DNA from: Centipeda infelix ATCC 43532
GTDB lineage: Bacteria; Bacillota; Negativicutes; Selenomonadales; Selenomonadaceae
Direction of reading: 5' to 3'
Length of the DNA: 64,000 nucleotides
Assembly (NCBI RefSeq): GCF_000234095.1
Contig: NZ_JH376798.1
Span: 91,424-155,423, forward strand
Shown here: positions 1-64,000 of the stretch, in pieces
Layout of the letters: every line of letters begins with the position of its first letter
How positions within the stretch are numbered: the stretch's first letter is position 1
Program-made: the position numbers and the translations under genes
Notes under the pieces: generated by a model
Database searches by the model: none
Told to the model about the DNA's origin: nothing
What the model saw: the letters and a program-made list of their open reading frames with translations, nothing else

Positions 1-39
1 GTGGAAGGGGCGCTTGTAGCAATACCGCTGACATAATGA

Positions 40-87
40 CACGGGGCTGTTGCACGAAGTTTTCTAACTTCGTGCAACAGCCCCGTG
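40..87. repeat. 22-bp perfect inverted repeat
   Basis: Positions 40-61 and 66-87 are exact reverse complements around a 4-nt loop TTCT; each arm contains GGGGCTGTTGCAC. There is no T tract on either side, so a simple terminator is unlikely. The arms resemble the outer ends of some transposase-bearing insertion sequences (from memory of IS5/IS1182-type ends), so two IS ends left next to each other is one reading. A related GGCTGTTGCAC hairpin lies at 60153-60191. Confidence 0.7.
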
Positions 88-155
88 CTTATGGGACCAT
101 ATGAGTTTCTCTCACTGGTGTTCCTCGTTACAATTTGCGTTGTAGCAATCAAGGC

Positions 156-200
156 ATAAGAAATCCCGCCTGCTGTCCCAACTCTAGGCGGGGTTCTTAT
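156..200. other. Hairpin in gene-free left edge
   Basis: Arms 156-171 and 186-200 pair almost perfectly (AAGAAATCCCGCCT against AGGCGGGGTTCTT) around a 14-nt loop. Read on the minus strand, the stem has the AAGAACCCCGCC look seen at the 3' ends of IS200/IS605 elements and their guide RNAs, but no tnpA or tnpB sequence is present. It could equally be a weak terminator for the minus-strand gene that ends at 282. The rest of 1-281 shows no gene. Confidence 0.4.
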
Positions 201-281
201 AAACCACGTTTGATGAGGGGCTGACCGTTTACCGGCAGCACCTTTTTTCTGTACTTATTATACGATTTTAGTGCGGGTTCG

Positions 282-1130
282 TCACCCCTTATCCGACGCT
301 GCGTTGTAGACATCCTTGAGCAAGGTTTCCTTGCGCAGACTGCGGCATTCGCACGCACACTCCTCGGCTGGGACGCTGCGAATCGTCGCGAGGAGGATAT
401 CGCCGATCATGGGCGCATCGTCATAGAAAATCTGCGCGAGGGTGTCATGCGACCACGGACGGATGCCCTCGCCGTAGTTGACGACGAAGTACAGCCCCGC
501 ATAACACGCGCCGATCTCGCGTGCGAGGTAGACCTCGGGCGCGAGGCTCTGCCCCACGATGTCCGCGTGCCCCTTCAGCACCGCAATCTCGGCGGGGCTC
601 TCAAAATGCCGCCCATCCGTGACGGCGTAGGTGCCACGGTCAAAGATGCGCCCCGTATAGCGTTTCTTTGTCTCCGCAACGAGCGTCGTACGAAGTTCCG
701 AGCAGAGTGCATCGCGCATCACGAGCAGGTAACGCCCGTCGAGCATGACATCCTTGCGTACGGAGAGATCAAGGTAGTCGTCGGGGATGAGGAAGTCGCG
801 CGGGTCGAGCAGGGGGTTTACCGTCCCCACACCGCCCTCGGAGAGGATGCGCCGCACGCCCGCCTCCCGCAGCACCCAGAACACCTGCCGCGAGGCATCC
901 GCACGCGTCACGCCGCTGCGCCAGCCGTGCATACGGCAGGTCAGCACGCGCCGTCCCGCGACGGAGAACAGGCGGAACGCGGGGCTTTCACCGTAGGGTG
1001 TTGCAAAGTGCAGCCCGTCCGCGAGGATCTCCACATCGTCCGCCATCGACGCACGCGGGAAGTCGCTCGACAGTGTCCCCGAGCCGCCGATGATGGCATA
1101 CCCCGCCGCAGGAACCGTTTGCTCTGCCAT
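282..1130 (-). CDS. MTAP/PNP-family nucleoside phosphorylase, menaquinone operon
   Basis: A 282-aa protein of the purine nucleoside phosphorylase/MTA phosphorylase family. Visible motifs are the phosphate-binding GGSGT (residues 15-19), GTYAVTDGRHFESPAE (166-181) and the VGQSLAPEVYLARE helix (192-205). Family members cleave purine nucleosides with phosphate in the cytoplasm. The start ATG follows GGAGG, which overlaps the mqnC stop, so it is the last gene of the mqnE-mqnC operon. It therefore probably releases the base from (amino)futalosine, the step otherwise done by MqnB or MTA/SAH nucleosidase. Where MTAP has TDYDCW, this protein has VNYGEG, placing Asn218 at the purine-selecting Asp. In PNP, Asn at this site goes with 6-oxopurines, which would favour futalosine (hypoxanthine). 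The family is clear; the substrate is inferred. Confidence 0.85.
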   Translation of the reverse strand: MAEQTVPAAGYAIIGGSGTLSSDFPRASMADDVEILADGLHFATPYGESPAFRLFSVAGRRVLTCRMHGWRSGVTRADASRQVFWVLREAGVRRILSEGGVGTVNPLLDPRDFLIPDDYLDLSVRKDVMLDGRYLLVMRDALCSELRTTLVAETKKRYTGRIFDRGTYAVTDGRHFESPAEIAVLKGHADIVGQSLAPEVYLAREIGACYAGLYFVVNYGEGIRPWSHDTLAQIFYDDAPMIGDILLATIRSVPAEECACECRSLRKETLLKDVYNAASDKG

Positions 1131-1131
1131 G

Positions 1132-2157
1132 CTAAAACCTCCGTATCACGCGATACTGCGTGTCTCGCTGCGCCGGCTCTCTGCCCGCGCCGCGGATCAG
1201 ATCAATCATCTTCTTAATCGACATATTGTACCGCGTCCCCGCCGCACGCACGACATTCTCCTCAAGCATGATGCTCCCGAGGTCGTCCGCACCGAAGCCA
1301 AGCGTCAGCTGTCCGATGCGCTCGCCCTGCGTGACCCACGACCCCTGTATGTGCGCGACATTGTCCATGTAGAGCCGCGTGACGGCAAGTGTCCGCATAT
1401 AGTCCCAGCTCGAAGTCTTTTCCCCGCCGAGCGCGGTATTGCCCGGCTGAAACGTCCATGTGATGAATGCACGAAAGCCGCCCGTCTCCTCTTGCAGCCG
1501 TCGAATGTGCTCCATGTGCTCCACGCGTTCCGCCATCGTCTCGCCGAAGCCGATCACCATCGTCGCCGTCGACTCCATGCCGATCTTGTGCGCCGTCCGC
1601 ATCACGCACAGCCAATCCTCGGTCATGATCTTTTTCGGTGCGATGAGCCTCCGCACGCGATCGACGAGGATCTCCGCCCCGCCGCCGGGGAGCGAGGCAA
1701 GCCCCGCATCCTGCAGCCGACGCAGTGTGTCCTCAATCGTAATGCCCTCCTTTTCGGCAAAGTACAGAATCTCCGTCGCCGTAAAGGAGTGAATCACGAT
1801 GGAGGGATAGCGGTCACGGATCGCACGCAGCATATTCTCATAGTAGGAAAGCGGCAGATCGGGGTGAATGCCGCCCTGGATCATGACCTGCGTGCCGCCC
1901 GCCGCCGCCGTCTCGCCGACCTTCGCGAGAATCTCATCCATCGGCAGGAGGTAGCCATCCTCCGCGCCCACCTTTGTATAGAACGCACAGAAACGGCATT
2001 CGTTCACGCAGATATTCGTGTAGTTGATGTTGCGGTCAACGATGAACGTCACCGTATCGCCGAACCGCCGCCGCCGCTCCGTATCCGCCGCGCGTCCGAG
2101 GTCGATGGGGTCGCCGTGCGTGAGGAGGTCTGCCGCCTCCCGCTCCGATAGTCTCAT
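1132..2157 (-). CDS. mqnC: Cyclic dehypoxanthine futalosine synthase (MqnC)
   Basis: A 341-aa radical SAM enzyme of the futalosine menaquinone pathway, which cyclises dehypoxanthine futalosine. The 4Fe-4S/SAM motif is CVNECRFC (Cys50, Cys54, Cys57). The middle has SLPGGGAEIL and the C-terminal half has TWTFQPGNTAL and GSWVTQG, which I associate with MqnC rather than MqnE. Length is normal for the family. The ATG follows GGGGAGG and overlaps the mqnE stop by 4 nt (ATGA), so the two are translationally coupled. The MTAP-like gene follows directly. Confidence 0.95.
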   Translation of the reverse strand: MRLSEREAADLLTHGDPIDLGRAADTERRRRFGDTVTFIVDRNINYTNICVNECRFCAFYTKVGAEDGYLLPMDEILAKVGETAAAGGTQVMIQGGIHPDLPLSYYENMLRAIRDRYPSIVIHSFTATEILYFAEKEGITIEDTLRRLQDAGLASLPGGGAEILVDRVRRLIAPKKIMTEDWLCVMRTAHKIGMESTATMVIGFGETMAERVEHMEHIRRLQEETGGFRAFITWTFQPGNTALGGEKTSSWDYMRTLAVTRLYMDNVAHIQGSWVTQGERIGQLTLGFGADDLGSIMLEENVVRAAGTRYNMSIKKMIDLIRGAGREPAQRDTQYRVIRRF

Positions 2158-3251
2158 GCGCCCTCCCCTGCCGCAATCGGCTGATAAAATGTGTCGCGTT
2201 CCACAGGCACATAACCCGCCTCGCGGATCATCGCATCGAGCTCGCGCCGCGTGATGCCCGTCTGCGTCTGTGCACCCGCCGCGTGGATGATCTTCTCCTC
2301 ACCGATCGTGCCGTCGAGATCGTCCGCGCCGAAGCCGAGGGCAAGCTGCGCGATGGGCTGCGTCAGCATGACCCAGAACGCCTTGAAATGCGCCACATTG
2401 TCGAGGACAAGGCGTGAGAGCGCGAGCATCTTCATGTCCTCCCACGAACCGACACGAGCGAGCTTCTTCTCCGCACCAAGCGCCGTGTTCTCAGGATGGA
2501 ACGGAAAGAGCATGAACGCCTGAAAGCCGCCCGTCTCATCCTGCAGGTCGCGCAGGGCGAGCAGGTGGTCAATGCGCTCCTCGACCGTCTCGATGTGTCC
2601 GTACATCATGGACGCATTTGTACGGATGCCGAGTTCGTGCGCCGTGCGCATGCAGTCGAGCCACTCGGCACGCGTTGCCTTATTCGGGCAGATAATTGCG
2701 CGGACGCGGTCGGAGAGGATCTCCGCGCCGCCGCCGGGGAGGGACGACAGCCCTGCCGCCTGCAATGTGCACAAGATGTCGCGGACGGAAGTCCCCTCCG
2801 TCTTTGCAAAGTTCACAACCTCCACGGGCGTAAACGCCTTGATGTCTGCGTGCGGGAGTGCCGCGCGCACCTGCCGCACCACGCTCTCGTAGTAGGAAAA
2901 TAGACGGTCGGGATGCAGCGCGCTCACGATATGGATCTCCGTTAGGCGCGGTGTCTTTTTCGCCAGCTCCAATACACGCGCGACATCGTCCGTTTCCATA
3001 ATATAGCCGCGCGTATCGCCCTGCTCCACCTGAAACGCACAGAGTGGGCAGTTCGCGCTGCATATATTCGTGAGGTTGATGTGGCGGTTCACCGTATAGT
3101 AGACGTTCTTCCCGCTCGCGCGCTCCTTCGCCGCGCGCGCCCATGCGGCGAGCGCAAGGAGATCGTTGTCCTCGTAGAGGGCGAGCGCATCCTCCCTCGT
3201 CAGCCGCGCCCCGCGCTCGGCGGCAGCACGGGCTTTCTTTCGATCACTCAT
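2154..3251 (-). CDS. mqnE: Aminodeoxyfutalosine synthase (MqnE), first copy
   Basis: A 365-aa radical SAM protein; the cluster motif is CSANCPLC (Cys64, Cys68, Cys71) inside NLTNICSANCPLC. MqnE joins 3-enolpyruvoyloxybenzoate to SAM-derived adenosine to make aminofutalosine. IHIVSALHPD, SLPGGGAEIL and MMYGHIET are typical of the MqnE/MqnC/CofH group; FPFHPENT separates it from MqnC. It is the first gene of the operon. Its ribosome site AAGGAGAG lies at 3262-3270, hard against a miniature inverted-repeat element that fills the leader. A second, diverged MqnE is at 10569-11654. Confidence 0.92.
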   Translation of the reverse strand: MSDRKKARAAAERGARLTREDALALYEDNDLLALAAWARAAKERASGKNVYYTVNRHINLTNICSANCPLCAFQVEQGDTRGYIMETDDVARVLELAKKTPRLTEIHIVSALHPDRLFSYYESVVRQVRAALPHADIKAFTPVEVVNFAKTEGTSVRDILCTLQAAGLSSLPGGGAEILSDRVRAIICPNKATRAEWLDCMRTAHELGIRTNASMMYGHIETVEERIDHLLALRDLQDETGGFQAFMLFPFHPENTALGAEKKLARVGSWEDMKMLALSRLVLDNVAHFKAFWVMLTQPIAQLALGFGADDLDGTIGEEKIIHAAGAQTQTGITRRELDAMIREAGYVPVERDTFYQPIAAGEGA

Positions 3252-3270
3252 GTACGATATTCTCTCCTTA

Positions 3271-3431
3271 AGGAAGCACTGATAAATTCAGCACCGCCAT
3301 CTTGACGCATCTTTTTTGCCCGCACTGTGCCCGCGATCCTCCACATAGCTTTGGCTATGCGTCCGGTTTGCCTCCTTGTTCGGACGAAAAAATCTACGCC
3401 AATCTGCAGGACTGTTTTATCAGCGATTCCT
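3271..3431 (-). mobile_element. MITE copy 1
   Basis: A 161-bp element with terminal inverted repeats AGGAAGCACTGATAAA at 3271 and the complement of AGGAATCGCTGATAAA ending at 3431; both ends are flanked by TA. The body is near identical to the other copies (GATTGGCGTAGA, TTCGTCCG, CATAGC-GCTATG hairpin, GCGGGCAAAAAAGATGCG). It carries no gene. It lies in the leader of mqnE, right beside its ribosome site. Confidence 0.9.
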
Positions 3432-3546
3432 TACAACACTCCCGCAAGTGTACCAAATGCGGCGGGATTTTGCAAATTCTGTAGAGCGCACTGCCTTGAC
3501 CCGTATCAAGGCAGGTCTTGTTGCCAAACTTTACCCGAAAGACCTA

Positions 3547-3575
3547 TTGAAGCCGTAATACATCTATACTATCAT
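3547..3575 (+). promoter_or_regulatory. Sigma-70 promoter for the immunity-like cluster
   Basis: TTGAAG (3547-3552) and TATCAT (3570-3575) are separated by 17 nt and lie about 50 nt upstream of the ATG at 3624. A hairpin (CTGCCTTGA paired with TCAAGGCAG, 3489-3512) lies just upstream and may end transcription coming from the left. Confidence 0.5.
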
Positions 3576-3623
3576 AAAACAGATGAATATTCCCACAACA
3601 GGAATCACGGAAAGGAGCCGATC

Positions 3624-4709
3624 ATGACGCTTCCCTACCAGTGCCCTGACTGTGGCACGGAGCTCGGCTATAAGGGGCTCTGCTGGAGGTGCAGGACAGC
3701 GGCGAATCGCCGTGCGGCACTCGCATGGACGCCCGAGGAGGTCGCGGCCAAGGAACAGGAGATCATCGCACAGATCGAGGATGTCCCCGATGATTTCTGG
3801 TATCTGCTCTGCTGTCGCGGACGGCTCGTACCGGAGATCCCGCGTGCGGCACTCGCGGCACGGTCCTTCTGGCCCTCGGCACTCTACTATCATGCACCGA
3901 CGGACGTGCGGGACGGACTGATCGCGGCACTGATGGAGACGGATGCCGCACATGAGGCGAACGAGCTTATGATGTGCCTCGGTATGCAGGGAGATGACCA
4001 ATCCCTTGCGGCACTCCTCGCACTCGAACGTGCACCGCGCCCGTGGCGCGGGAATCTGCACGTTGATCCCGCAGTCTATGCGCAGTGCGGCGGCTGGACG
4101 TTCGACGCAGAGGGGCGGCGCCGCACGCTGAACTACGACACCTGCTATGCGCTGGTGCACGCCGCATCGGAGGAGGAGCTCCGCCGCTCGCCCGTCCGCA
4201 TCGCCCATCCGCGGGAGGAGCACTGCCCGCACTGCGGCAGCCGCATGGCGGATATGCTCGTACTGGATGGGCGGGATGCGCGGCTGCACTTCCTCGGCAT
4301 CGACGGCATTCTCACAGCGACCTGTTGCCCGAACTGCGTCGCATATGCAGAGCCGATACTGAGCCGCTATACGCTCGACGGCGGCAGCGAGGTGCTTTCC
4401 TACGAAGATGCGGGTGATACCACGTATATCGAAGAGGAGCTTGTCAGGATTTTTGAAAACAATCTCATCCTCGGCGAGACGCCCGTTCCTCTGTTCTACG
4501 GCGCACGCTTCGAGGACACCTGCACGCTCGGCGGCTTTGCGCTCTGGTGGCAGGACTGGGAATACACGACCTGCCCCGACTGCGGGCAGCCGATGAAGTA
4601 TCTCATGCAGATTCATTGGGATGCGCTGACGGACTATATGGAGGGCACGCTCTACATTGAGTTCTGCCCCGACTGTCAGATTGTCTCCATGCAGCACCAG
4701 CAGACGTGA
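3624..4709 (+). CDS. Multi-zinc-ribbon protein of an immunity-like cluster
   Basis: A 361-aa cytoplasmic protein. The start ATG follows AAAGGAG. It opens with a zinc ribbon (CPDCG then CWRC, Cys7/10/20/23) and has further CxxC knuckles: CPHCG and CCPNC in the middle, CPDCGQPM and CPDCQ at the C-terminus. The segment GGFALWWQDWEYTTCPDCGQPMKYLMQI resembles the C-terminal part of DUF1963 (YwqG-like) proteins, which often sit in immunity loci; that match is from memory and weak. It leads a closely spaced plus-strand run with the SUFU-DUF4253 and TPR genes. Function unknown. Confidence 0.75.
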   Translation: MTLPYQCPDCGTELGYKGLCWRCRTAANRRAALAWTPEEVAAKEQEIIAQIEDVPDDFWYLLCCRGRLVPEIPRAALAARSFWPSALYYHAPTDVRDGLIAALMETDAAHEANELMMCLGMQGDDQSLAALLALERAPRPWRGNLHVDPAVYAQCGGWTFDAEGRRRTLNYDTCYALVHAASEEELRRSPVRIAHPREEHCPHCGSRMADMLVLDGRDARLHFLGIDGILTATCCPNCVAYAEPILSRYTLDGGSEVLSYEDAGDTTYIEEELVRIFENNLILGETPVPLFYGARFEDTCTLGGFALWWQDWEYTTCPDCGQPMKYLMQIHWDALTDYMEGTLYIEFCPDCQIVSMQHQQT

Positions 4710-4718
4710 GGCGCAGCC

Positions 4719-5150
4719 ATGACTGACCATGATGATACCGTACTTGCAGAAAAGTTCCGCACACTGTACGCGCACCTTTGCCGTGAGCGCATCCTCCCAT
4801 CCATGCCGGGCACAGAGGATGCCTCGCCCGCACAAATGGCGACAGCGCTCCGACAGGCACTATGCAACGCCTACCCGGCGACAAAGCTGAAGCGCATGAT
4901 GAAGAGCATCCATTACGCCAACTCCTTCACCGACACGGCGCTCAGGGAGTGTGCCTTTACCCTCGACGATGTCGAGCAATACCTGGCACAGAATCACTTC
5001 CTTGACCACGACCGCTCCGTTGATTTCTTCAATGAAAAAATCACGGCGGAGGGATTCGTCATCACACCGACAGGCCTTCTGGAAACGATGCTGGAGAGCC
5101 TGCTCCTCAGTCATAAAGGAGAACACGATGAAAAAAATTGGCAGAAATGA
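4719..5150 (+). CDS. Hypothetical protein, 143 aa
   Basis: A small acidic helical protein with no membrane segment, signal peptide or motif that I recognise. The ATG follows GAGGCG 9 nt after the previous stop. Its 3' end overlaps the next gene by 23 nt in another frame, and the ribosome site of that gene (AAAGGAG) lies within this one, so the three genes are coupled. The context suggests a part in the same immunity-like cluster, but nothing in the sequence states a function. Confidence 0.7.
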   Translation: MTDHDDTVLAEKFRTLYAHLCRERILPSMPGTEDASPAQMATALRQALCNAYPATKLKRMMKSIHYANSFTDTALRECAFTLDDVEQYLAQNHFLDHDRSVDFFNEKITAEGFVITPTGLLETMLESLLLSHKGEHDEKNWQK

Positions 5151-7086
5151 CTCTGCATATAAAAAGAAAGCCCCAATGCCCACAGAGGTCTATACCGAGG
5201 AAGAACTGGAGATCGTCGAAAGTTACATTGAGACGAACTTCGGCACGTATGCGAACGTCTTTCATGAGATTGTCTCGCCGGACATCCACCTGGACATCTG
5301 CATTGTCGATCCGACCGAGGAACGCAACTACTATATGCTCGTCACCCTCGGGATGGGCGCGCACCGCATGAACGTGCCAAAAGAGCTCGCCGAATACAAG
5401 CTCGAACGCGCGGAACTCGCGATCGCCCTGCCGCCCGACTGGAAGATCCACGAGGACGATGAAGTGCACTACTGGCCGATCCGCCTGCTGAAGACTCTCG
5501 CACGTCTGCCAATCGAGGACAACACTTGGCTCGGCTGGGGACACACGATCAGCAACCGATCGCCCTATGCCGCAAGCACCAAACTGACTGCTGCCCTGCT
5601 CGTCAGCGCGCAGGTCAAAGGCGGAGGAGACACCGTCTGCCCCCTCCCAAACGGCGATGAGGTCAATTTCTATCAGATCATCCCGCTCTACCGGGATGAA
5701 CTCAACTACAAGTTCGACCGCAGTGCAAAAGAGCTGCTGAACCTCTTTGACGAGCGTCGTGTGAGCTTCGTCATTGATCCGGAGAGGCGCAGCGCACTCG
5801 CGCCCGAGGACTTCACCGATCTCGTAATGGACAATGCGCAGTGGCACCTCGACAGCCTGCGCGAAAAGAAGCTGCCCGTGGACGAGATCACGGCGTACAA
5901 CCACCTCGCGATCTATCTGCGCTGGTGCATCGAGCACGAGCTGATGGCGGATTGGTTCGTCCGCCAGTATGCGGCGACCGTCCGCGCCGTGCGGGAGCAT
6001 CCGGCAGATACTGACCTGCGCCCCTTTATCCGCGACGACCTGCACGGTATTCTGATGCGCGGTTTCTTTGGCGAGGAGGGCACGGCATTCGCGCAGTATT
6101 ACTACGACGGCGAGGCCCCCTCCTTTCCCTCGGACATCGACAATCATGCCTTAGCGTACTTCGGTACGGAGCAGTACTTCTCGGAGGAGTTCGACGACGA
6201 GGCATATCTGTTCGTCCCGTTCGATGAGGACTACTATGCAGCAATGGCGGAGACCATCGCACAGCGGTGGGAGGCGTGGAAGCGGAACAGCGCCGAGCGG
6301 AAGGAAAACGAAGATGAGGCGCCAAGCGACGTCGCTGCCGCAATCATGCAGTACCTGAACTGCGGCAGGGCAGACTGCTCCCTGATGTACTTCCCGCCGA
6401 TGGCGGACGACGATCCGATTATGGCGGCGTACAGCTATGCCGTACGCCGCAGTGTGCACGACGGCTATGTCCCCCTGCTCATCGTCCCGAGCGATACCCT
6501 GTGGGAGATTCTGACGATGAACGCAGAGGCGGAAAAGGGCGCGTTCAAGGACTATGATTTCGATGCCGATGCCGTGGAAAAGTACCGCGAAAAAATGCTT
6601 GCACAGCCTCTGCCGGACGGTAAGGCGATACTGATGGAGCGGCTCGGCGAACGTTTTGAGCAGAACCGCGTGGAAACGTTCGATGAGGAGGAACATCCCG
6701 TCAACCGTTTTATCAGTTATTGGGACTACGAGACGCAGAAAACGCAGCCGATGATTCTCGCCAAGATTCCCGTGAAACATCCGTGGATGGTGTTTGCATA
6801 TCTGCCGTTCGGCGGGTGGAACGACTGCCCCGACACCGCCGCGCTGATGGCGGTGTCGAAATACTGGCACGAACAGCACGGCGCTGTGCCTGCCGTCCTC
6901 ACCTATGACACGCTCGAATACAGCGTTCCCGCGCCCATAGAGCCGCAGGAGCGCGCCTTGGATCTGGCGAAGGAGCAGTACGCGTTCTGCGCCGACATCA
7001 TCGAGCAGGGCACACCCGGCATGAGTGTCACGCGTCTCGCGCGCGATCTGAGGCAGTCAAACATCTGGTATTTCTGGTGGGACTAA
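5128..7086 (+). CDS. SUFU-like and DUF4253 fusion protein
   Basis: A 652-aa protein; the ATG follows AAAGGAG. Residues about 15-200 (TEEELEIVESYIETNFG, FHEIVSPDIHLDICIV, YMLVTLGMGAHRM, RAELAIALPPDW) match the bacterial Suppressor-of-fused (SUFU) fold. The last about 110 residues (AYLPFGGWNDCPD, YDTLEYSVP, KEQYAFCADIIEQGT, ending WYFWWD) match DUF4253. A middle region of about 300 residues is unassigned. SUFU-family proteins are known as immunity proteins in polymorphic-toxin and contact-dependent loci; no toxin gene is visible here, so protection against foreign toxins is only inferred. Confidence 0.8.
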   Translation: MKKIGRNDSAYKKKAPMPTEVYTEEELEIVESYIETNFGTYANVFHEIVSPDIHLDICIVDPTEERNYYMLVTLGMGAHRMNVPKELAEYKLERAELAIALPPDWKIHEDDEVHYWPIRLLKTLARLPIEDNTWLGWGHTISNRSPYAASTKLTAALLVSAQVKGGGDTVCPLPNGDEVNFYQIIPLYRDELNYKFDRSAKELLNLFDERRVSFVIDPERRSALAPEDFTDLVMDNAQWHLDSLREKKLPVDEITAYNHLAIYLRWCIEHELMADWFVRQYAATVRAVREHPADTDLRPFIRDDLHGILMRGFFGEEGTAFAQYYYDGEAPSFPSDIDNHALAYFGTEQYFSEEFDDEAYLFVPFDEDYYAAMAETIAQRWEAWKRNSAERKENEDEAPSDVAAAIMQYLNCGRADCSLMYFPPMADDDPIMAAYSYAVRRSVHDGYVPLLIVPSDTLWEILTMNAEAEKGAFKDYDFDADAVEKYREKMLAQPLPDGKAILMERLGERFEQNRVETFDEEEHPVNRFISYWDYETQKTQPMILAKIPVKHPWMVFAYLPFGGWNDCPDTAALMAVSKYWHEQHGAVPAVLTYDTLEYSVPAPIEPQERALDLAKEQYAFCADIIEQGTPGMSVTRLARDLRQSNIWYFWWD

Positions 7087-7102
7087 GCTACAGGAGCAAT
7101 AC

Positions 7103-9628
7103 ATGACCTTACTCGAACAGTGCCAAATTTGGCACGAGAACAACGAATTTCAGAAGATTATCGCGGAGATCGAGGCGCTGCCAAGCGAGGAGCGCACGCC
7201 GGAACTCGACAGTGAGCTTGCGCGCGCCTACAACAATACGGCAGGCGCGGGCGATCGCGCGTATTTTGAAAAGGCAATCGGACTCCTCTCTCCCCACGCG
7301 GACTATTTCGCGGGCGATCATCTCTGGAACTTCCGCATGGGCTACGCCTACTACTACCTCGACCGCGAGGACCGCGCCCTCCCACATTTTGAGGCGGCCC
7401 TCGCCGCGCTCCCCGAGGATGCGGATACCAAGAGTATGATTGCATACTGTCACAAGGGACTTTCCATGCCGCTCTTTCAGCGCCCGTTCCGCACCCGCGT
7501 GCAGGAGGCGTGGGCAGCGTTCGAGAACATAGAGACGGAGCTGCGCGCGCTGATGGATGCGGGGCCGGATCACGGCGAGGAGCTCATCGAGCGGTGCGAC
7601 ACTGTTCTGCGCATCGCCCTCTCCGACGCAGCCTTCGAGATGGGACGCAGCGGGGAAAAATACGAGCTGATCCTAACGCCCGAGGGCGTGCGCGCAAAGC
7701 TCTTTCCGCTCGTCTATTTCGCACGCCATGCCCCCGCCTCCGTGCGCGAGCACTGGGACATCCGCGTCGGGCGCACCGCCTCTCTTGGTGCCCTGCGTAC
7801 GGGCGACAACCGCATCGAGATGAAGGATGTCGCCGTCTGGTTCGCACAGGAGGGAGAGGGGATCGCCCTCATGGTCTACTGCGAAAAACTCCTTTCTCTC
7901 CTGAAGGAGGACGAGAATCGCACATGGTGGATGCTCTCCACGATCGTCGATCAGGCACTTGGCGAAATCGTCTCCATCCGCCTCATCCATGATTTCGATG
8001 TCCTCGATGCGCCGCGGGAAGATCCGCCGATTCTACTGACGGATCTGCCAAAGGCCCTTGAGGAAGCGGGGCTTTCTCTCGACAGCGATGCCGAGGACTA
8101 TCTGGAGCACTCCTATCTCGCCTACGAACGCGAGCCGCAGGACATTTCCGATACGAGCTGGCGGTTCGATGTCTACACGGGCAGTACGCGTCTGCCCTCC
8201 ATCCTCAGCGCCTATACGGAAAACGATGCGACACTCGTGGATATGTACCATGCGGACGGGATTGTGGCGGGCTTTCTCGCCTATCCGCTGACGGATGCGT
8301 TGCGTGCGGATTCGGAGGCTCCCCTCGCGTTTCGCGATGCGCTCATGACGGCAATCGAGAGGGATACCAAGGAGCCGGATGTCGTGACTTTCCTTGGCGG
8401 AGCGACGGGTACGGACTGCGGCTATCTGGACTTTCTCGCATGGGATCTGCGCGCCGTCCTCGACGCCGCCAACGACTTTCTCGAACAGACGGATCTGCCG
8501 TGGGCGGTATTCCACTCCTTCCGACGGGACGCAAATTCCGTCAGCCTCTTTGATCGTACGGAGGAGGAGGAAAGCGCGGAGCAGGAAAGCCCCGCCGCCG
8601 CGAAAGCCTCCCTGCTCTCCCCTGCGGCGGTTCGGAAACTCGAGGCGATGGACGACGGCTCGACGGGCTATTTCTACAAGATGCTGCACTATCTGGAATC
8701 GTACATCAAGAACGGAACGATCAAGGGGAATTTCACGCGCGAGGAGGCGCGTGCCGATCTGGATATTGCACTGTGGTATGCATACGCGTGCAACAATATC
8801 GATGCCTACGAGTACTACTACCGTACAACGCAGTGGATGCCGGCGGCAGCGGTAAACGCAAAGGGCTGCGGGACATACTACTACCGCTACGCCGTCGCCC
8901 TCATGTACTGCGGACGACTGGACGATGCACTCCGCATGGCAGAGAAGGGTGCACAGGAGGAGCCGGACTATCCGTGGACATATCTGCAGCTCGGCAAACT
9001 CCGCGCACACTTCGGCGACTGTGACGGGGCACACGAGGCAGTGCAGAAGGGGCTTGCGCTCGTGCCGGACGATCATGAATTTCTGACGCTTGCACGTGAG
9101 ATCGAGGAGGGTGCGACCATCGAGCAGATGTCCTACCACTGGATTGATCCCACGTTTGACGAGGAGCTGCAAGAGGCGGCTGCGACAGGCGAAACATTGG
9201 GGCTGCGTGACGGCGTGGATGCCGATGGAGAAATGTACGAAAAGCAGCGCGCCATCGCCTGCATGACGTTAAATGAGGCGGGGCTTGCGTATTTCCGCCA
9301 GCTTTTCCGTCCCGATCCGAAAAACTACGAGCGAAACGCGCCCTATTGCAGCTTCGACTATCCCGTGGGCGATACATCCGTGCGGCTCGTCTTTCACATG
9401 AACGAGGCAGGGCTGTCGAAGCGCAGCCCCGCATGGCTGCGCACGCAGAAGGAACGCCTCGACGATAGGCGCTGGCTGAAACGCGTCGATGATGCGGGAA
9501 CGGGCACGCTGAGCACAGTGCATTTCGAACTCGACAATCAGGTTACGCTCGCGTATCAGTACCCGTGGCAGGAGAAGTACGTCTACATCCCCTTGGACGA
9601 GGACGGGAATCCGAAGGATGAGGAGTAG
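7103..9628 (+). CDS. Large TPR-containing protein
   Basis: An 841-aa cytoplasmic protein; the ATG follows AGGAG, 16 nt after the previous stop. Helical TPR-like repeats occupy residues about 15-120 and again about 600-680 (YYYRYAVALMYCGRLDDALRMAEKG, YLQLGKLRAHFGDCDGAHEAVQKGL). Between and after them are regions that do not resemble anything I know, including an acidic Glu-rich linker near residue 490. Similar large TPR proteins often sit with SUFU/DUF1963/DUF4253 genes in Firmicutes. A terminator at 9644-9670 closes the unit. Function unknown; a binding scaffold is likely. Confidence 0.75.
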   Translation: MTLLEQCQIWHENNEFQKIIAEIEALPSEERTPELDSELARAYNNTAGAGDRAYFEKAIGLLSPHADYFAGDHLWNFRMGYAYYYLDREDRALPHFEAALAALPEDADTKSMIAYCHKGLSMPLFQRPFRTRVQEAWAAFENIETELRALMDAGPDHGEELIERCDTVLRIALSDAAFEMGRSGEKYELILTPEGVRAKLFPLVYFARHAPASVREHWDIRVGRTASLGALRTGDNRIEMKDVAVWFAQEGEGIALMVYCEKLLSLLKEDENRTWWMLSTIVDQALGEIVSIRLIHDFDVLDAPREDPPILLTDLPKALEEAGLSLDSDAEDYLEHSYLAYEREPQDISDTSWRFDVYTGSTRLPSILSAYTENDATLVDMYHADGIVAGFLAYPLTDALRADSEAPLAFRDALMTAIERDTKEPDVVTFLGGATGTDCGYLDFLAWDLRAVLDAANDFLEQTDLPWAVFHSFRRDANSVSLFDRTEEEESAEQESPAAAKASLLSPAAVRKLEAMDDGSTGYFYKMLHYLESYIKNGTIKGNFTREEARADLDIALWYAYACNNIDAYEYYYRTTQWMPAAAVNAKGCGTYYYRYAVALMYCGRLDDALRMAEKGAQEEPDYPWTYLQLGKLRAHFGDCDGAHEAVQKGLALVPDDHEFLTLAREIEEGATIEQMSYHWIDPTFDEELQEAAATGETLGLRDGVDADGEMYEKQRAIACMTLNEAGLAYFRQLFRPDPKNYERNAPYCSFDYPVGDTSVRLVFHMNEAGLSKRSPAWLRTQKERLDDRRWLKRVDDAGTGTLSTVHFELDNQVTLAYQYPWQEKYVYIPLDEDGNPKDEE

Positions 9629-9643
9629 AATTTACTGCATATG

Positions 9644-9670
9644 AAAAAGGAGGCGCACGCCTCCTTTTTT
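9644..9670. terminator. Bidirectional intrinsic terminator
   Basis: AAAAAGGAGGCG pairs with CGCCTCCTTTTTT, giving a G+C-rich stem with A and T tracts on opposite sides. It can end transcription of the TPR gene and of the minus-strand antitoxin-like gene. Confidence 0.85.
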
Positions 9671-9674
9671 GATG

Positions 9675-9854
9675 TCAGCTATCGTATGGAGTGGGGTCTG
9701 CCGTAATCTCAAACGGAATACGCCGGTCTTGTACGACCTTTACCGCAAACATCGTGAACGCATCAGCCATAGTCAGCCCCATCTTGCTGCAGGTCTCCTC
9801 CATGTTTCGCTTGAGATCCGCGTCCATTGAAAAACGGATCGTTCCTTCTGCCGT
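9675..9854 (-). CDS. RelB/DinJ-type antitoxin, decayed or ACG start
   Basis: A short RHH-antitoxin-like frame: after the first codon it reads AEGTIRFSMDADLKRNMEE, then MGLTMADAFTMFAVKVV and RRIPFEIT, the hallmark order of RelB/DinJ antitoxins. The first in-frame ATG (9827) would delete the N-terminal DNA-binding strand TIRFSM. With the strand included, the first codon is ACG at 9852-9854, placed 7 nt after AGAAGGGGG, exactly where an ATG should be. So the gene has either a mutated or a rare start. No toxin partner is adjacent. It follows the LUD gene directly. It is too small to be sure that it is expressed. Confidence 0.55.
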   Translation of the reverse strand, partial: TAEGTIRFSMDADLKRNMEETCSKMGLTMADAFTMFAVKVVQDRRIPFEITADPTPYDS

Positions 9855-9870
9855 ATAAAGTCCCCCTTCT

Positions 9871-10506
9871 TTATAATCCCAGCTCCTCCTCGATCAGCAC
9901 GAGCTCCATCGGGCGGTAGCTCATCTTCTTGTAGTGGATGGTCAGCGCATTGCAGATGCGCTCAAGTGCCGCGCAGTCATAGCAGCGCGTGCCGTCTTTC
10001 GCGCAGGGTGTTTTCTTGCCCTTGCGGTGCGCGTTGCGCGGGGCGGCGATGCTGTGAATGCGCTCGATCCCCGCCTCGATGTCGGGGACGAGCTTATTGA
10101 TGCCGACGACGAAGTAGGTCTTTTCATGTCCGAAGAGCGAGCCCGCGACACGGTTGCCCGCACCGTCCATGTTGAGGATCTGCCCCTCTTCCGTGATGGC
10201 GTTCGCCGAGAGCAGGAACACGTCTGTCATCAGTGCCTCACGACCTGCCGCGAGAAAAGCCTCGATACCGCCGACGTGCCCCGCGCGGGGCGGGTCGATT
10301 ACCTCGTTATGCACGCTCAGACGCTCATAGAGCGAAAGTGCCCGCAGCGTCTCGGAGTCGCCGAAGCCGACGCGCTTGCCGCGAATCTCGGCAGCGAGGT
10401 AGTCCGCCGCCGCTGTGCGCTCCGCGAAGCGCGAAACATCGTAGCGGTTCCTGCGGAATGCCTCCACCGTGCGCACAATGCGCTCCTCATAAGCCGTGTC
10501 GGACAT
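9871..10506 (-). CDS. LUD-domain (LutC/YkgG-type) protein
   Basis: A 211-aa LUD (DUF162) protein. Diagnostic parts are the N-terminal helix, KRVGFGDSETL, TDVFLLSANAITEEGQILNMDGAGNRVAG and YFVVGINKLVPDIEAGIERI, then a Cys-bearing tail (CAKDGTRCYDCAALERIC) like that of stand-alone YkgG-type members. LutC relatives work with Fe-S proteins in lactate use; stand-alone members have no settled role. The ATG at 10506 follows AAGGAGGTGGG. The gene lies between the second mqnE (stop at 10569, same strand) and the antitoxin-like gene. Confidence 0.85.
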   Translation of the reverse strand: MSDTAYEERIVRTVEAFRRNRYDVSRFAERTAAADYLAAEIRGKRVGFGDSETLRALSLYERLSVHNEVIDPPRAGHVGGIEAFLAAGREALMTDVFLLSANAITEEGQILNMDGAGNRVAGSLFGHEKTYFVVGINKLVPDIEAGIERIHSIAAPRNAHRKGKKTPCAKDGTRCYDCAALERICNALTIHYKKMSYRPMELVLIEEELGL

Positions 10507-10568
10507 TGTTCCCACCTCCTTCGCATAGCCCTTGATGCCAATGTGTCGCGAAGCGAACCCGCTCCCTC

Positions 10569-11654
10569 TCAATACGTCTCGATGATATTAAAGTTCGAGT
10601 CACACGCAGCGGGCGTGCGCCCGATCTCACGGATGACGCGGATGATGTGATCCTCCGAGAGTGCGCGGGGGCTCTTCGCACCTGCATCGTGGAGAATTGT
10701 CTCCTTGTGCACCGTGCCGTCGATATCGTTCGCACCGAAACAGAGCGCGACCTGTGCCACGGGCACGGTCAGCATCACCCAGTACGCCTTGATGTTGCGG
10801 AAGTTGTCGAGCATCAGACGCGAGATCGCAATCGTCCTGAGATCGTCCCACATCGACGTCTGCCGCACCGTCCGCCCCAGCTCCGTATTCGACGGCAGAA
10901 ACGGGAACGGGATGAACGTCTGGAATCCGCCCGTCTCATCCTGGAGATCGCGCAGCCGCATCATGTGCTCCACACGCTCCTCGATCGTCTCGATGTGTCC
11001 GTAGAGCATGGACGCATTCGTCTTGATGCCGAGCGTATGTGCCGTACGGTGTGTCTCAAGCCACTCATCCGCTGTCGCCTTGTTCGGACAGAGTTCGCCG
11101 CGCACGCGGTCGGTCAGAATCTCCGCACCGCCGCCCGCAATCGACTGCAGTCCCGCCTCACGCAGCCGCAGGAGCACCTCGCGCACCGTACGCCCCGAAC
11201 TCTTTGCAAAATGCGTGATTTCCACGCCCGTAAAGCCCTTCAGATAGAGCGTGGGAAACGCCTCATGCAGAGCCTTGAGCCGCATAAGATAGTCCTCGAA
11301 CGTCCAGTCCGGATGCAGCCCGCTCACCACATGCAGCCCCGCGAGATGCGGATCGCGCATCGCATCCGCGACGTGCGCCACCGCCTCCTCCACGCTCATC
11401 TCGTACGCGCCCTTGTCCTCAGCGTCGCGCCCGAACGCGCAGAACTTGCAGTGCGCGAGACAGATATTCGTAAGGTTCACATGGCAGTTCACGTTGTAGT
11501 AGACAATGTCACCGCACTTCTCCTGCCGCACGCGATCAGCAAGCGCACCAATCCACGCAATATCGCGGCACGCAAAGAGCCGCAGCCCATCCTCCCGTGT
11601 CAGCCGCTCACCATTCTCTATTTTCTTCTCAATATCCAAGTATTCGCTGTGCAA
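10569..11654 (-). CDS. Second MqnE-like radical SAM enzyme
   Basis: A protein of 361 aa if begun at TTG 11654, which sits 8 nt after AGGAG and gives the family length. Longer upstream frames run into a MITE and are not credible. The radical-SAM motif is CLAHCKFC (Cys65, Cys69, Cys72). LHVVSGLHPDW, SIAGGGAEIL, MLYGHIET and FIPFPFLPSNTELG match MqnE. It is clearly diverged from the copy at 2154-3251. Either it is a second aminofutalosine synthase or it uses another acceptor (the CofH/MqnE group is broad). Its partner gene is the LUD protein, not mqnC. Confidence 0.8.
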   Translation of the reverse strand: MHSEYLDIEKKIENGERLTREDGLRLFACRDIAWIGALADRVRQEKCGDIVYYNVNCHVNLTNICLAHCKFCAFGRDAEDKGAYEMSVEEAVAHVADAMRDPHLAGLHVVSGLHPDWTFEDYLMRLKALHEAFPTLYLKGFTGVEITHFAKSSGRTVREVLLRLREAGLQSIAGGGAEILTDRVRGELCPNKATADEWLETHRTAHTLGIKTNASMLYGHIETIEERVEHMMRLRDLQDETGGFQTFIPFPFLPSNTELGRTVRQTSMWDDLRTIAISRLMLDNFRNIKAYWVMLTVPVAQVALCFGANDIDGTVHKETILHDAGAKSPRALSEDHIIRVIREIGRTPAACDSNFNIIETY

Positions 11655-11730
11655 TTCATCGTCTCCTAAAATATATGATGAGTTAGGGATTTCGACATAC
11701 AGGGTGCATTTCCCTGCCATATACGACAAA

Positions 11731-11752
11731 GGAGCAGACCGCAGCCTGCTCC
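11731..11752 (-). terminator. Hairpin upstream of second mqnE
   Basis: GGAGCAG (11731-11737) pairs with CTGCTCC (11746-11752); on the minus strand the stem is followed by TTTGTCG. It lies between MITE copy 2 and the second mqnE, so it may act as an attenuator or as a stop for transcripts leaving the cyclase gene. Confidence 0.35.
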
Positions 11753-11771
11753 GTCGTTGTATATCAGCTGA

Positions 11772-11935
11772 CGGAAGCACTGATAAATTCAGCCGCGCCA
11801 TCTTGACGCATCTTTTTTGCCCGTACTTCGTCGGCAAATCCTCCACATAGCTTTGGCTATGCGTCCGGTTTGCCTCCTTGTTCGGACGAAAAAATCTACG
11901 CCAATCTGACGGACTTCATTTTATCAGCGATTCCT
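11772..11935 (-). mobile_element. MITE copy 2
   Basis: A 164-bp copy in the same orientation as copy 1. The left repeat reads CGGAAGCACTGATAAA (first base changed) and the right repeat ends in ATTCCT at 11935, followed by TA. Its outermost base is the first base of the cyclase stop codon (TAA on the minus strand, 11935-11937). Confidence 0.88.
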
Positions 11936-12702
11936 TACTTCTTCGGCGTAATCGCAAGTGCGCGCACGGGCAGTCCCGTTGCGCCCTCGATGTTCGGCCA
12001 CGCGAGGAAGAGGAGTGCACCCGCAGGTGCCACCCGATCGAGATTTGTCAGCACCTCCACCTGCAGCTTCCCCTTGTCCAGCAGATAACGCTCGCACGCA
12101 AGATCGCCCGCCTTTGCCGCCTCCGCCGAGGCGTCCGTATCCAGCGTCTCATGCCCGCTCGCCGCTGCATTGCGCGTCTCGTAGATGTACTTCAGCGCAT
12201 CCATCGACCAGCCGGGGAAGTGCTCACTGCCGTCCTCTGCCGTGCCGGAGATCGCGTCCATATCCGGCCAATGCCTGCTCCACCCCGTATAGAGCGCGAC
12301 AAACGCACCGTCCGGAATCGCCCCGTACTTCTCCTCGTACGCCTTGATATCCGCCACCGTCACTGCATAGTGCACATCGCGCGCGACCTGCTCCGTCACA
12401 TCGATCACGCACAGCGGATAGAGCATATGCTGCGCCCCATAGGACTCGGCGAGCGGACGATTGCGGACGAAATGCCCCGGAAAATCGATGTGCGTTCCGA
12501 ACTGGCCCGGGAACTTGAACGTCTGGATCAGACAGTCAAGCATCGGATTGCCCCAGTCAAAGCAGGTCTTTGCGAGCTCCACGGATCCCTCGGGAATCCC
12601 CGCCCAAAACGGGCTGTCATTGTTCAGCGGATGCGTCAGATCCACCCACTCATACGTATCGGACTTCAGCTCATCGAGCACATTCCACAGTTGATATGTC
12701 AT
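11935..12702 (-). CDS. Cyclase-family (kynurenine formamidase-like) hydrolase
   Basis: A 255-aa member of the metal-dependent cyclase family (PF04199). The signature metal site is FGTHIDFPGHF, and YEWVDLTHPLNNDSPFW is the usual N-terminal strand. Members hydrolyse amides or lactones such as N-formylkynurenine. The ATG follows AAGGAG. It lies between the second mqnE and a LysR gene, and a sigma-70 promoter overlaps the end of that LysR gene. The stop codon abuts a MITE, so the original C-terminus may have been trimmed. Substrate unknown; a link to the dehydratase genes beyond the regulator is possible. Confidence 0.8.
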   Translation of the reverse strand: MTYQLWNVLDELKSDTYEWVDLTHPLNNDSPFWAGIPEGSVELAKTCFDWGNPMLDCLIQTFKFPGQFGTHIDFPGHFVRNRPLAESYGAQHMLYPLCVIDVTEQVARDVHYAVTVADIKAYEEKYGAIPDGAFVALYTGWSRHWPDMDAISGTAEDGSEHFPGWSMDALKYIYETRNAAASGHETLDTDASAEAAKAGDLACERYLLDKGKLQVEVLTNLDRVAPAGALLFLAWPNIEGATGLPVRALAITPKK

Positions 12703-12743
12703 ATCCCCATCTCCTTTATTGCATACAAAAAATATATGTTTAT

Positions 12744-12770
12744 AGTATAACAAAATCGTCGTTTTGTCAA
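12744..12770 (-). promoter_or_regulatory. Promoter of the cyclase gene
   Basis: On the minus strand TTGACA (12765-12770) and TATACT (12744-12749) stand 15 nt apart; TACTAT at 17 nt is an alternative -10. The -35 box overlaps the 3' end of the LysR gene. Confidence 0.55.
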
Positions 12771-13714
12771 TCCTCACGCATCGACTGAAAGAAGCACAAA
12801 AACGTCCGCACCACCTGCGGTACGAAGCGCACACGGCTGCTCAATGCGTAGAACGTGCGGCGCACCTGTGCATGTGCAATACGGTAGTAGACCATCGGGG
12901 CGGGTACGCTCATCGCGATGAGCTGATCGCTGACGAACACCGCTCCGATGCCACTCTGTGCGATGTGGTAGGATGTGACGAACTGATCCACCTGCAAGCG
13001 GATCTGCGGAACAAATCCCGCATCAGCGCAAATACGGCAGGCACGCCGATAGAGGTTGTTCTTCTCGGACAGAAAGACCATCGGCGTATCAGCAAATGTA
13101 CGCAGCGGCACGGCGGGAGAATCCCCTTCCCCGTACGCCCTCGCCGCAATTGCTGCGTGCGAGAGCGCATAGCCTGCAAGCGTGCGATTGACAGGAAAGC
13201 ACTCCGGCACGGCAAGGAGGAGCTGATCGTGAAAGGCGGGCACTGCATTGATACCCTCCGCCCGCGCCGCCTCTGTACCGAACGTGAGATCGAGTTGTCC
13301 CTCAGCAAGCAGTGCAATGCTCCGATCCGAGTTCCCCTCCGTCAGTTCAACCCGTGCCTCCGGATACCGTACAAGGAATTGTCCAAGCACAGGCGGCAGC
13401 AGGAATGAATTGACGTACTGCGTCCCACCCACGCGCAGTGTCCCCTGGCGAAAGTCCACCACATCCTGCAGTTCATCCGCAAAGGACTGCTCCAAGCGGG
13501 ACAACTGTTCAATATGAGATGCATAGCACACGCCCGCGCGCGTCAGGCGCAGTGGGCGTGCGGTGCGGTCAAAGAGCGGCATCCCGATCCGCTCCTCCTC
13601 CTTGCGCACGGCAATGCTCAGGGCGGGCGGCGTGACATGCAGAATTTTTGCAGCCTCGGCAAAGCTGCCACACATATCAATCGTCTGAATATACTTCAGA
13701 AGAGTCTCCATCAT
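12767..13714 (-). CDS. LysR-family transcriptional regulator
   Basis: A 315-aa LTTR. The N-terminal winged helix-turn-helix is GSFAEAAKILHVTPPALSIAVRKEEERIGMPLFDRTARPLRLTRAG (residues about 16-60), followed by a substrate-binding domain with the usual LRVGGTQYV start. It is divergent from the SAF/UxaA genes, with a 112-bp gap holding an LTTR-type dyad at 13742-13760. It probably controls those genes, and perhaps the cyclase downstream of itself. The inducer is unknown. Confidence 0.9.
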   Translation of the reverse strand: MMETLLKYIQTIDMCGSFAEAAKILHVTPPALSIAVRKEEERIGMPLFDRTARPLRLTRAGVCYASHIEQLSRLEQSFADELQDVVDFRQGTLRVGGTQYVNSFLLPPVLGQFLVRYPEARVELTEGNSDRSIALLAEGQLDLTFGTEAARAEGINAVPAFHDQLLLAVPECFPVNRTLAGYALSHAAIAARAYGEGDSPAVPLRTFADTPMVFLSEKNNLYRRACRICADAGFVPQIRLQVDQFVTSYHIAQSGIGAVFVSDQLIAMSVPAPMVYYRIAHAQVRRTFYALSSRVRFVPQVVRTFLCFFQSMRED

Positions 13715-13741
13715 TAAACTCCATTTATCCTAGGTAAAATA

Positions 13742-13760
13742 TGTTAAATTGATTTTAACA
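13742..13760. promoter_or_regulatory. LysR-type operator dyad
   Basis: TGTTAAA and TTTAACA form a perfect 7-5-7 inverted repeat in the divergent gap between the regulator and the dehydratase genes. The size and place fit an LTTR recognition site. It is surrounded by A+T-rich sequence that would hold both promoters. Confidence 0.5.
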
Positions 13761-13826
13761 TCAAAACATATTATCATCAAGATAAGAAATATTTATCCCG
13801 TTCTGTGCACACAGGAGGAGAGCACC

Positions 13827-14132
13827 ATGACAGCGAATGCCATTCTGTTGGACGAAAAGGACAATGTTGCGACCTGCACGGGCGAGGTTGCACCGGGCAC
13901 GCCGGTCACATGCTTCGGCAGGGCGTGCGCCGAGGTCGAGAGCACGGAGACAATCCCCATCTGGCACAAGATCGCCCTCAGGCCAATCCCGAAGGGCGGT
14001 CATGTGTTCAAGTACGGAGAGCTGATCGGCGAGGCACTGAGAGACATCCCGCGCGGTGCATGGGTCTCGCACGAGAACATCTACAGCGTGCCGCGCGACT
14101 ATGCCTCTGAGTATATCGGGAAGAAAGGGTGA
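13827..14132 (+). CDS. UxaA-family dehydratase, SAF-domain subunit
   Basis: A 101-aa protein equal to the N-terminal SAF domain of altronate/galactarate dehydratases (PTCFGRACAEVES, IPIWHKIALRPIPKGGHVFKYGELIGEALRDIPRGAWVSHENI). In split enzymes such as sulfolactate sulfo-lyase SuyA/SuyB or two-part UxaA it pairs with the large subunit, which starts 5 nt downstream. The ATG follows AGGAGGAG. It is divergent from the LysR gene. Confidence 0.88.
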   Translation: MTANAILLDEKDNVATCTGEVAPGTPVTCFGRACAEVESTETIPIWHKIALRPIPKGGHVFKYGELIGEALRDIPRGAWVSHENIYSVPRDYASEYIGKKG

Positions 14133-14137
14133 GAACG

Positions 14138-15298
14138 ATGGAGTTCTGGGGATATAAACGCAAGGATGGTCGTGCGGGCATCCGCAACCATGTGCTCATC
14201 CTGCCCGCCTGCGCGTGCGGCAGCGAGTCCTCGCGCATCGTTGCAAGTCAGGTGCGCGGCGCGGTCAGCATCGTGTTCAACACGGGCTGCTCGGACGTGG
14301 CGGCGAATACGGCGATGTCGCAAAAGGTGCTGACGGGCTTTGCCTGCAACCCGAACGTCTACGGTGTTGTCATCATTGGGCTTGGGTGCGAGACTGTCCC
14401 GCATCGCAAACTGCGCGAGAAGATCGAGGCGATGACCTCAAAGCCCGTCGTCTCCTTCGGCATACAGGAGGAAGGCGGTACGCTCAAAACCATCGAAAAG
14501 GCCGTCCGTGCGGCGCGCGAGATGGCGTCGGCGGCAGGAATGCAGCAAAAGGAACGCTGCGGCATCTCGGAGCTCCTGCTCGGCATCGAGTGCGGCGGCT
14601 CGGACGCAACCTCGGGGCTTGCCTCGAATCCCGCCGTCGGCGAACTGAGCGATCGTCTCGTCGATCTCGGCGCATCGACAATGATGAGCGAGTCCATTGA
14701 GTGGATCGGCGGAGAGCATGTCCTTGCAAAACGTGCGGCAACCCCCGAGATCCACGATCAGATCATCCGTGTCTGCGAGGACTACGAGGCGCATCTGAAA
14801 GCGGCAGGTCAGGACTGCCGTGCAGGACAGCCGACCCCCGGCAACAAGGACGGCGGTCTCTCCACCATCGACGAAAAGAGTCTCGGCTGCATCCGCAAGG
14901 GAGGCACGCGCCCGATCGTCGAGGTTCTGGCGCAGGCCGAACGACCGACGAAACGCGGCGCGATCGTCATGGATACGGCGGGCTACGACATTTCCTCCGT
15001 TACTTCGATGGTTGCGGCGGGCTGCAACGTCATCGTCTTCACCACGGGGCGCGGAACACCGACGGGCAACGCCATCGTACCGGTGCTCAAGGTCACAGCA
15101 AACGCGCACACGTATTCGTGGATGGAGGACAACATGGATGTCGATCTCAGCGGCATCCTGCGCGGCGAGGAGAGCATTTCCGCGAGCGGCGAACGCCTCC
15201 TCACACGCATTCACGAGGTCGCAAACGGCCGCCTCACGAAGGCAGAGGCGTATGGATTCTCCGACATCGCTGTCGATCACGTCTGCCGCTTCGTATAG
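14138..15298 (+). CDS. UxaA-family dehydratase, large subunit
   Basis: A 386-aa UxaA C-terminal-type lyase: GYKRKDGRAGIRNHVLILP at the N-terminus, LGIECGGSDATSGLASNP in the middle, and DTAGYDISSVTSMVAAGCNVIVFTTGRGTPTGNAI at the C-terminus. With the SAF subunit it would dehydrate a sugar acid (altronate or galactarate type) or cleave sulfolactate; the sequence alone does not tell which. The ATG at 14138 follows AAAGGGTGAG; a GTG 9 nt upstream is less well placed. Co-transcribed with the SAF gene. Confidence 0.88.
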   Translation: MEFWGYKRKDGRAGIRNHVLILPACACGSESSRIVASQVRGAVSIVFNTGCSDVAANTAMSQKVLTGFACNPNVYGVVIIGLGCETVPHRKLREKIEAMTSKPVVSFGIQEEGGTLKTIEKAVRAAREMASAAGMQQKERCGISELLLGIECGGSDATSGLASNPAVGELSDRLVDLGASTMMSESIEWIGGEHVLAKRAATPEIHDQIIRVCEDYEAHLKAAGQDCRAGQPTPGNKDGGLSTIDEKSLGCIRKGGTRPIVEVLAQAERPTKRGAIVMDTAGYDISSVTSMVAAGCNVIVFTTGRGTPTGNAIVPVLKVTANAHTYSWMEDNMDVDLSGILRGEESISASGERLLTRIHEVANGRLTKAEAYGFSDIAVDHVCRFV

Positions 15299-15380
15299 AC
15301 GCATTGCATTCCGCTTTGCAACGCATAGAGACATCATGTGCACTGTGTCGCAAAAATTTTACAGATTTTTCAAAATGGTA

Positions 15381-15409
15381 TTGACAATCTTCTGAAGTTT
15401 GACTATACT
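15381..15409 (+). promoter_or_regulatory. Strong sigma-70 promoter of the large RNA
   Basis: A consensus TTGACA (15381-15386), a 17-nt spacer and TATACT (15404-15409). The predicted start is near 15416. No protein gene follows within 700 nt. Confidence 0.85.
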
Positions 15410-15415
15410 AAAGAT

Positions 15416-15965
15416 AGTTAAGGAGGATTCATCGGCAGCCTGATTCAGGACAGGCAGCCCCCCGTATGATCCGTAAGCATACGGGCAGAGTTCTCCGGAG
15501 TTTCCACAGTGTTGACCGACGGTTGTTGGAGAGGGAGTCAGCTGTGCAGCTTCGCTGGCTGAGCGAAGGGCGCATAGCAGGTGTTCCCCGACGGACTGGG
15601 AGGAGATTCCGATGGGTCATTGAGTGGCCGCAGTGTGACCGCACAAGTGAATCAAGTCCCGGCACGTGACGGGACAGGGGTGTCATAAGGGTGCGGCAGG
15701 AGGATGCGGCAGCCCGTGGAGGACGGGCGCAGGGGCATATGTCGAGCAGATGAGAGGGGATCTTCCACAAGCGGATTTGTGGCGTCGGGTTCGGTCATAT
15801 GTCAGGGTAGTTGCTCAGCGTTTTGGAAGAAAGCTCCGTGTCCCATGCTAGCTGAGATACGGAACGAAGCGAAGATCGTTTGGATGCAAGAGAGTTACCT
15901 ATCACTTCCCGTATTTTCCTCATGACCGCCGACAGGTGACGAGAAAGCCTGTCGGCGGTTTTGTA
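15416..15965 (+). ncRNA. Large structured non-coding RNA, family unknown
   Basis: About 550 nt between a consensus promoter and an intrinsic terminator, with no credible reading frame. Many exact helices are visible: CCGTATG/CATACGG near 15472-15494, CAGC-TTC-GCTG near 15550, GTCCCG/CGGGAC near 15655-15674, GCCCGT/ACGGGC near 15711-15727, CCACAA/TTGTGG near 15766-15783, TCCGTGTC/GATACGGA near 15836-15862. Bases are G-rich and A-rich between helices, as in ornate bacterial RNAs. I see no RNase P, tmRNA, SRP or T-box hallmarks. Large classes such as OLE, ROOL or GOLLD are candidates by size only. It lies upstream of, but is terminated before, the OPT transporter gene. Confidence 0.7.
15926..15964 (+). 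terminator. Intrinsic terminator of the large RNA
   Basis: An 11-bp perfect stem, CCGCCGACAGG with CCTGTCGGCGG, and an 11-nt loop, followed by TTTTGTATTGT. Confidence 0.88.
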
Positions 15966-16070
15966 TTGTCTGTGCGATGTGAAGTGTTCCATAAGGGCGT
16001 GCGATTTTCATTTACTTGCACGTTTTGTTTGCTTTTTCATCAGTTTTCTGTATACATGCAAATACAGACG

Positions 16071-16098
16071 TTTACATTCTGTATTTCTATGTTATAAT
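16071..16098 (+). promoter_or_regulatory. Promoter of the OPT transporter
   Basis: TTTACA (16071-16076), a 16-nt spacer and TATAAT (16093-16098), 50 nt upstream of the start codon and downstream of the large RNA's terminator. Confidence 0.7.
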
Positions 16099-16147
16099 AC
16101 TTCTGTTATTTTTCACTTTATTGTATAGAAGGACAGGTGGTTATCGC

Positions 16148-18175
16148 ATGAAAGATTCGCACAACGAGTTCATGCAGCACGAGCTGAGACTTCCCGAGCT
16201 CACCGTGCGCGGCATGCTGCTCGGCGCGATCCTCACGATCATCTTCACAGCCTCGAATGTCTACCTCGGGCTCAAGGTCGGTCTGACGTTCTCGTCGGCG
16301 ATCCCGGCGGCAGTCATCTCGATGGCGGTACTCAAGATGGCGAAGGACGCGAACATCCTTGAGAACAACATGGTGCAGACGCAGGCATCGGCGGCAGGTA
16401 CGCTGTCCGCCATCATCTTCATCATCCCGGGCATGCTCATGATCGGCTACTGGCAGGGCTTTGAGTTCTGGCAGACGCTCGTTGTCTCGGCGTGCGGCGG
16501 CTGTCTCGGCGTGCTCTTCACGATCCCGCTGCGCCGTGCGATGGTCGTGCACAGCGATCTCGCGTACCCCGAGGGCGTTGCCGCCGCAGAGATTCTGAAG
16601 GTCGGCAGTCACGCGAAGGATGACGGCAAGTCCGACTCCGGGCTGAAGGAAATCCTCGCGGGCAGTGCGGTCGCGGGCATCATCGCGTTCCTCACAAACG
16701 GTCTGCAGGTACTCGGCGGTGCACTCTCGGCGTGGTTTCACGTCGGACGCGGCATGACACAGCTGCCGCTCGGCTACTCCACCGCGCTCGTGGGTGCGGG
16801 CTACCTCATCGGCATTGCGAGCGGACTTGCCATGCTGACAGGAATCGCCATCGCATGGGCGGGGTTCGTCCCTTACTTCACCATGACAGAGATGCTGCCC
16901 GACGGCATGACCATGCAAAAATTCGCAGGTGCGATCTATCAGCAGAAGGTACGTCTCATCGGCGCGGGTGCAATGGGCGTTGCGGCGATCTGGACACTCA
17001 TCACACTCGCCCGCCCCGTCATCGACGGTGTAAAAGAATCCATCGCAGGCACGCGCATGGATGACGCAGAAAAAGGTCTGCACCGCATGGACGTCGATAT
17101 GTCAATGAAAAGCATCCTGCTCATCTTCGGCGTGACGGTCATCGGCCTCCTTGCAATCTTCTACCTCTTTGTCTCGCCGGAGAGTATCCCCCCGAGCCAA
17201 AAGCTGATCTTCACGATCGTCGGCGTCTCTGTCGCCGTCCTCATGGGCTTCTTCGTTGCCGCCGCCTGCGCCTACATGGCAGGTCTTGTCGGCACATCCG
17301 CGAGCCCGATCTCGGGCATCGGTATCCTCGGCATCATTGTCTCCTCGCTCGTCATGTACGCGCTGTGCGCTTCGTTCGGCATCTTCGAGATGCCCGGCGG
17401 CGAGAAGTTCGCGACGGCGACCGCCATCTTTACCACATCCATCATCCTCGCAATTGCGTGTATCTCGAACGACAACATGCAGGATCTCAAGACGGGCTGG
17501 CTCGTCGGAGCGACCCCGTGGCGTCAGCAGGTTGCACTCCTCATCGGCTGCCTCGTCGGTGCACTCGTCATTGCGCCCGTGCTGAACCTCCTCTACGAGG
17601 CGTACGGCTTCCCGGGAGCGATGCCGCGCGCAGGCATGGATCCCGCACAGGCACTCTCCGCGCCGCAGGCGGTGCTCATGACCACCATCGCACAGGGCAT
17701 CTTCTCAAGTAAGCTCGCATGGGAATACATCTACATCGGCATCGGTCTGGGTGTGGTGCTTGTTCTCATTGACCTTTTCCTCAAGCGCACCACGCGCAAT
17801 CTCTGTCTGCCGCCGCTCGCCGTCGGCATGGGCATCTACCTCCCGCCGGTCATCCAGACCCCGCTCGTTGTCGGCGCGATCCTCGGCTACTTCCTCAACC
17901 GCCATCTGCGGAATACGGGTGGCTCGAACGCCGAGGCAGCAGGTCTCAGGCGCGGCACGCTCTTTGCCTCGGGCCTCATCGTCGGTGAGTCCATCGTCGG
18001 CGTTCTGCTTGCAGGTGTCATCGTCGTCTCCGTCTCGAACGGAGGAGGCGAGGCACCGCTCGCCATTGCCCCCGAGGGCTTTGCCGACACCGCTGAGATG
18101 CTCGGGCTCCTCGTCTTCCTCGGCATCCTTGGCCTCTTTAGCAAGGTTGTCCTGAGCGGGAAGAAAGCATCATAA
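16148..18175 (+). CDS. OPT-family oligopeptide transporter
   Basis: A 675-aa integral membrane protein with about 15 hydrophobic segments. It has the OPT hallmarks: LPELTVRGMLLGAILTIIFTASNVYLGLKVGLTFSSAIPAAVISM at the N-terminus, NNMVQTQASAAGTLSAIIFIIPG, and PEGVAAAEILKVG. The bacterial branch (TIGR00733 type) imports peptides or metal chelates using the proton gradient. The start ATG follows AGAAGGACAGGTGG; upstream in-frame ATGs lie in the promoter. It is a single-gene unit between the large RNA and a long perfect hairpin terminator. Confidence 0.9.
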   Translation: MKDSHNEFMQHELRLPELTVRGMLLGAILTIIFTASNVYLGLKVGLTFSSAIPAAVISMAVLKMAKDANILENNMVQTQASAAGTLSAIIFIIPGMLMIGYWQGFEFWQTLVVSACGGCLGVLFTIPLRRAMVVHSDLAYPEGVAAAEILKVGSHAKDDGKSDSGLKEILAGSAVAGIIAFLTNGLQVLGGALSAWFHVGRGMTQLPLGYSTALVGAGYLIGIASGLAMLTGIAIAWAGFVPYFTMTEMLPDGMTMQKFAGAIYQQKVRLIGAGAMGVAAIWTLITLARPVIDGVKESIAGTRMDDAEKGLHRMDVDMSMKSILLIFGVTVIGLLAIFYLFVSPESIPPSQKLIFTIVGVSVAVLMGFFVAAACAYMAGLVGTSASPISGIGILGIIVSSLVMYALCASFGIFEMPGGEKFATATAIFTTSIILAIACISNDNMQDLKTGWLVGATPWRQQVALLIGCLVGALVIAPVLNLLYEAYGFPGAMPRAGMDPAQALSAPQAVLMTTIAQGIFSSKLAWEYIYIGIGLGVVLVLIDLFLKRTTRNLCLPPLAVGMGIYLPPVIQTPLVVGAILGYFLNRHLRNTGGSNAEAAGLRRGTLFASGLIVGESIVGVLLAGVIVVSVSNGGGEAPLAIAPEGFADTAEMLGLLVFLGILGLFSKVVLSGKKAS

Positions 18176-18182
18176 TTTCATA

Positions 18183-18228
18183 TTATACGACAACACGCCG
18201 GCAGAAATGTCGGCGTGTTGTCGTATAA
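18183..18228. terminator. Long bidirectional hairpin terminator
   Basis: An 18-bp perfect stem (positions 18183-18200 and 18211-18228) with a 10-nt loop, directly after the OPT gene. The stem ends in TTATA/TATAA, with a further AAAATAAA on the right. Confidence 0.8.
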
Positions 18229-18271
18229 AATAAATGGATTATGTGTTACAATACCCCTACAGGTCAAATTT

Positions 18272-18433
18272 AGGAATCACTGATAAAATGAAGTCCTTCA
18301 GATTGGCGTAGATTTTTCGTCCGAACGAGACGGAAAACCGGACGCAGAGTGGTGCTCTGTGGAGGATTTTCCGCCGAAGTGCGGGCAAAAAAGATGCGTC
18401 AAGATGGAGGTGCTGAATTTATCAGTGCTTCCT
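18272..18433 (+). mobile_element. MITE copy 3
   Basis: A 162-bp copy, left repeat AGGAATCACTGATAAA, right repeat TTTATCAGTGCTTCCT, opposite orientation to copies 1 and 2. It lies 45 nt upstream of the small secreted-protein gene. Together with the terminator at 18183 it fills the 303-nt gap 18176-18478. Confidence 0.9.
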
Positions 18434-18478
18434 TTATGCACATACATCCACAGTCGTCTCAGACCAAAGGAGACTGCC

Positions 18479-18949
18479 ATGCATCCATTGTTTCGCACAC
18501 TCCTCGCCGTCCTTGCCCTTCTCTGCTGTACGCTGCCCACGGTAAGTGCAGGTCCTGCGCCCGCGCTCACGCGTGTCGAACCGATCGCACTCTGGTCGGA
18601 GGCGACAGAGGCAGTTCCTGCAGAGGCGGACTATCCGAACCGTCTGCCCGATGGCACGGTGTTCCATGGGGAAAATCTTTTTATCAAGACACGCTTTATC
18701 GGCTATCCCGCGTGGAATCTGCTGACCTATCGGAGCGGGTCGGAGACAGGGCGCATACTGGACTACAGGGAAGTCGCGCGCACACCGCTCACGGACGATC
18801 TGCGCGTGATCGTCGGGTATGAGCAGATCGTCAGCATTCCGTTTGCAGAGATCGGCACGGCGGAGATCGCCCTCTGCATCGCTGCTGCCGATGCGGGAAG
18901 CGGTGCACCGCGCTATGCCTTTGTCCGAGGAATACAGACAAAGAAGTGA
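18479..18949 (+). CDS. Small exported protein
   Basis: A 156-aa protein with a clear Sec signal peptide (MHPLFRTLLAVLALLCCTLPTVSA, cleavage after AGP/VSA near residue 24). The mature part of about 130 aa is mixed alpha/beta with no motif that I recognise. The ATG follows AAAGGAG. Longer upstream frames run into the MITE and are not real. It is followed at 23 nt by the PNPOx-like gene. Confidence 0.7.
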   Translation: MHPLFRTLLAVLALLCCTLPTVSAGPAPALTRVEPIALWSEATEAVPAEADYPNRLPDGTVFHGENLFIKTRFIGYPAWNLLTYRSGSETGRILDYREVARTPLTDDLRVIVGYEQIVSIPFAEIGTAEIALCIAAADAGSGAPRYAFVRGIQTKK

Positions 18950-18972
18950 TATGTAGGGATTGAGGGAAAAAG

Positions 18973-19392
18973 ATGAACATGAGGGATGAATTCGAGCGCA
19001 TCATGCGCGAGCAGCGCGAGATCGCACTCGCGACGACGACGGACGGGCTGCCGCATGTACGCATCGTGAACTTCTACTACGCATCCGAGGAACGCCGCGT
19101 CTACTTCGCCACGTTCAAGGACAATGAGAAGGTCGTCGAGCTCGCGGCGAATCCGAACATTGCATTTACCACCGTTCCGCACAACGACACGAACGAACAC
19201 GTCCGTGCAAGCGGCAGAGCTGTCAAGTCCGCGCACACCGTCTACGACCTCGCGGCACTCTTTGCTGCGAAGATCCCGCGCTATCAGGAGACCATCGATG
19301 CCGTCGGCGACGATCTCATCCTCTACAAGATCACGCTCCACATAGCAGTCGTCACCGTCGATATGGAGCACATCGAGTGCATCCGGCTCTGA
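18973..19392 (+). CDS. Pyridoxamine-phosphate-oxidase-like flavoprotein
   Basis: A 139-aa split-barrel protein of the PNPOx-like family: EFERIMREQREIALATTTDGLPHVRIVNFYY, VYFATFKDNEKVVELAANPNIAFTTVP, VRASGRAVKS. The family binds FMN or F420/heme and typically acts as a small reductase. The start ATG follows GAGGGAAAAAG. It is much shorter than true PdxH and lacks its C-terminal dimer part, so a role in vitamin B6 synthesis is unlikely. Confidence 0.82.
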   Translation: MNMRDEFERIMREQREIALATTTDGLPHVRIVNFYYASEERRVYFATFKDNEKVVELAANPNIAFTTVPHNDTNEHVRASGRAVKSAHTVYDLAALFAAKIPRYQETIDAVGDDLILYKITLHIAVVTVDMEHIECIRL

Positions 19393-19476
19393 GAATGTCG
19401 GTCGATGGACACAAAATGATAGAGCAAGATTCTTATCGAACCCTAACTTGATGTTTAGAAAAAAAAGTGTATACTA

Positions 19477-19627
19477 AGAAACCCCTGATAAATTCAGCAC
19501 TGCCATCTTGGCGCCCCCCTGTCTGTGCCCTCAGTCTTCCACATAGCCCTTGCTATACGCGGATTTGTCTTCTTGACAGGAAAAATAGGCATCCATCCGG
19601 CAGACTCTATTTTATCAGCTAGAAAAA
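19477..19627 (-). mobile_element. MITE copy 4, degenerate
   Basis: A diverged copy of about 150 bp, orientation as copy 1. The left end reads AGAAACCCCTGATAAATTCAGCAC and the right end TTTTATCAGCTAGAA. The inner hairpin and the CCATCTTGGCGC block are still recognisable. It fills most of the gap before the chemoreceptor gene. Confidence 0.75.
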
Positions 19628-19649
19628 TTCATAAAGGGAGCTGAAAGAC

Positions 19650-21782
19650 ATGAAGGGACCATTGGAGGAAGCACGGAACACCGGCCGCGGCATCGGATTC
19701 CAAATCAATGCGATGATGGCGTTCGGTGTCGTCCTGATGGTGGCAATCGTGATGGCAGTCGTCGCCTATATGTCATTCGAGGCGCTCATCGAGCGCGGAA
19801 CGAGCGACAAATTCAACGCCACAGGCAAGATCGGCGCATCCATCGAGGATCAGTACAATTCCACAAAGATGAGTGCGACATGGATGCAGATGCTGATCCG
19901 TCAGGAGCTTGAGAACCCGCCGGAGAAACGCAATCGCGCCTTCATCTTGGACTTTATCAATGCGGCCCTCGAATCCGGTCCGAACCTGGCCGGAGCAGGT
20001 GTCGTCTTTGAGCCGAATGCTTTCGACGGCAAGGATGCTGCGATGGCGGGAACAGAGTTCGGGGATTCCTCGGGACGCCTCAACATGTATGTCTCGCGTA
20101 CGGCGGGACTAAGTGCGCTGACGAATATCGATGAGGAAGATTGGTACAAGACCCCCAAACAAAAGCAGAAGCCGTATCTGTCCGAACCACAGTTCTATGA
20201 GGACAATGGAAAGAAGATACTCCTCATCACGCTGAGTTTCCCCATCATGGAGAACGGCAAGTTCCTTGGCACGATCGTCATGAGCATCAACGTCAACAAT
20301 CTGCAGGATGCCGTCGCACAAATCAGTTCGGAAAAGGAATTCTACACCCTGTTCACGGACAAGGGCACGCTGATCGCGAACGGTCTTAATCCGAACCGCA
20401 TCATGAAGAACTACTTCCAGGAGTCGAACGTCTCACAGGATACGATTGCACGGATCTTTGACGACAAGGAGTTCTCCGAGGTCAAGAACTCCAATACCAC
20501 GGGCGAGAAGTCGGTCTTCGTCTTCTCACCGCTCCACCTCGAAGGGGTCGATGCGCAGTGGGCAATCATGTCGATAACCGATTATGATGTCTTCGTCGGC
20601 AAGGCAAAACACATGATTCTCATCTGCGTCGGCATCTCAATCCTGTGCACGATCCTGCTCGTCGCACTGCTCTCCCTCTTCATTCACAAGCGGATTGCAG
20701 ACCCGATCAGCGCACTCTCCGGAATGATCGCGAACTTCGCCCGTCTCGATCTGCGTGCAGAGAACAATACACGCATCCACGAGTTCCTCGAACGCACGGA
20801 CGAGATCGGCACGATCGCCCATGAGCTGCGCCGCATGGCGAATACCCTGCGCGAGATGGTCGGCAAGATCAACGGAGCCTCGCAGTCCGTCGCGGCAACG
20901 AGCGAGGAGCTGACCGCGACGGCACAGTCCACGGCAGACTCGGCGAACAATGTAGCCTCCGCGATCCACAACATCGCAGACGGTGCGACCAATCAAGCAC
21001 AGGAGACGCAGGATGCCGCCCTGCACCTTGAGGAGATCGAGCGCCTTGCCGAGGTCAACGAAAAGGTATTGGAAGACCTCAACGAGGCCGCCGACAACAT
21101 CAAATATCGCAAGGACGAGGGCTCCAAGATCCTCGCCGAGCTGATCGAGAAATCGACGGCCACATCGAAGGCGACGGAACAAGTCGCACACGTTGTCGAC
21201 GAGACGAACCAGAGTGCGGAACGCATCGAAGAAGCCAGCACGATGATCCAGTCCATCTCCGCACAGACGAACCTGTTGGCGCTCAACGCCGCCATCGAAG
21301 CAGCGCGTGCAGGTGAGGCGGGCAAGGGCTTCGCCGTCGTCGCCGAGGAGATTCGCAAGCTCGCCGAGCAGTCCAAGGGATTCACCGACGAGATCGGTGA
21401 AATCATCCGCGAGCTCAAGGAAAAGTCACAGCAGGCAGTCGACACGATGGACGTGTCCAAGCATCTCGTCGAGGACAGCAAGATCGACCTCGACAAGACA
21501 AAGCATCAGTTTGACCGCATCGCAGAGGCGGTCGACGTGACCGACTCCGTTGTAAAACGTCTCAACCAAACGGCAGAAGAGATTGTGAAAAAGAACCACG
21601 CCATCTCCCAAGTCGTACAGAATCTTTCCGCCATCGCAGAGGAGAATGCCGCCACGAGCGAGGAGGGCAGCGCCGGTGTCGAGACACAGACGCACGCCCT
21701 GCACAACATCGCAGAGGCAAGCGAGGGTCTTGCGGAGATCGCCACCGAGCTGCAGAGCGAGATCAGCAAGTTCAGAGTATAA
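19650..21782 (+). CDS. Methyl-accepting chemotaxis protein
   Basis: A 710-aa transmembrane chemoreceptor. The first membrane helix is at residues about 25-48 ([25 protein letters not shown]). A periplasmic dCache-type sensor of about 270 residues follows ([52 protein letters not shown]). The second helix is near 330-350, then a HAMP domain ([15 protein letters not shown]) and a long signalling coiled coil with the conserved hairpin tip ([38 protein letters not shown]). The ligand is unknown. The ATG follows GGGAGCTG. It ends before a strong terminator. Confidence 0.93.
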
Positions 21783-21787
21783 GTCTA

Positions 21788-21799
21788 AGGAATCACTGA
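21788..21799 (+). repeat. Isolated MITE end
   Basis: AGGAATCACTGA matches the outer 12 bases of the MITE left repeat but is followed by unrelated sequence (the chemoreceptor terminator). It lies 75 nt before the intact copy 5. It may be a deletion remnant or a chance match. Confidence 0.4.
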
Positions 21800-21811
21800 C
21801 GCTACGTCACG

Positions 21812-21850
21812 CAAAAGGCGATTGCACAAATTATGTGCAATCGCCTTTTG
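21812..21850. terminator. Strong intrinsic terminator
   Basis: A 17-bp perfect stem (21812-21828 with 21834-21850, containing AAAAGGCGATTGCACA) and a 5-nt loop, with A and T runs on either side. It ends the chemoreceptor transcript and can act in both directions. Confidence 0.88.
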
Positions 21851-21873
21851 TGTGTGATCGGGAGAATTTTCTA

Positions 21874-22035
21874 GGGAATCGCTGCTACAATGAAATCCGT
21901 CAGATTGGCGTAGATTTTTCGTCCGAACAAGGAGACAAACCAGATGCATAGCAAAGGCTATGTGGGGGATCGATAGTAAAGCGCAGCAAAAAAAGATGCG
22001 CTAAGATAGCGTGGCTGAATTTATCAGTGCTTCCC
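21874..22035 (+). mobile_element. MITE copy 5
   Basis: A 162-bp copy. The outer base pair is G/C instead of A/T (GGGAATCGCTG at the left, GTGCTTCCC at the right), with exact TA on both sides, the clearest target duplication in the window. The left repeat has GCTACAA instead of GATAAAA. It ends 5 nt from the thiW stop codon. Confidence 0.9.
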
Positions 22036-22040
22036 TAACC

Positions 22041-22529
22041 TCAATCCCGCCGAATCTTCGGCAGGAGGAAGCGCAGGAGGACGTAGGCGAGGAGGCTGCC
22101 CGCGCCTGTGGAGAGGAGGAAGGGGACGATGTAGACGGTGTAGCTCGCAGGGTTCAGCCCCATGAGGAAGGCGGCGACGGGATAGGCAGCGAGTGCGCCG
22201 AGGATGCCCGTGCCGAGTGCCTCGGCGATGCAGGTGACACCAAGGCGTTTCGTATAGTGGTAGGCAAGCCCGCACGAGAGCGCACCGATCATGCTGCCGG
22301 GGAATGCCATGAGGCTGCCGAGCCCTGCAATGTTGCGGAGAAGGCTCGCGGCGAAGGCGACGCCGATGCCCCAAAGAGGGCCGAGAAAAACGGCGGCGAG
22401 GATGTTGACGAGGTGCTGCACGGGGGCGCAGCGACTGCCGAGCACGGGGATGCTGAACAGTCCGCCGAGGACGGCGACGGCGATGAGGATACCAGCAAGG
22501 GTGAGCTTACGGGTGCGCGTGTCTAGCAT
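22041..22529 (-). CDS. thiW: ThiW, thiazole ECF transporter S component
   Basis: A 162-aa membrane protein with five to six hydrophobic segments (LTLAGILIAVAVLGGLFSIPVLG, HLVNILAAVFLGPLWGIGVAF, FPGSMIGALSCGLAYHY). ThiW is the predicted substrate-binding subunit of an energy-coupling-factor importer for hydroxyethylthiazole; the shared ATPase/EcfT units would be encoded elsewhere. It is the last gene of the TPP-controlled operon and overlaps thiD by 7 nt. Confidence 0.9.
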   Translation of the reverse strand: MLDTRTRKLTLAGILIAVAVLGGLFSIPVLGSRCAPVQHLVNILAAVFLGPLWGIGVAFAASLLRNIAGLGSLMAFPGSMIGALSCGLAYHYTKRLGVTCIAEALGTGILGALAAYPVAAFLMGLNPASYTVYIVPFLLSTGAGSLLAYVLLRFLLPKIRRD

Positions 22530-23326
22530 ATAAATTCGCTCCTCAAATCAAATCCATGTGCGAGAGGGCCGCTGCCCGCGCCGAGGTCAAGCCCTGCGGC
22601 GAGTGCGCCCGAGATGTATGCCTTCGCACGTTCGACTGCGGTATCGAGCGTCATGCCGCGCGCGAGGTTCGCGGCGATCGCACTTGATAGGGTACAGCCT
22701 GTGCCGTGGGTGTTCGCAGTCGCAATGCGCCGCCCCTCAAACCAACGTGCACCCGCACCGTCGATGAGCAGATCGTTCGCGTCGTCGACGCAGTGTCCGC
22801 CCTTCATGAGCACCGCTGTATGTGCACGCTCATAGATGCGTACCGCTGCTGCGGTCATGCCCTTTCGATCGGTGATTGGCATATCTGCGAGCACCTCCGC
22901 CTCGGGGATGTTCGGCGTGATGATGGTCGCACGCGGCAAGAGCAGTGAGACAAGCGCCTCCACAGCATCCTCGCTGATGAGACGTGCGCCGCTGGTCGCA
23001 ACCATGACGGGGTCGACAACGACGTTCCGCGCATGGTATTCGTCCAGCTTTTCGGCAATCACGCGGATGAGTGCGGCATCCGCGACCATGCCGATCTTCA
23101 CGGCATCGGGCGGGATGTCGGTAAAGACGGCATCGAGCTGCGCCGCGAGAAAGGCGGCCGGGACGGCGAGGATGTCAGTGACCCCCGTGGTGTTTTGCGC
23201 GGTGAGTGCGGTAAGTGCGCTCATGCCGTAAACGCCGTGCGCGGTCATGGTCTTGAGATCTGCCTGAATGCCCGCGCCGCCGCTCGAATCGCTGCCTGCA
23301 ATGGTGAGTGCTGTGTGCATTTTCAA
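22523..23326 (-). CDS. thiD: Hydroxymethylpyrimidine (phosphate) kinase ThiD
   Basis: A 267-aa ribokinase-fold kinase: TIAGSDSSGGAGIQADLKTMTAHGVYGMSALTALTAQNT at the N-terminus, DPVMVATSGARL, LLPRATIITPNIPEAEVL, and the anion-hole motif NTHGTGCTLSSAIAANLARG near residues 200-220. It phosphorylates HMP and HMP-P for thiamin synthesis. It lies 13 nt after thiM and overlaps thiW. Confidence 0.95.
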   Translation of the reverse strand: MKMHTALTIAGSDSSGGAGIQADLKTMTAHGVYGMSALTALTAQNTTGVTDILAVPAAFLAAQLDAVFTDIPPDAVKIGMVADAALIRVIAEKLDEYHARNVVVDPVMVATSGARLISEDAVEALVSLLLPRATIITPNIPEAEVLADMPITDRKGMTAAAVRIYERAHTAVLMKGGHCVDDANDLLIDGAGARWFEGRRIATANTHGTGCTLSSAIAANLARGMTLDTAVERAKAYISGALAAGLDLGAGSGPLAHGFDLRSEFIC

Positions 23327-23339
23327 TGTTCGTCCCTCC

Positions 23340-24161
23340 TCAGAGTTTTGTGATGTTCATACGCGCATTAAGGTCTTCCGCGTTCATACGATAAATGGCA
23401 TCAATGATGCGCGTCCGATAGGTCGCGTTGCCGTCGTGCTCCCCCATCTGTGCCCACGCGATTTCACCCGCAACGCCCATAAGTACGACCGTCTCGCTAA
23501 CTGCCGCAAGCGGATCAGCAGGTGCAGCGGCAAGGGCGGCGGCGAGGAGCGCAGAGAGCTGACAGCCCGTGCCTGTGACCTGCCCCATTTCTGCCCGCCC
23601 GTTTCGGATGGCATAGCAGTCCCGTCCGTCCGTCACGAGGTCGATCGCCCCCGTGACGGCGACAATCGCCTCTGCCCGCGCGGCAAAGGCATGCAAAAGG
23701 TCTGCGGCAGCAGCAAGGTTCTCCTCGGTGACGGCATCCGCCGCGTTCGCGTCAACACCTTTCGTTGTTCCCGTACCAACGGCAAGCGTCCGCACCTCGG
23801 AGATGTTGCCGCGAATCAGGGTCGGACGCACCTCGTCCAGAATGCGAAGCGCGGTCGCGGTACGCAGGCGACTTGCGCCCGCGCCGACGGGATCGAGGAC
23901 GACGGGATGTCCGAGAGCGCGTGCACGTTTGCCCGCCGCAATCATACTCGGGATGGTACGCGCGTTGAGTGTGCCGATGTTGAGGCAGAGCCCCGCGCAG
24001 AGGGCGGTGATCTCCTCTACCTCCTCCGGATCGTCCGCCATGATGGGACGTGCACCGATGGCGAGCAGGACGTTCGCGACATCATTGACGGTGACGTAGT
24101 TGGTGATGCAGTGGATGAGCGGGGATGCCGCGCGGATTTGGGCGAGGGTTGCTGAGGTCAT
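23340..24161 (-). CDS. thiM: Hydroxyethylthiazole kinase ThiM
   Basis: A 273-aa kinase: SPLIHCITNYVTVNDVANVLLAIGARPIMADDPEEVEEI, LDPVGAGASRLRT, IRGNISEVRTL, VTGAIDLVTDG, and the catalytic loop GQVTGTGCQLSALLAAALA near residues 190-210. It phosphorylates salvaged thiazole alcohol. It pairs functionally with ThiW (import) and ThiD (pyrimidine branch). Confidence 0.95.
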   Translation of the reverse strand: MTSATLAQIRAASPLIHCITNYVTVNDVANVLLAIGARPIMADDPEEVEEITALCAGLCLNIGTLNARTIPSMIAAGKRARALGHPVVLDPVGAGASRLRTATALRILDEVRPTLIRGNISEVRTLAVGTGTTKGVDANAADAVTEENLAAAADLLHAFAARAEAIVAVTGAIDLVTDGRDCYAIRNGRAEMGQVTGTGCQLSALLAAALAAAPADPLAAVSETVVLMGVAGEIAWAQMGEHDGNATYRTRIIDAIYRMNAEDLNARMNITKL

Positions 24162-24176
24162 CGCAGTTTTCCTTTC

Positions 24177-25349
24177 TTATGCCACACGTTTTCCAAAGAT
24201 ACGATGCGCAGCGAGCGCAAGCAAAAGTGTAATTGCCATGGTCGGGAGGGTACTGCCGACGGGGGTGTCGAGTGTCATAAGCCAGCGGTAGCAGAGGAAG
24301 CCGATGAACCAGACAGCGAGATTGACCGTGTGGACGGAGCGTCCCGCCGCATCCTCACGCAGGAGGAAGTAGCTCGCGATCTGGACGGCAATCATCGGCG
24401 CAAAGACCGAGCCGATGATGTAGAGGAAACCCGTGATGTCATCCATCGGATAGAGCGATGCCGCAGCTGCGCCGAGCACGGTCACGCCGATGCCGACGGT
24501 GCGCCCCGCGGCGGAGCGCACGATGCTCTCGCTTGAGACCCCCGCCGAGTACGCATCGAGATACGTTGTGGTGACGGTCGAGAGGATGACGACACCGAGC
24601 CCCGCCGCGCCAAGTCCCGCGTGCAGCATGATCTGTGCGATGTCCGATTCGCCCGTGAGGATCGCCGCCCCCATGCCGATGAAGTACATCCAGCAGCTGA
24701 CGAGCCCGTAGACGAGCGCACTCACGGCAGCAGCAGCGACGGGCTTCTCCGCCTCGCGCGTGTAGTCCGAGATGAGCGGCAGCCACGAAAGCGGCATCGC
24801 AATCGACAGCTCAAGTGCCATCGCAAAGCTCATCGCCTCACCTGCCGCAGAGCCCACAGCCCCTGTCCCACCCATGATAACGGAGCAGAGGAGCACGGTG
24901 AGCAAAAACAGCCCCGTCATGGCGACGGCGTTCACGCGCTCGATGCGCAGGATGCCAATCCGAATCCAAACGATAATCAGCACGCCGATGACGAAGCACC
25001 AGAGCCAATGCCCCGCATCCATCACGGAGTTTGCCGCGAGTGCCCCGTCATAGATCATGATGCTCGTCCAGCCAATGAGCTGCATGACGTTGAGCACGGC
25101 AAAAAGCAGCCCGCCGCGTGCCCCGAACGCCATCTTGACCGTCTCCATCGCACTGCGGCGCGTGCGTGCGCCGATCAGCCCCGCGAGGAAAAGCAGCGCA
25201 CAGCCGATGATATGTCCGACCACAATGGCAATCCCACCGTCGCGAAAACCGAGGGGTGCAAAAAAGGTGCCTGTTAAAATCTCTGCAAGTGAAACACCCG
25301 CACCGAACCAGATCAGTGCATTTGCGGGGATGCTTGTACGTTTTTCCAT
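24177..25349 (-). CDS. cytX: CytX, putative hydroxymethylpyrimidine transporter
   Basis: A 390-aa NCS1-family permease with about 12 membrane helices (WFGAGVSLAEILTGTFFAPLG, IVVGHIIGCALLFLAGLIGA, LSWLPLISDYTREAEKP). CytX is the TPP-regulated NCS1 branch and is thought to import HMP or its precursors. The start ATG at 25349 lies 5 nt after GGAG; a TTG 12 nt upstream is less likely. It is the first gene behind the riboswitch. A GC-rich palindrome lies just before the ribosome site. Confidence 0.9.
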   Translation of the reverse strand: MEKRTSIPANALIWFGAGVSLAEILTGTFFAPLGFRDGGIAIVVGHIIGCALLFLAGLIGARTRRSAMETVKMAFGARGGLLFAVLNVMQLIGWTSIMIYDGALAANSVMDAGHWLWCFVIGVLIIVWIRIGILRIERVNAVAMTGLFLLTVLLCSVIMGGTGAVGSAAGEAMSFAMALELSIAMPLSWLPLISDYTREAEKPVAAAAVSALVYGLVSCWMYFIGMGAAILTGESDIAQIMLHAGLGAAGLGVVILSTVTTTYLDAYSAGVSSESIVRSAAGRTVGIGVTVLGAAAASLYPMDDITGFLYIIGSVFAPMIAVQIASYFLLREDAAGRSVHTVNLAVWFIGFLCYRWLMTLDTPVGSTLPTMAITLLLALAAHRIFGKRVA

Positions 25350-25371
25350 GGGAATCTCCAATTCATGTCCC

Positions 25372-25393
25372 CCTGCCCCGCGCGCGGGGCAGG
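25372..25393. repeat. GC-only 22-bp palindrome in the cytX leader
   Basis: A perfect palindrome centred on CGCGCG with GCCCCGCGCGCGGGGC at its core. It lies between the riboswitch terminator and the cytX ribosome site, 23 nt upstream of the start codon. As RNA it would form an extremely stable hairpin and could limit ribosome loading or protect the 5' end of processed mRNA. Confidence 0.6.
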
Positions 25394-25407
25394 CTTAAGA
25401 AAGAAAT

Positions 25408-25540
25408 CAAAAACGCGGCTATGCCAACTGACATAGCCGCGCTATCTGCACATATATCCCTACGTTGGCATTATCCAAATCAGGTTATGGGTCGGGACGC
25501 ATAATCCCCTCTCAGCCGACTGCTGTCAGCTCCCCTTATT
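25408..25540 (-). promoter_or_regulatory. TPP riboswitch with transcription terminator
   Basis: On the minus strand the aptamer (about 25540-25453) shows the THI-box landmarks AAGGGGAGC, GGCTGAGAGG, CCCGACCCATAACCTGAT, GGATAATGCCAACGTAGGGA. It is followed by a 10-bp stem CGCGGCTATG/CATAGCCGCG (25414-25441) and TTTTT, the classic switch that stops transcription when TPP is bound. It controls cytX-thiM-thiD-thiW. Confidence 0.95.
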
Positions 25541-25603
25541 CTGTTGTGCCTCCACCACCGCTCACGATTCCCTAGCGATGATTTGGTATATTCTCGTCTG
25601 AAA

Positions 25604-26575
25604 TTACTGTGCACTCATCGAGAGCTCGATGAACTTGTTGCCGAGCTTCGCCTTCTGCAGGACTTCCTCGGTGATGTCCGCGCCCGCCTCGACGATGACA
25701 ACGCCGTTGTCCATCTTGATCGTGCGCGTCGCCTTCTTGCCGAGCAGGAAGCGGCGGTGACGATCCTCGTTCACGCGCTCCGCGCTCTTGTCCTCGGCGG
25801 GCTCTGCCGCCGGCTCCTCTGCGGCGGGCATAGTTTCAGCAACAGGTGCGGGCTCCTCGGCAGGAACTTCGACCGGTGCTTCCTCCACAGTGGGCAGCTC
25901 CGGCTCTGCGGGAGGCTCCTCCATCGGAATATCCGCTGCAGCGTCCGCTGTATGTGCGGGCTCCTCTGCCGCCGGCTCTGCTGCAGGAGCCATCTCCTCA
26001 ACCGTAGGTGCTGCGACCTCTGCCACCGGCTCTGCCGCAGCTGTCTCGGCTGCGGGCGCTGTTACAGCGGGTGCCGCCGGTGCAGCCGCTGCGTCAGATT
26101 TTTTTCCGGCATCACCCTCCGGCGAGATGACCGTAACTTCCTTCCCGAAGATCGAGACCTGATCCGCCGTCACCTCGGTTGTCGATCCCTCGGGCTCTGT
26201 GATCTCACATTTCTCAATACTGCCGTCCTCACCGATGAAGATCTCGGTGATATTTCCCTGGATGACACCCGAGCGCGTGATCGCCTTCGTGCCGATGACG
26301 CGGATGTTGTCGTCGAGCAGCGTCTCAAAGTCGCCCGCCGCATCGAGCGTCAGGATGTTCTCGCTGTTGTTGATCGTGACGGCATCCTCGCCGACCGCAA
26401 TGACATTATCGTAGGGAATGAGCTTGACTCCGCGATACCAGTCCTCGTCCTCAATCGTGATCGCCGCCACGACGCGGTTCGGCGCATCGATGAGCAGCGT
26501 CTTGCTCATGCCGAGCTCGCGCCCCTCGGTGATGCTGATGACGGGAAGTCCCAGAATGTCAACGCTTTTCTTCAT
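25604..26575 (-). CDS. PRC-barrel protein with Ala/Pro/Glu-rich linker
   Basis: A 323-aa protein. Residues about 1-80 form a PRC-barrel (MKKSVDILGLPVISITEGRELG, LIDAPNRVVAAITIED, KLIPYDNVIAVGEDAVTI) and about 85-155 a second one (VIGTKAITRSGVIQGNITEIFIGEDG, DQVSIFGKEVTVI). Residues about 160-265 are almost only Ala, Pro, Glu and Val. A conserved C-terminal tail follows (RFLLGKKATRTIKMDNGVVIVEAGADITEEVLQKAKLGNKFIELS). PRC-barrels in Firmicutes occur in RNA-processing and sporulation-linked proteins; the role here is unknown. No signal peptide. Confidence 0.8.
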   Translation of the reverse strand: MKKSVDILGLPVISITEGRELGMSKTLLIDAPNRVVAAITIEDEDWYRGVKLIPYDNVIAVGEDAVTINNSENILTLDAAGDFETLLDDNIRVIGTKAITRSGVIQGNITEIFIGEDGSIEKCEITEPEGSTTEVTADQVSIFGKEVTVISPEGDAGKKSDAAAAPAAPAVTAPAAETAAAEPVAEVAAPTVEEMAPAAEPAAEEPAHTADAAADIPMEEPPAEPELPTVEEAPVEVPAEEPAPVAETMPAAEEPAAEPAEDKSAERVNEDRHRRFLLGKKATRTIKMDNGVVIVEAGADITEEVLQKAKLGNKFIELSMSAQ

Positions 26576-26613
26576 GTGTATTCCTCCATTTTACTAAAAA
26601 TGTCAGGTTGTTA

Positions 26614-26776
26614 GGGAATCGCTGATAAAATGAAGTCTGTCAGATTGGCACAGATTTTTCTGTCCGATTGAGGCAGCAAACCGGACGCATAGCAGGGCTA
26701 TGTGGAGGATTTGCTAACGAAAAGCGGGCAAAAAAGATGTGCTAAGATGACGGTGCTGAATTTATCAGTGCTTCCT
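26614..26776 (+). mobile_element. MITE copy 6
   Basis: A 163-bp copy flanked by TA on both sides; left end GGGAATCGCTGATAAAA, right end TTTATCAGTGCTTCCT. Its right repeat codes the last residues and the stop codon of the neighbouring TPR gene (CTA AGG AAG CAC TGA read on the minus strand). Confidence 0.9.
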
Positions 26777-27547
26777 TAGCTCCTGTGCGCGCCGATCCGC
26801 CTCGGCAAGCAGCTCCTTCGACACCTCGTCGAAGGGAAGCGCAGGCGTTCCCTGTGCGCTGAGCATATGAGAAACGACGGTCAGGGCTCTGCGGGAGCGC
26901 TCAAACTCCTGCACCATGACAGCGTTCTTGGCAATGATGGGCAGCGCGAGCGCCTCGTCAAAGAGGGCAAGCGCCGCATCGTAGTCCCCGAGGTTCTTGT
27001 ACAGCGTGGAGAGCTCGATGATGAGATACGGTATATAGGAGTCCTCGGGATAGCATGCGAGCGCCCGTCGGTATGCTGCAATCGCCCGCAGCGGATTGTC
27101 CGCTGCCGCCTCGTACGCCATATCCAGCAGGACATCCATGCTCTCCGGCCGCTCCTGTGCGAGGAGCGGTTGCTCCGATACGAGAGCTGCGGCAGGATAC
27201 GCCACAGCGGACACGTCCAGAGGCGCCTTCGCCTCACGGGTCTCTTCATATGCCGTAGGTGCGGGCGCATCGTTCATCGCCGCAGCGGCAGGAATGACGA
27301 CCTCCGCAGAGCAATCTTCACCCAACCCCTCCGATGCAGCGGAGGATGCCTCTGCACGCCGCCGCGCCCGCGCCGTCAAAAAACGATTGTAGAGCGTCAC
27401 CACCAGCCCTGCGCCCGCGATCAGTCCCCCCAGCTGCACATAGTACATCTGCGTGAGCGGCGGCCGCAGCGCGATCATGCCGGCAACGACACCGATGCTT
27501 ATGACAGCGGCGAGAAAGAGCGCAGAAAGACGGATCTGTGTCTGCAT
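26765..27547 (-). CDS. Membrane-anchored TPR protein
   Basis: A 260-aa protein. Two N-terminal membrane helices (LSALFLAAVISIGVVAGMIAL and YVQLGGLIAGAGLVVTLY) are followed by an Ala/Glu-rich linker and a C-terminal TPR region (MDVLLDMAYEAAADNPLRAIAAYRRALACYPED, LIELSTLYKNLGDYDAALALFDEALAL). The ATG at 27547 follows AAAGGGGGACG; an ATG 48 nt upstream has no ribosome site. The final Arg-Lys-His and the stop come from MITE copy 6, so the native end may have been longer or different. Confidence 0.75.
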   Translation of the reverse strand: MQTQIRLSALFLAAVISIGVVAGMIALRPPLTQMYYVQLGGLIAGAGLVVTLYNRFLTARARRRAEASSAASEGLGEDCSAEVVIPAAAAMNDAPAPTAYEETREAKAPLDVSAVAYPAAALVSEQPLLAQERPESMDVLLDMAYEAAADNPLRAIAAYRRALACYPEDSYIPYLIIELSTLYKNLGDYDAALALFDEALALPIIAKNAVMVQEFERSRRALTVVSHMLSAQGTPALPFDEVSKELLAEADRRAQELRKH

Positions 27548-27896
27548 TGCCGTCGTCCCCCTTTGCTCCTCACCGTTGACCAACACAGCGGACATACCGA
27601 TAGGTATTCTAAGTTTCTTTCGACATAAACACGAAAATTCCTTCTTTGGTATAGGAAATAATAAAAAAAGTCCTCCTCTTTTTTAATTTCTACCCTTTTT
27701 CATTTTTTATAGTATAGGAAATGCACCATGCAAAAACGCTACATATCAAGCCTTATGACGAATCCGTAACTTCAGTAACACCAAAGCTTCATGGGAATAA
27801 CACAGATGTTTTTGCACAAAGACGAAATAGCTACACAAAAAGGCGAATCATGGTACTTTGTAGGCAATTTGTAGACAAGTGCAAACAACAAAAATA
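27548..27896. other. Gene-free A+T-rich gap
   Basis: No credible gene. It holds the upstream region of the TPR gene (a possible minus-strand -10 TATACT near 27709) and, at its right edge, GTAGACAA (27871-27878) with AAATAGAGGGG (27892-27902). The same pair recurs at 28910-28936 on the other side of the toxin-antitoxin genes. Confidence 0.5.
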
Positions 27897-27927
27897 GAGG
27901 GGACAGCGCACGATACGCTGTCCCCTC
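27897..27927. terminator. Terminator of the toxin-antitoxin unit
   Basis: A 12-bp perfect stem GAGGGGACAGCG/CGCTGTCCCCTC with a 7-nt loop. On the minus strand it is followed by TATTTTTG, so it ends the leftward toxin-antitoxin transcript. Confidence 0.85.
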
Positions 27928-27941
27928 TGTTTGTTTATTTG

Positions 27942-28169
27942 TCACCACTCTACAACGTTATACATTACCGTCGCGCCCTTATATCGCCCGCCGTCGAAAT
28001 GAGCAAGTGCCTCAAAGTGTCCCTGCTCGTAGCCAATCGACATGAGTGCCTTGCCGTCAATGACGGACGCACCCGCCTTGATTCGGTGATCTTTTCGTAG
28101 GTTGATCTTAGCCTCACCTCCTATTTTGCGTACAAGAAAAGCACCCATCCGAAGATGCGTGCTTTTCAC
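27942..28169 (-). CDS. Small protein after the toxin gene, start unclear
   Basis: The frame codes for up to 75 aa ending INLRKDHRIKAGASVIDGKALMSIGYEQGHFEALAHFDGGRYKGATVMYNVVEW. It lies 8 nt after the toxin stop and before the shared terminator. A strong ribosome site (GGAGGTGAG) falls inside the frame about 20 codons from its first base, but no ATG, GTG or TTG follows it in frame; the nearest codons are GCT AAG ATC. The frame can be entered at GTG 28169 or ATG 28148. A start codon lost by mutation is possible. Function unknown. Confidence 0.45.
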   Translation of the reverse strand: MKSTHLRMGAFLVRKIGGEAKINLRKDHRIKAGASVIDGKALMSIGYEQGHFEALAHFDGGRYKGATVMYNVVEW

Positions 28170-28177
28170 TCAATCAC

Positions 28178-28459
28178 TCAAAACAGGTCGCTGTGTGTCC
28201 CTGTCCGTGTCAAGTATAGAATCAATTTCGTTTCAGAACGTTCGTAGATCAAAAGCCAGTCCGGCGCAATATGACATTCGCGGCAATGATTGTACTCACC
28301 GATAAGCGCATGGTCATGAAAGCGCGGCGGCAGGATCTCCCCTCGTGCAAGCGCATCCACCACTTCTCCAAGCAGAGAAAGATTGTAGCCACGCCTTCTT
28401 ACGAGTTTCAAATCCCGTTTGAATTTAGACGATTGGACAATGTCATAATGCTTTGGCAT
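28178..28459 (-). CDS. YafQ/RelE-family mRNA interferase toxin
   Basis: A 93-aa protein with the YafQ pattern: SSKFKRDLKLVRRRGYNLSLLGEVVDALARGEILPPRFHDHALIGEYNHCRECHIAPDWLLIYE, ending LYLTRTGTHSDLF. The acid/base His residues and the C-terminal HSDLF are typical of ribosome-dependent mRNA cleavers. The ATG follows GGAGGATG and overlaps the antitoxin gene by 17 nt, so the two are coupled. Confidence 0.9.
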   Translation of the reverse strand: MPKHYDIVQSSKFKRDLKLVRRRGYNLSLLGEVVDALARGEILPPRFHDHALIGEYNHCRECHIAPDWLLIYERSETKLILYLTRTGTHSDLF

Positions 28460-28742
28460 CATCATCCTCCGCATCAAGCTCTGCGAGAATCTCGCCAAAC
28501 GAATGATATGTTTTTACGTGCGGGTCGTTCATCATCCGACGCACCTCTTCGATTGCCTCCCGCGTCTCCTCGTTCGGAATGTGATCGACACTGACACGGA
28601 ACGGAATGCCCCGCGCCCGCACTGCTTGTCGGAGAAACATATTGACCGCCGTGGACAGGTTCATGCCAAGTTCCGCGAACAGTTCCTGCGCCTGTACTTT
28701 AATCTCAGGATCGATCTTGATATTTGTGCTAACAGCTGCCAT
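28443..28742 (-). CDS. RelB/DinJ-family antitoxin
   Basis: A 99-aa ribbon-helix-helix antitoxin: STNIKIDPEIKVQAQELFAELGMNLSTAVNMFLRQAVRARGIPFRV. The acidic C-terminal half (ETREAIEEVRRMMNDPHVKTYHSFGEILAELDAEDDD) would wrap the toxin. The ATG at 28742 follows AAGGTGG. The complex normally represses its own promoter. Confidence 0.92.
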   Translation of the reverse strand: MAAVSTNIKIDPEIKVQAQELFAELGMNLSTAVNMFLRQAVRARGIPFRVSVDHIPNEETREAIEEVRRMMNDPHVKTYHSFGEILAELDAEDDDAKAL

Positions 28743-28909
28743 CGAAACCACCTTACTTTCATTTTTATTTTATAGTTTCATGTGCCTGTTGTCAACACAA
28801 TATATACTTAAATGGTGATTTCTTACCCAAGACAAGTAACATCAAAGAGCACGCGACGTTTATAGAAGTCGTTCGCAATGTTTGAGATATGGCTCATATC
28901 AATGATTCT

Positions 28910-28936
28910 GTAGACAAGCTGTAGACAAATAGAGGG
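28910..28936. repeat. Direct-repeat block flanking the toxin-antitoxin unit
   Basis: GTAGACAA occurs at 28910 and 28921, followed by AAATAGAGGGG (28926-28936). The same two words occur at 27871 and 27892. The module thus lies between imperfect direct repeats about 1 kb apart. The remaining sequence 28743-28971 is A+T-rich and shows no gene. Confidence 0.5.
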
Positions 28937-28971
28937 GGGGATTTATGTACGCCTTGCGGTAAAAGGCGTTA

Positions 28972-29000
28972 TTGAAAAGCCCAACATTTTATAGTATAAT
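28972..29000 (+). promoter_or_regulatory. Promoter of ptsHI
   Basis: TTGAAA (28972-28977), a 17-nt spacer and TATAAT (28995-29000), about 85 nt upstream of the HPr start codon. Confidence 0.8.
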
Positions 29001-29086
29001 AACCATGACATTCATTCGCACGCGGAGCAATGTGCGCGCGCGGGAGAAAATATAGGCTGATTCACTAACGGATGGGAGAGGTTCAC

Positions 29087-29353
29087 ATGACGCAGGAAAC
29101 AGTTATGATCGAAAACAAGACGGGCATCCACGCACGTCCCGCATCAGTGTTCGTCCAGACGGCGACCAAGTTCAAGTCCAAGATCCAGATCGAGGCGAAG
29201 GGCAAGAAGGTCGACGCAAAGAGCATTCTCATGCTCATGAGCATGGGGCTCGTCAAGGGTACGGAGCTCACCATCATCGCCGAGGGCGAGGACGAGGCGG
29301 ATGCTGTGAAGGCACTCGCGGATCTCGTCAACTCGAAGTTCGGCGAAGAGTAA
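29087..29353 (+). CDS. ptsH: Phosphocarrier protein HPr
   Basis: An 88-aa HPr with the active His15 in TGIHARPAS and the regulatory Ser46 in KSILMLMSMGL, the site of HPr kinase/phosphorylase in Firmicutes. It accepts phosphate from enzyme I and passes it to sugar-specific EII units; Ser46-P would drive catabolite repression. The start ATG at 29087 follows GGAGAGG; an ATG 15 nt upstream is too close to that site. It is followed by ptsI. Confidence 0.95.
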   Translation: MTQETVMIENKTGIHARPASVFVQTATKFKSKIQIEAKGKKVDAKSILMLMSMGLVKGTELTIIAEGEDEADAVKALADLVNSKFGEE

Positions 29354-29473
29354 TCTGATTTGGGAGACGCCCGAGGTTTTGCAGTGTACTGTTGCCTCGC
29401 GGCGTTTTTTCATAGGGCTGCCGATCGAACAGTGCAAGGAGGAGGTCGGAAGCTCTCATAGGGGGGATAAGAC

Positions 29474-31207
29474 ATGGCAGAAACAATCCGAGGAAAGGGT
29501 GTTATCTCCGGCATTGCCGTCGGTCAGGTGCTGCTCGCGGGACAGAACCTCGACGGCTATCTCGCGGCGTACAAACCCGATACCATAGCCGAGGAGCAGA
29601 GCAAGGCGGAGGCGGCGCTTGTCGCCGTTACCGAGACGCTGCTCGCAACCATCGACCGTCTGCGGAAGGAAGATCAGGCGGAACAGGCAGCCATCCTCGA
29701 GGCGCACCGCATGATGGTACAGGACCCGATGATGGCGGAGAACATCAAGAGCAAGATCGAGGCGTGCGGCAGCGCCCCGCAGGGTATTCTCGATGCCGCA
29801 AACGAGCAGGCACAGGTATTCGAACAGATGGAGGACGAGTACTTTTCCGCGCGTGCCGTCGACCTGCGCGACGTGGGCAAGCGCATCGCGAAATACGTCC
29901 TCGGGGTCAAGGAACCAGAGATCGGTGCAGGTCAGGTCATCCTCTGCGGTGAGGAGATCGAGCCGTCCGTCGTGGCGGGGATGCCTACCGACCAGATTGC
30001 GGGGGTCATCCTTGGTTCGGGCAGTGCGACGAGCCACGTCGTCATCATCGCCAAGGCCCGCGCGATCCCGACCGTGCTCGGCATCGGCGACAAGATCAAC
30101 CACATTCAAGACGGCGACGAGATCATCCTCGACGGCAGCCGCGGCGACATCATCATCCGACCGACCGAGGAAGAGCGCCTGCTGTATCAGGACAAGATCG
30201 AGGAGCAGAAAAAACTCGCAGCGCACTATGCCGCACTCAAGGATCTGCCGGCGGTGACGAAGGACGGCGTACGCATCGAGCTCACGGCGAACATCGGCAC
30301 GCACATGGACGTGGACAACGCACTCACCTACGGCGCGGAGGGCGTGGGTCTCTTCCGCTCAGAGTTCGTCTTCATGGGCTCCACGACGATCCCGACCGAG
30401 GAGGATCAGTTCAAGGCATACCGCGCCGCCGTCGAGAAATGCGGTGGGCACATTTGCGTCATCCGCACCATGGACATCGGCGGTGACAAGCCCCTGCCCT
30501 ACCTCAACATTGACCCCGAGGAGAATCCGTTCCTCGGCTACCGTGCCCTGCGCATCAGCCTGGACCGACACGACCTCTTCCTTCCGCAGATCAAGGCAAT
30601 CCTGCGCGCAGGCCTCTATGGCAAGGCTGCGATGATGGTACCCATGGTTATCAGCGTGAGCGAGATCCAGCGTGTTCAGAAGCTCGTCGAGCAGGCAAAG
30701 GTCGAGCTCACCCACGAGGGCAAGGAGTACTCCGACGAGGTGCAGGTCGGCATCATGGTTGAAACGCCTGCCGCCGCCGTCGTCTCGCCGCTGCTCTCCC
30801 AATACGTCGACTTCTTCAGCATCGGTACCAATGACCTCATCCAGTACACGCTCGCAGTCGACCGCGGCAACGCGCAGATCGCACATCTCTACAACCCGTT
30901 CAACCCCGCCGTCCTCCGCCTCATCCAACGCACGATCCAGAGCGCACGCGAGCGCGGCATCTGGGCGGGGATGTGCGGCGAGATGGCGAGCGACCCGTAC
31001 GCCGCCGTCATCCTGCTCGGCATGGGCATCACGGAGCTCTCCATGAGTGCGCCGTCCATCCCGCGCGTCAAGGAGATGATCCGCTCCGTCACCTCGACAC
31101 AGGCGAAGGAACTCCTCGCCGATGTCATGAAGATGGAGCACGGTGTCGATATCCGCGCCTATCTGCACAAGATGCTTGAGGGCTCGGATGCGAGCGCAAG
31201 TGTCTGA
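29474..31207 (+). CDS. ptsI: PTS enzyme I (PEP-protein phosphotransferase)
   Basis: A 577-aa enzyme I of normal length. The phosphorylated His188 is in GSGSATSHVVIIAKARAIPTVLG. The PEP-binding barrel has GVGLFRSEFVFM, RTMDIGGDKPLPYL, ENPFLGYRALRISL, MVPMVISVSEI, GIMVETPAAAV and FFSIGTNDLIQYTLAVDRGN. It starts the PTS cascade in the cytoplasm and phosphorylates HPr from the gene just upstream. The ATG follows GGGGGGATAAG. Confidence 0.97.
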   Translation: MAETIRGKGVISGIAVGQVLLAGQNLDGYLAAYKPDTIAEEQSKAEAALVAVTETLLATIDRLRKEDQAEQAAILEAHRMMVQDPMMAENIKSKIEACGSAPQGILDAANEQAQVFEQMEDEYFSARAVDLRDVGKRIAKYVLGVKEPEIGAGQVILCGEEIEPSVVAGMPTDQIAGVILGSGSATSHVVIIAKARAIPTVLGIGDKINHIQDGDEIILDGSRGDIIIRPTEEERLLYQDKIEEQKKLAAHYAALKDLPAVTKDGVRIELTANIGTHMDVDNALTYGAEGVGLFRSEFVFMGSTTIPTEEDQFKAYRAAVEKCGGHICVIRTMDIGGDKPLPYLNIDPEENPFLGYRALRISLDRHDLFLPQIKAILRAGLYGKAAMMVPMVISVSEIQRVQKLVEQAKVELTHEGKEYSDEVQVGIMVETPAAAVVSPLLSQYVDFFSIGTNDLIQYTLAVDRGNAQIAHLYNPFNPAVLRLIQRTIQSARERGIWAGMCGEMASDPYAAVILLGMGITELSMSAPSIPRVKEMIRSVTSTQAKELLADVMKMEHGVDIRAYLHKMLEGSDASASV

Positions 31208-31278
31208 TTTGTTGCAAAAGGCACAGACAAAGGCGCTGTTTTACGTCATACTGTACATGTGTGTTATATTTTGAAGAC

Positions 31279-31312
31279 TTCCTGCTGCGCTTCGGTGCGG
31301 CAGGAACTTTTC
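31279..31312 (+). terminator. Terminator after ptsI
   Basis: TTCCTGC pairs with GCAGGAA around a G+C-rich inner stem with a GCTTCGG loop, followed by CTTTTCG. Confidence 0.6.
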
Positions 31313-31338
31313 GTTTGAGCGTTTAAGGGAGACCGACC

Positions 31339-31545
31339 ATGAAACTATCCATCGACAACGCTGCGTGCGTCTCCTGCGGCATGTGCGCCGAGCGGCTGCC
31401 CGCCGTCTTTCGCATTGACCGCACGGCTCGTTCCGCCGTACTCGTGCGCCAGCCCGTACCGACCGAGCAGGACGACGCACTCGAGGCGGCGGAGGACTGC
31501 CCCGTCGGCGCAATTATTTCTTCGATTTTCGTGGCAAACAGATGA
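31339..31545 (+). CDS. Small single-cluster ferredoxin
   Basis: A 68-aa protein with CVSCGMC near the N-terminus and CPVGAI near the C-terminus, which fits one 4Fe-4S cluster bound by three N-terminal Cys and one distal Cys (Thermotoga/Desulfovibrio ferredoxin type). The ATG follows AAGGGAG. It has its own short unit between ptsI and galM. Its electron partner is not apparent. Confidence 0.82.
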   Translation: MKLSIDNAACVSCGMCAERLPAVFRIDRTARSAVLVRQPVPTEQDDALEAAEDCPVGAIISSIFVANR

Positions 31546-31623
31546 TTATGTGATAAAATGAGAGTGATTTTTTTCGATTGTCATTTCCAGATGGCGGCAC
31601 AGCCGCATGGGGGGGAACCTACG

Positions 31624-32697
31624 ATGACGGAATTGAAGATGGAGCCGTTCGGAACGATGCCGGGGGGAGATCGGATCGATCTCTACACACTCACGAACGG
31701 ACGCGGCACACGCGTCGCTGTCACAACGTACGGGGCGCGGCTTGTGAAGTTCGAGCGGCTTGTCAAAGGAACACCGCTCGACATCGTGCTCGGCTACGAG
31801 ACAGGTGAGGACTATATCGCCGACACTGCCTGCATGGGTGCGATTGTCGGACGGCATGCGAACCGCATCGCGGGCGGGCGTATCGCGATTGCAGGACGCC
31901 CCTATCAACTCGAGCTGAACACAGGATCAAAGAGGCAGAACCATATCCACGGCGGCTCGAAGGGGCTGCACTATCATCTTTGGACGGCAGCGATTGTGGA
32001 GAGCGGCGTAGAGCTCACGACGATCAGCCCCGATGGCGAGGGCGGTTACCCCGGCAACCTCGAGGTAAAGGTCACCTACCGCCTCACGGACGACGATGCC
32101 CTCATCATCTCCTACCGCGCCGTCAGCGACGCAGACACGATCTGCAACCTCACGAACCACACCTATTTCAACCTGGAGGGGTGCACGGCGAACAGTGTGC
32201 TCGATCACACAGCGGAGATCTACGCCGACGAATTCACATGGGCGGATGCGGAGTCCCTGCCCGACGGACGCATCCTCGGCGTCTTTGGCACACCGATGGA
32301 CTTCACAACGCCGCACACGATTGGAGAGCGCATCGACGCAGCCTATGACCAGCTCCAATTTGCGGGCGGCTACGATCACAACTGGGTACTGCGCGGCGAC
32401 ATTGCCCCTGAGCCCTACTCCCACCTCAAAAAAGCAGCACGCGTCACATCGAAGAAATCAGGGCTCACCCTCTCCTGCTACACGACGCAAATCGGTATGC
32501 AGTTCTACACGGGAAACGCCCTCGCAAAACGCCCGCTCGTCGGCAAGGGCGGCAAGGAATTCCGGCGGCGCAGCGGCTTCTGTCTCGAAACACAGTTCTT
32601 CCCGAATGCACCTGCGAATCCAACGTTCCCCCAACCGGAGCTTCGCATGGATGAAGTCTGGGAGGCGGAAACTGTCTATCATCTTGAAGATTTATAA
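31624..32697 (+). CDS. galM: Aldose 1-epimerase (mutarotase)
   Basis: A 357-aa galactose mutarotase-fold protein: GRHANRIAGGRIAIAGRPYQLELN (sugar-binding Arg/His), HIHGGSKGLHYHLW, NLTNHTYFNLEG (general acid His), YDHNWVL, and FCLETQFFPNAPANPTFPQPEL. It interconverts alpha and beta aldoses. The ATG at 31624 follows a G-rich ribosome site; upstream frames lack one. Single gene. Confidence 0.92.
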   Translation: MTELKMEPFGTMPGGDRIDLYTLTNGRGTRVAVTTYGARLVKFERLVKGTPLDIVLGYETGEDYIADTACMGAIVGRHANRIAGGRIAIAGRPYQLELNTGSKRQNHIHGGSKGLHYHLWTAAIVESGVELTTISPDGEGGYPGNLEVKVTYRLTDDDALIISYRAVSDADTICNLTNHTYFNLEGCTANSVLDHTAEIYADEFTWADAESLPDGRILGVFGTPMDFTTPHTIGERIDAAYDQLQFAGGYDHNWVLRGDIAPEPYSHLKKAARVTSKKSGLTLSCYTTQIGMQFYTGNALAKRPLVGKGGKEFRRRSGFCLETQFFPNAPANPTFPQPELRMDEVWEAETVYHLEDL

Positions 32698-32847
32698 GAC
32701 CACATCCCATCTATAGAGACAGGTTATATTTATACAATTTTTTCAATCACTCATTTCCCCCGAATTGCTAGACTTTTCGCAGGAAGAAGGGTAGAATGAT
32801 AGCTATAAGCAAGTTCTGCTCACAAAAATTAAGGGAGGATTGACTAA

Positions 32848-34038
<1,191 letters not shown>

Positions 34039-34057
34039 TCGAAAGGGAGGTCATACA

Positions 34058-34963
34058 ATGTCAGTAATGATTGATAAGGACACCAAAGTCATCGTCCAGG
34101 GCATCACCGGCAAGGCCGCGATGTTCCACACGAAGCAGATGCTCGACTACGGCACAAAGATCGTCGGCGGCGTCACCCCCGGCAAGGCGGGACAGACCGT
34201 CGAGGGCGTGCCCGTATTCAATACCGTTGCAGACGCTGTGAAGGCAACGGGTGCAACCGCCTCCGTTGTCTACGTCCCCGCACGCTTTGCAGCGGACTCG
34301 ATCCTTGAGGCGGTCGATGCAGATCTCGACCTCGTCGTCTGCATCACCGAGCACATCCCCGTGCTCGACATGGTAAAGGTACGCCGCTATATGCAGGGCA
34401 AGAAGACCCGCCTCGTTGGGCCGAACTGCCCCGGTCTTCTCACCTCGCAGCAGTCCAAGCTCGGCATCACGCCCGGCACGGTCAGCAAGCCCGGCCACGT
34501 CGGACTCATCTCGCGCTCCGGCACCCTCACCTATGAGGCGGCATTCCAGCTCACGAACGCGGGCATCGGTCAGACGACCACCGTCGGCATCGGCGGCGAC
34601 CCCGTCAAGGGCACGGACTTCATCGACGCGCTCCAGCTCTTCAAGGACGATCCCGACACCTATGCCGTCCTCATCATCGGTGAGATCGGCGGCACGGCAG
34701 AGGAGGACGCTGCGCAGTGGATCAAGGAGAACATGAAGGATAAGCCGGTCTCGGCGTTCATCGCCGGCCGTCAGGCGCCTCCGGGCAAGCGCATGGGTCA
34801 TGCAGGCGCGATCATCTCCGGCGGCAAGGGCACGGCAGCGGACAAGGTTGCAGCCCTCAACGCGGCAGGCATCCCCGTCGCCGACACCGTCGCCCACATC
34901 GGCGAGACGATGGTCAAGCTCCTCAAGGAGAAGGGTCTCTACGACAAGTGCCACACCTGCTGA
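34058..34963 (+). CDS. sucD: Succinyl-CoA ligase, alpha subunit
   Basis: A 301-aa CoA-binding subunit: [89 protein letters not shown], and the phosphohistidine loop [14 protein letters not shown] near residue 247. It forms the alpha-beta enzyme with SucC. The operon ends at the terminator 34986-35014. Confidence 0.97.
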
Positions 34964-34985
34964 GGTGAATTTCATAACGCATCAG

Positions 34986-35014
34986 ACGCTCCCGCATATG
35001 CGGGGGCGTTTTTT
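34986..35014 (+). terminator. Terminator of sucCD
   Basis: ACGCTCCCGCA pairs with TGCGGGGGCGT, followed by TTTTT. Confidence 0.88.
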
Positions 35015-35064
35015 CGTGTGCAAAAGAAAATTTCGGCACTTTTTCTAAAAAAGGACGTTTGACC

Positions 35065-35080
35065 CTGTCATATATGACAG
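35065..35080. promoter_or_regulatory. Palindromic operator upstream of the TPM gene
   Basis: CTGTCATATATGACAG is a perfect 16-bp palindrome. Its right half (ATGACA) may serve as a -35 box, with TATGAT (35098-35103) 18-19 nt downstream. The identical 16 bp occur at 62597-62612 upstream of a zinc-ribbon gene. A MITE separates this site from the coding start. Confidence 0.65.
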
Positions 35081-35120
35081 TTACAAAAATTCAAAGAATA
35101 TGATACAGTAGGATTGATAT

Positions 35121-35284
35121 AGGAATCGCTGATAAAATGAAGTCCGTCAGATTGGCGTAGATTTTTTCGTCCGAACAAGGAGACAAACCGGACGCATAGC
35201 AAGGGCTATGTGGAGGATTTGTCGACACAGTGCGGGCAAAAAAGATGCGCCAAGATGGCGTGGCTGAATTTATCAGTGTTTCCT
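35121..35284 (+). mobile_element. MITE copy 7
   Basis: A 164-bp copy. The surrounding sequence TATAGGAATCGC to GTGTTTCCTATA extends the inverted repeat symmetrically. It lies inside the leader between the operator at 35065 and the TPM gene at 35320. With the sucD terminator and the operator it accounts for the gap 34964-35319. Confidence 0.9.
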
Positions 35285-35319
35285 ATACAATGGATTCTGT
35301 TTGAAAGGATGTGGAAGGC

Positions 35320-36645
35320 ATGAACAGCAACAGATGTGTACGCGCATTCTTCGCGCTCCTTCTTGCACTCACGCTCCTGCTCACCATCGGCAGCCCTGCA
35401 GCGGATGCCGCCGGAAGCCGGCTGCTCGGCACGACGACCGTCACGGCGAGCGATCTGCTCACAAAGCCCGCGCAGCGAGCGTACATCGTCGACACGGCGG
35501 GCATGGTCTCGGCAGAGGATGCTGCACAGATCTCGAAAATCGGTGCGGAGCTGCGCAGCAAAACAAAAGCGGAGATCGTCGTCGTCACCGTGCCGACACT
35601 CGGCGACACGGACATCGAGTCGTACGCAAACAAGCTCTTTCGCAGTTGGGGCATCGGTGATGCGCGGCTGAACAACGGCGTGCTCCTACTCATCGCGAAG
35701 GACGACCGCGCGTTCCGCATTGAGGTCGGCTATGGTCTCGAGGGCGCGATCACGGACGGCTATGCAGGCAGCGTCCTCGACGCGATGAAGGGGGAATTCC
35801 GCAAGGAGAACTACTCCCCCGCAATCCTCACGGCGTATGTCACGCTCGCGCAAAAGGCGAGTGCGGAGTACGGTGTTGGGCTCGAAAGCCTCGGTGCCGC
35901 CCTCGGCATCCCCGCGAAGCCCACGCATCTCGGCAGTGTGGCGGACTTTGGCGAGATGCTGATGCCCGAGGACGCGGCAGCAATTGAGCAGATGGGCGGC
36001 GATCTCACGAATGCGGCCAACGCGCAGATGATTGTTGTCACCATGCCAACGCTCAAAGGCGTGGATGCACGGCGATTTGCGCAGCAGCTCTTTACCGACT
36101 GGCAGCTGAAGGACGCGGCGCAGGGGAACTCAGCTCTGCTCTTTATCGCAAAGGAAGAGCGCGAGGTGTGCTTCCTTTTCGGACCTGCCCTGACCGAGAT
36201 GGAGCAAGAGCACGATACGACCTATGCCGTCAACCGCATCCGTTCCGAATTCCCCCTTGACAAGGACGATATTTCCGAGGAAATCCGAAAGGGCTATGCC
36301 ACGGTTGGCGCGCGGCTGTGTGAGAAAGTTCATGTCGCCGTGCCGGACTCCATCGACGAGGGCGGCAGTGAGCCCTTCTACGTCTATCTCTTCGGCTTCC
36401 TCATCTTCATCCCGCTCCTCCTGCTCCTCCTCTGGATTGTGGGGCAGGTATTCGGGCTTGCCTTCTTCTCTCTGGCTGCTCTGCTGAACCTCCTCAGCTC
36501 CGGAAAATACGGCGACATGGGCGGTGGATCGGGCGGCGGCAGATATGATGAGGATGACCGCCCAACCTATCGCGGCGGCGGCAGTTCAGGCGGCGGATAC
36601 GGCGGCGGCTCCTCGGGCGGCGGCGGCGCGTCGGGGAATTGGTAG
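35320..36645 (+). CDS. Membrane protein with two TPM domains
   Basis: A 441-aa exported protein. A signal peptide (FFALLLALTLLLTIGSPAADA) is followed by a TPM domain at residues about 45-175 (AYIVDTAGMVSAEDAAQISKIGAELRSKTKAEIVVVTVPTLGDTDIESYANKLFRSWGIG, LLIAKDDRAFRIEVGYGLEGAITD) and a second, weaker one at about 200-340. One membrane helix comes at about 355-390 (FYVYLFGFLIFIPLLLLLLWIVGQVFGLAFF), then a Gly/Ser-rich tail. TPM_phosphatase proteins usually occur with LemA, as here. The ATG follows AAAGGATGTGG. The role is poorly defined; a membrane protein quality or repair function has been proposed for the family. Confidence 0.85.
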   Translation: MNSNRCVRAFFALLLALTLLLTIGSPAADAAGSRLLGTTTVTASDLLTKPAQRAYIVDTAGMVSAEDAAQISKIGAELRSKTKAEIVVVTVPTLGDTDIESYANKLFRSWGIGDARLNNGVLLLIAKDDRAFRIEVGYGLEGAITDGYAGSVLDAMKGEFRKENYSPAILTAYVTLAQKASAEYGVGLESLGAALGIPAKPTHLGSVADFGEMLMPEDAAAIEQMGGDLTNAANAQMIVVTMPTLKGVDARRFAQQLFTDWQLKDAAQGNSALLFIAKEEREVCFLFGPALTEMEQEHDTTYAVNRIRSEFPLDKDDISEEIRKGYATVGARLCEKVHVAVPDSIDEGGSEPFYVYLFGFLIFIPLLLLLLWIVGQVFGLAFFSLAALLNLLSSGKYGDMGGGSGGGRYDEDDRPTYRGGGSSGGGYGGGSSGGGGASGNW

Positions 36646-36666
36646 TTGAAGCAGTCTAATATGTGC

Positions 36667-36733
36667 AACCCCAAAGCCTCCCCCGCCAAAGCGGGGGAGG
36701 GAGCCCGTGCGGCAACACGGTGGAAGGGGAGCC
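36667..36733. repeat. REP-like hairpin repeat
   Basis: CCTCCCCCGC pairs with GCGGGGGAGG (36677-36700), then CCCGTGCGGCAACACGG and GGTGGAAGGGGAGCC. The sequence resembles the dispersed CC-rich palindromic repeats common in Firmicutes genomes. The ending GTGGAAGGGG is also the first ten bases of this window, so a second copy may end there. Confidence 0.55.
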
Positions 36734-36772
36734 TTGAACGATTGAGACAACATACGAAAGGAAGTTTTCACC

Positions 36773-37342
36773 ATGAACAACAAAGGCTTTATCTCCGTCG
36801 GCATCGTTCTCATCGTCCTCATCCTCATCGGCATCTTCGGCTTTTTCTCCCTCTACAACGGGCTGAAGGAGGCGGAGATCCGCGTCGATGCCTCCTACGG
36901 ACAGGTCGAGAACCAGATGCAGCGGCGCAGCGACCTCATCCCGAACCTCGTAAACACGGTCAAGGGCTATGACGTGCACGAAAAGTCCATCATCGAGGAG
37001 GTTGTAAACGCGCGTGCCAAACTTGCAGGTGCGCAGGGCGTGGAGCAGATGGACGCGGCGAATGCGGAGCTGACGGGCGCGCTCGGCCGCCTCTTTGCCA
37101 TCGCGGAAGGCTATCCTGACCTCAAGGCAAACACGCAGTACCTCGAACTCATGCGCGAGCTGTCGGGATCCGAGAACCGCATCGCCGTCGCACGGCGCGA
37201 CTACAACGAAGCGGTACGTGCGTACAACGTACGCATCTCGACCTTCCCCGGCATGTTCCTCGCGGGCAGCATGGGCATGACGCAAAAGCCTCAGTTCAAG
37301 GCAAAGGAAGGCGCAGATGCCGTCCCCGAGGTAAAGTTCTAA
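36773..37342 (+). CDS. lemA: LemA-family protein
   Basis: A 189-aa protein with an N-terminal membrane helix (GFISVGIVLIVLILIGIFGFFSLYNGL), then the LemA helical bundle (EAEIRVDASYGQVENQMQRRSDLIPNLVNTVKGYDVHEKSIIEEVVNARAKL, NEAVRAYNVRISTFPGMFLAG). LemA and TPM proteins regularly travel together. The ATG follows AAAGGAAG. Function not well established. Confidence 0.93.
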   Translation: MNNKGFISVGIVLIVLILIGIFGFFSLYNGLKEAEIRVDASYGQVENQMQRRSDLIPNLVNTVKGYDVHEKSIIEEVVNARAKLAGAQGVEQMDAANAELTGALGRLFAIAEGYPDLKANTQYLELMRELSGSENRIAVARRDYNEAVRAYNVRISTFPGMFLAGSMGMTQKPQFKAKEGADAVPEVKF

Positions 37343-37378
37343 AAGGTACTCCACACACGGACACAAAGGAGGCTCACC

Positions 37379-38257
37379 ATGAAAATTTTGCGCAAGAAAA
37401 CAATCGCTGCGGCACTCGCCCTGCTCATGCTTACAGCAGCATCCGCGTCTGCCACATCCTCCACCGCACGTCACATCAAGTCGCCTGCGGCAGCAAAGAA
37501 GCAGCTGAACACCATCGCCAAGGCAGAAAAACTCTGGAAGGACGAGTTCGCCATGCCCAAGTATAACGACGACGATATAGCACAGCTGCATCTGCTTTCC
37601 TTTACCCCCTCCCAAACGTATTTCGCCGTCACCGATCTCGACGGCAACGGACGTCTCGAGCTGCTCTTCCGACACGCCGCCATGCTGCCTGTTGCGGAGG
37701 GCATCACCCCGTATCCCCTCCGTGACACCCCCACAGCGGTCGCCATGGCAGTCTACGAGATCGACACAGACGGCCGCCTTGCCCGCCTCCCCGAGGCGGA
37801 AAACGGCTATGGCGCACCCGATCTCACAGGGCTGTACGCTCTCCATCAGGTGAACGCCAACGGCACGCGTCCGTACAATATCTGCACACGAACCATCACA
37901 GAGGATGAGCACGGCCACTATAGCTATACCGTTGCCTATCAGCAGATTGCCATCGTAGACGGCGTCGTCACGTGCGAACTGCTCGCAGAGGAAAACGGCT
38001 ATTACAATGTCTATGATATTGACCGCATCGAGGAGGTGCCCCTCTACGCCAGCATCTACGACGACGATCCCGCCCATCGTGAGATGCGTCCTGCGGATTT
38101 TGCACAGACGGGGTTTTATCAGGACTTTTATCGGATCTACACGCCGCCCAGTGCCGTACATTGGATGAGCGGCGATGAGCTGAACCGCGATCCGCGTGAA
38201 GCCCTCTCCGCCTCATGGCAGGGCTTTGTCTACGGCGTTATGGACGGAAAGGGATAA
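37379..38257 (+). CDS. Secreted protein, tandem paralogue A
   Basis: A 292-aa exported protein: signal peptide MKILRKKTIAAALALLMLTAASASA, then a unique domain. Shared with the next two genes are LWKDEF (A and B), the calcium-loop-like AVTDLDGNGRLELL near residue 85, and the C-terminal GDELNRDPREALSASWQGF. DxDxNGxxE is dockerin/EF-hand-like, so calcium binding is possible. The ATG lies 11 nt after AAAGGAGG. It forms a tight row with B (26 nt) and C (6 nt). No known family recognised. Confidence 0.75.
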   Translation: MKILRKKTIAAALALLMLTAASASATSSTARHIKSPAAAKKQLNTIAKAEKLWKDEFAMPKYNDDDIAQLHLLSFTPSQTYFAVTDLDGNGRLELLFRHAAMLPVAEGITPYPLRDTPTAVAMAVYEIDTDGRLARLPEAENGYGAPDLTGLYALHQVNANGTRPYNICTRTITEDEHGHYSYTVAYQQIAIVDGVVTCELLAEENGYYNVYDIDRIEEVPLYASIYDDDPAHREMRPADFAQTGFYQDFYRIYTPPSAVHWMSGDELNRDPREALSASWQGFVYGVMDGKG

Positions 38258-38282
38258 CAGCCTGCACAAAAGGAGGTACGCG

Positions 38283-39155
38283 ATGAAACATATCTCGCTC
38301 AGAAAGACCATACTTGCGGCGCTTGCCACGTTCTCGTTGACAGCATCTGCCGCCCTCGCCGCAGCCGCGCCAAACCCCGAGGCACAGCTGCAGATGATCG
38401 CAGAGGCAGAGCCGCTGTGGAAGGATGAGTTCGTCGCGCGCTGGGACGAGGGGCAGACATCGCATCCCTACCTCATGCGCTTCAACCGCCGTCTGACGTA
38501 CATCGCCGTCACCGACCTCGACCACAACGGCAGACTTGAGCTGCTCGTACGCCATGCGATGACGCTGATGGATATATCCGGTCCCCATGCGGCGGGTGTT
38601 GTGGATATCCCGATTGATATCAGCCTGTCCGCCTACGAGATCTCTGCGGACGGACGGCTCGAACGCCTCCGCGCAGAGAACGGCTACGATTGGCCCGATC
38701 TGATGAACCTCCAACCCCTCAGTGAGATCGACGAGCACGGCACGCGCTGGCATCCTGTCCGCACCGTGACCGTCTCCCGGGGCAGCTGCTTCACGGACAA
38801 TGATCCTTCTTACACCTATACAGCGTCCTATCAGCGCGTCGCCCTCGACCATGGAACGCTGCGCTGTCAGCTGCTCGCCGTGGAAAAAGGCAGTTATCGG
38901 GACGTGGACAGCCCCTCCACCTGCAGGAAAATCCACGTCTCCGCCAGTGTCTTTGACGGCGATCCCGCCCATACGAATATGAGTGGACGGCAATTTCAGC
39001 AGACCAATCTGTATCAGACCTTTGATGAGGCACTCCTGCCGCCAAGCTCCATCCGCTGGGTGAGCGGCGACGAGCTCAACCGCGACCCGCGCGAGGCACT
39101 CTCCGCCTCGTGGCGCGAATTCTCCTACGGCGCATTGCGCGGGGCAAGGGGGTGA
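38283..39155 (+). CDS. Secreted protein, tandem paralogue B
   Basis: A 290-aa exported protein: signal peptide MKHISLRKTILAALATFSLTASAALA, then AEAEPLWKDEFVARWDEG, AVTDLDHNGRLELLVRHAMTL and the C-terminal VSGDELNRDPREALSASWREFSYG. It is closest to paralogue A over its full length (YEISADGRLERL, GYDWPDL, YTASYQRVAL, FDGDPAH). The ATG follows AAAGGAGG. It is part of the same plus-strand row. Confidence 0.75.
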   Translation: MKHISLRKTILAALATFSLTASAALAAAAPNPEAQLQMIAEAEPLWKDEFVARWDEGQTSHPYLMRFNRRLTYIAVTDLDHNGRLELLVRHAMTLMDISGPHAAGVVDIPIDISLSAYEISADGRLERLRAENGYDWPDLMNLQPLSEIDEHGTRWHPVRTVTVSRGSCFTDNDPSYTYTASYQRVALDHGTLRCQLLAVEKGSYRDVDSPSTCRKIHVSASVFDGDPAHTNMSGRQFQQTNLYQTFDEALLPPSSIRWVSGDELNRDPREALSASWREFSYGALRGARG

Positions 39156-39160
39156 ACACC

Positions 39161-40024
39161 ATGAAAAAACTCTTTTGTGCGGCAGTCGCCACCCTCGCAC
39201 TCACCGCAGCCCCTGTGGCAGCCGAACCGTTTGCACCCGCGCCCGATGCCGAAGCGCAGCTCGATGTCATAGCGGCATCGGGTGTGATACAGGAGGAGAT
39301 CAACGACCTCCACCGCACATGGAACGGCATCCTCAGCAGCGGCATGCAGGAGCGCAGCATGGCGTACTTCTACGCCGCCGTCACCGACCTCGACCGCAAC
39401 GGACGGCTTGAGCTGCTCATCACATGGCATTTCCTGAACCGCGATCCGCTCTACTATGCGGGGGACAGCATCTCAGAGGAGCAGAAAAAGGGGCTCCAAT
39501 ATCTCTGTGATACCTATCCGAGCGAGGTCTACGGCACAGCATATGAGATCAGCAAGGACGGGACAACGCTCGAACCATACGCTATCAATCATGCGAACAC
39601 ACAGTTCCCCGATCTCACACGTCTCCACATCCGAGGGAAAAAGACGGACGGACACTACATCTATATGGTCGATACGCAGCGGATGCCGCGCGACGAAAGC
39701 TGGACGAGCGCAACGGATCGCTACGGCATCGTATACGATGCCCAGATTCTCTGGGCCGATGTCGACCTCGGCGTCGGAACGAACGCCCATGCGGAGGGGA
39801 CTGCAAGTGTCCACGGTGAGCAGGTCGATCCGTTCTACACCTCCATGAAACTCCTCTATCTGAACAAAGATGTCGCCCCCTACGGCGAAGAAGCCGCGTC
39901 ATTTGAGCGTGAACGGCTGGATCGCAGCGGCCGCCGCGTCAACTTCGTCTCGTGGGAGGAACTCGACAAGGACACACGCGCCGCCCTCGCCGCCTCATGG
40001 CAGGGTTGGTCGTACGAAGACTAA
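39161..40024 (+). CDS. Secreted protein, tandem paralogue C
   Basis: A 287-aa exported protein: signal peptide MKKLFCAAVATLALTAAPVAA, then AAVTDLDRNGRLELLITWHF and the C-terminal ELDKDTRAALAASWQGWSYED. It is the most diverged of the three; the middle (YEISKDGTTLEPYAINHANTQFPDLTRL) still aligns with the YEI-DG-L segment of A and B. The ATG lies 5 nt after the stop of B, behind AAGGGGGTG. The row ends at the terminator 40038-40073. Confidence 0.75.
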   Translation: MKKLFCAAVATLALTAAPVAAEPFAPAPDAEAQLDVIAASGVIQEEINDLHRTWNGILSSGMQERSMAYFYAAVTDLDRNGRLELLITWHFLNRDPLYYAGDSISEEQKKGLQYLCDTYPSEVYGTAYEISKDGTTLEPYAINHANTQFPDLTRLHIRGKKTDGHYIYMVDTQRMPRDESWTSATDRYGIVYDAQILWADVDLGVGTNAHAEGTASVHGEQVDPFYTSMKLLYLNKDVAPYGEEAASFERERLDRSGRRVNFVSWEELDKDTRAALAASWQGWSYED

Positions 40025-40037
40025 CCGCGACATACAA

Positions 40038-40073
40038 AAGCAGCGATTTGCACACTCTTGCAAATCGCTGCTT
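40038..40073. terminator. Bidirectional terminator
   Basis: A 15-bp perfect stem AAGCAGCGATTTGCA/TGCAAATCGCTGCTT with a 6-nt loop, between the convergent secreted-protein row and the diguanylate cyclase gene. Confidence 0.85.
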
Positions 40074-40077
40074 CGTT

Positions 40078-41352
40078 TTACCGTATCACTTCATGCTCGT
40101 CGCGATGGCTGATCACATAACGACCTCTCCCGCCTGCTTTCGCCTCATACAAGGCTTCGTCCGCTTTCTGCAGCAGCAGATCGAACGAGCCATGGCCGAC
40201 TTTGCCCTCGGCAATGCCTGCGCTGACCGACAAGACACCGAACCGCTTATCCTCTTTGAACGCATCAAAGAAATCATCAATGAACGCCTGCATACGCCCC
40301 GGGATATCCTCGCTCACCGCACCGTCCGTGAATATGATGAGGAATTCATCGCCGCCGAGACGAACATTCAGCGTGTCGTGGAAATGTTTTTTGATTAACT
40401 CAGAAGTTCGTACGAGTGCCTCATCCCCCGCCAAGTGACCGTATGTATCGTTCACCGCCTTGAAATGGTCCAAATCGAGGTAAGCGACAACCATTTCATT
40501 CGTCTCCAGCTTAGACAAAAATTCATCCAGCTGACGGCGGTTTGCCAGTCCCGTAAGCTGGTCGTGCAGAGCCATGTAAATAATATTCTGCTGATACTCG
40601 TATTCCTTCGTGACATCGCGGGCAATTCCGACCGTGCCGATGATCGTATCTCCGTCGAAAATCGGAGTTTTATACGTCTTGAGTCTGCTTAGATTGCCGT
40701 CCGCCTTCATGACCTCTTCATCAAACAGACAAGTGGTCCGAGCGGCGACGACTTCGTCCTCGGTCTCGACGCAGACATAGTCGCTCGCCTCGTAGACCTC
40801 CTTCGGAATATCCCAGATATAGTAATGATCCCGCCCTCTGACATCCGCCTTCTCTTTCGCAACCGCCGTACAAAATGCGTCATTGACATCAAGGTGAATG
40901 CCCTGCATATCCTTGAACCAGATCATATCAGGGAGCGTGTTGATCGTCGCCTGCAGGCACGTCTCCTGCAGCCATGCGTGCTTGCCGTCGGCAATGCGCA
41001 CTAGGATATTGGCGAAGTAAAACCGAGCCAGCTCCGGCCCGCCATCCAACCAGATCTCATCGGCCGCATCATAGTCCTCGCTCGTCAGGCGACTAGGATC
41101 ATGAGCGCACAGCACAAGCAGACTGTCCTTCGTTGGCATACCTTGACGAACCATGCGCGGCGACAGGAAACTTTCCTGATCCATGATGGTGAGCAATTCC
41201 TCCTCATCCGCCAGTCTCCGAATCAGCTCTTCCTCCTGTGTAATTGTATAAAACTCGTGACGAAAACGCTCCTTGGGAGCGATCCCTTTCCAGAGATCAA
41301 CCTTATCTTCGGCAATACCGATGAAGCCTATCTTTAGCTGAACGCTATACAA
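40078..41352 (-). CDS. PAS-GGDEF diguanylate cyclase
   Basis: A 424-aa cytoplasmic protein. Residues about 1-125 form an unassigned N-terminal domain, about 130-250 a PAS domain (LQATINTLPDMIWFKDMQGIHLDVNDAFCTAVAKEKADVRGR, then TYKTPIFDGDTIIGTVGIARDVT), and about 260-415 a GGDEF domain (HDQLTGLANRRQLDEFL, DLDHFKAVNDTYGHLAGDEAL, RLGGDEFLIIF, ADEALYEAKAGGRGRY). The intact RLGGDEF predicts active c-di-GMP synthesis in response to a PAS signal. No membrane helix. Confidence 0.93.
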   Translation of the reverse strand: MYSVQLKIGFIGIAEDKVDLWKGIAPKERFRHEFYTITQEEELIRRLADEEELLTIMDQESFLSPRMVRQGMPTKDSLLVLCAHDPSRLTSEDYDAADEIWLDGGPELARFYFANILVRIADGKHAWLQETCLQATINTLPDMIWFKDMQGIHLDVNDAFCTAVAKEKADVRGRDHYYIWDIPKEVYEASDYVCVETEDEVVAARTTCLFDEEVMKADGNLSRLKTYKTPIFDGDTIIGTVGIARDVTKEYEYQQNIIYMALHDQLTGLANRRQLDEFLSKLETNEMVVAYLDLDHFKAVNDTYGHLAGDEALVRTSELIKKHFHDTLNVRLGGDEFLIIFTDGAVSEDIPGRMQAFIDDFFDAFKEDKRFGVLSVSAGIAEGKVGHGSFDLLLQKADEALYEAKAGGRGRYVISHRDEHEVIR

Positions 41353-41472
41353 GACAATACCCCCTTTTCACTATATAATAAGATATTTATAAGAAAAAGA
41401 AAAGTGATTTAATAACTTTTCCACATAATCTCTCCCATCTGTCCGTTTTCCTTCTCAATCGGATGAATGCTT

Positions 41473-41632
41473 AGGAATCGCTGATAAAATGAAGTCCCTC
41501 AGATTGGCGTAGATTTTTCGTCCGATTGAGGCAGCAAACCGGATGCATCGCCAAAGCTATGTGGAGGATTTGCCAACGAAAAGCGGGCAAAAGATGCGCT
41601 AAGACGGTGCGGCTGAATTGATCAGCACTGTC
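41473..41632 (+). mobile_element. MITE copy 8
   Basis: A copy of about 160 bp. The left repeat AGGAATCGCTGATAAA is intact; the right end has decayed to ATTGATCAGCACTGTC. It fills most of the 323-nt gap 41353-41675; the rest is A+T-rich and empty. Confidence 0.82.
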
Positions 41633-41675
41633 AAAACGGAAGCATACAGACGTGAAACAGCGCCTCCTCATCATC

Positions 41676-42485
41676 CTACAGTTCCTCTGCCCGTGCGATC
41701 CTGTGCAGGAGAACACGGGCACATTCCGCCGCGCGTCCAAAGTCCATCCGTGACAGAACGAGCAGGACATAGTCCTCGCTGTTCATATCCATCGCGGCAA
41801 GAATATGATCCCTCCACATCGCATTCACCGCCTTGCTCCATGCAGGAATCCCATCCATTTCGCCGAGCAGTTCCGCATCGATGGCAAGCCCCGTATTCGC
41901 CGCCAGTGCCTCTACGGCAGCGACAAAATCCTCCCGCTCGCTCTTCCAGTCAAGCCCCACTGCCCTGCCGCTGCGTACCAGTTTTTTGCAAAGTATCTCC
42001 CATGCAGCATCCACCCCCGCCGCGCCTTTCCCCTGTAACTTTTTTCGCAGCCGCTTCGCATCTGCGGCATCCACGCGCAGAATATTGGCAAGCGCAGCGA
42101 ATGTGTCCGCCATCGCTTTCGGATTGTCTTCGGTCGGCTCATATTCCGCGACATCGGGGAGCACTCTTTTTTGCACGAAGGCCTTCATGATCCGCGCCGC
42201 TTCGTCATAGGGAAGCTCCGTGCGACGATACTTCTTCCCGTCGATTTCCAGCGTGAGCACCACCCGATCCACAGTCTTCCCACCGAACGCCTTCATCGAC
42301 GTACAGCCCTCCACCGCCTGCGGCGGGCAGATCTCCACAAACATATTCGTCCCCTCTCGCATGGACTTCAATTCGTTCTCGATCCCCACGATATGAAAGC
42401 CGTGACGGTTCATCGAACTGCACTTTAAGCACCAGTCCTCATAAGTATCAAAGATTTTCGCCTGGATCAGATTGTATAGGTTCAT
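41676..42485 (-). CDS. DUF6630-like protein
   Basis: A 269-aa cytoplasmic protein. The C-terminal half (VGLDWKSEREDFVAAVEALAANTGLAIDAELLGEMDGIPAWSKAVNAMWRDHILAAMDMNSEDYVLLVL) resembles DUF6630 proteins as I remember them. The N-terminal half (MNLYNLIQAKIFDTYEDWCLKCSSMNRHGFHIVGIENELKSM) is unassigned. The ATG at 42485 follows GGAGGGAGCG. DUF6630-type genes are often found in toxin-immunity loci, but no toxin is nearby. Function unknown. Confidence 0.65.
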   Translation of the reverse strand: MNLYNLIQAKIFDTYEDWCLKCSSMNRHGFHIVGIENELKSMREGTNMFVEICPPQAVEGCTSMKAFGGKTVDRVVLTLEIDGKKYRRTELPYDEAARIMKAFVQKRVLPDVAEYEPTEDNPKAMADTFAALANILRVDAADAKRLRKKLQGKGAAGVDAAWEILCKKLVRSGRAVGLDWKSEREDFVAAVEALAANTGLAIDAELLGEMDGIPAWSKAVNAMWRDHILAAMDMNSEDYVLLVLSRMDFGRAAECARVLLHRIARAEEL

Positions 42486-42598
42486 ACCGACAACGCTCCC
42501 TCCTGTTTTCGATACCGTCACCTTACGCTATTTCACAGCGCGGGTCAAGACGACACGCGGATACCTCACCCATTTTTTGATAAAGAACACAATTATAA

Positions 42599-42627
42599 TT
42601 GATTTCATCTCTCACTCGCGTTATAAT
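42599..42627 (+). promoter_or_regulatory. Promoter of fba
   Basis: TTGATT (42599-42604), a 17-nt spacer and TATAAT (42622-42627), 63 nt upstream of the aldolase start. Confidence 0.78.
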
Positions 42628-42689
42628 AAGAATAGGAATCAAAGGGGTTCTTCCCCTCTCATGTTTTCATACAGCAGGAGGTATGTCCA

Positions 42690-43577
42690 ATGAATCAGGA
42701 ACAGCTCAAACGTATGACCGAAGACAAAGGCTTTATCGCCGCACTCGATCAGAGCGGCGGCTCCACGCCGAAGGCGCTCAAGGCGTACGGCGTCGACGAG
42801 AGTGCCTATCACGGCGAGGAGGAGATGTTCACGCGCGTCCACGAAATGCGCACGCGCATCATCAAGAGCCCCTCGTTCGACAAGAGCCGGATCCTCGCGG
42901 CAATCCTCTTCGAGAACACGATGGACCGCAAGATTGACAGTCTCTTTTCCGCCGATTTCCTCTGGAATCAGAAGGGCATCATCCCCATCCTCAAGGTCGA
43001 CAAGGGGCTTGCCGACGAGAAGGACGGCGTTCAGCTCATGAAGCCGATCCCTGGGCTCGACGCACTGCTTGACCGTGCGAACGAGCGTCACATCTTCGGC
43101 ACAAAGATGCGCTCCGTCATCAAACAGGCGAACCCTGACGGCATCCGTGCTATCATTGATCAGCAGTTCGAGGTCGGCATGCAGATCGTCCGCAAGGGGC
43201 TCGTCCCCATCCTCGAGCCCGAGGTCGACATCCACTGCCCCGACAAGGCAAAGGCAGAGGAGATCATGCTCGGCTGCATGAAGGAACACCTCGCAAAGCT
43301 GCCCGCCGATGCCAAGATCATGTTCAAGGTCACCATCCCGACCGTCGACAACCTCTACGCAGAGATCATGAAGGATCCGCACGTCATCCGCGTCGTCGCC
43401 CTCAGCGGCGGCTACACCATGGACGATGCGAACGAAAAGCTTGCCCGCAACCACGGCCTCATCGCCAGCTTCTCCCGCGCCCTCGCACAGGATCTGCGCT
43501 TCTCGCAGAGCGACGATGAATTCAACGCCGTCCTCAAGAAGGCAATCGACAGCATCTATCAGGCATCCATCACCTGA
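42690..43577 (+). CDS. fba: Class I fructose-bisphosphate aldolase
   Basis: A 295-aa class I aldolase of the bacterial short type: [82 protein letters not shown], and [12 protein letters not shown], whose Lys is a candidate Schiff-base residue. It splits fructose-1,6-bisphosphate in glycolysis and gluconeogenesis without metal. The ATG follows AGGAGG. Single gene with a strong promoter and terminator. Confidence 0.95.
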
Positions 43578-43621
43578 TGACAGCCTGACAGAGCCGTCCT
43601 TTCCCCTATATTCTCACGAAC

Positions 43622-43655
43622 AATCCCCCGCCAAATGTGACGGGGGATTTGTTTG
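43622..43655 (+). terminator. Terminator of fba
   Basis: AATCCCCCG pairs with CGGGGGATT, followed by TGTTTG. It marks the right border of G+C-rich core genes; A+T-rich sequence starts here. Confidence 0.75.
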
Positions 43656-43759
43656 TATGAAGTTGGATTATGATTAAAGTCAATAAAGCAACAAAATACA
43701 AACATTACGATACATCCTCATCCTTATTGAAGGATTATTACTTATATTATTCATTTTTC

Positions 43760-46603
43760 TTACGTCGTATGAATATATTTTTTTCTCCGCATTTCAAACG
43801 CATCCATCCCACCTTCCAAAATATCACAAATTTGCTGCTGAATACCCTTCTGATTAAGCACACCTGGAAGGATTTCGTCATTATCCCCACACAATGGTAA
43901 TACATTTTCAATAGCCCCACAGCGGTATTCAAATTGCCTGGAGTTGTTTTTTGCTTCTTTGCCATCCTGATTCGCAATAATGACAGCTTCCGCATCTGCT
44001 CCGATAACAACATTGGCATTATGAGTGACCACAATAATCTGTCGCTCATGTTTCTTATTTCTAAGATACTGAACAAGCTCCGTGTAAATCGATCGATTAT
44101 CCAGGTCATCCTCCGGTTGATCAATAAGAATCGGACACTTCCCCTGCTCCAAATTAACAAGCATCTCCAGCAATACCAACGCCTTTTTCCCCGGGGACAT
44201 TTGATTGATGGTATCCCCTCCGCTTTTTAGGATATAGTGAATATAAAACCAATCTGTAAACATTCGTTCCAATGCGATCTGTTCACTGTTTCCACCTTTC
44301 AAGGACAACCTTTCATCACGAATCCATTCCCAAATGGAATCAAGAAGTTTTTCATCAATGGATTTTATGCTGTCCTTATCAGCAATATTACATCCAATCC
44401 TATCAATAGACGATTTTATTTTTCTATTGTCAAAAAGGCTGGATGACAGATCCGCAAAATCAGCAACTCGCTCACCAATTTCAGCATCAAATTTCAAATC
44501 CTTGTTTTGTGAATCTGTACTTGAAATTTTTTCTTGGAAGGTTTGATATTCAGTTTTTATGCTCTTCCACACATCAATGATTTTACTCTTCAGCTCCTGA
44601 GCTTTAGCTATATTTTCCGCCTTATCCCTTTCCAGTTCTTTCGCCTTCTTCTGCTTTTCTTTCTCCTTTCGCAGCTGATCCTCAAGTTTCTTTAGTCGAT
44701 CATTTTGTAACACACGTTGTTTTAACGGCTTCAGTTCTTTATTGATATTTAAAAGATCTTCAGAAAAATTTTTCTTGTTTTGTGCAAGAACAGTTTGCAT
44801 GGATTGAACATCCTGCTTCCAAATCCTAATAAGCTCCATATTGATACGGTGAATCGTTTGCTTCATCAGCTCTTTTATTATGGACATTTCTTCCAGATCG
44901 TAATGCGGCATCCCATTTGCACCAATCTTCGTAATAGAGGGAATGAATACAAACGGTTCTGCCACATCATGGACTGCAGCATATTCTTTTTTTATCGAAT
45001 GAATGTCATATATTCGATCCACCTGTCTCTTCGCCAATTCCGTATAGTTTTGAAACATCTCCTCCGTAAGACCTGTTTCTGCCGAAAGCAGCTCAAGCTG
45101 TCTCTCCAAGTCCAGAACCATAGGACTATATGCAGCACTTCTCCCATGTTCATCCAGAATGCGTTCACATTTTTCCGCACGATCGACACACTCCACATAA
45201 TCAAGAATATGATGTTTCACTAATTGAATCTTATTTGAGACTTCATTTTTTAGATACTCTTCTGCCTTTTTCAGGTCATCATTTTGCAACAAAACATCGC
45301 GTAAAACATCGTTCAGTTGCGACTCATTTGTTCCTTCGTCCGCAATTCGATTCAACCATGATTGAGGAATATAAATTATTTTTCGTTTTCCTGAAGCACC
45401 ATCTTTCCATACAACCTCAGCTGATTCATCTAATTTTTCCTGTTTCTGGGATACTTTTTCCTCCCTTTCTTGGACTTGGTCAGGATCAATCGTCTTAGCA
45501 AGATGTCGTAAGAGCATCGATTTTCCTGTAGATTTTCCACCAATAATAGCTGTAAGTCCTTCGCTGAAATAAATCGGGTCTTGCATAAAATATGTTGACT
45601 GAAATTGGATGTAATCTATCACTTGGTGTGCATCTTTTTCATCAGGTTTTTCCTCTTGAATCCGCACACGCTCCTCCGGCTCATAGAGAATTTGCTGCAG
45701 TCCTTCAAAGGTTGGTTCAGCCTTAATCCAACAAAATTTGTCCTCGTCAGGAGCAAACATTCTTTCATAGGAATGTGCATCAGAGCCCCATATACAGGGT
45801 TTGATTGAACGAAACTCATCTATTTGCTCTTCCTCATGTCCTTTTGCCAATGCCCATTCCCTCGTTCGAGAATTCGATGTCATGAGCAAATCACTCTGCG
45901 CATATATTGCTTGCCTTGTATCGTGATCCCGCCCTCTCCATTGAATGTTAGACAGATCTTCATCCACAGGAACAGAAATAAAATATTGTCCCTTGAAGAT
46001 GATGTTACTCATCAAAACCTCTTGGATTTTTTCGTAATTGACTGTTATTTTTTCAAGCCCTATTAAATAATCGTTACCTGTAGCATTATTATGTTCCTTA
46101 TATCTGCGTCCCACATCTTCTATATTCATCCTGTTTAACGATAGTTTAGAACAATCCGGACGTAATATTTCGATTTTTCCCAAAAACTCACTCTCTATCC
46201 TTTCAACAGGAAATTTATCTGAGAAAAAGACATGATAGTTCACCGAATGAGCTTTTTCTCCAACAAAAGTATTAAGGCGAAACTCAATATTGGGAAAAAC
46301 AAAAATTTCTTCTACGCTCTTTCGCAATTTATCATCCGGAAACAACATACGCATCTTATCCGGCTTTGAGAGATATTCCTCCCTGATTTTCTTATAGCCA
46401 TCAATTGAAAAATAATCGCTCACACCGATCGCAACAATACCACACTGCACAGCTTTTTCAAAAAGCGTTTTTACAAAATTATCAAAGTGTTCTCCTCTAT
46501 GATCCTCCTCTATATTAAATCCAAACTCATTATTCAGTATAGAATACGGCGTATGGACATGAAAATCCCATCTATTCCATGTAGATCCTCTTTCAATGCA
46601 CAT
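43760..46603 (-). CDS. PHP-domain/SMC-like ATPase (TrlF-like), BREX-linked
   Basis: A 947-aa protein; the ATG at 46603 follows GAAGGAGG. Residues 1-300 form a PHP phosphoesterase domain with the metal motifs DFHVHTPYS (His15, His17), GVSDYFSIDGY and IWGSDAHSYER. Residues about 330-947 form an SMC/RecN-type ATPase: Walker A GGKSTGKS at about 355, a long coiled coil (residues about 450-750), and near the C-terminus ILIDQPEDDLDNRSIYTELVQYLRNKKHERQIIVVTHNANV (Walker B and H-loop). The order matches what I recall as the TrlF family found in defence loci. It is visibly richer in A+T than the genes on both sides, so it was probably added to the island separately. It is the last gene of the leftward row. 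Confidence 0.85.
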   Translation of the reverse strand: MCIERGSTWNRWDFHVHTPYSILNNEFGFNIEEDHRGEHFDNFVKTLFEKAVQCGIVAIGVSDYFSIDGYKKIREEYLSKPDKMRMLFPDDKLRKSVEEIFVFPNIEFRLNTFVGEKAHSVNYHVFFSDKFPVERIESEFLGKIEILRPDCSKLSLNRMNIEDVGRRYKEHNNATGNDYLIGLEKITVNYEKIQEVLMSNIIFKGQYFISVPVDEDLSNIQWRGRDHDTRQAIYAQSDLLMTSNSRTREWALAKGHEEEQIDEFRSIKPCIWGSDAHSYERMFAPDEDKFCWIKAEPTFEGLQQILYEPEERVRIQEEKPDEKDAHQVIDYIQFQSTYFMQDPIYFSEGLTAIIGGKSTGKSMLLRHLAKTIDPDQVQEREEKVSQKQEKLDESAEVVWKDGASGKRKIIYIPQSWLNRIADEGTNESQLNDVLRDVLLQNDDLKKAEEYLKNEVSNKIQLVKHHILDYVECVDRAEKCERILDEHGRSAAYSPMVLDLERQLELLSAETGLTEEMFQNYTELAKRQVDRIYDIHSIKKEYAAVHDVAEPFVFIPSITKIGANGMPHYDLEEMSIIKELMKQTIHRINMELIRIWKQDVQSMQTVLAQNKKNFSEDLLNINKELKPLKQRVLQNDRLKKLEDQLRKEKEKQKKAKELERDKAENIAKAQELKSKIIDVWKSIKTEYQTFQEKISSTDSQNKDLKFDAEIGERVADFADLSSSLFDNRKIKSSIDRIGCNIADKDSIKSIDEKLLDSIWEWIRDERLSLKGGNSEQIALERMFTDWFYIHYILKSGGDTINQMSPGKKALVLLEMLVNLEQGKCPILIDQPEDDLDNRSIYTELVQYLRNKKHERQIIVVTHNANVVIGADAEAVIIANQDGKEAKNNSRQFEYRCGAIENVLPLCGDNDEILPGVLNQKGIQQQICDILEGGMDAFEMRRKKYIHTT

Positions 46604-46643
46604 AATACATCCTCCTTCATTTACCGAAAAACATTTTTTCTTC

Positions 46644-47789
46644 TCAAATTCCCCGAATCTTTCCAACAGCCCCCACAATCGCTCGCACCACATCATCAGC
46701 ATCCTGTCCCGTGGTCTCCCGTCCATAGGAGATGCGCAGTGCTTCCATTGCCTCCTTCTCACTGTACCCCATTGCAAGAAGTACATGAGACGGCACATCC
46801 GCCCCTGCGTTGCAGGCAGATGCCGCCGAAACACAAATGCCCTTGAGATCGAGCAAATGCACAAGGGACTCTCCTCGCACACCGGGAACGCCAATGTTCA
46901 CCAGCCCCGGCAGGTGCCCACCGCCTTCTCCATGCACACGTATCTCGGGCAGATTCTCCCGAATCTCCTGCACCGTACATGATACAAGCCCATGTAGACG
47001 CACGGCCTCATCCGCCATACATTCACAGCTCTCCGTCAGAGCCTCGCCCAACGCGACAATCCCCGCCGTGTTCTCCGTCCCCGCACGCAGTCCGTGCTCC
47101 TGCCCGCCACCCGCAATCAGCGCGGGCAGCTCTGCGCCTGGCTTTTGATAGAGGAATCCCGCCCCCTTCATCCCGTAGAATTTATGCCCCGATGCTGTGA
47201 GATACGTTACGCCGAGTTCCCGAACATCAACGGGAATATGCCCGACCGCCTGTACCGCATCGGTGTGAAAGGGGATGCCGCGCCCCGCCAACGCTTCGGC
47301 AATCTCAGCAATGGGCTGCACCGTCCCCACCTCGTTATTGGCAAGCATAACAGACACTAGACGAGTATCCGTGCGTAGTGCACCGATAACAGACGCAGAC
47401 GAAACGCGCCCCGCTCGCGAAACAGGCAGATATGAGATCGCTGCACCGCACTGCTCCAAAGCCCTACACGCCATGAGAATCGAAGGATGCTCGATCGCAC
47501 TCACAACGATATGCACAGACTTGCTGCCCTGTTGCCGCGCCGCCTCCACCACACCGCGCAGAACCGTATTGTTCCCCTCTGAGCCCCCCGCCGTAAACAC
47601 GATCTCCGCCGCGTGCGCTCCAACAGCGCACGCCACTTGTTCACGCGCCCACTCGACAGCTTTTCGCGCCTGCTTGCCAAACGAATAGGCACTCGATGCA
47701 TTCCCGTAGTTCTCCCGAAAAAAAGGCAAAGCGGCAGCAAGCGCTCTCTCTGAGAGCGCGGTCGTCGCCGCGTGATCCGCATATATCAT
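46644..47789 (-). CDS. Cysteine desulfurase of the BREX island
   Basis: A 381-aa PLP enzyme of the NifS/IscS family: YADHAATTALSERALAAALPFF, NASSAYSFGKQAR, FTAGGSEGNNTVLRG, SAIEHPS, the PLP Lys203 in SGHKFYGMKGAGFLY, RAGTENTAGIVALG, and the sulfur-carrying Cys326 in SAASACNAGADVPSHVLLAMG. In Dnd and Ssp systems such an enzyme (DndA/SspA) supplies sulfur for DNA phosphorothioation. Its place behind brxL and the zinc-ribbon gene suggests the same job for BrxP here. The ATG at 47789 is chosen for homology; GTG 47801 is an alternative. Confidence 0.92.
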   Translation of the reverse strand: MIYADHAATTALSERALAAALPFFRENYGNASSAYSFGKQARKAVEWAREQVACAVGAHAAEIVFTAGGSEGNNTVLRGVVEAARQQGSKSVHIVVSAIEHPSILMACRALEQCGAAISYLPVSRAGRVSSASVIGALRTDTRLVSVMLANNEVGTVQPIAEIAEALAGRGIPFHTDAVQAVGHIPVDVRELGVTYLTASGHKFYGMKGAGFLYQKPGAELPALIAGGGQEHGLRAGTENTAGIVALGEALTESCECMADEAVRLHGLVSCTVQEIRENLPEIRVHGEGGGHLPGLVNIGVPGVRGESLVHLLDLKGICVSAASACNAGADVPSHVLLAMGYSEKEAMEALRISYGRETTGQDADDVVRAIVGAVGKIRGI

Positions 47790-47852
47790 CCGTTTATTCA
47801 CCAACTTCACAAAACAGAAAAGACGCTTCCCCACAGGCAAGCGCCTCACCGA

Positions 47853-48050
47853 CTAAAAGAGCGTACAGCCCTCATCCCTGAACTCTTCGACCTTCTCCCG
47901 AAGGAACTCCTCCTCCACCTCAAGGTATTCCGCAAGACATGAAAAGCAAAAAAATTCCTTTGCTTTCATATCCAGAAGCTTCTTCGTAAGACCGACCTCA
48001 TCCTTTGACAAAGGATGTCCACATTCCCGACAAAACTTCTCCTGCGCCAT
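47853..48050 (-). CDS. 65-aa zinc-ribbon protein of the BREX island
   Basis: A small protein with FCRECG (first CxxC) and FFCFSCLAEYL (second CxxC), then an acidic helical tail (EVEEEFLREKVEEFRDEGCTLF) with a last Cys three residues from the end. Four Cys would bind zinc; the terminal Cys is free. It lies between brxL (3-nt gap) and the cysteine desulfurase. A sulfur relay or adaptor between desulfurase and BrxP is a reasonable guess; the family is not known to me by name. Confidence 0.75.
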   Translation of the reverse strand: MAQEKFCRECGHPLSKDEVGLTKKLLDMKAKEFFCFSCLAEYLEVEEEFLREKVEEFRDEGCTLF

Positions 48051-48053
48051 CTT

Positions 48054-49502
48054 CTATATCTCCCGCAGCCGCAGCTTCGGTACATCCTTGCCCCTGTACT
48101 CGATATCCAGAACACCCAGCTGTATCTTGATCGTATCGCGCATCTTGTGTGCCCGCCGCAAACAGTAGCGATCAAACTCGCGCACATTGACATCTGCCGC
48201 CGTACGGATATGAGGGAAGAGCAGCTTCATATATGCCGTTGCAATGCGCTTGATCGCCTCCGTATCACGCGTATCAGCTTCCTCCGGCACCTCCACGATC
48301 TCATCCACGATGGCGCGATAAGACAAATCATCACGCAGCTGATGAAGAATCGTCGAGAAATACTCCGAGTTCATCGCCCAGCCGGAGACCTTCAGATCCT
48401 CCGTCATACGCGGGATATTCCACCCCTTGATAAATCCGTGAAAGCGCTCGATCAGAGCCGACTCATGGAACACCTTCGGCAGTTCCTCAAACATATTGCC
48501 ATAGCCATCCTGATCCATGACCTCTTTCTTGATATTTCCGCAGAGAATCACACCGGCATCCCCGTCCACGCGATGCGTTCCGATATTGCAGTATCCATTC
48601 TCACAGAAGGACTTGAGTGCGCCGCGCATCTCATCCACATCGGGGAACGTGATCGTCTGCACCTCATCCAGCGTCACAAAATCATGATTCGTCACAAGCC
48701 CGTCCTGTCGCCGTGCCACATCATAGAACATCTTTGCACGACTCATCACGCCACCGCTCGCCAACCAGCCGAAGCGGCTTACGCGCCCAAACAGATAGGA
48801 TTTCCCCGTTCCCTTCGGTGCGAGTTCGATGAGGTTCAACTTCTTTTCGGCAAAGGGGAGGAGCCGTGTCAGCATCGTCAGCTTCTCTTCCTCACTCGCA
48901 TACCCTGCGGGGTTGTAGTCCACCGCCCCCAGCAACACATCCATCCATTCTTCGGTTGTGAAGTCCCGTCGTGCATCCTTATAGTAGTCCAAATCAATCG
49001 TATAGGGGCAGAAGCTCTTAAATGCGACGAGTTTGATTTTCCCTTTGTCCTGTACCGACTTTCCAACCGGCGGGCGGTAGCCCAGCTCCACCATCCCCCA
49101 CGTCTCACGCGCCGCAACGAGTTCATCCTTGCAGTCCTGCCAGACATGATCCTCGATCATGGTCTCCTTACTCATCAGTCCAAAGTCCGGCAAAGAAAAG
49201 GACACCGCGCCTGTCTTAATATCAATATCAATCGAAATACGTGCAAGCAGCTTTACCTGCTCCCGCTCGATCACAATGCGGCTCTTGATTGCCGTCCATT
49301 CCTCCTTCCGCGGCAAAAAGCGATGCACGAAGCTCGCAAGTTCCTCTGCATCGAATACACCATCCGCATTTGCAAACCGCTTCAAAAGCCAATCACGAAG
49401 GAAAGAAGGAAGTCCGAGTGCCGAAAGAAAACTGCTCTTCTTCAAATCCTTGTAAACAATCATCTCATCAAAGGCATTTTTGAGCTTATCGATCATCAAC
49501 AT
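48054..49502 (-). CDS. brxL: BrxL, AAA+ protein of BREX
   Basis: A 482-aa BrxL: DEMIVYKDLKKSSFLSALGLPSFLRDWLL, ETWGMVELGYRPP, Walker A ELAPKGTGKSYLFGRVS (about 225-240), Walker B FVTLDEVQTITFPDVDEMRGALKSFCENG, and the sensor region GVILCGNIKKE, PKVFHESALIERFHGFIKGWNIPRM. BrxL forms DNA-bound rings in type 1 BREX. As I recall, those are near 680 aa and carry a C-terminal Lon-like domain; this one stops early at LRLREI and seems to lack it. The start could also be ATG 49496, which has better spacing to GGGGAGG. Confidence 0.9.
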   Translation of the reverse strand: MLMIDKLKNAFDEMIVYKDLKKSSFLSALGLPSFLRDWLLKRFANADGVFDAEELASFVHRFLPRKEEWTAIKSRIVIEREQVKLLARISIDIDIKTGAVSFSLPDFGLMSKETMIEDHVWQDCKDELVAARETWGMVELGYRPPVGKSVQDKGKIKLVAFKSFCPYTIDLDYYKDARRDFTTEEWMDVLLGAVDYNPAGYASEEEKLTMLTRLLPFAEKKLNLIELAPKGTGKSYLFGRVSRFGWLASGGVMSRAKMFYDVARRQDGLVTNHDFVTLDEVQTITFPDVDEMRGALKSFCENGYCNIGTHRVDGDAGVILCGNIKKEVMDQDGYGNMFEELPKVFHESALIERFHGFIKGWNIPRMTEDLKVSGWAMNSEYFSTILHQLRDDLSYRAIVDEIVEVPEEADTRDTEAIKRIATAYMKLLFPHIRTAADVNVREFDRYCLRRAHKMRDTIKIQLGVLDIEYRGKDVPKLRLREI

Positions 49503-49519
49503 AACCTCCCCTCTTCACA

Positions 49520-51829
49520 TCAGAAGTCAAAACCATCGTTCATCTTCATCCCTTTGCTCTGCGCCTCTACCACAAGCACATTCAGGGGAGTATCCCCCTC
49601 ATACACCGCAAGGCTGTATTTGCCGGCGTGCGTAAGCTCGGGAATCTGCACCACGAAATGCTGGGCATCCTGCATTTGCCCTGCATAAAATTTACCCTCC
49701 CAAACGATCCCCAATGCGTTGATCGGCGCATCGGCAAAAAGAGCGAGACAAAGCCCGGTCTTACGATCTACAAACACATTTTTATCCGCAAGGCTCACAT
49801 GAACCGTCTGCCCATCGGCACGCTCCAATGTGATGAGCGGCACAAGCACCTCTTCCAACGATGCGCCGCCGTGTACCTCCACACTCGCCTTACGGCTCCC
49901 CTTGAACCTGCCGTAGTCGGCAAGCACGAGGTAGTCGCCCTCAACCGTTGCAAAAGGCAAATCATGTGCATAGTTCGAAAACATACGGCAGCACCGTCCC
50001 GAATGCTCCCCCTTCGTATCTGTCTCGTACTTCTCCTCCTTCTCCCTGCGCACCGCCAGACGAGAGGCTCCGTGATCGCTCACAATGACAAACCTGCGAC
50101 ACTTCCCCGCCGCAAGCTGCGTCGCAGCATCACGCAGCAATTCTTCAATCACATCAATTTCTTTCGCAAGGTGGATGGGATGCTTCTCCAGCGTATAATT
50201 ATAACGGCTCTCTTCTCCATGTTTCAGATCATCCAGTCGCTTGCTTGCCGCTTTGCTGCCCTGCCATTGCGCGTAAAACGCCCGATTCACCGAGGTAATC
50301 GTCGGGAGCATCGCACGCCCCACCTGCACCCGTATCTTCAATCCGAGCTGTTTGCTAAACGACCCAATCAGGGCAAGATACTCCACGCCGAGCGCATCCA
50401 GCCAAAAGAGATGCGTTCCCTCCTGCGGAACACCATCCAACAGCGACTCACGCGCAGGAAGCTCATTATAAATCCGCGCCGCAGCAAGCGCATCCACTTT
50501 AGATAGGAACACCTCTTCCAGGCAGTTGCTGAGCTTCTGCCGCTTGTAGGCAATGAAATACTCCGTCAGTTCCGCTGCCCGTGCACAATCCTTGAACACG
50601 TAGTCGGAGGCATAGGCATAGAGCGAAGGATAGACCGTTTGCAAAATTCCACAATTTTTCCAGTCATCATAGCCATCATCTGCATCATGCGAAAGTGCCG
50701 CGATCATATCCTCGCGCTCCACCTCCGTCCGATCCGTCAAACGGTAGATGCGCTCTGCATGAATCCTGCGGTTTTTCCGCACAAACTCCGCCATTTCTGC
50801 CTCGGAGCAGTTGCGCAGGAGACGTTTCCGCTCCTGATACAGCTTCTGAAACTCCGGATTTTGAAGCGAAATATTTGAGATGGCATGAATAACCGCCGTA
50901 CGAAGTCCTGCGGCACTTTCCGCCTGCTGTACGGCAAAGAAAAGATAGGGATACTTCTTCGCAAGGTCGTCCCCTGCCAGCCGCAGGGCAATAAAATACA
51001 ACCATGTATCAAAGTCAGAGGCATTGGTTCGCTCATGAAAAAGCTGTGCCAAATCTCCGTGCAGTCCGTAGTGCGCGAACACGGCAGACATCTTCCACTG
51101 TTCCTTGGAGAGCTCCTGCAAGAGCCGCTGCCATTCTGCCTCCGTCCCGCAGGAGCGCAGGGGAGCAAATTCCTCACAAAAATGCGAAATCACCCCAAAC
51201 GCATCCCTCACATGATGAACACGAAGGAGGGCATGGGGAAAACTCTGCCGACTTTGTACGATATGAGTGCCGTCGCGTCCCTGCTCCAATGCCGCCAGCA
51301 AAGATCGTGCACCATGTATTCCCACCTCCATAGGAATCTCCGGCGGCAATACGCTCAGAGAGACATCCATCCCCAGCACAGAGTCCTCCGCCGCATCTTC
51401 GGCACTGCGCCGCAGTGCCAAGCGACGCTCACCGTTTGCGATACGGGGATCCTCGGACAGCTCCGACGCATAACGGAAAAATCCGCGCAGCAACAATAGA
51501 GCAGCACCATCCCCACAGGGCATCGACTTGAGACGGGAAAAGAGACGGCGCGCTGCCGCCTCCCCACACAGGGCGAGATATTCCGCCAAGCCGATGAGGA
51601 GGATCTTCTCACCACTCTGCACCTTCGTTTTGATGGTCATAACAATGTCATCGGGAAGCGGCAGCCGATCCTCCTCAGAGGAAAGCGAACTCAGCGTAAG
51701 CAAATGAAGCCCCAGACCTTGCAGCCTGTGGCGCAGCTGCGCATAGACCGAGCCCCCCGCAAAGAGGAAGAACGGCGTTCGCTCCCTGTCCTGCAAATAT
51801 CGCTCGACAGCTGTCAAATCCGGCACCAT
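49520..51829 (-). CDS. pglZ: PglZ, alkaline-phosphatase-fold BREX protein
   Basis: A 769-aa protein. The C-terminal half is the PglZ domain: HLFWLDALGVEYLALIGSF (about 475), FVIVSDHGASRLAVRREKE (about 575) and EVHGGASLEEVLVPLITLER. These give the metal-site Asp and His of the alkaline phosphatase superfamily. The N-terminal half is helical and family-specific. PglZ is the hallmark of every BREX type; its substrate is unknown. It lies between brxC (16-nt gap) and brxL (17-nt gap). Confidence 0.93.
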   Translation of the reverse strand: MVPDLTAVERYLQDRERTPFFLFAGGSVYAQLRHRLQGLGLHLLTLSSLSSEEDRLPLPDDIVMTIKTKVQSGEKILLIGLAEYLALCGEAAARRLFSRLKSMPCGDGAALLLLRGFFRYASELSEDPRIANGERRLALRRSAEDAAEDSVLGMDVSLSVLPPEIPMEVGIHGARSLLAALEQGRDGTHIVQSRQSFPHALLRVHHVRDAFGVISHFCEEFAPLRSCGTEAEWQRLLQELSKEQWKMSAVFAHYGLHGDLAQLFHERTNASDFDTWLYFIALRLAGDDLAKKYPYLFFAVQQAESAAGLRTAVIHAISNISLQNPEFQKLYQERKRLLRNCSEAEMAEFVRKNRRIHAERIYRLTDRTEVEREDMIAALSHDADDGYDDWKNCGILQTVYPSLYAYASDYVFKDCARAAELTEYFIAYKRQKLSNCLEEVFLSKVDALAAARIYNELPARESLLDGVPQEGTHLFWLDALGVEYLALIGSFSKQLGLKIRVQVGRAMLPTITSVNRAFYAQWQGSKAASKRLDDLKHGEESRYNYTLEKHPIHLAKEIDVIEELLRDAATQLAAGKCRRFVIVSDHGASRLAVRREKEEKYETDTKGEHSGRCCRMFSNYAHDLPFATVEGDYLVLADYGRFKGSRKASVEVHGGASLEEVLVPLITLERADGQTVHVSLADKNVFVDRKTGLCLALFADAPINALGIVWEGKFYAGQMQDAQHFVVQIPELTHAGKYSLAVYEGDTPLNVLVVEAQSKGMKMNDGFDF

Positions 51830-51845
51830 CGCATTTCACTCCCGT

Positions 51846-54800
51846 TTACGAGTTTTCCAGAATCTCCATCCCGACCGTCATATTATCTGCCACAAGGCGC
51901 TTCAAATATGCCTTGAGCGTTGCATCGTCCATACTGTCGATCTTCAAGAGCACCTTGGAGGAGCCGCCTGCATCGTAGCTCGCCTTTGCAAGCTGCTTCA
52001 GTTTTTCCTCAACGCGCAGGTGACCTCTCCAGTCGTACGGAGAGATACCGAGTGCCGTCAGTTTTTCACGTACTACCGGCAAATCAGTCAAGAGTCCCGC
52101 ATACTTCCCGATGACATTTTTGCGGAACGCTGCATCTCTCTGTGCCCCATCCGAAAGCACCGTGATAAAAGCCGCATTCTCCAAAAAGGCAATCGCCGCC
52201 TTCAGTTCCTCGTCCTTACCGTCACGATGATCAATATAGGAGAATACACGCTGCGCCGCATCGTATTCATCCGCCCCCACACAGGCAAGTACAGGTGTTT
52301 GGTACTGCTCCGACCATTTGCGCGGACTGAGCGAGCCCGTTTTCTCCTTCCAGAGATCGCGCAGCTGTTCCTTGAGCTGACTGCGCCGATACTCCTCCGC
52401 ACAGGAACGTACCGCCTCATTGCAGTGGGTTTTCGTTTTGAGGAAAAGCCCCTGCTCCACCTTGCTCCGTATTGTTTTCCGCTCTGCCTCAGAAAGCCCA
52501 TCCAGATAGGGAGCATACACCTTGGCAAAGAACACATCCTCCTCACCGAGCACCTGCTCCATCTCGGCACCATACTGTTCCATCAACGAAACAAAGTCAC
52601 GCACATGCTCGGGCAGGACATCACCGCCCTTCGCCAGCAGTTGGAGGATATGCCTCGTCTTCGCAAACGCTTCGGACTGCTCCGCCAAAAATTCTGCCGA
52701 GATACGCAGGAAGCTCAGGCGTTCCTTCCACGCCGCACGCGCCACAGTCCACTCTTGAAGCTGTGCATTGAGCACCCGATTCGTCGCGCGAATCGCGCGA
52801 TACTCCATGCAAAGCTCCCGCAGGAGCTCCTCCCCCGTCTCCTTGCTCCAGAGGCAGGCATACTTCTGTGAAAACTTGTGTCGTATATCTTGGAGCAGCT
52901 GCCCGCGCCGCCCGACTTCATCCGCAAGATGCAGGAGTTCACCATCGGCAAAGGATTTCAGGAAGAGATTCATCCCCTCCTCCAGCCGCTCCACACAGAG
53001 CAGCTCCTTTAGTTCATCCGCCAACGAGGGCTGTTCTTGCGGAGAGCTTCCAAGAGCCATCATGATGCCGTGTGCCTCGCGCCCCTCCTTCTGCTGCAGA
53101 AGGGAATACAACTCAACAACAGCGAACAGATTCTCCTCTGCCACATACGCGAGACACCAAAGCGGCAGCTGCCATTCCTTCATGCGATTTTGGATGCCAA
53201 TGGAGACCCGCGCCACAGACGTACAGCTTGCCTCCGATAGGCCCCACGCCTTTTGCGTTATCTCATAAAAGGCGCGCTCCTCTGCCGTCATCTCCACGAT
53301 AAAGGTATCCTGCGGTGTCTTTCCCTTTGCCAGATCGCCAATACAGTCCCCCAGCATCTCTTTTAGCTTCTCGGCAGTCATCGCCCCCGAGCTTCCCGCC
53401 GCATCGCCGTAGCGATAGGGATCGCCTGCGTATGGACGCAGTAGGAAACCGAGCAGGAACGCCGTGAGATTGCACGGAGGCATCCCATACTCCGACAGGA
53501 GCACATCGCATAGCTCGGCAACGCCGATCTGCCCCGCCTGAGAGAAGTGGGCAGCGATGCGAGCTTCCAGATCCCTCTTGATCACAGAGATGGGAAGACT
53601 CTTCGTCTCCGCTCTCTGCCAATAGTCGGGGAGCGTCCACACCTCGGACAAGACACGATTGTCCGCATCCTTGATTGTACCTGACACTACGCCATTGATG
53701 CCGGCGAGCGCCGATGGCTTTAGCGCATTTGTCTTATAATACCCTTCCGTGGTTGTCTTCTCAACATCAAAGGCGTTCGGAAATTGACGCAGCACAATCG
53801 CTTTAAGAACGCCGGACACATCACTTGCCTGCGTCAGAGAGATTCCGTCCGGCTGCTGCGTCGTATAGACGATAAAGCGACCGCTGTAGATACGGTTCTT
53901 CCAGCTCTGCTCCAGTACAGCGTTCGCATGTCTTGCCTGCTGATCGGCCGCCGTCCGATTATTCCCCTGATAGTATTCCGCCATTGCGGAGTATTCCACA
54001 TATTTCTCGAAATCGTCCGCTCCAAGCGGCGTGCTCAGTGCATCGATAAAAGTGATATGCCCATACTTCGAATCACACGCTGCGTCCTTGATCTTGGAGC
54101 GGAAAGCAGCCGCCTCCATATCGTCCTTGGCGAAGGCAAGGACGGCTTGAAAACGCCACGCCTCCACTGGCTTCTCCATCCCATTGATAATACGGGTAAA
54201 GTTATCCGCCGTCACCGTCTGAATGCTGCCGAGACTGCTCAGGAAGCGTGGCTTCACCCCCTCGGGGTGGAGTGTCAGGATCTTGCCAAGATTCCCCGTC
54301 TCCACCAGCTTATCCGTCTTCGTCTTGCGCAGCCCCTCCTTGTACTGCTCGATCTTCCCCTGATCGCCGCTGAGCAGTGCCAACTCATACGTCGGTTCTC
54401 CCTTTTGACGCGGCGTTTGGATCAAAATCCCCTGCGTCTTGAGAGACTGTGCGATCGCGGCAACACGAGAGCCCAGATCATCATCCCCCTCAAACACATA
54501 GGAGAGATTCTGATCCGTCGCGTGCAGAAGTTCGATGCTGCCGCCCAGCTGCTTATCCACCGCGAGCAGGATCAAAATCGCCTTGAGTACCGTCTGCTGT
54601 TCCTCACGCAAACCCTTCTGCTGCTCATAGGTGTCCAGAATCATGCGGATATGGGTTGCAAGATCTGCCTTTCCACGCACATAGAAGAAATCCCAGAGCT
54701 GATCCACCGTCAGCAGAGGATGCTCGTCATACGGACCCGTATGATCGATGAAATATTGGAATGCCTTGACCTGCTCATCCCCAACCGACTTGATAAAATC

Positions 54801-55991
54801 AAACATACTACGCTGGTTCGACTGGAACGAGGATGCAATATGTTTGAGAACCAGAGCCGTCATCGGATGCAGAGGCATGATATTTCGGATCACATCCTCA
54901 GACGTGATGCCCGCGACATCCATCACGCGACGACGGGACTCATGAAGACGACCATTGAGATCGCCCTCCACCTCCGCCCAATCCTGCGCCGCGGCAGCTT
55001 TCGGTTTGAATGCCGCACCGATGAGATCAAACGCGATATTGTCCGGCAACGTAATCCCGACATCGATGAAACGGTCGCGAACCTTCTTCCACGTCTCATC
55101 CACCTGCGTAAAAAGATGATCCGTCTCATGGGTCACAGGAACGAAGAAAAAATGCTTTGCATTCACGAGCTCCGCCAGTTTTTGAAAATCTGCCAGACTC
55201 TCACGATTCATGCGGAAATAATCCGAGAACTCATCCCAGATAAAGACGAGTTTGATATTGTTCTGCTCAATGACATCCGTCAGCCACGCAATCAGACGAT
55301 CAATATCGAGCTGCATCATGGTAAAGCCCTCGGCGTTAGAGAGTCGCGTAATACGCTCCATGAGGTCACGCACCTCACCGCCCTCGCGCAGACGTGTGAC
55401 AATATCCTCGACCATCATCCCGCCGAACGATGCCGTCCATTGCGGCTGCTGCAGCACGCTGTCAACGAAGATCTTGCGCGCCTCAGTCGCCTCCAGCCAT
55501 GCGATGACACTCTCCTTGAGCGTATGTTCTCCCTCGTAAAGGCCACGCGCATGAAGTTCTGCCTGCACACTCTCCTGCACGGCAATGAGCAGATCTTGCG
55601 TCGAGTGCGGAGTTCCCGCGTAGCGGTACACCGTCACAATGCCATTGCCTACCTGCTTGTGTCCAAGCAGCTTGCCCAGTAAATCAGTCTCATGTGCGAG
55701 TGCCTTATAGTCTTCCCAGTAGGCGCGCAGTTCCGACTCGGGTACATCGAGAATCTTCTTGAGCGTATAGGCGCACTGTGACTTGCCCGTGCCGTATGCG
55801 CCCGAGATCCACACCGAGCGTTTCTCCTGCCGCGCCATCACACGCTCCATCTTTTTCAGCAGTTCCAGAAACTTCTCATGCGGATAGGTTTTCAGCCACA
55901 GGTTCTTCGAGTCCCGAATCGAGGAGTCCGTTATCTGAGGAAAATAGTTCTCGTCAAAGTCAAAATATGTGCGATACATTCCCTGTGCCAT
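51846..55991 (-). CDS. brxC: BrxC, large BREX ATPase
   Basis: A 1381-aa ATPase of the BrxC/PglY family: Walker A SGAYGTGKSQCAYTLKKIL (about 63-80), Walker B IKLVFIWDEFSDYFRMN (about 255-270), then VTHETDHLFTQVDETWKKVRDRF. The long C-terminal part is mostly helical. The ATG at 55991 follows GAGGAGG, inside the end of brxP and 4 nt after its stop. Like PglZ it is a core component of all BREX types. The size is as expected. Confidence 0.92.
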   Translation of the reverse strand: MAQGMYRTYFDFDENYFPQITDSSIRDSKNLWLKTYPHEKFLELLKKMERVMARQEKRSVWISGAYGTGKSQCAYTLKKILDVPESELRAYWEDYKALAHETDLLGKLLGHKQVGNGIVTVYRYAGTPHSTQDLLIAVQESVQAELHARGLYEGEHTLKESVIAWLEATEARKIFVDSVLQQPQWTASFGGMMVEDIVTRLREGGEVRDLMERITRLSNAEGFTMMQLDIDRLIAWLTDVIEQNNIKLVFIWDEFSDYFRMNRESLADFQKLAELVNAKHFFFVPVTHETDHLFTQVDETWKKVRDRFIDVGITLPDNIAFDLIGAAFKPKAAAAQDWAEVEGDLNGRLHESRRRVMDVAGITSEDVIRNIMPLHPMTALVLKHIASSFQSNQRSMFDFIKSVGDEQVKAFQYFIDHTGPYDEHPLLTVDQLWDFFYVRGKADLATHIRMILDTYEQQKGLREEQQTVLKAILILLAVDKQLGGSIELLHATDQNLSYVFEGDDDLGSRVAAIAQSLKTQGILIQTPRQKGEPTYELALLSGDQGKIEQYKEGLRKTKTDKLVETGNLGKILTLHPEGVKPRFLSSLGSIQTVTADNFTRIINGMEKPVEAWRFQAVLAFAKDDMEAAAFRSKIKDAACDSKYGHITFIDALSTPLGADDFEKYVEYSAMAEYYQGNNRTAADQQARHANAVLEQSWKNRIYSGRFIVYTTQQPDGISLTQASDVSGVLKAIVLRQFPNAFDVEKTTTEGYYKTNALKPSALAGINGVVSGTIKDADNRVLSEVWTLPDYWQRAETKSLPISVIKRDLEARIAAHFSQAGQIGVAELCDVLLSEYGMPPCNLTAFLLGFLLRPYAGDPYRYGDAAGSSGAMTAEKLKEMLGDCIGDLAKGKTPQDTFIVEMTAEERAFYEITQKAWGLSEASCTSVARVSIGIQNRMKEWQLPLWCLAYVAEENLFAVVELYSLLQQKEGREAHGIMMALGSSPQEQPSLADELKELLCVERLEEGMNLFLKSFADGELLHLADEVGRRGQLLQDIRHKFSQKYACLWSKETGEELLRELCMEYRAIRATNRVLNAQLQEWTVARAAWKERLSFLRISAEFLAEQSEAFAKTRHILQLLAKGGDVLPEHVRDFVSLMEQYGAEMEQVLGEEDVFFAKVYAPYLDGLSEAERKTIRSKVEQGLFLKTKTHCNEAVRSCAEEYRRSQLKEQLRDLWKEKTGSLSPRKWSEQYQTPVLACVGADEYDAAQRVFSYIDHRDGKDEELKAAIAFLENAAFITVLSDGAQRDAAFRKNVIGKYAGLLTDLPVVREKLTALGISPYDWRGHLRVEEKLKQLAKASYDAGGSSKVLLKIDSMDDATLKAYLKRLVADNMTVGMEILENS

Positions 55992-55995
55992 TTCC

Positions 55996-58221
55996 TCAGA
56001 CCTCCTCGGTGCGGAAGAGTTCCAATACATCTGTGGAACTCTTATCCTCTGCCAGCGTGATCTTCTCCAAATCATGCGTAAAGGACACATCAATGAAATC
56101 CGGATACTTCGCCGAAAGCCCCCTCAGCATCGGCTCCGCCTCCTCGCGCGTCACACCGAAGATCCGCGTCGGACTAATACCGTCACGCTCAATTGTGTCA
56201 TTGAGCAGCGTCGAGAGCGTGAACGCTTTATAGTCACCGCATTTCTCCGCGAACTTAAACAGCCCGTAGAGAAACACACGCGCATCCGAAAGCACACATT
56301 TCGTTCGGCAGAGACTCCCATCCTCCGACACATAGCCAAAGTTTAGAACAGTGCCGAGGGGCGTGGAGACAATTCTGCGATAAGCAGTAGCCACGAGCTC
56401 GGAAGGACGTTCCTTCAGCCCCTCAATTTGCAGCATATCTATCAAATTTTTTCTCGAATAGCTCGCGCCAATCTCCATTTTTTGGATATACCAAGCAAGC
56501 TGTGGATTCTCTGCCGCTAAATTTGTTAGTATTAGTCCCCACGCAATTTCTGTGCTCCATCCAATATCACAAATCAGTTCGCCGAATGCCGTAAGATGTA
56601 CTTTATCAATCAATCCGGCATCATGTAGAAAGAGCTTGAATTTTAATAACTGAGGTGCTGCCAAGGCGTTTTCATTGAAAAAATCATCCTTTCCTTGGAA
56701 AAATGCCTCCAACCACTCCGTCTTAGGACTATGTGCCCCTAATGAGTTAATTGATCTCACGTTTCCGCCTCCAGTCGGTATCTTCAACGAATCATATATT
56801 AAGCAGCCGCCCGGTATATCATGACACGCCATACAATGCTTGCAGTCTGCTATCTTGACCTTGCCTGTTGCAAACGATATACATCCATGTCTGCAGTGCC
56901 CGGCACAAACCGTACAAGACGAACAATATGCAGCTTTGCGAAAGACTTGCCGAAAAATCTTCGCTTTTGACGGGTTGCTCTTTAGTATCTGCTCTGCTAC
57001 AGAAATCGTATAACTATTCTTCCCCTCTTCAACAGAATACGGAATATCCCAATCCAGCGTTTGCATCCACTCTTTCCAGTCAGACAAAGCACCTGTAATT
57101 TTTATATGGGTAACGCCCGCCTTTGTTTCCTCTATGTATCTTTTCTTGACCCCCTCGATAAAGCGCCCATCTGTCCGATGCTTCCAATCTCCTCGATTGA
57201 TAAAATCTCGAAACCCCTCTTGAGAAAATGTCGTTTCTCTCGTTTTCTCAATAATATCAAAATATGGAGCAATTTCTTGCCGATATACCCTATGACGAAT
57301 AAACTCACTTGAGCCACTAGATAGAGGACACTCCAAACACCCTGCTCTGGAATTTCCTTTTTTATATGCCTCATTAACAGAAATATCATACGTGTAAATA
57401 TAGAGGAAAAGCTCTGCTGAAGTCCATTCTAGTAATGGAAAAAAACCATACTGACCTCGTGTTTTATCCCCATCAATGAAGTATTGATATCCAGCCCGCC
57501 GAACACTTTCATGTGCACGCACGCCAACAAAAGCCAAACCTCGATAGTCGTTCTTACCGGTAATTTCTCTTAATTTCAACACTTGTGGTGTGCTCTTATG
57601 AACCGAGCAGCACCAGCGAAGTGTACGCGATGGGGGACCAAAGAGATTCCATGACTCGGCGGGTGTAAAATGCGAGGCAGCCCGATAGAACGGTATCTCC
57701 TTGGCTTTGCACTCTGCCTCTATCTGATCGACGAGCGCGTAGGTATCGGGGAACTCCATCCCTGTATCTCCGAATACAACAACAAAGCTGCCCTGCGGCA
57801 GTGCCTTTTTCACGAGATCGAGCAGGACACAGCTGTCCTTCCCTCCCGAGAACGCAACATGAAAACAATCCAGCTTCGCTCGGTACTTTTCATAGACCGC
57901 GACGATCTTCTTCACCGTTGTCTGCTCGATCAACTCCAGCATCTCGCGATTCTTCGCAACCATACGAGGAACATCCACACAGATGAGCTCCGCGCCTTTC
58001 GGAAGAAGCAAGTCGCCGTTCTCATCCGGCATCAGCTCAATCTGCGGTGCGGTATAGACATCGCCGCCCTTGAGCTTTGCAACCATCTGCCCACGGTAGT
58101 AGTAGCAATTCGCCTCTGCCCAGAGATAGGGCAACTCATTCTGATGTGCATACTTCCAATACGCATCAAATCCCAAAACATCCAACTCGGCAGCATATAC
58201 AGGACGAGGCTCCTTGGACAT
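55996..58221 (-). CDS. brxP: BrxP, PAPS-reductase-like sulfurtransferase of type 4 BREX
   Basis: 741 aa from ATG 58221. The PP-loop ATP-pyrophosphatase/PAPS reductase core has FHVAFSGGKDSCVLLDL (SGGKDS 125-130), VVVFGDTGMEFPDTY, RTLRWCCSVHKSTP and RAGCLECPLSSG. A Cys-rich segment at about 435-490 (CSSCTVCAGHCRHGC, CKHCMACHDIPGGC) could bind Fe-S clusters. The C-terminal third resembles DUF4007. It is related to DndC/SspD-type sulfur enzymes. The frame stays open 21 codons upstream with family-like sequence (IYSYTYDDETGGLLLNSSPT) and ends at ATT 58284, 6 nt after GAGGGG, so true initiation may be at that ATT. Confidence 0.9.
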   Translation of the reverse strand: MSKEPRPVYAAELDVLGFDAYWKYAHQNELPYLWAEANCYYYRGQMVAKLKGGDVYTAPQIELMPDENGDLLLPKGAELICVDVPRMVAKNREMLELIEQTTVKKIVAVYEKYRAKLDCFHVAFSGGKDSCVLLDLVKKALPQGSFVVVFGDTGMEFPDTYALVDQIEAECKAKEIPFYRAASHFTPAESWNLFGPPSRTLRWCCSVHKSTPQVLKLREITGKNDYRGLAFVGVRAHESVRRAGYQYFIDGDKTRGQYGFFPLLEWTSAELFLYIYTYDISVNEAYKKGNSRAGCLECPLSSGSSEFIRHRVYRQEIAPYFDIIEKTRETTFSQEGFRDFINRGDWKHRTDGRFIEGVKKRYIEETKAGVTHIKITGALSDWKEWMQTLDWDIPYSVEEGKNSYTISVAEQILKSNPSKAKIFRQVFRKAAYCSSCTVCAGHCRHGCISFATGKVKIADCKHCMACHDIPGGCLIYDSLKIPTGGGNVRSINSLGAHSPKTEWLEAFFQGKDDFFNENALAAPQLLKFKLFLHDAGLIDKVHLTAFGELICDIGWSTEIAWGLILTNLAAENPQLAWYIQKMEIGASYSRKNLIDMLQIEGLKERPSELVATAYRRIVSTPLGTVLNFGYVSEDGSLCRTKCVLSDARVFLYGLFKFAEKCGDYKAFTLSTLLNDTIERDGISPTRIFGVTREEAEPMLRGLSAKYPDFIDVSFTHDLEKITLAEDKSSTDVLELFRTEEV

Positions 58222-58285
58222 CTTCGTCGGTGAGGAGTTTAACAGCAGCCCCCCCGTCTCGTCATCATACGTATAGGAATAAATT

Positions 58286-59713
58286 TCAACCCCTCACCTT
58301 CGCTAGAGCGATCACAGCATTGATCTGGCGTCCCGTGACAGCTCTGACAATATAACCTGAATCACGCAAAAATCTTCCTACAGTTTCTGGATCGAGTTCT
58401 ATATTTGCACGAACAACAACATCAGCCAATAGATCATCATAAGTTCTGAGTGTACGATCCTTGCGAATCACTGCGCCCACGTGATCACTATTATAGCGCA
58501 GAGCCCACACTGAAAAGCATTTACTGAATCTCCTGCAATAACTTTCAAACAAGAACAAGTTCCATTGTTGCCCACACGCTGGAAAGCGTGCAAACATCGC
58601 ATAAAAATCCTTTAGTGGAAGGTATTCCCCATCAATGATGCTGTCAATCACACAATCTGTTGCTGGCACATCAAAATTTACATGAGCATCGGAAACAAAA
58701 TGTTCCTCGTCCAGTCGTATCATACACTCTATTCCTGCCTGCAAAGCAATCGTGGGACTATCAGTGAACGATTTTGCGTACGCCTGTAACTCCTCCATCG
58801 TACAGACATCCAAACCTCTGCAAAACGCACGCATTAGGTCAATTGGCGAGGTTTTCTTCGCCATTTCTCCACTCGATAACGACCTTTTTCTAGTCAGTAT
58901 ATTTCCTTTTCTGCTGTATCCATCCGCCAAACAAAGTTCATATATTGCATCATAAACAGCCGAGTTCGTATCCGTCTCAAGTTCATAATTCTCAGCAAGA
59001 ACATCATCGACCGGGAGTTCCTTAATGTTATAGGATACATACTGTTCCGAAAGCTCTTGAGCCTTTTCGCGCAGCCGAATCTTCACCTCATCACGGATTG
59101 CAACACGCGAAACATGCGTATACGTCTCGTTCGACACCCACAGGAAAGCACCGCGTGCCCCCAATGTTTGCTTGATTTTGTCATAGGGGATATAGAGCCG
59201 ATCCGCCAGTTCCTCATACGTCCACAGTACCTTATCGCCCCAGATCGCTATTATGTCGTCTGTGATTACATCAAAAAGAGTACCATCCCGCTTCCCAAAG
59301 TACATTTTTTCGTAGTGCAGGTCGGGGAATAATTGCCGCAAGACAGCAATCAAGATGGATTCGCTAAATATATGCGCATCGCTCAACTCCTTTTGATGGC
59401 GTGTGAAAAACGCCTCATAGAAGATGACCTGCGACTTTCCGAGATAAGTCGTAACAATAAACTGCAGCCAGTCCAAGACATCGCGAGGAATCAGAAATGC
59501 CATCTGCCCGTCCTGTATGGTGAACGCAGCAATCTGTGCACGCACAGCATGATCCGATGCCAGCAGCTCCTCACCACCATGATCTTCCCGCCAGCGCTCA
59601 CGCAGCTGCCGCATTGCAATCGGCGAATTGAGCCGATAGCCATTGGGAAAATGACGACGAAGGAGCTGCAGCAGCGCATCTCGCAAGAAATCATTCCCCG
59701 CAAAAATGCCCAT
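58286..59713 (-). CDS. First gene of the BREX operon, unknown family
   Basis: A 475-aa protein; the ATG at 59713 follows GGAAGGTGAG (a GTG 12 nt upstream is less well placed). It is probably a DNA-binding or structural protein with helical, winged-helix-like regions (LRQLRERW-type helices, DKVLWTYEELADRLYIPYDKIKQTLGARGAFLWVSNETYTHVSRVAIRDEVK, a cluster that resembles a winged helix). No catalytic motif, membrane helix or signal peptide. Its stop overlaps the ribosome site of brxP, so it is translated with the system. It is moderately A+T-rich. It may be a regulator or a recognition subunit. Confidence 0.75.
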   Translation of the reverse strand: MGIFAGNDFLRDALLQLLRRHFPNGYRLNSPIAMRQLRERWREDHGGEELLASDHAVRAQIAAFTIQDGQMAFLIPRDVLDWLQFIVTTYLGKSQVIFYEAFFTRHQKELSDAHIFSESILIAVLRQLFPDLHYEKMYFGKRDGTLFDVITDDIIAIWGDKVLWTYEELADRLYIPYDKIKQTLGARGAFLWVSNETYTHVSRVAIRDEVKIRLREKAQELSEQYVSYNIKELPVDDVLAENYELETDTNSAVYDAIYELCLADGYSRKGNILTRKRSLSSGEMAKKTSPIDLMRAFCRGLDVCTMEELQAYAKSFTDSPTIALQAGIECMIRLDEEHFVSDAHVNFDVPATDCVIDSIIDGEYLPLKDFYAMFARFPACGQQWNLFLFESYCRRFSKCFSVWALRYNSDHVGAVIRKDRTLRTYDDLLADVVVRANIELDPETVGRFLRDSGYIVRAVTGRQINAVIALAKVRG

Positions 59714-59747
59714 GCCTTTACTCACCTTCCTAATTTATGCTAAATGT

Positions 59748-59775
59748 ATTTTACCACAATCGGTCATTCTTGCAA
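59748..59775 (-). promoter_or_regulatory. Promoter of the BREX operon
   Basis: On the minus strand TTGCAA (59770-59775), a 16-nt spacer and TAAAAT (59748-59753), 35 nt upstream of the first start codon. No other promoter is evident in the operon. Confidence 0.65.
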
Positions 59776-59993
59776 GCTCATCGACTTTTTGTCTTTTATA
59801 TGATATAATAATAAAAAAGTATTTTTAAGTGTAGCGAATCTTGGGAATTTCAGCTCCATCGCGTCATTTCTAACCACCTTGGTCATTCAGGTTTATCCTG
59901 CTTGTAAAACAAGGCTCAAGAAGATGTTTGTTCTGATCGGAGGATTTCTTATGACGGCTTGTACTTTATTGGCGGGGTATGATAGCGCATTGC

Positions 59994-60091
59994 GGGGTTA
60001 ATGCCAATAATGGGAGCAATAGTCGAGAGAGGCTGCACTTTTCAAAATAGCAAAGCGCTATGGCAAGGTTCAAGTCCTTGTGACCCCGCCA
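59994..60091 (+). ncRNA. tRNA-like RNA with CCA end, no standard anticodon arm
   Basis: The 3' half is canonical. The T stem CAAGG/CCTTG (60064-60068, 60076-60080) has loop TTCAAGT and is followed directly by acceptor strand TGACCCC (60081-60087), discriminator G and encoded CCA. TGACCCC pairs with GGGGTTA at 59994-60000, and the helix can extend by two more pairs. A D-like arm is TGC/GCA (60002-60004, 60016-60018) with GGG in the loop. The next hairpin (60020-60035) has a six-base GAGAGA loop without U33. A further stem is ATAGC/GCTAT (60047-60061). A -10 box TATGAT ends at 59983 and a terminator follows at 60101. It could be a tRNA pseudogene, an unusual long tRNA, or a tRNA mimic. Confidence 0.55.
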
Positions 60092-60100
60092 GATAATCAC

Positions 60101-60125
60101 AACATCCGTCAATCGGATGTTTTAT
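60101..60125 (+). terminator. Terminator of the tRNA-like RNA
   Basis: An 8-bp perfect stem AACATCCG/CGGATGTT with a TCAAT loop, followed by TTATA. It lies 10 nt after the CCA. Confidence 0.75.
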
Positions 60126-60152
60126 ACATGCCCCTCTAGAGGCCCATAACCG

Positions 60153-60191
60153 AAGGCTGTTGCACTCGTATCAACGTGTGACAGCCTTTTT
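60153..60191 (+). terminator. Second hairpin with T tract
   Basis: AAGGCTGTTGCAC pairs with GTGTGACAGCCTT (two mismatches), followed by TTTG. It contains the GGCTGTTGCAC word of the inverted repeat at 40-87. The remaining gap 60192-60328 is A+T-rich and empty. Confidence 0.55.
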
Positions 60192-60328
60192 GACGCACAA
60201 CACCTTTAACCGACTCGGCCATTAGGCTATTTTCTTTCATAGTATTAAGCATATTTTACAACTTGCAGATTATGTCAGTTGTGACCATATCAAATTCATT
60301 CGTATTCCCTCATCTCATTTCTCCCTGC

Positions 60329-60868
60329 CTATGATTGCCGAAATTCCCTCTGTAGATTCTGATAGACCGCATCGTCCTGCGCGCTGAAGCTCACGATGGT
60401 GACGCGCATGTCTGCATCCGGATGCGCGTCAAACCACTCCCGAATCGTCATGAGTGCGATCTCTGCCGCCGCCTCCTTCGGATAGCCGTAGACACCCGTT
60501 GAGATGGCAGGAAACGCGATGGTATGCAGTCCGTGTGTCCGTGCGAGTGCAAGAGAGTTCCAATAGCAGGAGCGCAGGAGCTCCGCATCGGATGTGCTGC
60601 CGCTGTAGACGGGACCAACCGTATGAATCACATAGTGCGCGGGCAGATGATATCCCTTCGTAATCTTTGCCGCGCCCGTTGCGCAGCCGCCGAGCGTACG
60701 GCACTCCGCGAGGAGCTCCCTGCCCGCCGCCCGATGAATCGCTCCGTCAACGCCACCGCCGCCGAGGAGGCTACAATTCGCCGCGTTTACGATGGCATCT
60801 ACGGCGAGCGTTGTGATGTCACCCACGAAATAAACAATCTCATTCTTCGATGCATTCGGCTTCAACAT
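60329..60868 (-). CDS. Macrodomain (O-acetyl-ADP-ribose deacetylase-like) protein
   Basis: A 179-aa single macrodomain: [73 protein letters not shown] and [40 protein letters not shown] is the ADP-ribose-binding and catalytic loop of the MacroD/YmdB group, which removes ADP-ribose or acetyl-ADP-ribose. The ATG at 60868 follows AGGAG. It is a single gene between the BREX region and the binding-protein gene, and could be either a core gene or a defence accessory. Confidence 0.93.
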
Positions 60869-60900
60869 CATCACTCCTATTGTTTGACATGGAGTACGTT

Positions 60901-62439
60901 CTACTCCACCGTCCACTCGTTGACGTTCCAGAAGAAGCCGACGCCGCGATAGCCGAGCAGGCGGTTCGGCGTGATGCCGTGGACACGTGCGTTCGTCACG
61001 TAGATGAAGTCGATGTAGCAGATGTAGATATAGGGGAGGTCTTTCGTCACTTCTTCCTGAAAGAGCCCATAGAGGCGCATCCGCTCGGCGGTGTCGGTTG
61101 CGCGGCGGGCGGCAAGCAGGTATTCGTCCACGCGCGGATTCGAGTAGTGGCTGTCGTTCCCCCGTGCATTCGTCGAGTACACCTTGTAGGTATGCGAATC
61201 CGGATCGATCTCGTTCCCCACGCCGCTGAGGTATGCCATCTGTCCGTCCCAGTCGACCTTTGCGGGGGTCTCCACGGTGCAGTGAATCCCGACCGCACGC
61301 AGCTGCGCCGCCACCACGTTGGCAATATCGATGCGGTTGCGTTTGTCATTCTTCACCGTGAGGACGAATCCGACTTCCTCCCCGCCGCGCATATAGTAAC
61401 CGTCAGAGCCCTTTCTGCAGCCCGCCGCCTCAAGCATCGCCTGTGCCTTCGCGGGGTCATAGTCATAGTGCTCGATCTTCGGATTGTTGAAGGGGCTGCG
61501 CTGCAGCGGGCCATAGGCTGGCATCCCGTGCCCGAGCAGCGCCTCGTTGACTACTGCCGCGCGATCGATAGCATAGGCGATGGCAGGCAGGAGGTCACGG
61601 TTGTGCTTCCAGTAGGGATGGGTGCAGTTGATCATGATCGAGCCATAGTGCGCGGACTTCATCGCGTAGTAGCGATAGCCGTCCTTTCCCTCAAAGGGAG
61701 CCGCTGTCTTCGGCGCGAGCCGTACCAGATCCACCTTCCCATCGGCGAGTGCCTTTGCCTCGGCAGCATCGTCCGCCACAATCTTGACGACGAAGCGGTC
61801 GATCTTCGGTGCACCGCGATAGTAGTCCTCATTCTTCACGAGGACGATCTCCTTGCCCGCCTCCCAACGCTCCATGCGGAAGGGACCTGTCCCAACGGGA
61901 TTGCGAAAGAAGCCCGTCGTTGTGAGATCCTGTCCCGCAAGGATATGCGCCGGCAGGATCGGCTGCATCATATAGTCGAGGAAGGCCGCGTTCGGCGCGG
62001 ACAGACGGATGCGCACCGTCCGGTCGTCAACCTCCGTGATCTCGCGTACCTCCTCGAAATTCGATGCGTGGAGGGAGCGGATGAGCGGATTCTTGATCGC
62101 CTCGATGGTGAACTTCACATCCGCCGCCCGCAGCGGCTTCCCATCGTGCCAGCGCACGTCCTCGCGCAGATGAAACACATAGGTATAGGTCTCAGGGTCA
62201 TACTCCACCGACGCAGCGAGCGCTGGGACGATGGCATCGTTCTCGTCACGGCGCATCAGCCCGTCAAACAGCAGCTGCCCAACCTCGGAGTACTCATCCA
62301 CAAGCACGTTGAGCTGATCGTAGTCCTTTGTGGCATAGACAAGCTGCGAACCGTGCACCTCGTCCGCGCAGTCTCTCCCGCAGCCACCTGCGAATGCGAG
62401 AAGCACAAATGCCATGCACAAAAGCAGCAGTTTCTTCAC
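60901..62439 (-). CDS. Oligopeptide-binding lipoprotein of an ABC transporter
   Basis: A 512-aa extracytoplasmic solute-binding protein, family 5. It starts with GTG at 62439 behind GGGAGG. The signal peptide ends in the lipobox FAGGC ([19 protein letters not shown]). Family 5 signatures: [87 protein letters not shown]. It binds peptides, nickel chelates or similar ligands. No permease or ATPase genes are adjacent, so it may be an orphan receptor. Confidence 0.93.
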
Positions 62440-62594
62440 CGCACATTCCTCCCTTTTTGGTTGCATCGGTCTTTTTCCCATTTCCGCATGTATTTACTGG
62501 ACTATGTTTTCATGTCTATCGTTCGATAAACCATTCGGTATTTATGATTCATTTTCCTTCTCTCCATCCGTGAATTTTTCAATTTTGTTCGAAA

Positions 62595-62614
62595 ACCTGT
62601 CATATATGACAGGT
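62595..62614. promoter_or_regulatory. Palindromic operator upstream of the zinc-ribbon gene
   Basis: ACCTGTCATATATGACAGGT is a perfect 20-bp palindrome. The inner 16 bp are identical to the site at 35065-35080. ATGACA in its right half is followed after 19 nt by TATGCT, as at the other site. Confidence 0.7.
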
Positions 62615-62644
62615 CACAAGGGAGATCTTTTATGCTAAAATTAT

Positions 62645-62672
62645 AGGAATCGCTGATAAATCTCATGCTTCC
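62645..62672 (+). repeat. Internally deleted MITE end
   Basis: AGGAATCGCTGATAAA is the exact MITE left repeat, followed after 6 nt by GCTTCC, which looks like the outermost bases of the right repeat. The 130-bp body is missing. It lies in the leader between the operator and the zinc-ribbon gene. Confidence 0.65.
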
Positions 62673-62701
62673 ACAAAATAATCGAAAGGCAGGTGATCTT
62701 C

Positions 62702-63997
62702 ATGCCCGAGGAGGTTCGCGCAATCCAGTGCCGCAGCTGCGGCGGAGCGATGTACTCGGATCAGAAGGCGGCGGCATATGTCTGTGCGTTCTGCGGCACG
62801 TCGGTTCCGTGGACGAACGAGCAGGTCTTTTGGTCGTCGCCGATCACGTTCCGTCACAAGCCCGTACAGATCGTGGACGGGGCGATGAAGCTCGGCCATG
62901 TGGAGGTGATGACGGAGGTCGACCCACACGATGCGCGGGTTCTCAGTCAAAAATACCGCCAAAACAGTGTCGCGGGCAAGCTCGCGCTCTGGGACGAGAC
63001 GACGACGGCAGCGTTCGCAGGGGTCTGCCGCCTAACGTTCATATGCCCGTTCTGCGGCGGCGAGTTCACGGGCGAGTCAACGCAGCATTTCTTTACGTGC
63101 GGCTACTGCAGCAATACATTCGAGGACGAGCAGCTCGTACGCCCCGGCGGCTATCGGCGGGAATTCATCATGGGGGTTGGCGCGGAGAATATCCCCGAAA
63201 AGGCGATTCCGTTCTCTGTCACGATGACGCAGGCGCAGAATGCCGCACGGGTGCTCGCGCAGCAGTTTCCGCAGGAGTTCGCGGGGCAGGACATCGAGCG
63301 GCGCATCCGCGCGGAGATGGCGGCGGTCTACATCCCGTTCTCACTTGCCGATCTCAGTGTCAAGATGTCCACGCACAGCAATCGCGGTGATTTCGAGGCG
63401 TACGAAGAGATCGTCAACTGGGCGTGCCCCGATACGACACTCTATGACATCCACCTGCTCGATCGGCTCGACCCGTGGGATTTCGGCGCGGTGATTCCAT
63501 TCGATCCCGCCTTTGCCGAGGGGATCTTCCGCGTTGCGGCGACGGCAAACAACGCCTCACGCGCGGATGTGATCGACAATCTCCTCGCGGAGCGGCTCGT
63601 CACCGACCTAAAGGATGCATTCGGGCTGACGAAAGCGGAGATCATGCTCTGGGGGCAGGATTTCCGCAAGCACAAGAGCGCAACCTTCCTCCTGCCCGTC
63701 TACTATCTGGATCGGCGCGCAGAGGACGGTGAAAACGCACGGCAGGTACGCATCGCGGTGAACGGACAGACGGGCAAGGCAGCCGCACTGTTCTATCAAT
63801 ACGGGCGGGAGGAACGGTACGTCTCGCGTGCACCGTCTCACCCGAAGGCGATGTCGACGGAGCACACGGTGCGCACGCCGCCCGTTGCGGTCAAACGCGT
63901 CGGCTCGCCGTTCCTGCACCGCGTCCTTCCGCTCGATCAGGTGCTGCAGAAATCGTTCGGACAGCGTCTGCGCGGGCTGTTCGGATTCGGTTCCTGA
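62702..63997 (+). CDS. Double zinc-ribbon protein
   Basis: A 431-aa cytoplasmic protein. The first zinc ribbon is at residues 9-33 (CRSCGGAM, CAFCGTSVPW) and the second near 112-135 (CPFCGGEF, CGYCSNTFED). A long domain follows (residues about 160-350; ENIPEKAIPFSVTMTQAQNAARVLAQQFPQEFAGQDIERRIRAEMAAVYIPFSLADLSVKMS) that recalls TFIIB-type zinc-ribbon proteins linked to TPM/LemA and SPFH-like genes. The ATG follows AGGTGATC. It shares its operator with the TPM-LemA genes, so a role in the same membrane response is inferred. It is complete, ending 3 nt before the window edge. Confidence 0.75.
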   Translation: MPEEVRAIQCRSCGGAMYSDQKAAAYVCAFCGTSVPWTNEQVFWSSPITFRHKPVQIVDGAMKLGHVEVMTEVDPHDARVLSQKYRQNSVAGKLALWDETTTAAFAGVCRLTFICPFCGGEFTGESTQHFFTCGYCSNTFEDEQLVRPGGYRREFIMGVGAENIPEKAIPFSVTMTQAQNAARVLAQQFPQEFAGQDIERRIRAEMAAVYIPFSLADLSVKMSTHSNRGDFEAYEEIVNWACPDTTLYDIHLLDRLDPWDFGAVIPFDPAFAEGIFRVAATANNASRADVIDNLLAERLVTDLKDAFGLTKAEIMLWGQDFRKHKSATFLLPVYYLDRRAEDGENARQVRIAVNGQTGKAAALFYQYGREERYVSRAPSHPKAMSTEHTVRTPPVAVKRVGSPFLHRVLPLDQVLQKSFGQRLRGLFGFGS

Positions 63998-64000
63998 TAT

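What the first reader, a model, noticed from the sequence alone, without database searches (positions are those of the whole stretch)
43760..59713. Type 4 BREX island with a built-in sulfur supply
The order unknown gene, brxP, brxC, pglZ, brxL, zinc-ribbon, cysteine desulfurase, PHP-ATPase lies on one strand with tiny gaps. There is no DNA methylase. A DndA/SspA-like desulfurase and a PAPS-reductase-like BrxP in the same operon argue that this BREX marks DNA with sulfur, perhaps phosphorothioate, not methyl groups.
Basis: partly seen in the sequence, partly recalled or inferred. Interest (0 to 1): 0.8.

Follow-up and report, generated by a model that had tools for sequence, protein, structure and literature searches.

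The report
BREX-4 island with own sulfur supply
A bacterial anti-phage gene island that very probably marks the cell's own DNA with sulfur instead of methyl groups and brings its own sulfur-donating enzyme; this idea is already published, but the unnamed first gene turns out to be a constant partner of this kind of system and looks like an expandable DNA-reading protein that I could not find described.

Summary
One strand carries X (479 aa), brxP, brxC, pglZ, brxL, a 65-aa CxxC/CxxC protein, a cysteine desulfurase and a TrlF-family PHP-ATPase, with gaps of 3-64 bp. The island (43654-60288) sits in a variable site: the flanks match sister genomes up to both edges. Type 4 BREX membership is supported by family models. 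The sulfur idea is right but not new. Published work (NAR 2026 gkag035; Microbiome 2025) treats type 4 BREX as a phosphorothioation system, and gkag035 already lists the desulfurase (56% of taxa) and the small zinc finger.

Two corrections. TrlF is neighbouring cargo: a sister species has the same seven-gene operon without it. "DndA/SspA-like" is uninformative, since a housekeeping NifS of the genus scores higher on those models.

The part that may be new is X. It lies directly upstream of brxP in 54 of 54 sampled loci with upstream sequence, has no Pfam, NCBIfam or PADLOC match, and is predicted to be a tandem winged-helix array. Elsewhere it carries 0-6 extra modules at its N-terminus. Its divergence tracks BrxC and PglZ (r=0.93). 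I propose that X is the DNA-reading subunit; this is inferred, not shown.

The parts
43654..60288 (.). inserted island, variable site between fructose-bisphosphate aldolase and macro-domain/ABC substrate-binding genes
   Evidence: flanks 41683-43653 and 60289-63999 align to sister genome G410 with 2.3 kb of other DNA between; four more relatives also stop matching at 43653
58286..59725 (-). X: 479-aa tandem winged-helix protein, core-only form; proposed DNA-reading subunit
   Evidence: no Pfam/NCBIfam/PADLOC match; homologue upstream of brxP in 54/54 loci; AlphaFold2 pLDDT 92.5; Foldseek hits to SelB, UFL1, ESCRT-II winged helices
55996..58221 (-). BrxP: PAPS-reductase-like sulfurtransferase with two 4Fe-4S-type cysteine clusters and C-terminal domain
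   Evidence: PADLOC BrxP 5e-237, PF01507 2e-29; SGGKD at 125-129, Cys 433/436/439/443 and 460/463/466/473
51846..55991 (-). BrxC: P-loop ATPase, SspC-like
   Evidence: PADLOC BrxC E=0, SspC 1.5e-26; GAYGTGKS Walker A
49520..51829 (-). PglZ, BREX-4 type
   Evidence: NF033445 392 bits, cut-off 140
48054..49502 (-). BrxL, short 482-aa form
   Evidence: TIGR02688 412 bits, cut-off 329; PF13337 and PF20442
47853..48050 (-). 65-aa CxxC...CxxC zinc-ribbon-like protein
   Evidence: reading frame; homologue after brxL in 43/44 loci
46644..47789 (-). cysteine desulfurase, NifS/IscS class; sulfur donor
   Evidence: PF00266 3e-68; PLP lysine in SGHK and catalytic Cys in ASACNAG; nearest relatives are BREX desulfurases of other phyla
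43760..46603 (-). TrlF-family PHP-ATPase; adjacent cargo, not part of the conserved operon
   Evidence: NF045780 553 bits; absent from sister genome G400, where the operon ends at the desulfurase and narGH follows; GC about 40% against 46-56% in the operon

Best explanation
The island carries a phosphorothioate-based type 4 BREX system as a self-sufficient seven-gene cassette. The desulfurase takes sulfur from cysteine and hands it to BrxP. BrxP activates the DNA phosphate with ATP and, with BrxC and its own C-terminal domain, puts sulfur into the backbone at recognition sites. PglZ and BrxL act on unmarked phage DNA. X, a tandem winged-helix protein that elsewhere carries a variable string of added modules, most likely positions the BrxC/PglZ machine on DNA or reads the site or the mark. 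Shown here: gene content, order, conservation, co-divergence, predicted fold of X. Shown elsewhere: PT made by type 4 BREX. Inferred: sulfur flow in this strain, the zinc-ribbon as a sulfur relay or regulator, and the role of X.
For: Family models. Intact motifs in BrxP, desulfurase, BrxC and BrxL. No methylase family hit. Conserved order across phyla and in a fecal contig deposited as phage. X adjacent to BrxP in 8 of 8 strong X hits among 399 genomes. X co-diverges with BrxC and PglZ, r=0.93, as tightly as BrxC with PglZ, 0.95; the desulfurase only loosely, 0.21-0.47. X model pLDDT 92.5 with tandem winged-helix matches. PT by type 4 BREX: PMC12839542, PMC11931770.
Against: No measurement of sulfur in this DNA. 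The primary validation paper (Yuan et al.) could not be read here. X is missing from about 7 of 17 genomes with BrxP, those with more divergent BrxP, so it is not needed by every type 4 BREX. In this window X has no added modules, so its own specificity cannot rest on them. Tandem winged helices also bind RNA or proteins (SelB, ESCRT-II), so DNA reading by X is a guess.
Confidence: 0.85

Rival explanations
1. The desulfurase is a housekeeping enzyme captured by the operon: it now serves tRNA thiolation or Fe-S assembly because the ancestral nifS of the genus is gone, and BrxP takes sulfur from elsewhere.
For: It is the only NifS/IscS-type desulfurase in the genome. The genus nifS between the 320-aa gene and rrf2 is precisely absent in this genome and in G400, the other BREX-4 carrier.
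Against: G399 and G406 also lack nifS at that site and have no close copy of this desulfurase. SufD-SufS-SufU is present. The closest relatives of the gene are BREX desulfurases of other phyla, not genus NifS. It follows brxL and the zinc-ribbon in 35 of 41 loci. Both roles at once are possible.
Confidence: 0.1
2. BrxP is a reductase or sensor and the system does not modify DNA; its Fe-S clusters monitor redox or phage metabolism and the desulfurase only builds those clusters.
For: BrxP scores far below the DndC cut-off (20.9 against 290 bits) and carries ferredoxin-like cysteine clusters. The desulfurase diverges only loosely with the rest.
Against: Published PT synthesis by type 4 BREX (PMC12839542, PMC11931770). 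Intact SGGKD loop, hits to SspD and SspC models.
Confidence: 0.05
3. X is a transcription regulator of the operon, not part of the machine.
For: First gene of the operon, winged-helix fold.
Against: Divergence as tightly bound to BrxC and PglZ as these are to each other; a 460-aa conserved core with up to 1,200 aa of added modules is unlike a local repressor.
Confidence: 0.2

Closest known systems
Type 4 BREX (brxP-brxC-pglZ-brxL), PT-based
   Same: All four core proteins, no methylase, desulfurase and small zinc finger as in PMC12839542
   Different: X is not among the components listed in the text of that paper; TrlF sits beside the operon; the BrxP C-terminal domain does not reach the DUF4007 model in this genome although it does in some relatives
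Ssp system (SspABCD with SspE or SspFGH)
   Same: Desulfurase, PAPS-reductase-like protein, SspC-like ATPase
   Different: PglZ and BrxL take the place of SspE/FGH; in the Ssp-like loci examined DUF4007 is a separate gene next to the SspD-like gene
Dnd system
   Same: Desulfurase plus PAPS-reductase-like sulfurtransferase
   Different: BrxP is far below the DndC cut-off; no DndB, DndD or DndE family hit among the eight proteins
TrlF family PHP-ATPase
   Same: NF045780 above cut-off
   Different: none; ordinary member placed next to a BREX operon

Membership tests
BREX type 4 | BREX-4 type PglZ | tested here: met
   NF033445 392 bits, cut-off 140
BREX type 4 | BrxP in place of a methyltransferase | tested here: met
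   PADLOC BrxP 5e-237; no methyltransferase family in the eight proteins
BREX type 4 | BrxC/PglY ATPase | tested here: met
   PADLOC BrxC 1435 bits; the general NCBIfam BrxC model is below its cut-off (24 of 400)
BREX type 4 | BrxL | tested here: met
   TIGR02688 412 bits, cut-off 329
BREX type 4 | DUF4007 (BrxA-like) domain, often fused to BrxP | tested here: inconclusive
   No PF13182 match in this genome at E<=10; matches lie in the BrxP C-terminus in G253 and, weakly, G050
BREX type 4 | phosphorothioate in host DNA | not testable with these tools
   needs LC-MS or PT-seq
BREX type 4 | phage exclusion | not testable with these tools
   needs phage challenge
Dnd system | DndC at curated cut-off | tested here: not met
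   TIGR03183 20.9 bits, cut-off 290.4
DndA/SspA desulfurase | match that separates it from housekeeping NifS | tested here: not met
   TIGR03235 309 bits, cut-off 480; PADLOC SspA/DndA 411 bits but genus NifS 484/482
Ssp system | SspC- and SspD-related proteins | tested here: inconclusive
   BrxC hits SspC 1.5e-26, BrxP hits SspD 2e-12; related, better explained as BREX-4
Ssp system | SspE or SspFGH | tested here: not met
   no such family among the eight proteins
TrlF ATPase | NF045780 cut-off | tested here: met
   553 bits, cut-off 350

The most novel reading that the evidence does not exclude
X is an undescribed component of a large clade of type 4 BREX that sets where the machine acts. Its core of tandem winged helices docks on BrxC/PglZ, and in front of it lineages gain and lose modules of three kinds (integrase-SAM-like, a 115-aa alpha/beta module, and a SANT-like module), which would make it an expandable, rapidly re-arranged DNA-recognition array.
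Probability: 0.35. Interest if true: 0.75.

Novelty: new member of a known kind. Interest (0 to 1): 0.45.

Why it matters
The island is a clean, compact, self-supplied example of a sulfur-marking BREX system. How type 4 BREX picks its DNA sites without a methylase recognition domain is, as far as I could find, not explained. X gives a concrete, testable candidate: it is constant in position within its clade, tied to BrxC/PglZ in divergence, and variable in exactly the part that could read DNA. The core-only X of this window and the long forms elsewhere make a natural comparison set.

Tried and rejected
Pfam on 15 long X homologues found nothing usable except a Phage_int_SAM_1 match in one. X as DUF4007: rejected, since DUF4007 falls in the BrxP C-terminus of relatives, not in X. 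X as a truncated gene with modules lost to a frameshift upstream: no module found in any frame of 59600-61500. PHP-ATPase as part of the operon: rejected by G400. Desulfurase as the genome's only sulfur donor: rejected by the SUF locus. Foldseek of the N-terminal modules gave no match at E<=0.001; the viral library for the X core gave none either; a PDB sequence profile of X gave none. Promoter/terminator scan was not far above shuffles and was not used. The Yuan et al. paper is not held, and figures and supplements of PMC12839542 could not be read, so novelty of X rests on text search only.

Full report
Observation. With corrected starts the gaps are 64 bp (X to brxP), 4 bp (brxP to brxC), 16 bp, 17 bp, 3 bp (brxL to zinc-ribbon), 63 bp and 40 bp. 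BREX-4 PglZ, BrxL and TrlF exceed their curated NCBIfam cut-offs. BrxP and BrxC match PADLOC models over nearly full length. No methyltransferase family was hit.

Island limits. In five relatives the left flank matches up to exactly 43653. In G410 the right flank resumes at 60289 with 2.3 kb of other DNA between. Other relatives hold 3.4 to 13.7 kb of different DNA at this site, in one case with an IteA-like anti-phage ATPase. So 43654-60288 is an insertion in a variable site.

Operon limits. In sister genome G400 the same operon (desulfurase about 92% identical; X 480 aa, core only) ends at the desulfurase and is followed by narGH. The TrlF-like gene is missing there, and its stretch is lower in GC than the operon. 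I treat it as cargo.

Conservation. A scan of genome contigs with BrxP gave 59 loci from many phyla. Counting only loci with enough sequence: X upstream of brxP 54/54, zinc-ribbon after brxL 43/44, desulfurase 35/41. The scan favours relatives of this BrxP, so these rates describe its clade. In an even sample of 399 genomes of the phylum, the 8 strong X matches are all beside BrxP. Of about 17 genomes with BrxP, 8 have X, 2 have a shorter X-like gene, and 7 have none. Weak partial X-like stretches occur in ORFs of 500-1300 aa elsewhere. A contig deposited as a fecal phage, unverified, carries the whole seven-gene operon.

Sulfur supply. The genome has a SufD-SufS-SufU locus. The BREX desulfurase is its only NifS/IscS-type enzyme. 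In most of the genus a nifS gene lies between a 320-aa gene and rrf2, in the nrdR-miaA neighbourhood; it is precisely absent from this genome, G400, G399 and G406. G399 keeps only SufS, so SufS alone can serve. In a tree the BREX desulfurase groups with BREX desulfurases from Chloroflexota, Spirochaetota and another Bacillota (97/96 support), away from the genus NifS group (99/98); the SufS outgroup is on a very long branch, so the root is unsure. The desulfurase was therefore most likely inherited with BREX, not recruited from the local nifS. Its divergence tracks the rest only loosely (r 0.21-0.47), as expected for a donor that can be exchanged. PADLOC SspA/DndA scores do not separate it from housekeeping NifS.

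X. The core of about 460 aa aligns over 55 homologues (A1). AlphaFold2 gave mean pLDDT 92.5. Foldseek matches are to tandem winged-helix proteins: UFL1 (E 9e-5), SelB (E 1e-3 to 4e-3), ESCRT-II; TM-scores are low, so this supports the type of fold, not kinship. Homologues carry N-terminal additions of 0-1200 aa built from three recurring modules: SAM-like (74 copies in 38 proteins), module B (29 in 22), SANT-like (30 in 30). The module names other than the Pfam-supported SAM match are my own labels. One SAM-like copy passes the Pfam integrase SAM cut-off. A model of one N-terminus shows separate folded modules joined by disordered linkers, mean pLDDT 77; Foldseek found no significant match. 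X here is core-only, and no module remnant lies upstream. Over 34 complete loci X distances correlate with BrxC and PglZ at r=0.93, next to 0.95 for BrxC-PglZ. Shared ancestry inflates all these values; the ranking is the informative part.

Mechanism. Established elsewhere: type 4 BREX makes phosphorothioate (PMC12839542 and PMC11931770, both citing Yuan et al. 10.1101/2024.06.03.597175, which I could not read); PglZ of type 1 BREX is reported as a metal-dependent nuclease (title of PMC12205998). Inferred here: desulfurase to BrxP sulfur transfer, BrxC scaffold, PglZ/BrxL restriction, X as DNA reader. The zinc-ribbon could be a sulfur relay or a regulator; nothing here decides it.

Novelty. 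The sulfur interpretation and the desulfurase/zinc-finger association are published. The island is a new member of a known kind. X as a constant, modular partner was not found in the text of the papers I could search, but figures and supplements were out of reach.

Noticed in passing
G000:C3 36000-55999 (L154), also L155, L156, L157: The genus nifS gene is precisely missing between a 320-aa gene and rrf2 in four species, including both BREX-4 carriers; whether BREX-borne desulfurases ease nifS loss is open.
   Followed up: partly
43654-60288 and L168-L172: The site between fructose-bisphosphate aldolase and the substrate-binding protein gene is an insertion hotspot with different cargo in each relative; G403 has an IteA-like ATPase and a TonB siderophore receptor there.
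   Followed up: partly
L173 (MT835511.1) 13079-27543: A fecal contig deposited as a bacteriophage (unverified) holds the complete seven-gene type 4 BREX operon with a modular X; either a phage or mobile element carries it or the record is bacterial.
   Followed up: partly
L176 8642-12067, L178 6487-9999: Proteins of 1142-1171 aa with weak X-core-like stretches and no BrxP nearby; a possible wider family of tandem winged-helix proteins followed by two genes of about 700 aa.
   Followed up: no
43760-46603: TrlF-family PHP-ATPase of lower GC beside the BREX operon; probably an independent defence gene.
   Followed up: partly
L067 4092-9902: Two X-type genes in tandem upstream of brxP, one 1370 aa and one 566 aa.
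   Followed up: no

Follow-up and report, generated by a model that had tools for sequence, protein, structure and literature searches.

Gene content of the locus and limits of the acquired region

A stretch of 64,000 nt from Centipeda infelix ATCC 43532 (contig NZ_JH376798.1), hereafter the window, was analyzed, and all positions refer to it. The window carries a type 4 BREX operon comprising a gene for a 479-aa protein, BrxP, BrxC, PglZ-4, BrxL, a DndA/SspA-like cysteine desulfurase and a TrlF-family ATPase (Table 1). A cysteine desulfurase in type 4 BREX is as reported in PMC12839542. The first gene of the operon was conserved across phyla, with 123 confirmed stretches in a scan of species genomes. 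On sequence grounds it is an unmodelled BREX-4 component, and perhaps the counterpart of DUF4007/SspB.

The related BREX locus in genome G002 was homologous up to 59775. Homology to the BREX-less site of genome G010 stopped near 43660 on the left and started at 60239 on the right. The tRNA-like gene that a first-pass annotation had noted upstream of the operon therefore lies within 463 bp of unique sequence that close the acquired region on its right side, and the junction with the relatives (60239) is 148 bp beyond its CCA. Its orientation was confirmed as opposite to that of the BREX genes, the first of which (minus strand) is divergent from it (plus strand). No integrase was identified in the island, where the genes matched to family libraries were the BREX genes, the cysteine desulfurase and the TrlF ATPase.

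Two other kinds of element were recorded in the window. The 64 kb contain at least seven copies of a dispersed repeat of about 165 bp, which occurs in relatives too. Its ends are inverted (GGAATCGCTGATAAAAT...ATTTATCAGTGCTTCC), and 5/7 copies were predicted to form one long hairpin (-70 to -84 kcal/mol) in which the loop arms vary and the pairing is kept; on these models it would be either MITE-like or a selected RNA hairpin. A TPP riboswitch was matched at 25440-25546 on the minus strand (Rfam, 61 bits).

Table 1. Positions of the features discussed in the text, as window coordinates.
Feature	Positions	Strand	Basis or remarks
Repeat of about 165 bp	3265-3436, 11770-11940, 18270-18438, 21868-22038, 26611-26778, 35118-35287, 41470-41627; weaker 19475-19619		
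TrlF-family ATPase, immediately after the cysteine desulfurase gene of BREX-4	43760-46894	-	NF045780, E 1.7e-165
First BREX-4 gene, 479 aa	58286-59725	-	no Pfam, NCBIfam or PADLOC model
Promoter-like site for the divergent BREX operon	59775-59748	-	promoter scan
Unique segment, 463 bp, from BREX operon to conserved flank	59776-60238		limits of homology to G002 and G010
Promoter-like TCGACT-17-TATAAT, extended -10 (TG)	59781-59809	+	promoter scan
Alternative fold (P1 + P2 + T arm)	59970-60091	+	z -3.96; 0/200 shuffles as stable
P1, TGGCGGGGT/ACCCCGCCA, 9 bp	59970-59978/60083-60091	+	chance 0.0015
TATGAT, -10-like	59978-59983	+	ends 10 nt before acceptor; no -35 partner
P2, ATAGCGC/GCGCTAT, 7 bp	59982-59988/60055-60061	+	chance 0.04
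tRNA-like gene, 98-nt reading	59994-60091	+	sequence
5' acceptor strand GGGGTTA	59994-60000	+	pairs with TGACCCC, 60081-60087
D-arm-like segment ATGCCAATAATGGGAGCAA	60001-60019	+	alignment to host tRNA-Trp TAGCTCAATTGGTAGAGCAA
43-nt middle, where a tRNA has its anticodon arm and variable loop	60020-60062	+	hairpins GTC-GAGAGA-GGC and ATAGC-AAAGC-GCTAT
Canonical T arm CAAGG-TTCAAGT-CCTTG	60064-60080	+	sequence; 3' half nearest tRNA-Trp
3' acceptor strand TGACCCC, then G73, CCA	60081-60087, 60088, 60089-60091	+	sequence
Hairpin with TTTTATA tail (weak terminator)	60101-60121, tail to 60125	+	-10.4 kcal/mol, z -4.7
Second hairpin with TTTTT, better terminator candidate	60152-60191	+	-20.2 kcal/mol, z -5.1

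Anatomy of the tRNA-like gene

The canonical T arm, 7-bp acceptor stem, discriminator and encoded CCA of the first-pass annotation were all present in the sequence, one of the seven acceptor pairs being G-U. For a T-arm consensus whose stem pairs and whose CCA is correctly spaced, the expected number per 64-kb window was put at about 2e-4, which is an estimate and not a tool result; an in-register 7-bp acceptor strand was found in 4.6% of dinucleotide shuffles. As had been claimed, other hairpins can be drawn in the middle, two of them, but its structure did not exceed chance (z -0.2). An acceptor-like or 5'-end-like extra copy, GCGGGGTATG, lies at 59972, 20 nt upstream of the gene, and this second copy suggests rearrangement.

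ARAGORN with default settings returned no tRNA anywhere in the window. With the Rfam tRNA model the gene was unreported at E<=10 (301 bases), and the genome-wide covariance search at E<=1 gave 57 other loci. The relaxed ARAGORN run that had been proposed did yield a call at the 95% threshold, an 80-nt 'tRNA-SeC(tca)' at 60012-60091, but this reading starts at 60012 and not at 59994, and is drawn with four stem mismatches (two acceptor, two anticodon-stem), a 6-nt D loop and a 7-nt loop TTTCAAA. The statement that no normal seven-base anticodon loop can be drawn therefore holds for the 98-nt reading and has this mismatched drawing as its exception. An anticodon arm with a 5-bp stem and a 7-nt loop was obtained neither by ARAGORN nor by folding. 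Since a sound anticodon arm is absent, a working, oddly long tRNA, one of the options first considered, is unlikely.

Other known RNA classes were tried and rejected. For tRNA-Sec, the gene was missing among the 27 RF01852 matches at E<=10 in its own genome and showed neither an 8-bp acceptor nor a UCA anticodon arm. A relaxed-threshold ARAGORN tmRNA search gave no tmRNA, and there was no model match and no tag frame. A bacterial Y RNA was set aside as the genome encodes no TROVE (Ro/Rsr) protein, and an allo-tRNA as the acceptor branch is 7/5, not 8/4 or 9/3, and Trp-like, without Ser identity. Among known Rfam families only mascRNA (14 bits) and snoRNA appeared, both sub-threshold. A mobile repeat with terminal inverted repeats (TTAT-TGGCGGGGT ... 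ACCCCGCCAGATAA) was rejected, with one copy in the genome.

Ancestry and distribution

The last 40 nt (3' half) scored against tRNA-Trp of the class at a level that none of 1500 random window segments reached against any tRNA. By blast against the class and phylum genomes, 8/9 matches to intact tRNAs were to tRNA-Trp 3' ends, the ninth being to tRNA-Met, and the sole phage match of the gene was a phage tRNA-Trp. The 3' half with 8 nt of trailer was 88% identical over 33 nt to a tRNA-Trp locus of another genus. Independently of the 3' half, the 5' 31 nt, which include the acceptor and D-like parts, scored highest with host tRNA-Trp among 52 tRNAs (P 0.01 for a Trp match, 0.025 for a match to any tRNA). 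Because 3.8% of random window segments equaled the score of this half against the tRNA set, its Trp match is moderate evidence only. The 43-nt middle had no similarity to the tRNAs of the genome, and 97% of random segments scored equally. Compared with tRNA-Trp (e.g. GGGGGTA/TGCCCCC), the acceptor GGGGTTA/TGACCCC shows an apparent paired change from G-C to U-A.

An intact tRNA-Trp is present in the host at C1:828-903, and the usual amino acids are all served by tRNAs. For the 3' half this host gene is no close parent, and no intact tRNA in the genome shares the 3' end of the gene.

The gene was single-copy in the genome. No homologues were found in 380 genomes of the class (blast, covariance model), in 398 genomes sampled across the phylum, in viral contigs (exact scans), or in phages or plasmids, and a 21-nt core had no exact match in about 85,000 species genomes. 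Weak matches of the middle or acceptor inside coding genes of the same genome were taken as chance. A literature search for a tRNA-like RNA with BREX gave no precedent among the open-access papers listed.

Comparison with other BREX loci

The first BREX gene was present at all 109 loci of the comparison set, and brxP was in the flank of 98/109. Homologues beside other BREX islands, a check suggested at the outset, were sought with the covariance model and a T-arm scan, and the tRNA-like RNA was in 0/109 loci. The proposal of a tRNA mimic linked to defence is therefore unsupported as regards the link.

tRNA sequences were met at two of these loci. At L163, an intact tRNA-Thr precedes the matched first BREX gene by about 290 bp. 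At L166 (Clostridia bacterium), the 3' half of a tRNA, from anticodon stem to CCA and without the 5' half, is at 2715-2752, about 250 bp upstream of the first BREX-4 gene and preceded by short tandem repeats; from its sequence it looks like an insertion scar. From these two cases, BREX-4 operons do come to lie beside tRNAs, and fragments remain at such places.

Transcription signals and competing folds

The TATGAT box was found 10 nt ahead of the acceptor, as annotated, but the promoter scan gave it no -35 partner. The promoter-like site at 59781-59809 beat it in the scan, with a predicted transcript of about 310 nt. Similarly, the hairpin with a T tail annotated as a terminator 10 nt after the CCA is present, but it was rejected by the terminator scan.

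A transcript from about 59990 was predicted to fold unforced into a tRNA-like body (-32.6 kcal/mol, z -2.0) built from the acceptor and T arm, a small D-like arm, a variable-arm hairpin and one further arm. Extending the transcript by about 25 nt at its 5' side favoured a different fold by about 13 kcal/mol. This alternative fold sequesters the acceptor strand and the CCA. P1 may simply be a consequence of the duplicated 5' acceptor strand. The modeled stability of the P1/P2 fold is the chief evidence against plain decay.

An open frame on the plus strand, 59804-60001, ends inside the tRNA-like gene (...LMTACTLLAGYDSALRG). It has a good Shine-Dalgarno, GGAGG, 7 nt, before ATG 59951 and a lipobox-like LMTAC. 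A tiny lipoprotein or leader peptide is possible from these motifs; as a small lipoprotein the frame was rejected, its sole match being a poor plasmid one (E 4).

Origin of the tRNA-like gene

The gene is probably a rearranged tRNA(Trp)-like relic, non-decoding and without a role in BREX. This reading is best supported because each half resembles tRNA-Trp, with an unrelated middle between them, because the segment around the gene is unique and borders an island gained by horizontal transfer, and because a tRNA or tRNA 3' half occupies the same place in two other BREX-4 loci. The source would have been a foreign tRNA, phage- or island-borne. A rearrangement would have removed the true anticodon arm and variable loop and kept the acceptor, D-like and T parts, and the relic would have come to rest in the 463 bp of filler that separate the old chromosome from the acquired BREX-4 operon. 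Any transcript would at most undergo tRNA-like end processing, with no decoding. The relic of island integration first proposed thus survives as the best-supported option, but a matching intact tRNA and an integrase, which integration at a tRNA would lead one to look for, were not identified. The acceptor and T stems are perfectly paired, though free decay should have struck both, and the promoter-like and terminator-like flanks and a P1/P2 fold predicted to be more stable than 200/200 shuffles also count against a relic, as do the moderate significance of the 5' match to Trp and the distance of the host tRNA-Trp from the 3' half.

A working small RNA that mimics a tRNA is a putative reading that we consider unlikely. 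It would be an RNA of about 310 nt (from the 59781 promoter) or about 100 nt (from TATGAT), in the P1/P2/T-arm fold or as a tRNA-like body, and could bind tRNA-handling proteins or, as a decoy, divert a tRNA-cutting enzyme. The fold and pairing statistics (Table 1), the promoter-like site with the two hairpins, and a TrlF-family ATPase in the same island are consistent with it; the lack of a homologue in the 380 class and 398 phylum genomes, viral contigs, phages and plasmids argues against it, and P1 may stem merely from the duplicated acceptor strand. Its more specific form, a dedicated tRNA(Trp) mimic divergent from BREX-4 that would switch between tRNA-like and sequestered folds as a decoy or sensor for tRNA-directed defence of the island, is very unlikely. 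An attachment-site scar, in which an integrase duplicated the 3' part of a tRNA at island entry and the DNA upstream of the T arm is island DNA, would be in keeping with the tRNA 3' half that closely precedes the first BREX-4 gene at L166 and with the resemblance of 3' half and trailer to the tRNA-Trp locus of another genus. Since neither parent tRNA nor integrase was found (the genome has no intact tRNA of this 3' end, the window no tRNA and the island no identified integrase), a scar is possible and rather improbable; the junction of the relatives, 148 bp past the CCA, and the Trp-like 5' side also speak against it. Chance resemblance in intergenic DNA could be suspected from the many windows scanned and the low tRNA covariance scores, and is highly improbable given a T arm, acceptor, G73 and CCA in register and Trp-best matches for both halves.

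If the gene is a relic, it is a further example of debris derived from a tRNA along the border of a defence island, and gives a clue to the movement of BREX-4 operons, two other BREX-4 loci being at a tRNA or tRNA fragment. Were it instead to work as a mimic, a tRNA-shaped RNA lacking any decoding end would stand next to a defence system, as a candidate decoy. As an orphan of one genome, it opens no old question alone.

Comparison with known systems

The gene resembles bacterial tRNA-Trp in acceptor length, G73, encoded CCA, T arm, a D-loop-like segment and the best match of both halves. It differs in having no CCA anticodon arm and 43 unrelated middle nucleotides, and in not being scored as a tRNA. 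Like tRNA 3'-half scars at island attachment sites, it retains an unbroken T arm and 3' acceptor strand where a BREX-4 island ends, L166 being the example; here, unlike in such scars, there is no parent tRNA or integrase, and the 5' half is also tRNA-like. The alternative fold has the topology of tmRNA and of the bacterial Y RNA YrlA, in which a closing helix is combined with a long arm and with a T arm. The gene differs from both, with no tmRNA call, no tag frame and no TROVE/Rsr protein in the genome. Irregular allo-tRNA-like sequences and allo-tRNA(UAU) pseudogenes, reviewed in PMC7609411 with reference to Mukai et al. 2017, combine the top half of a tRNA with extra hairpins or a five-stem junction and with disrupted pairs, are translation-incompetent and have a suspected link to mobile elements, all of which the gene has in common with them. 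It differs in its 7/5 acceptor branch, where theirs is 8/4 or 9/3, is Trp-like and not Ser-like, and is a lone orphan.
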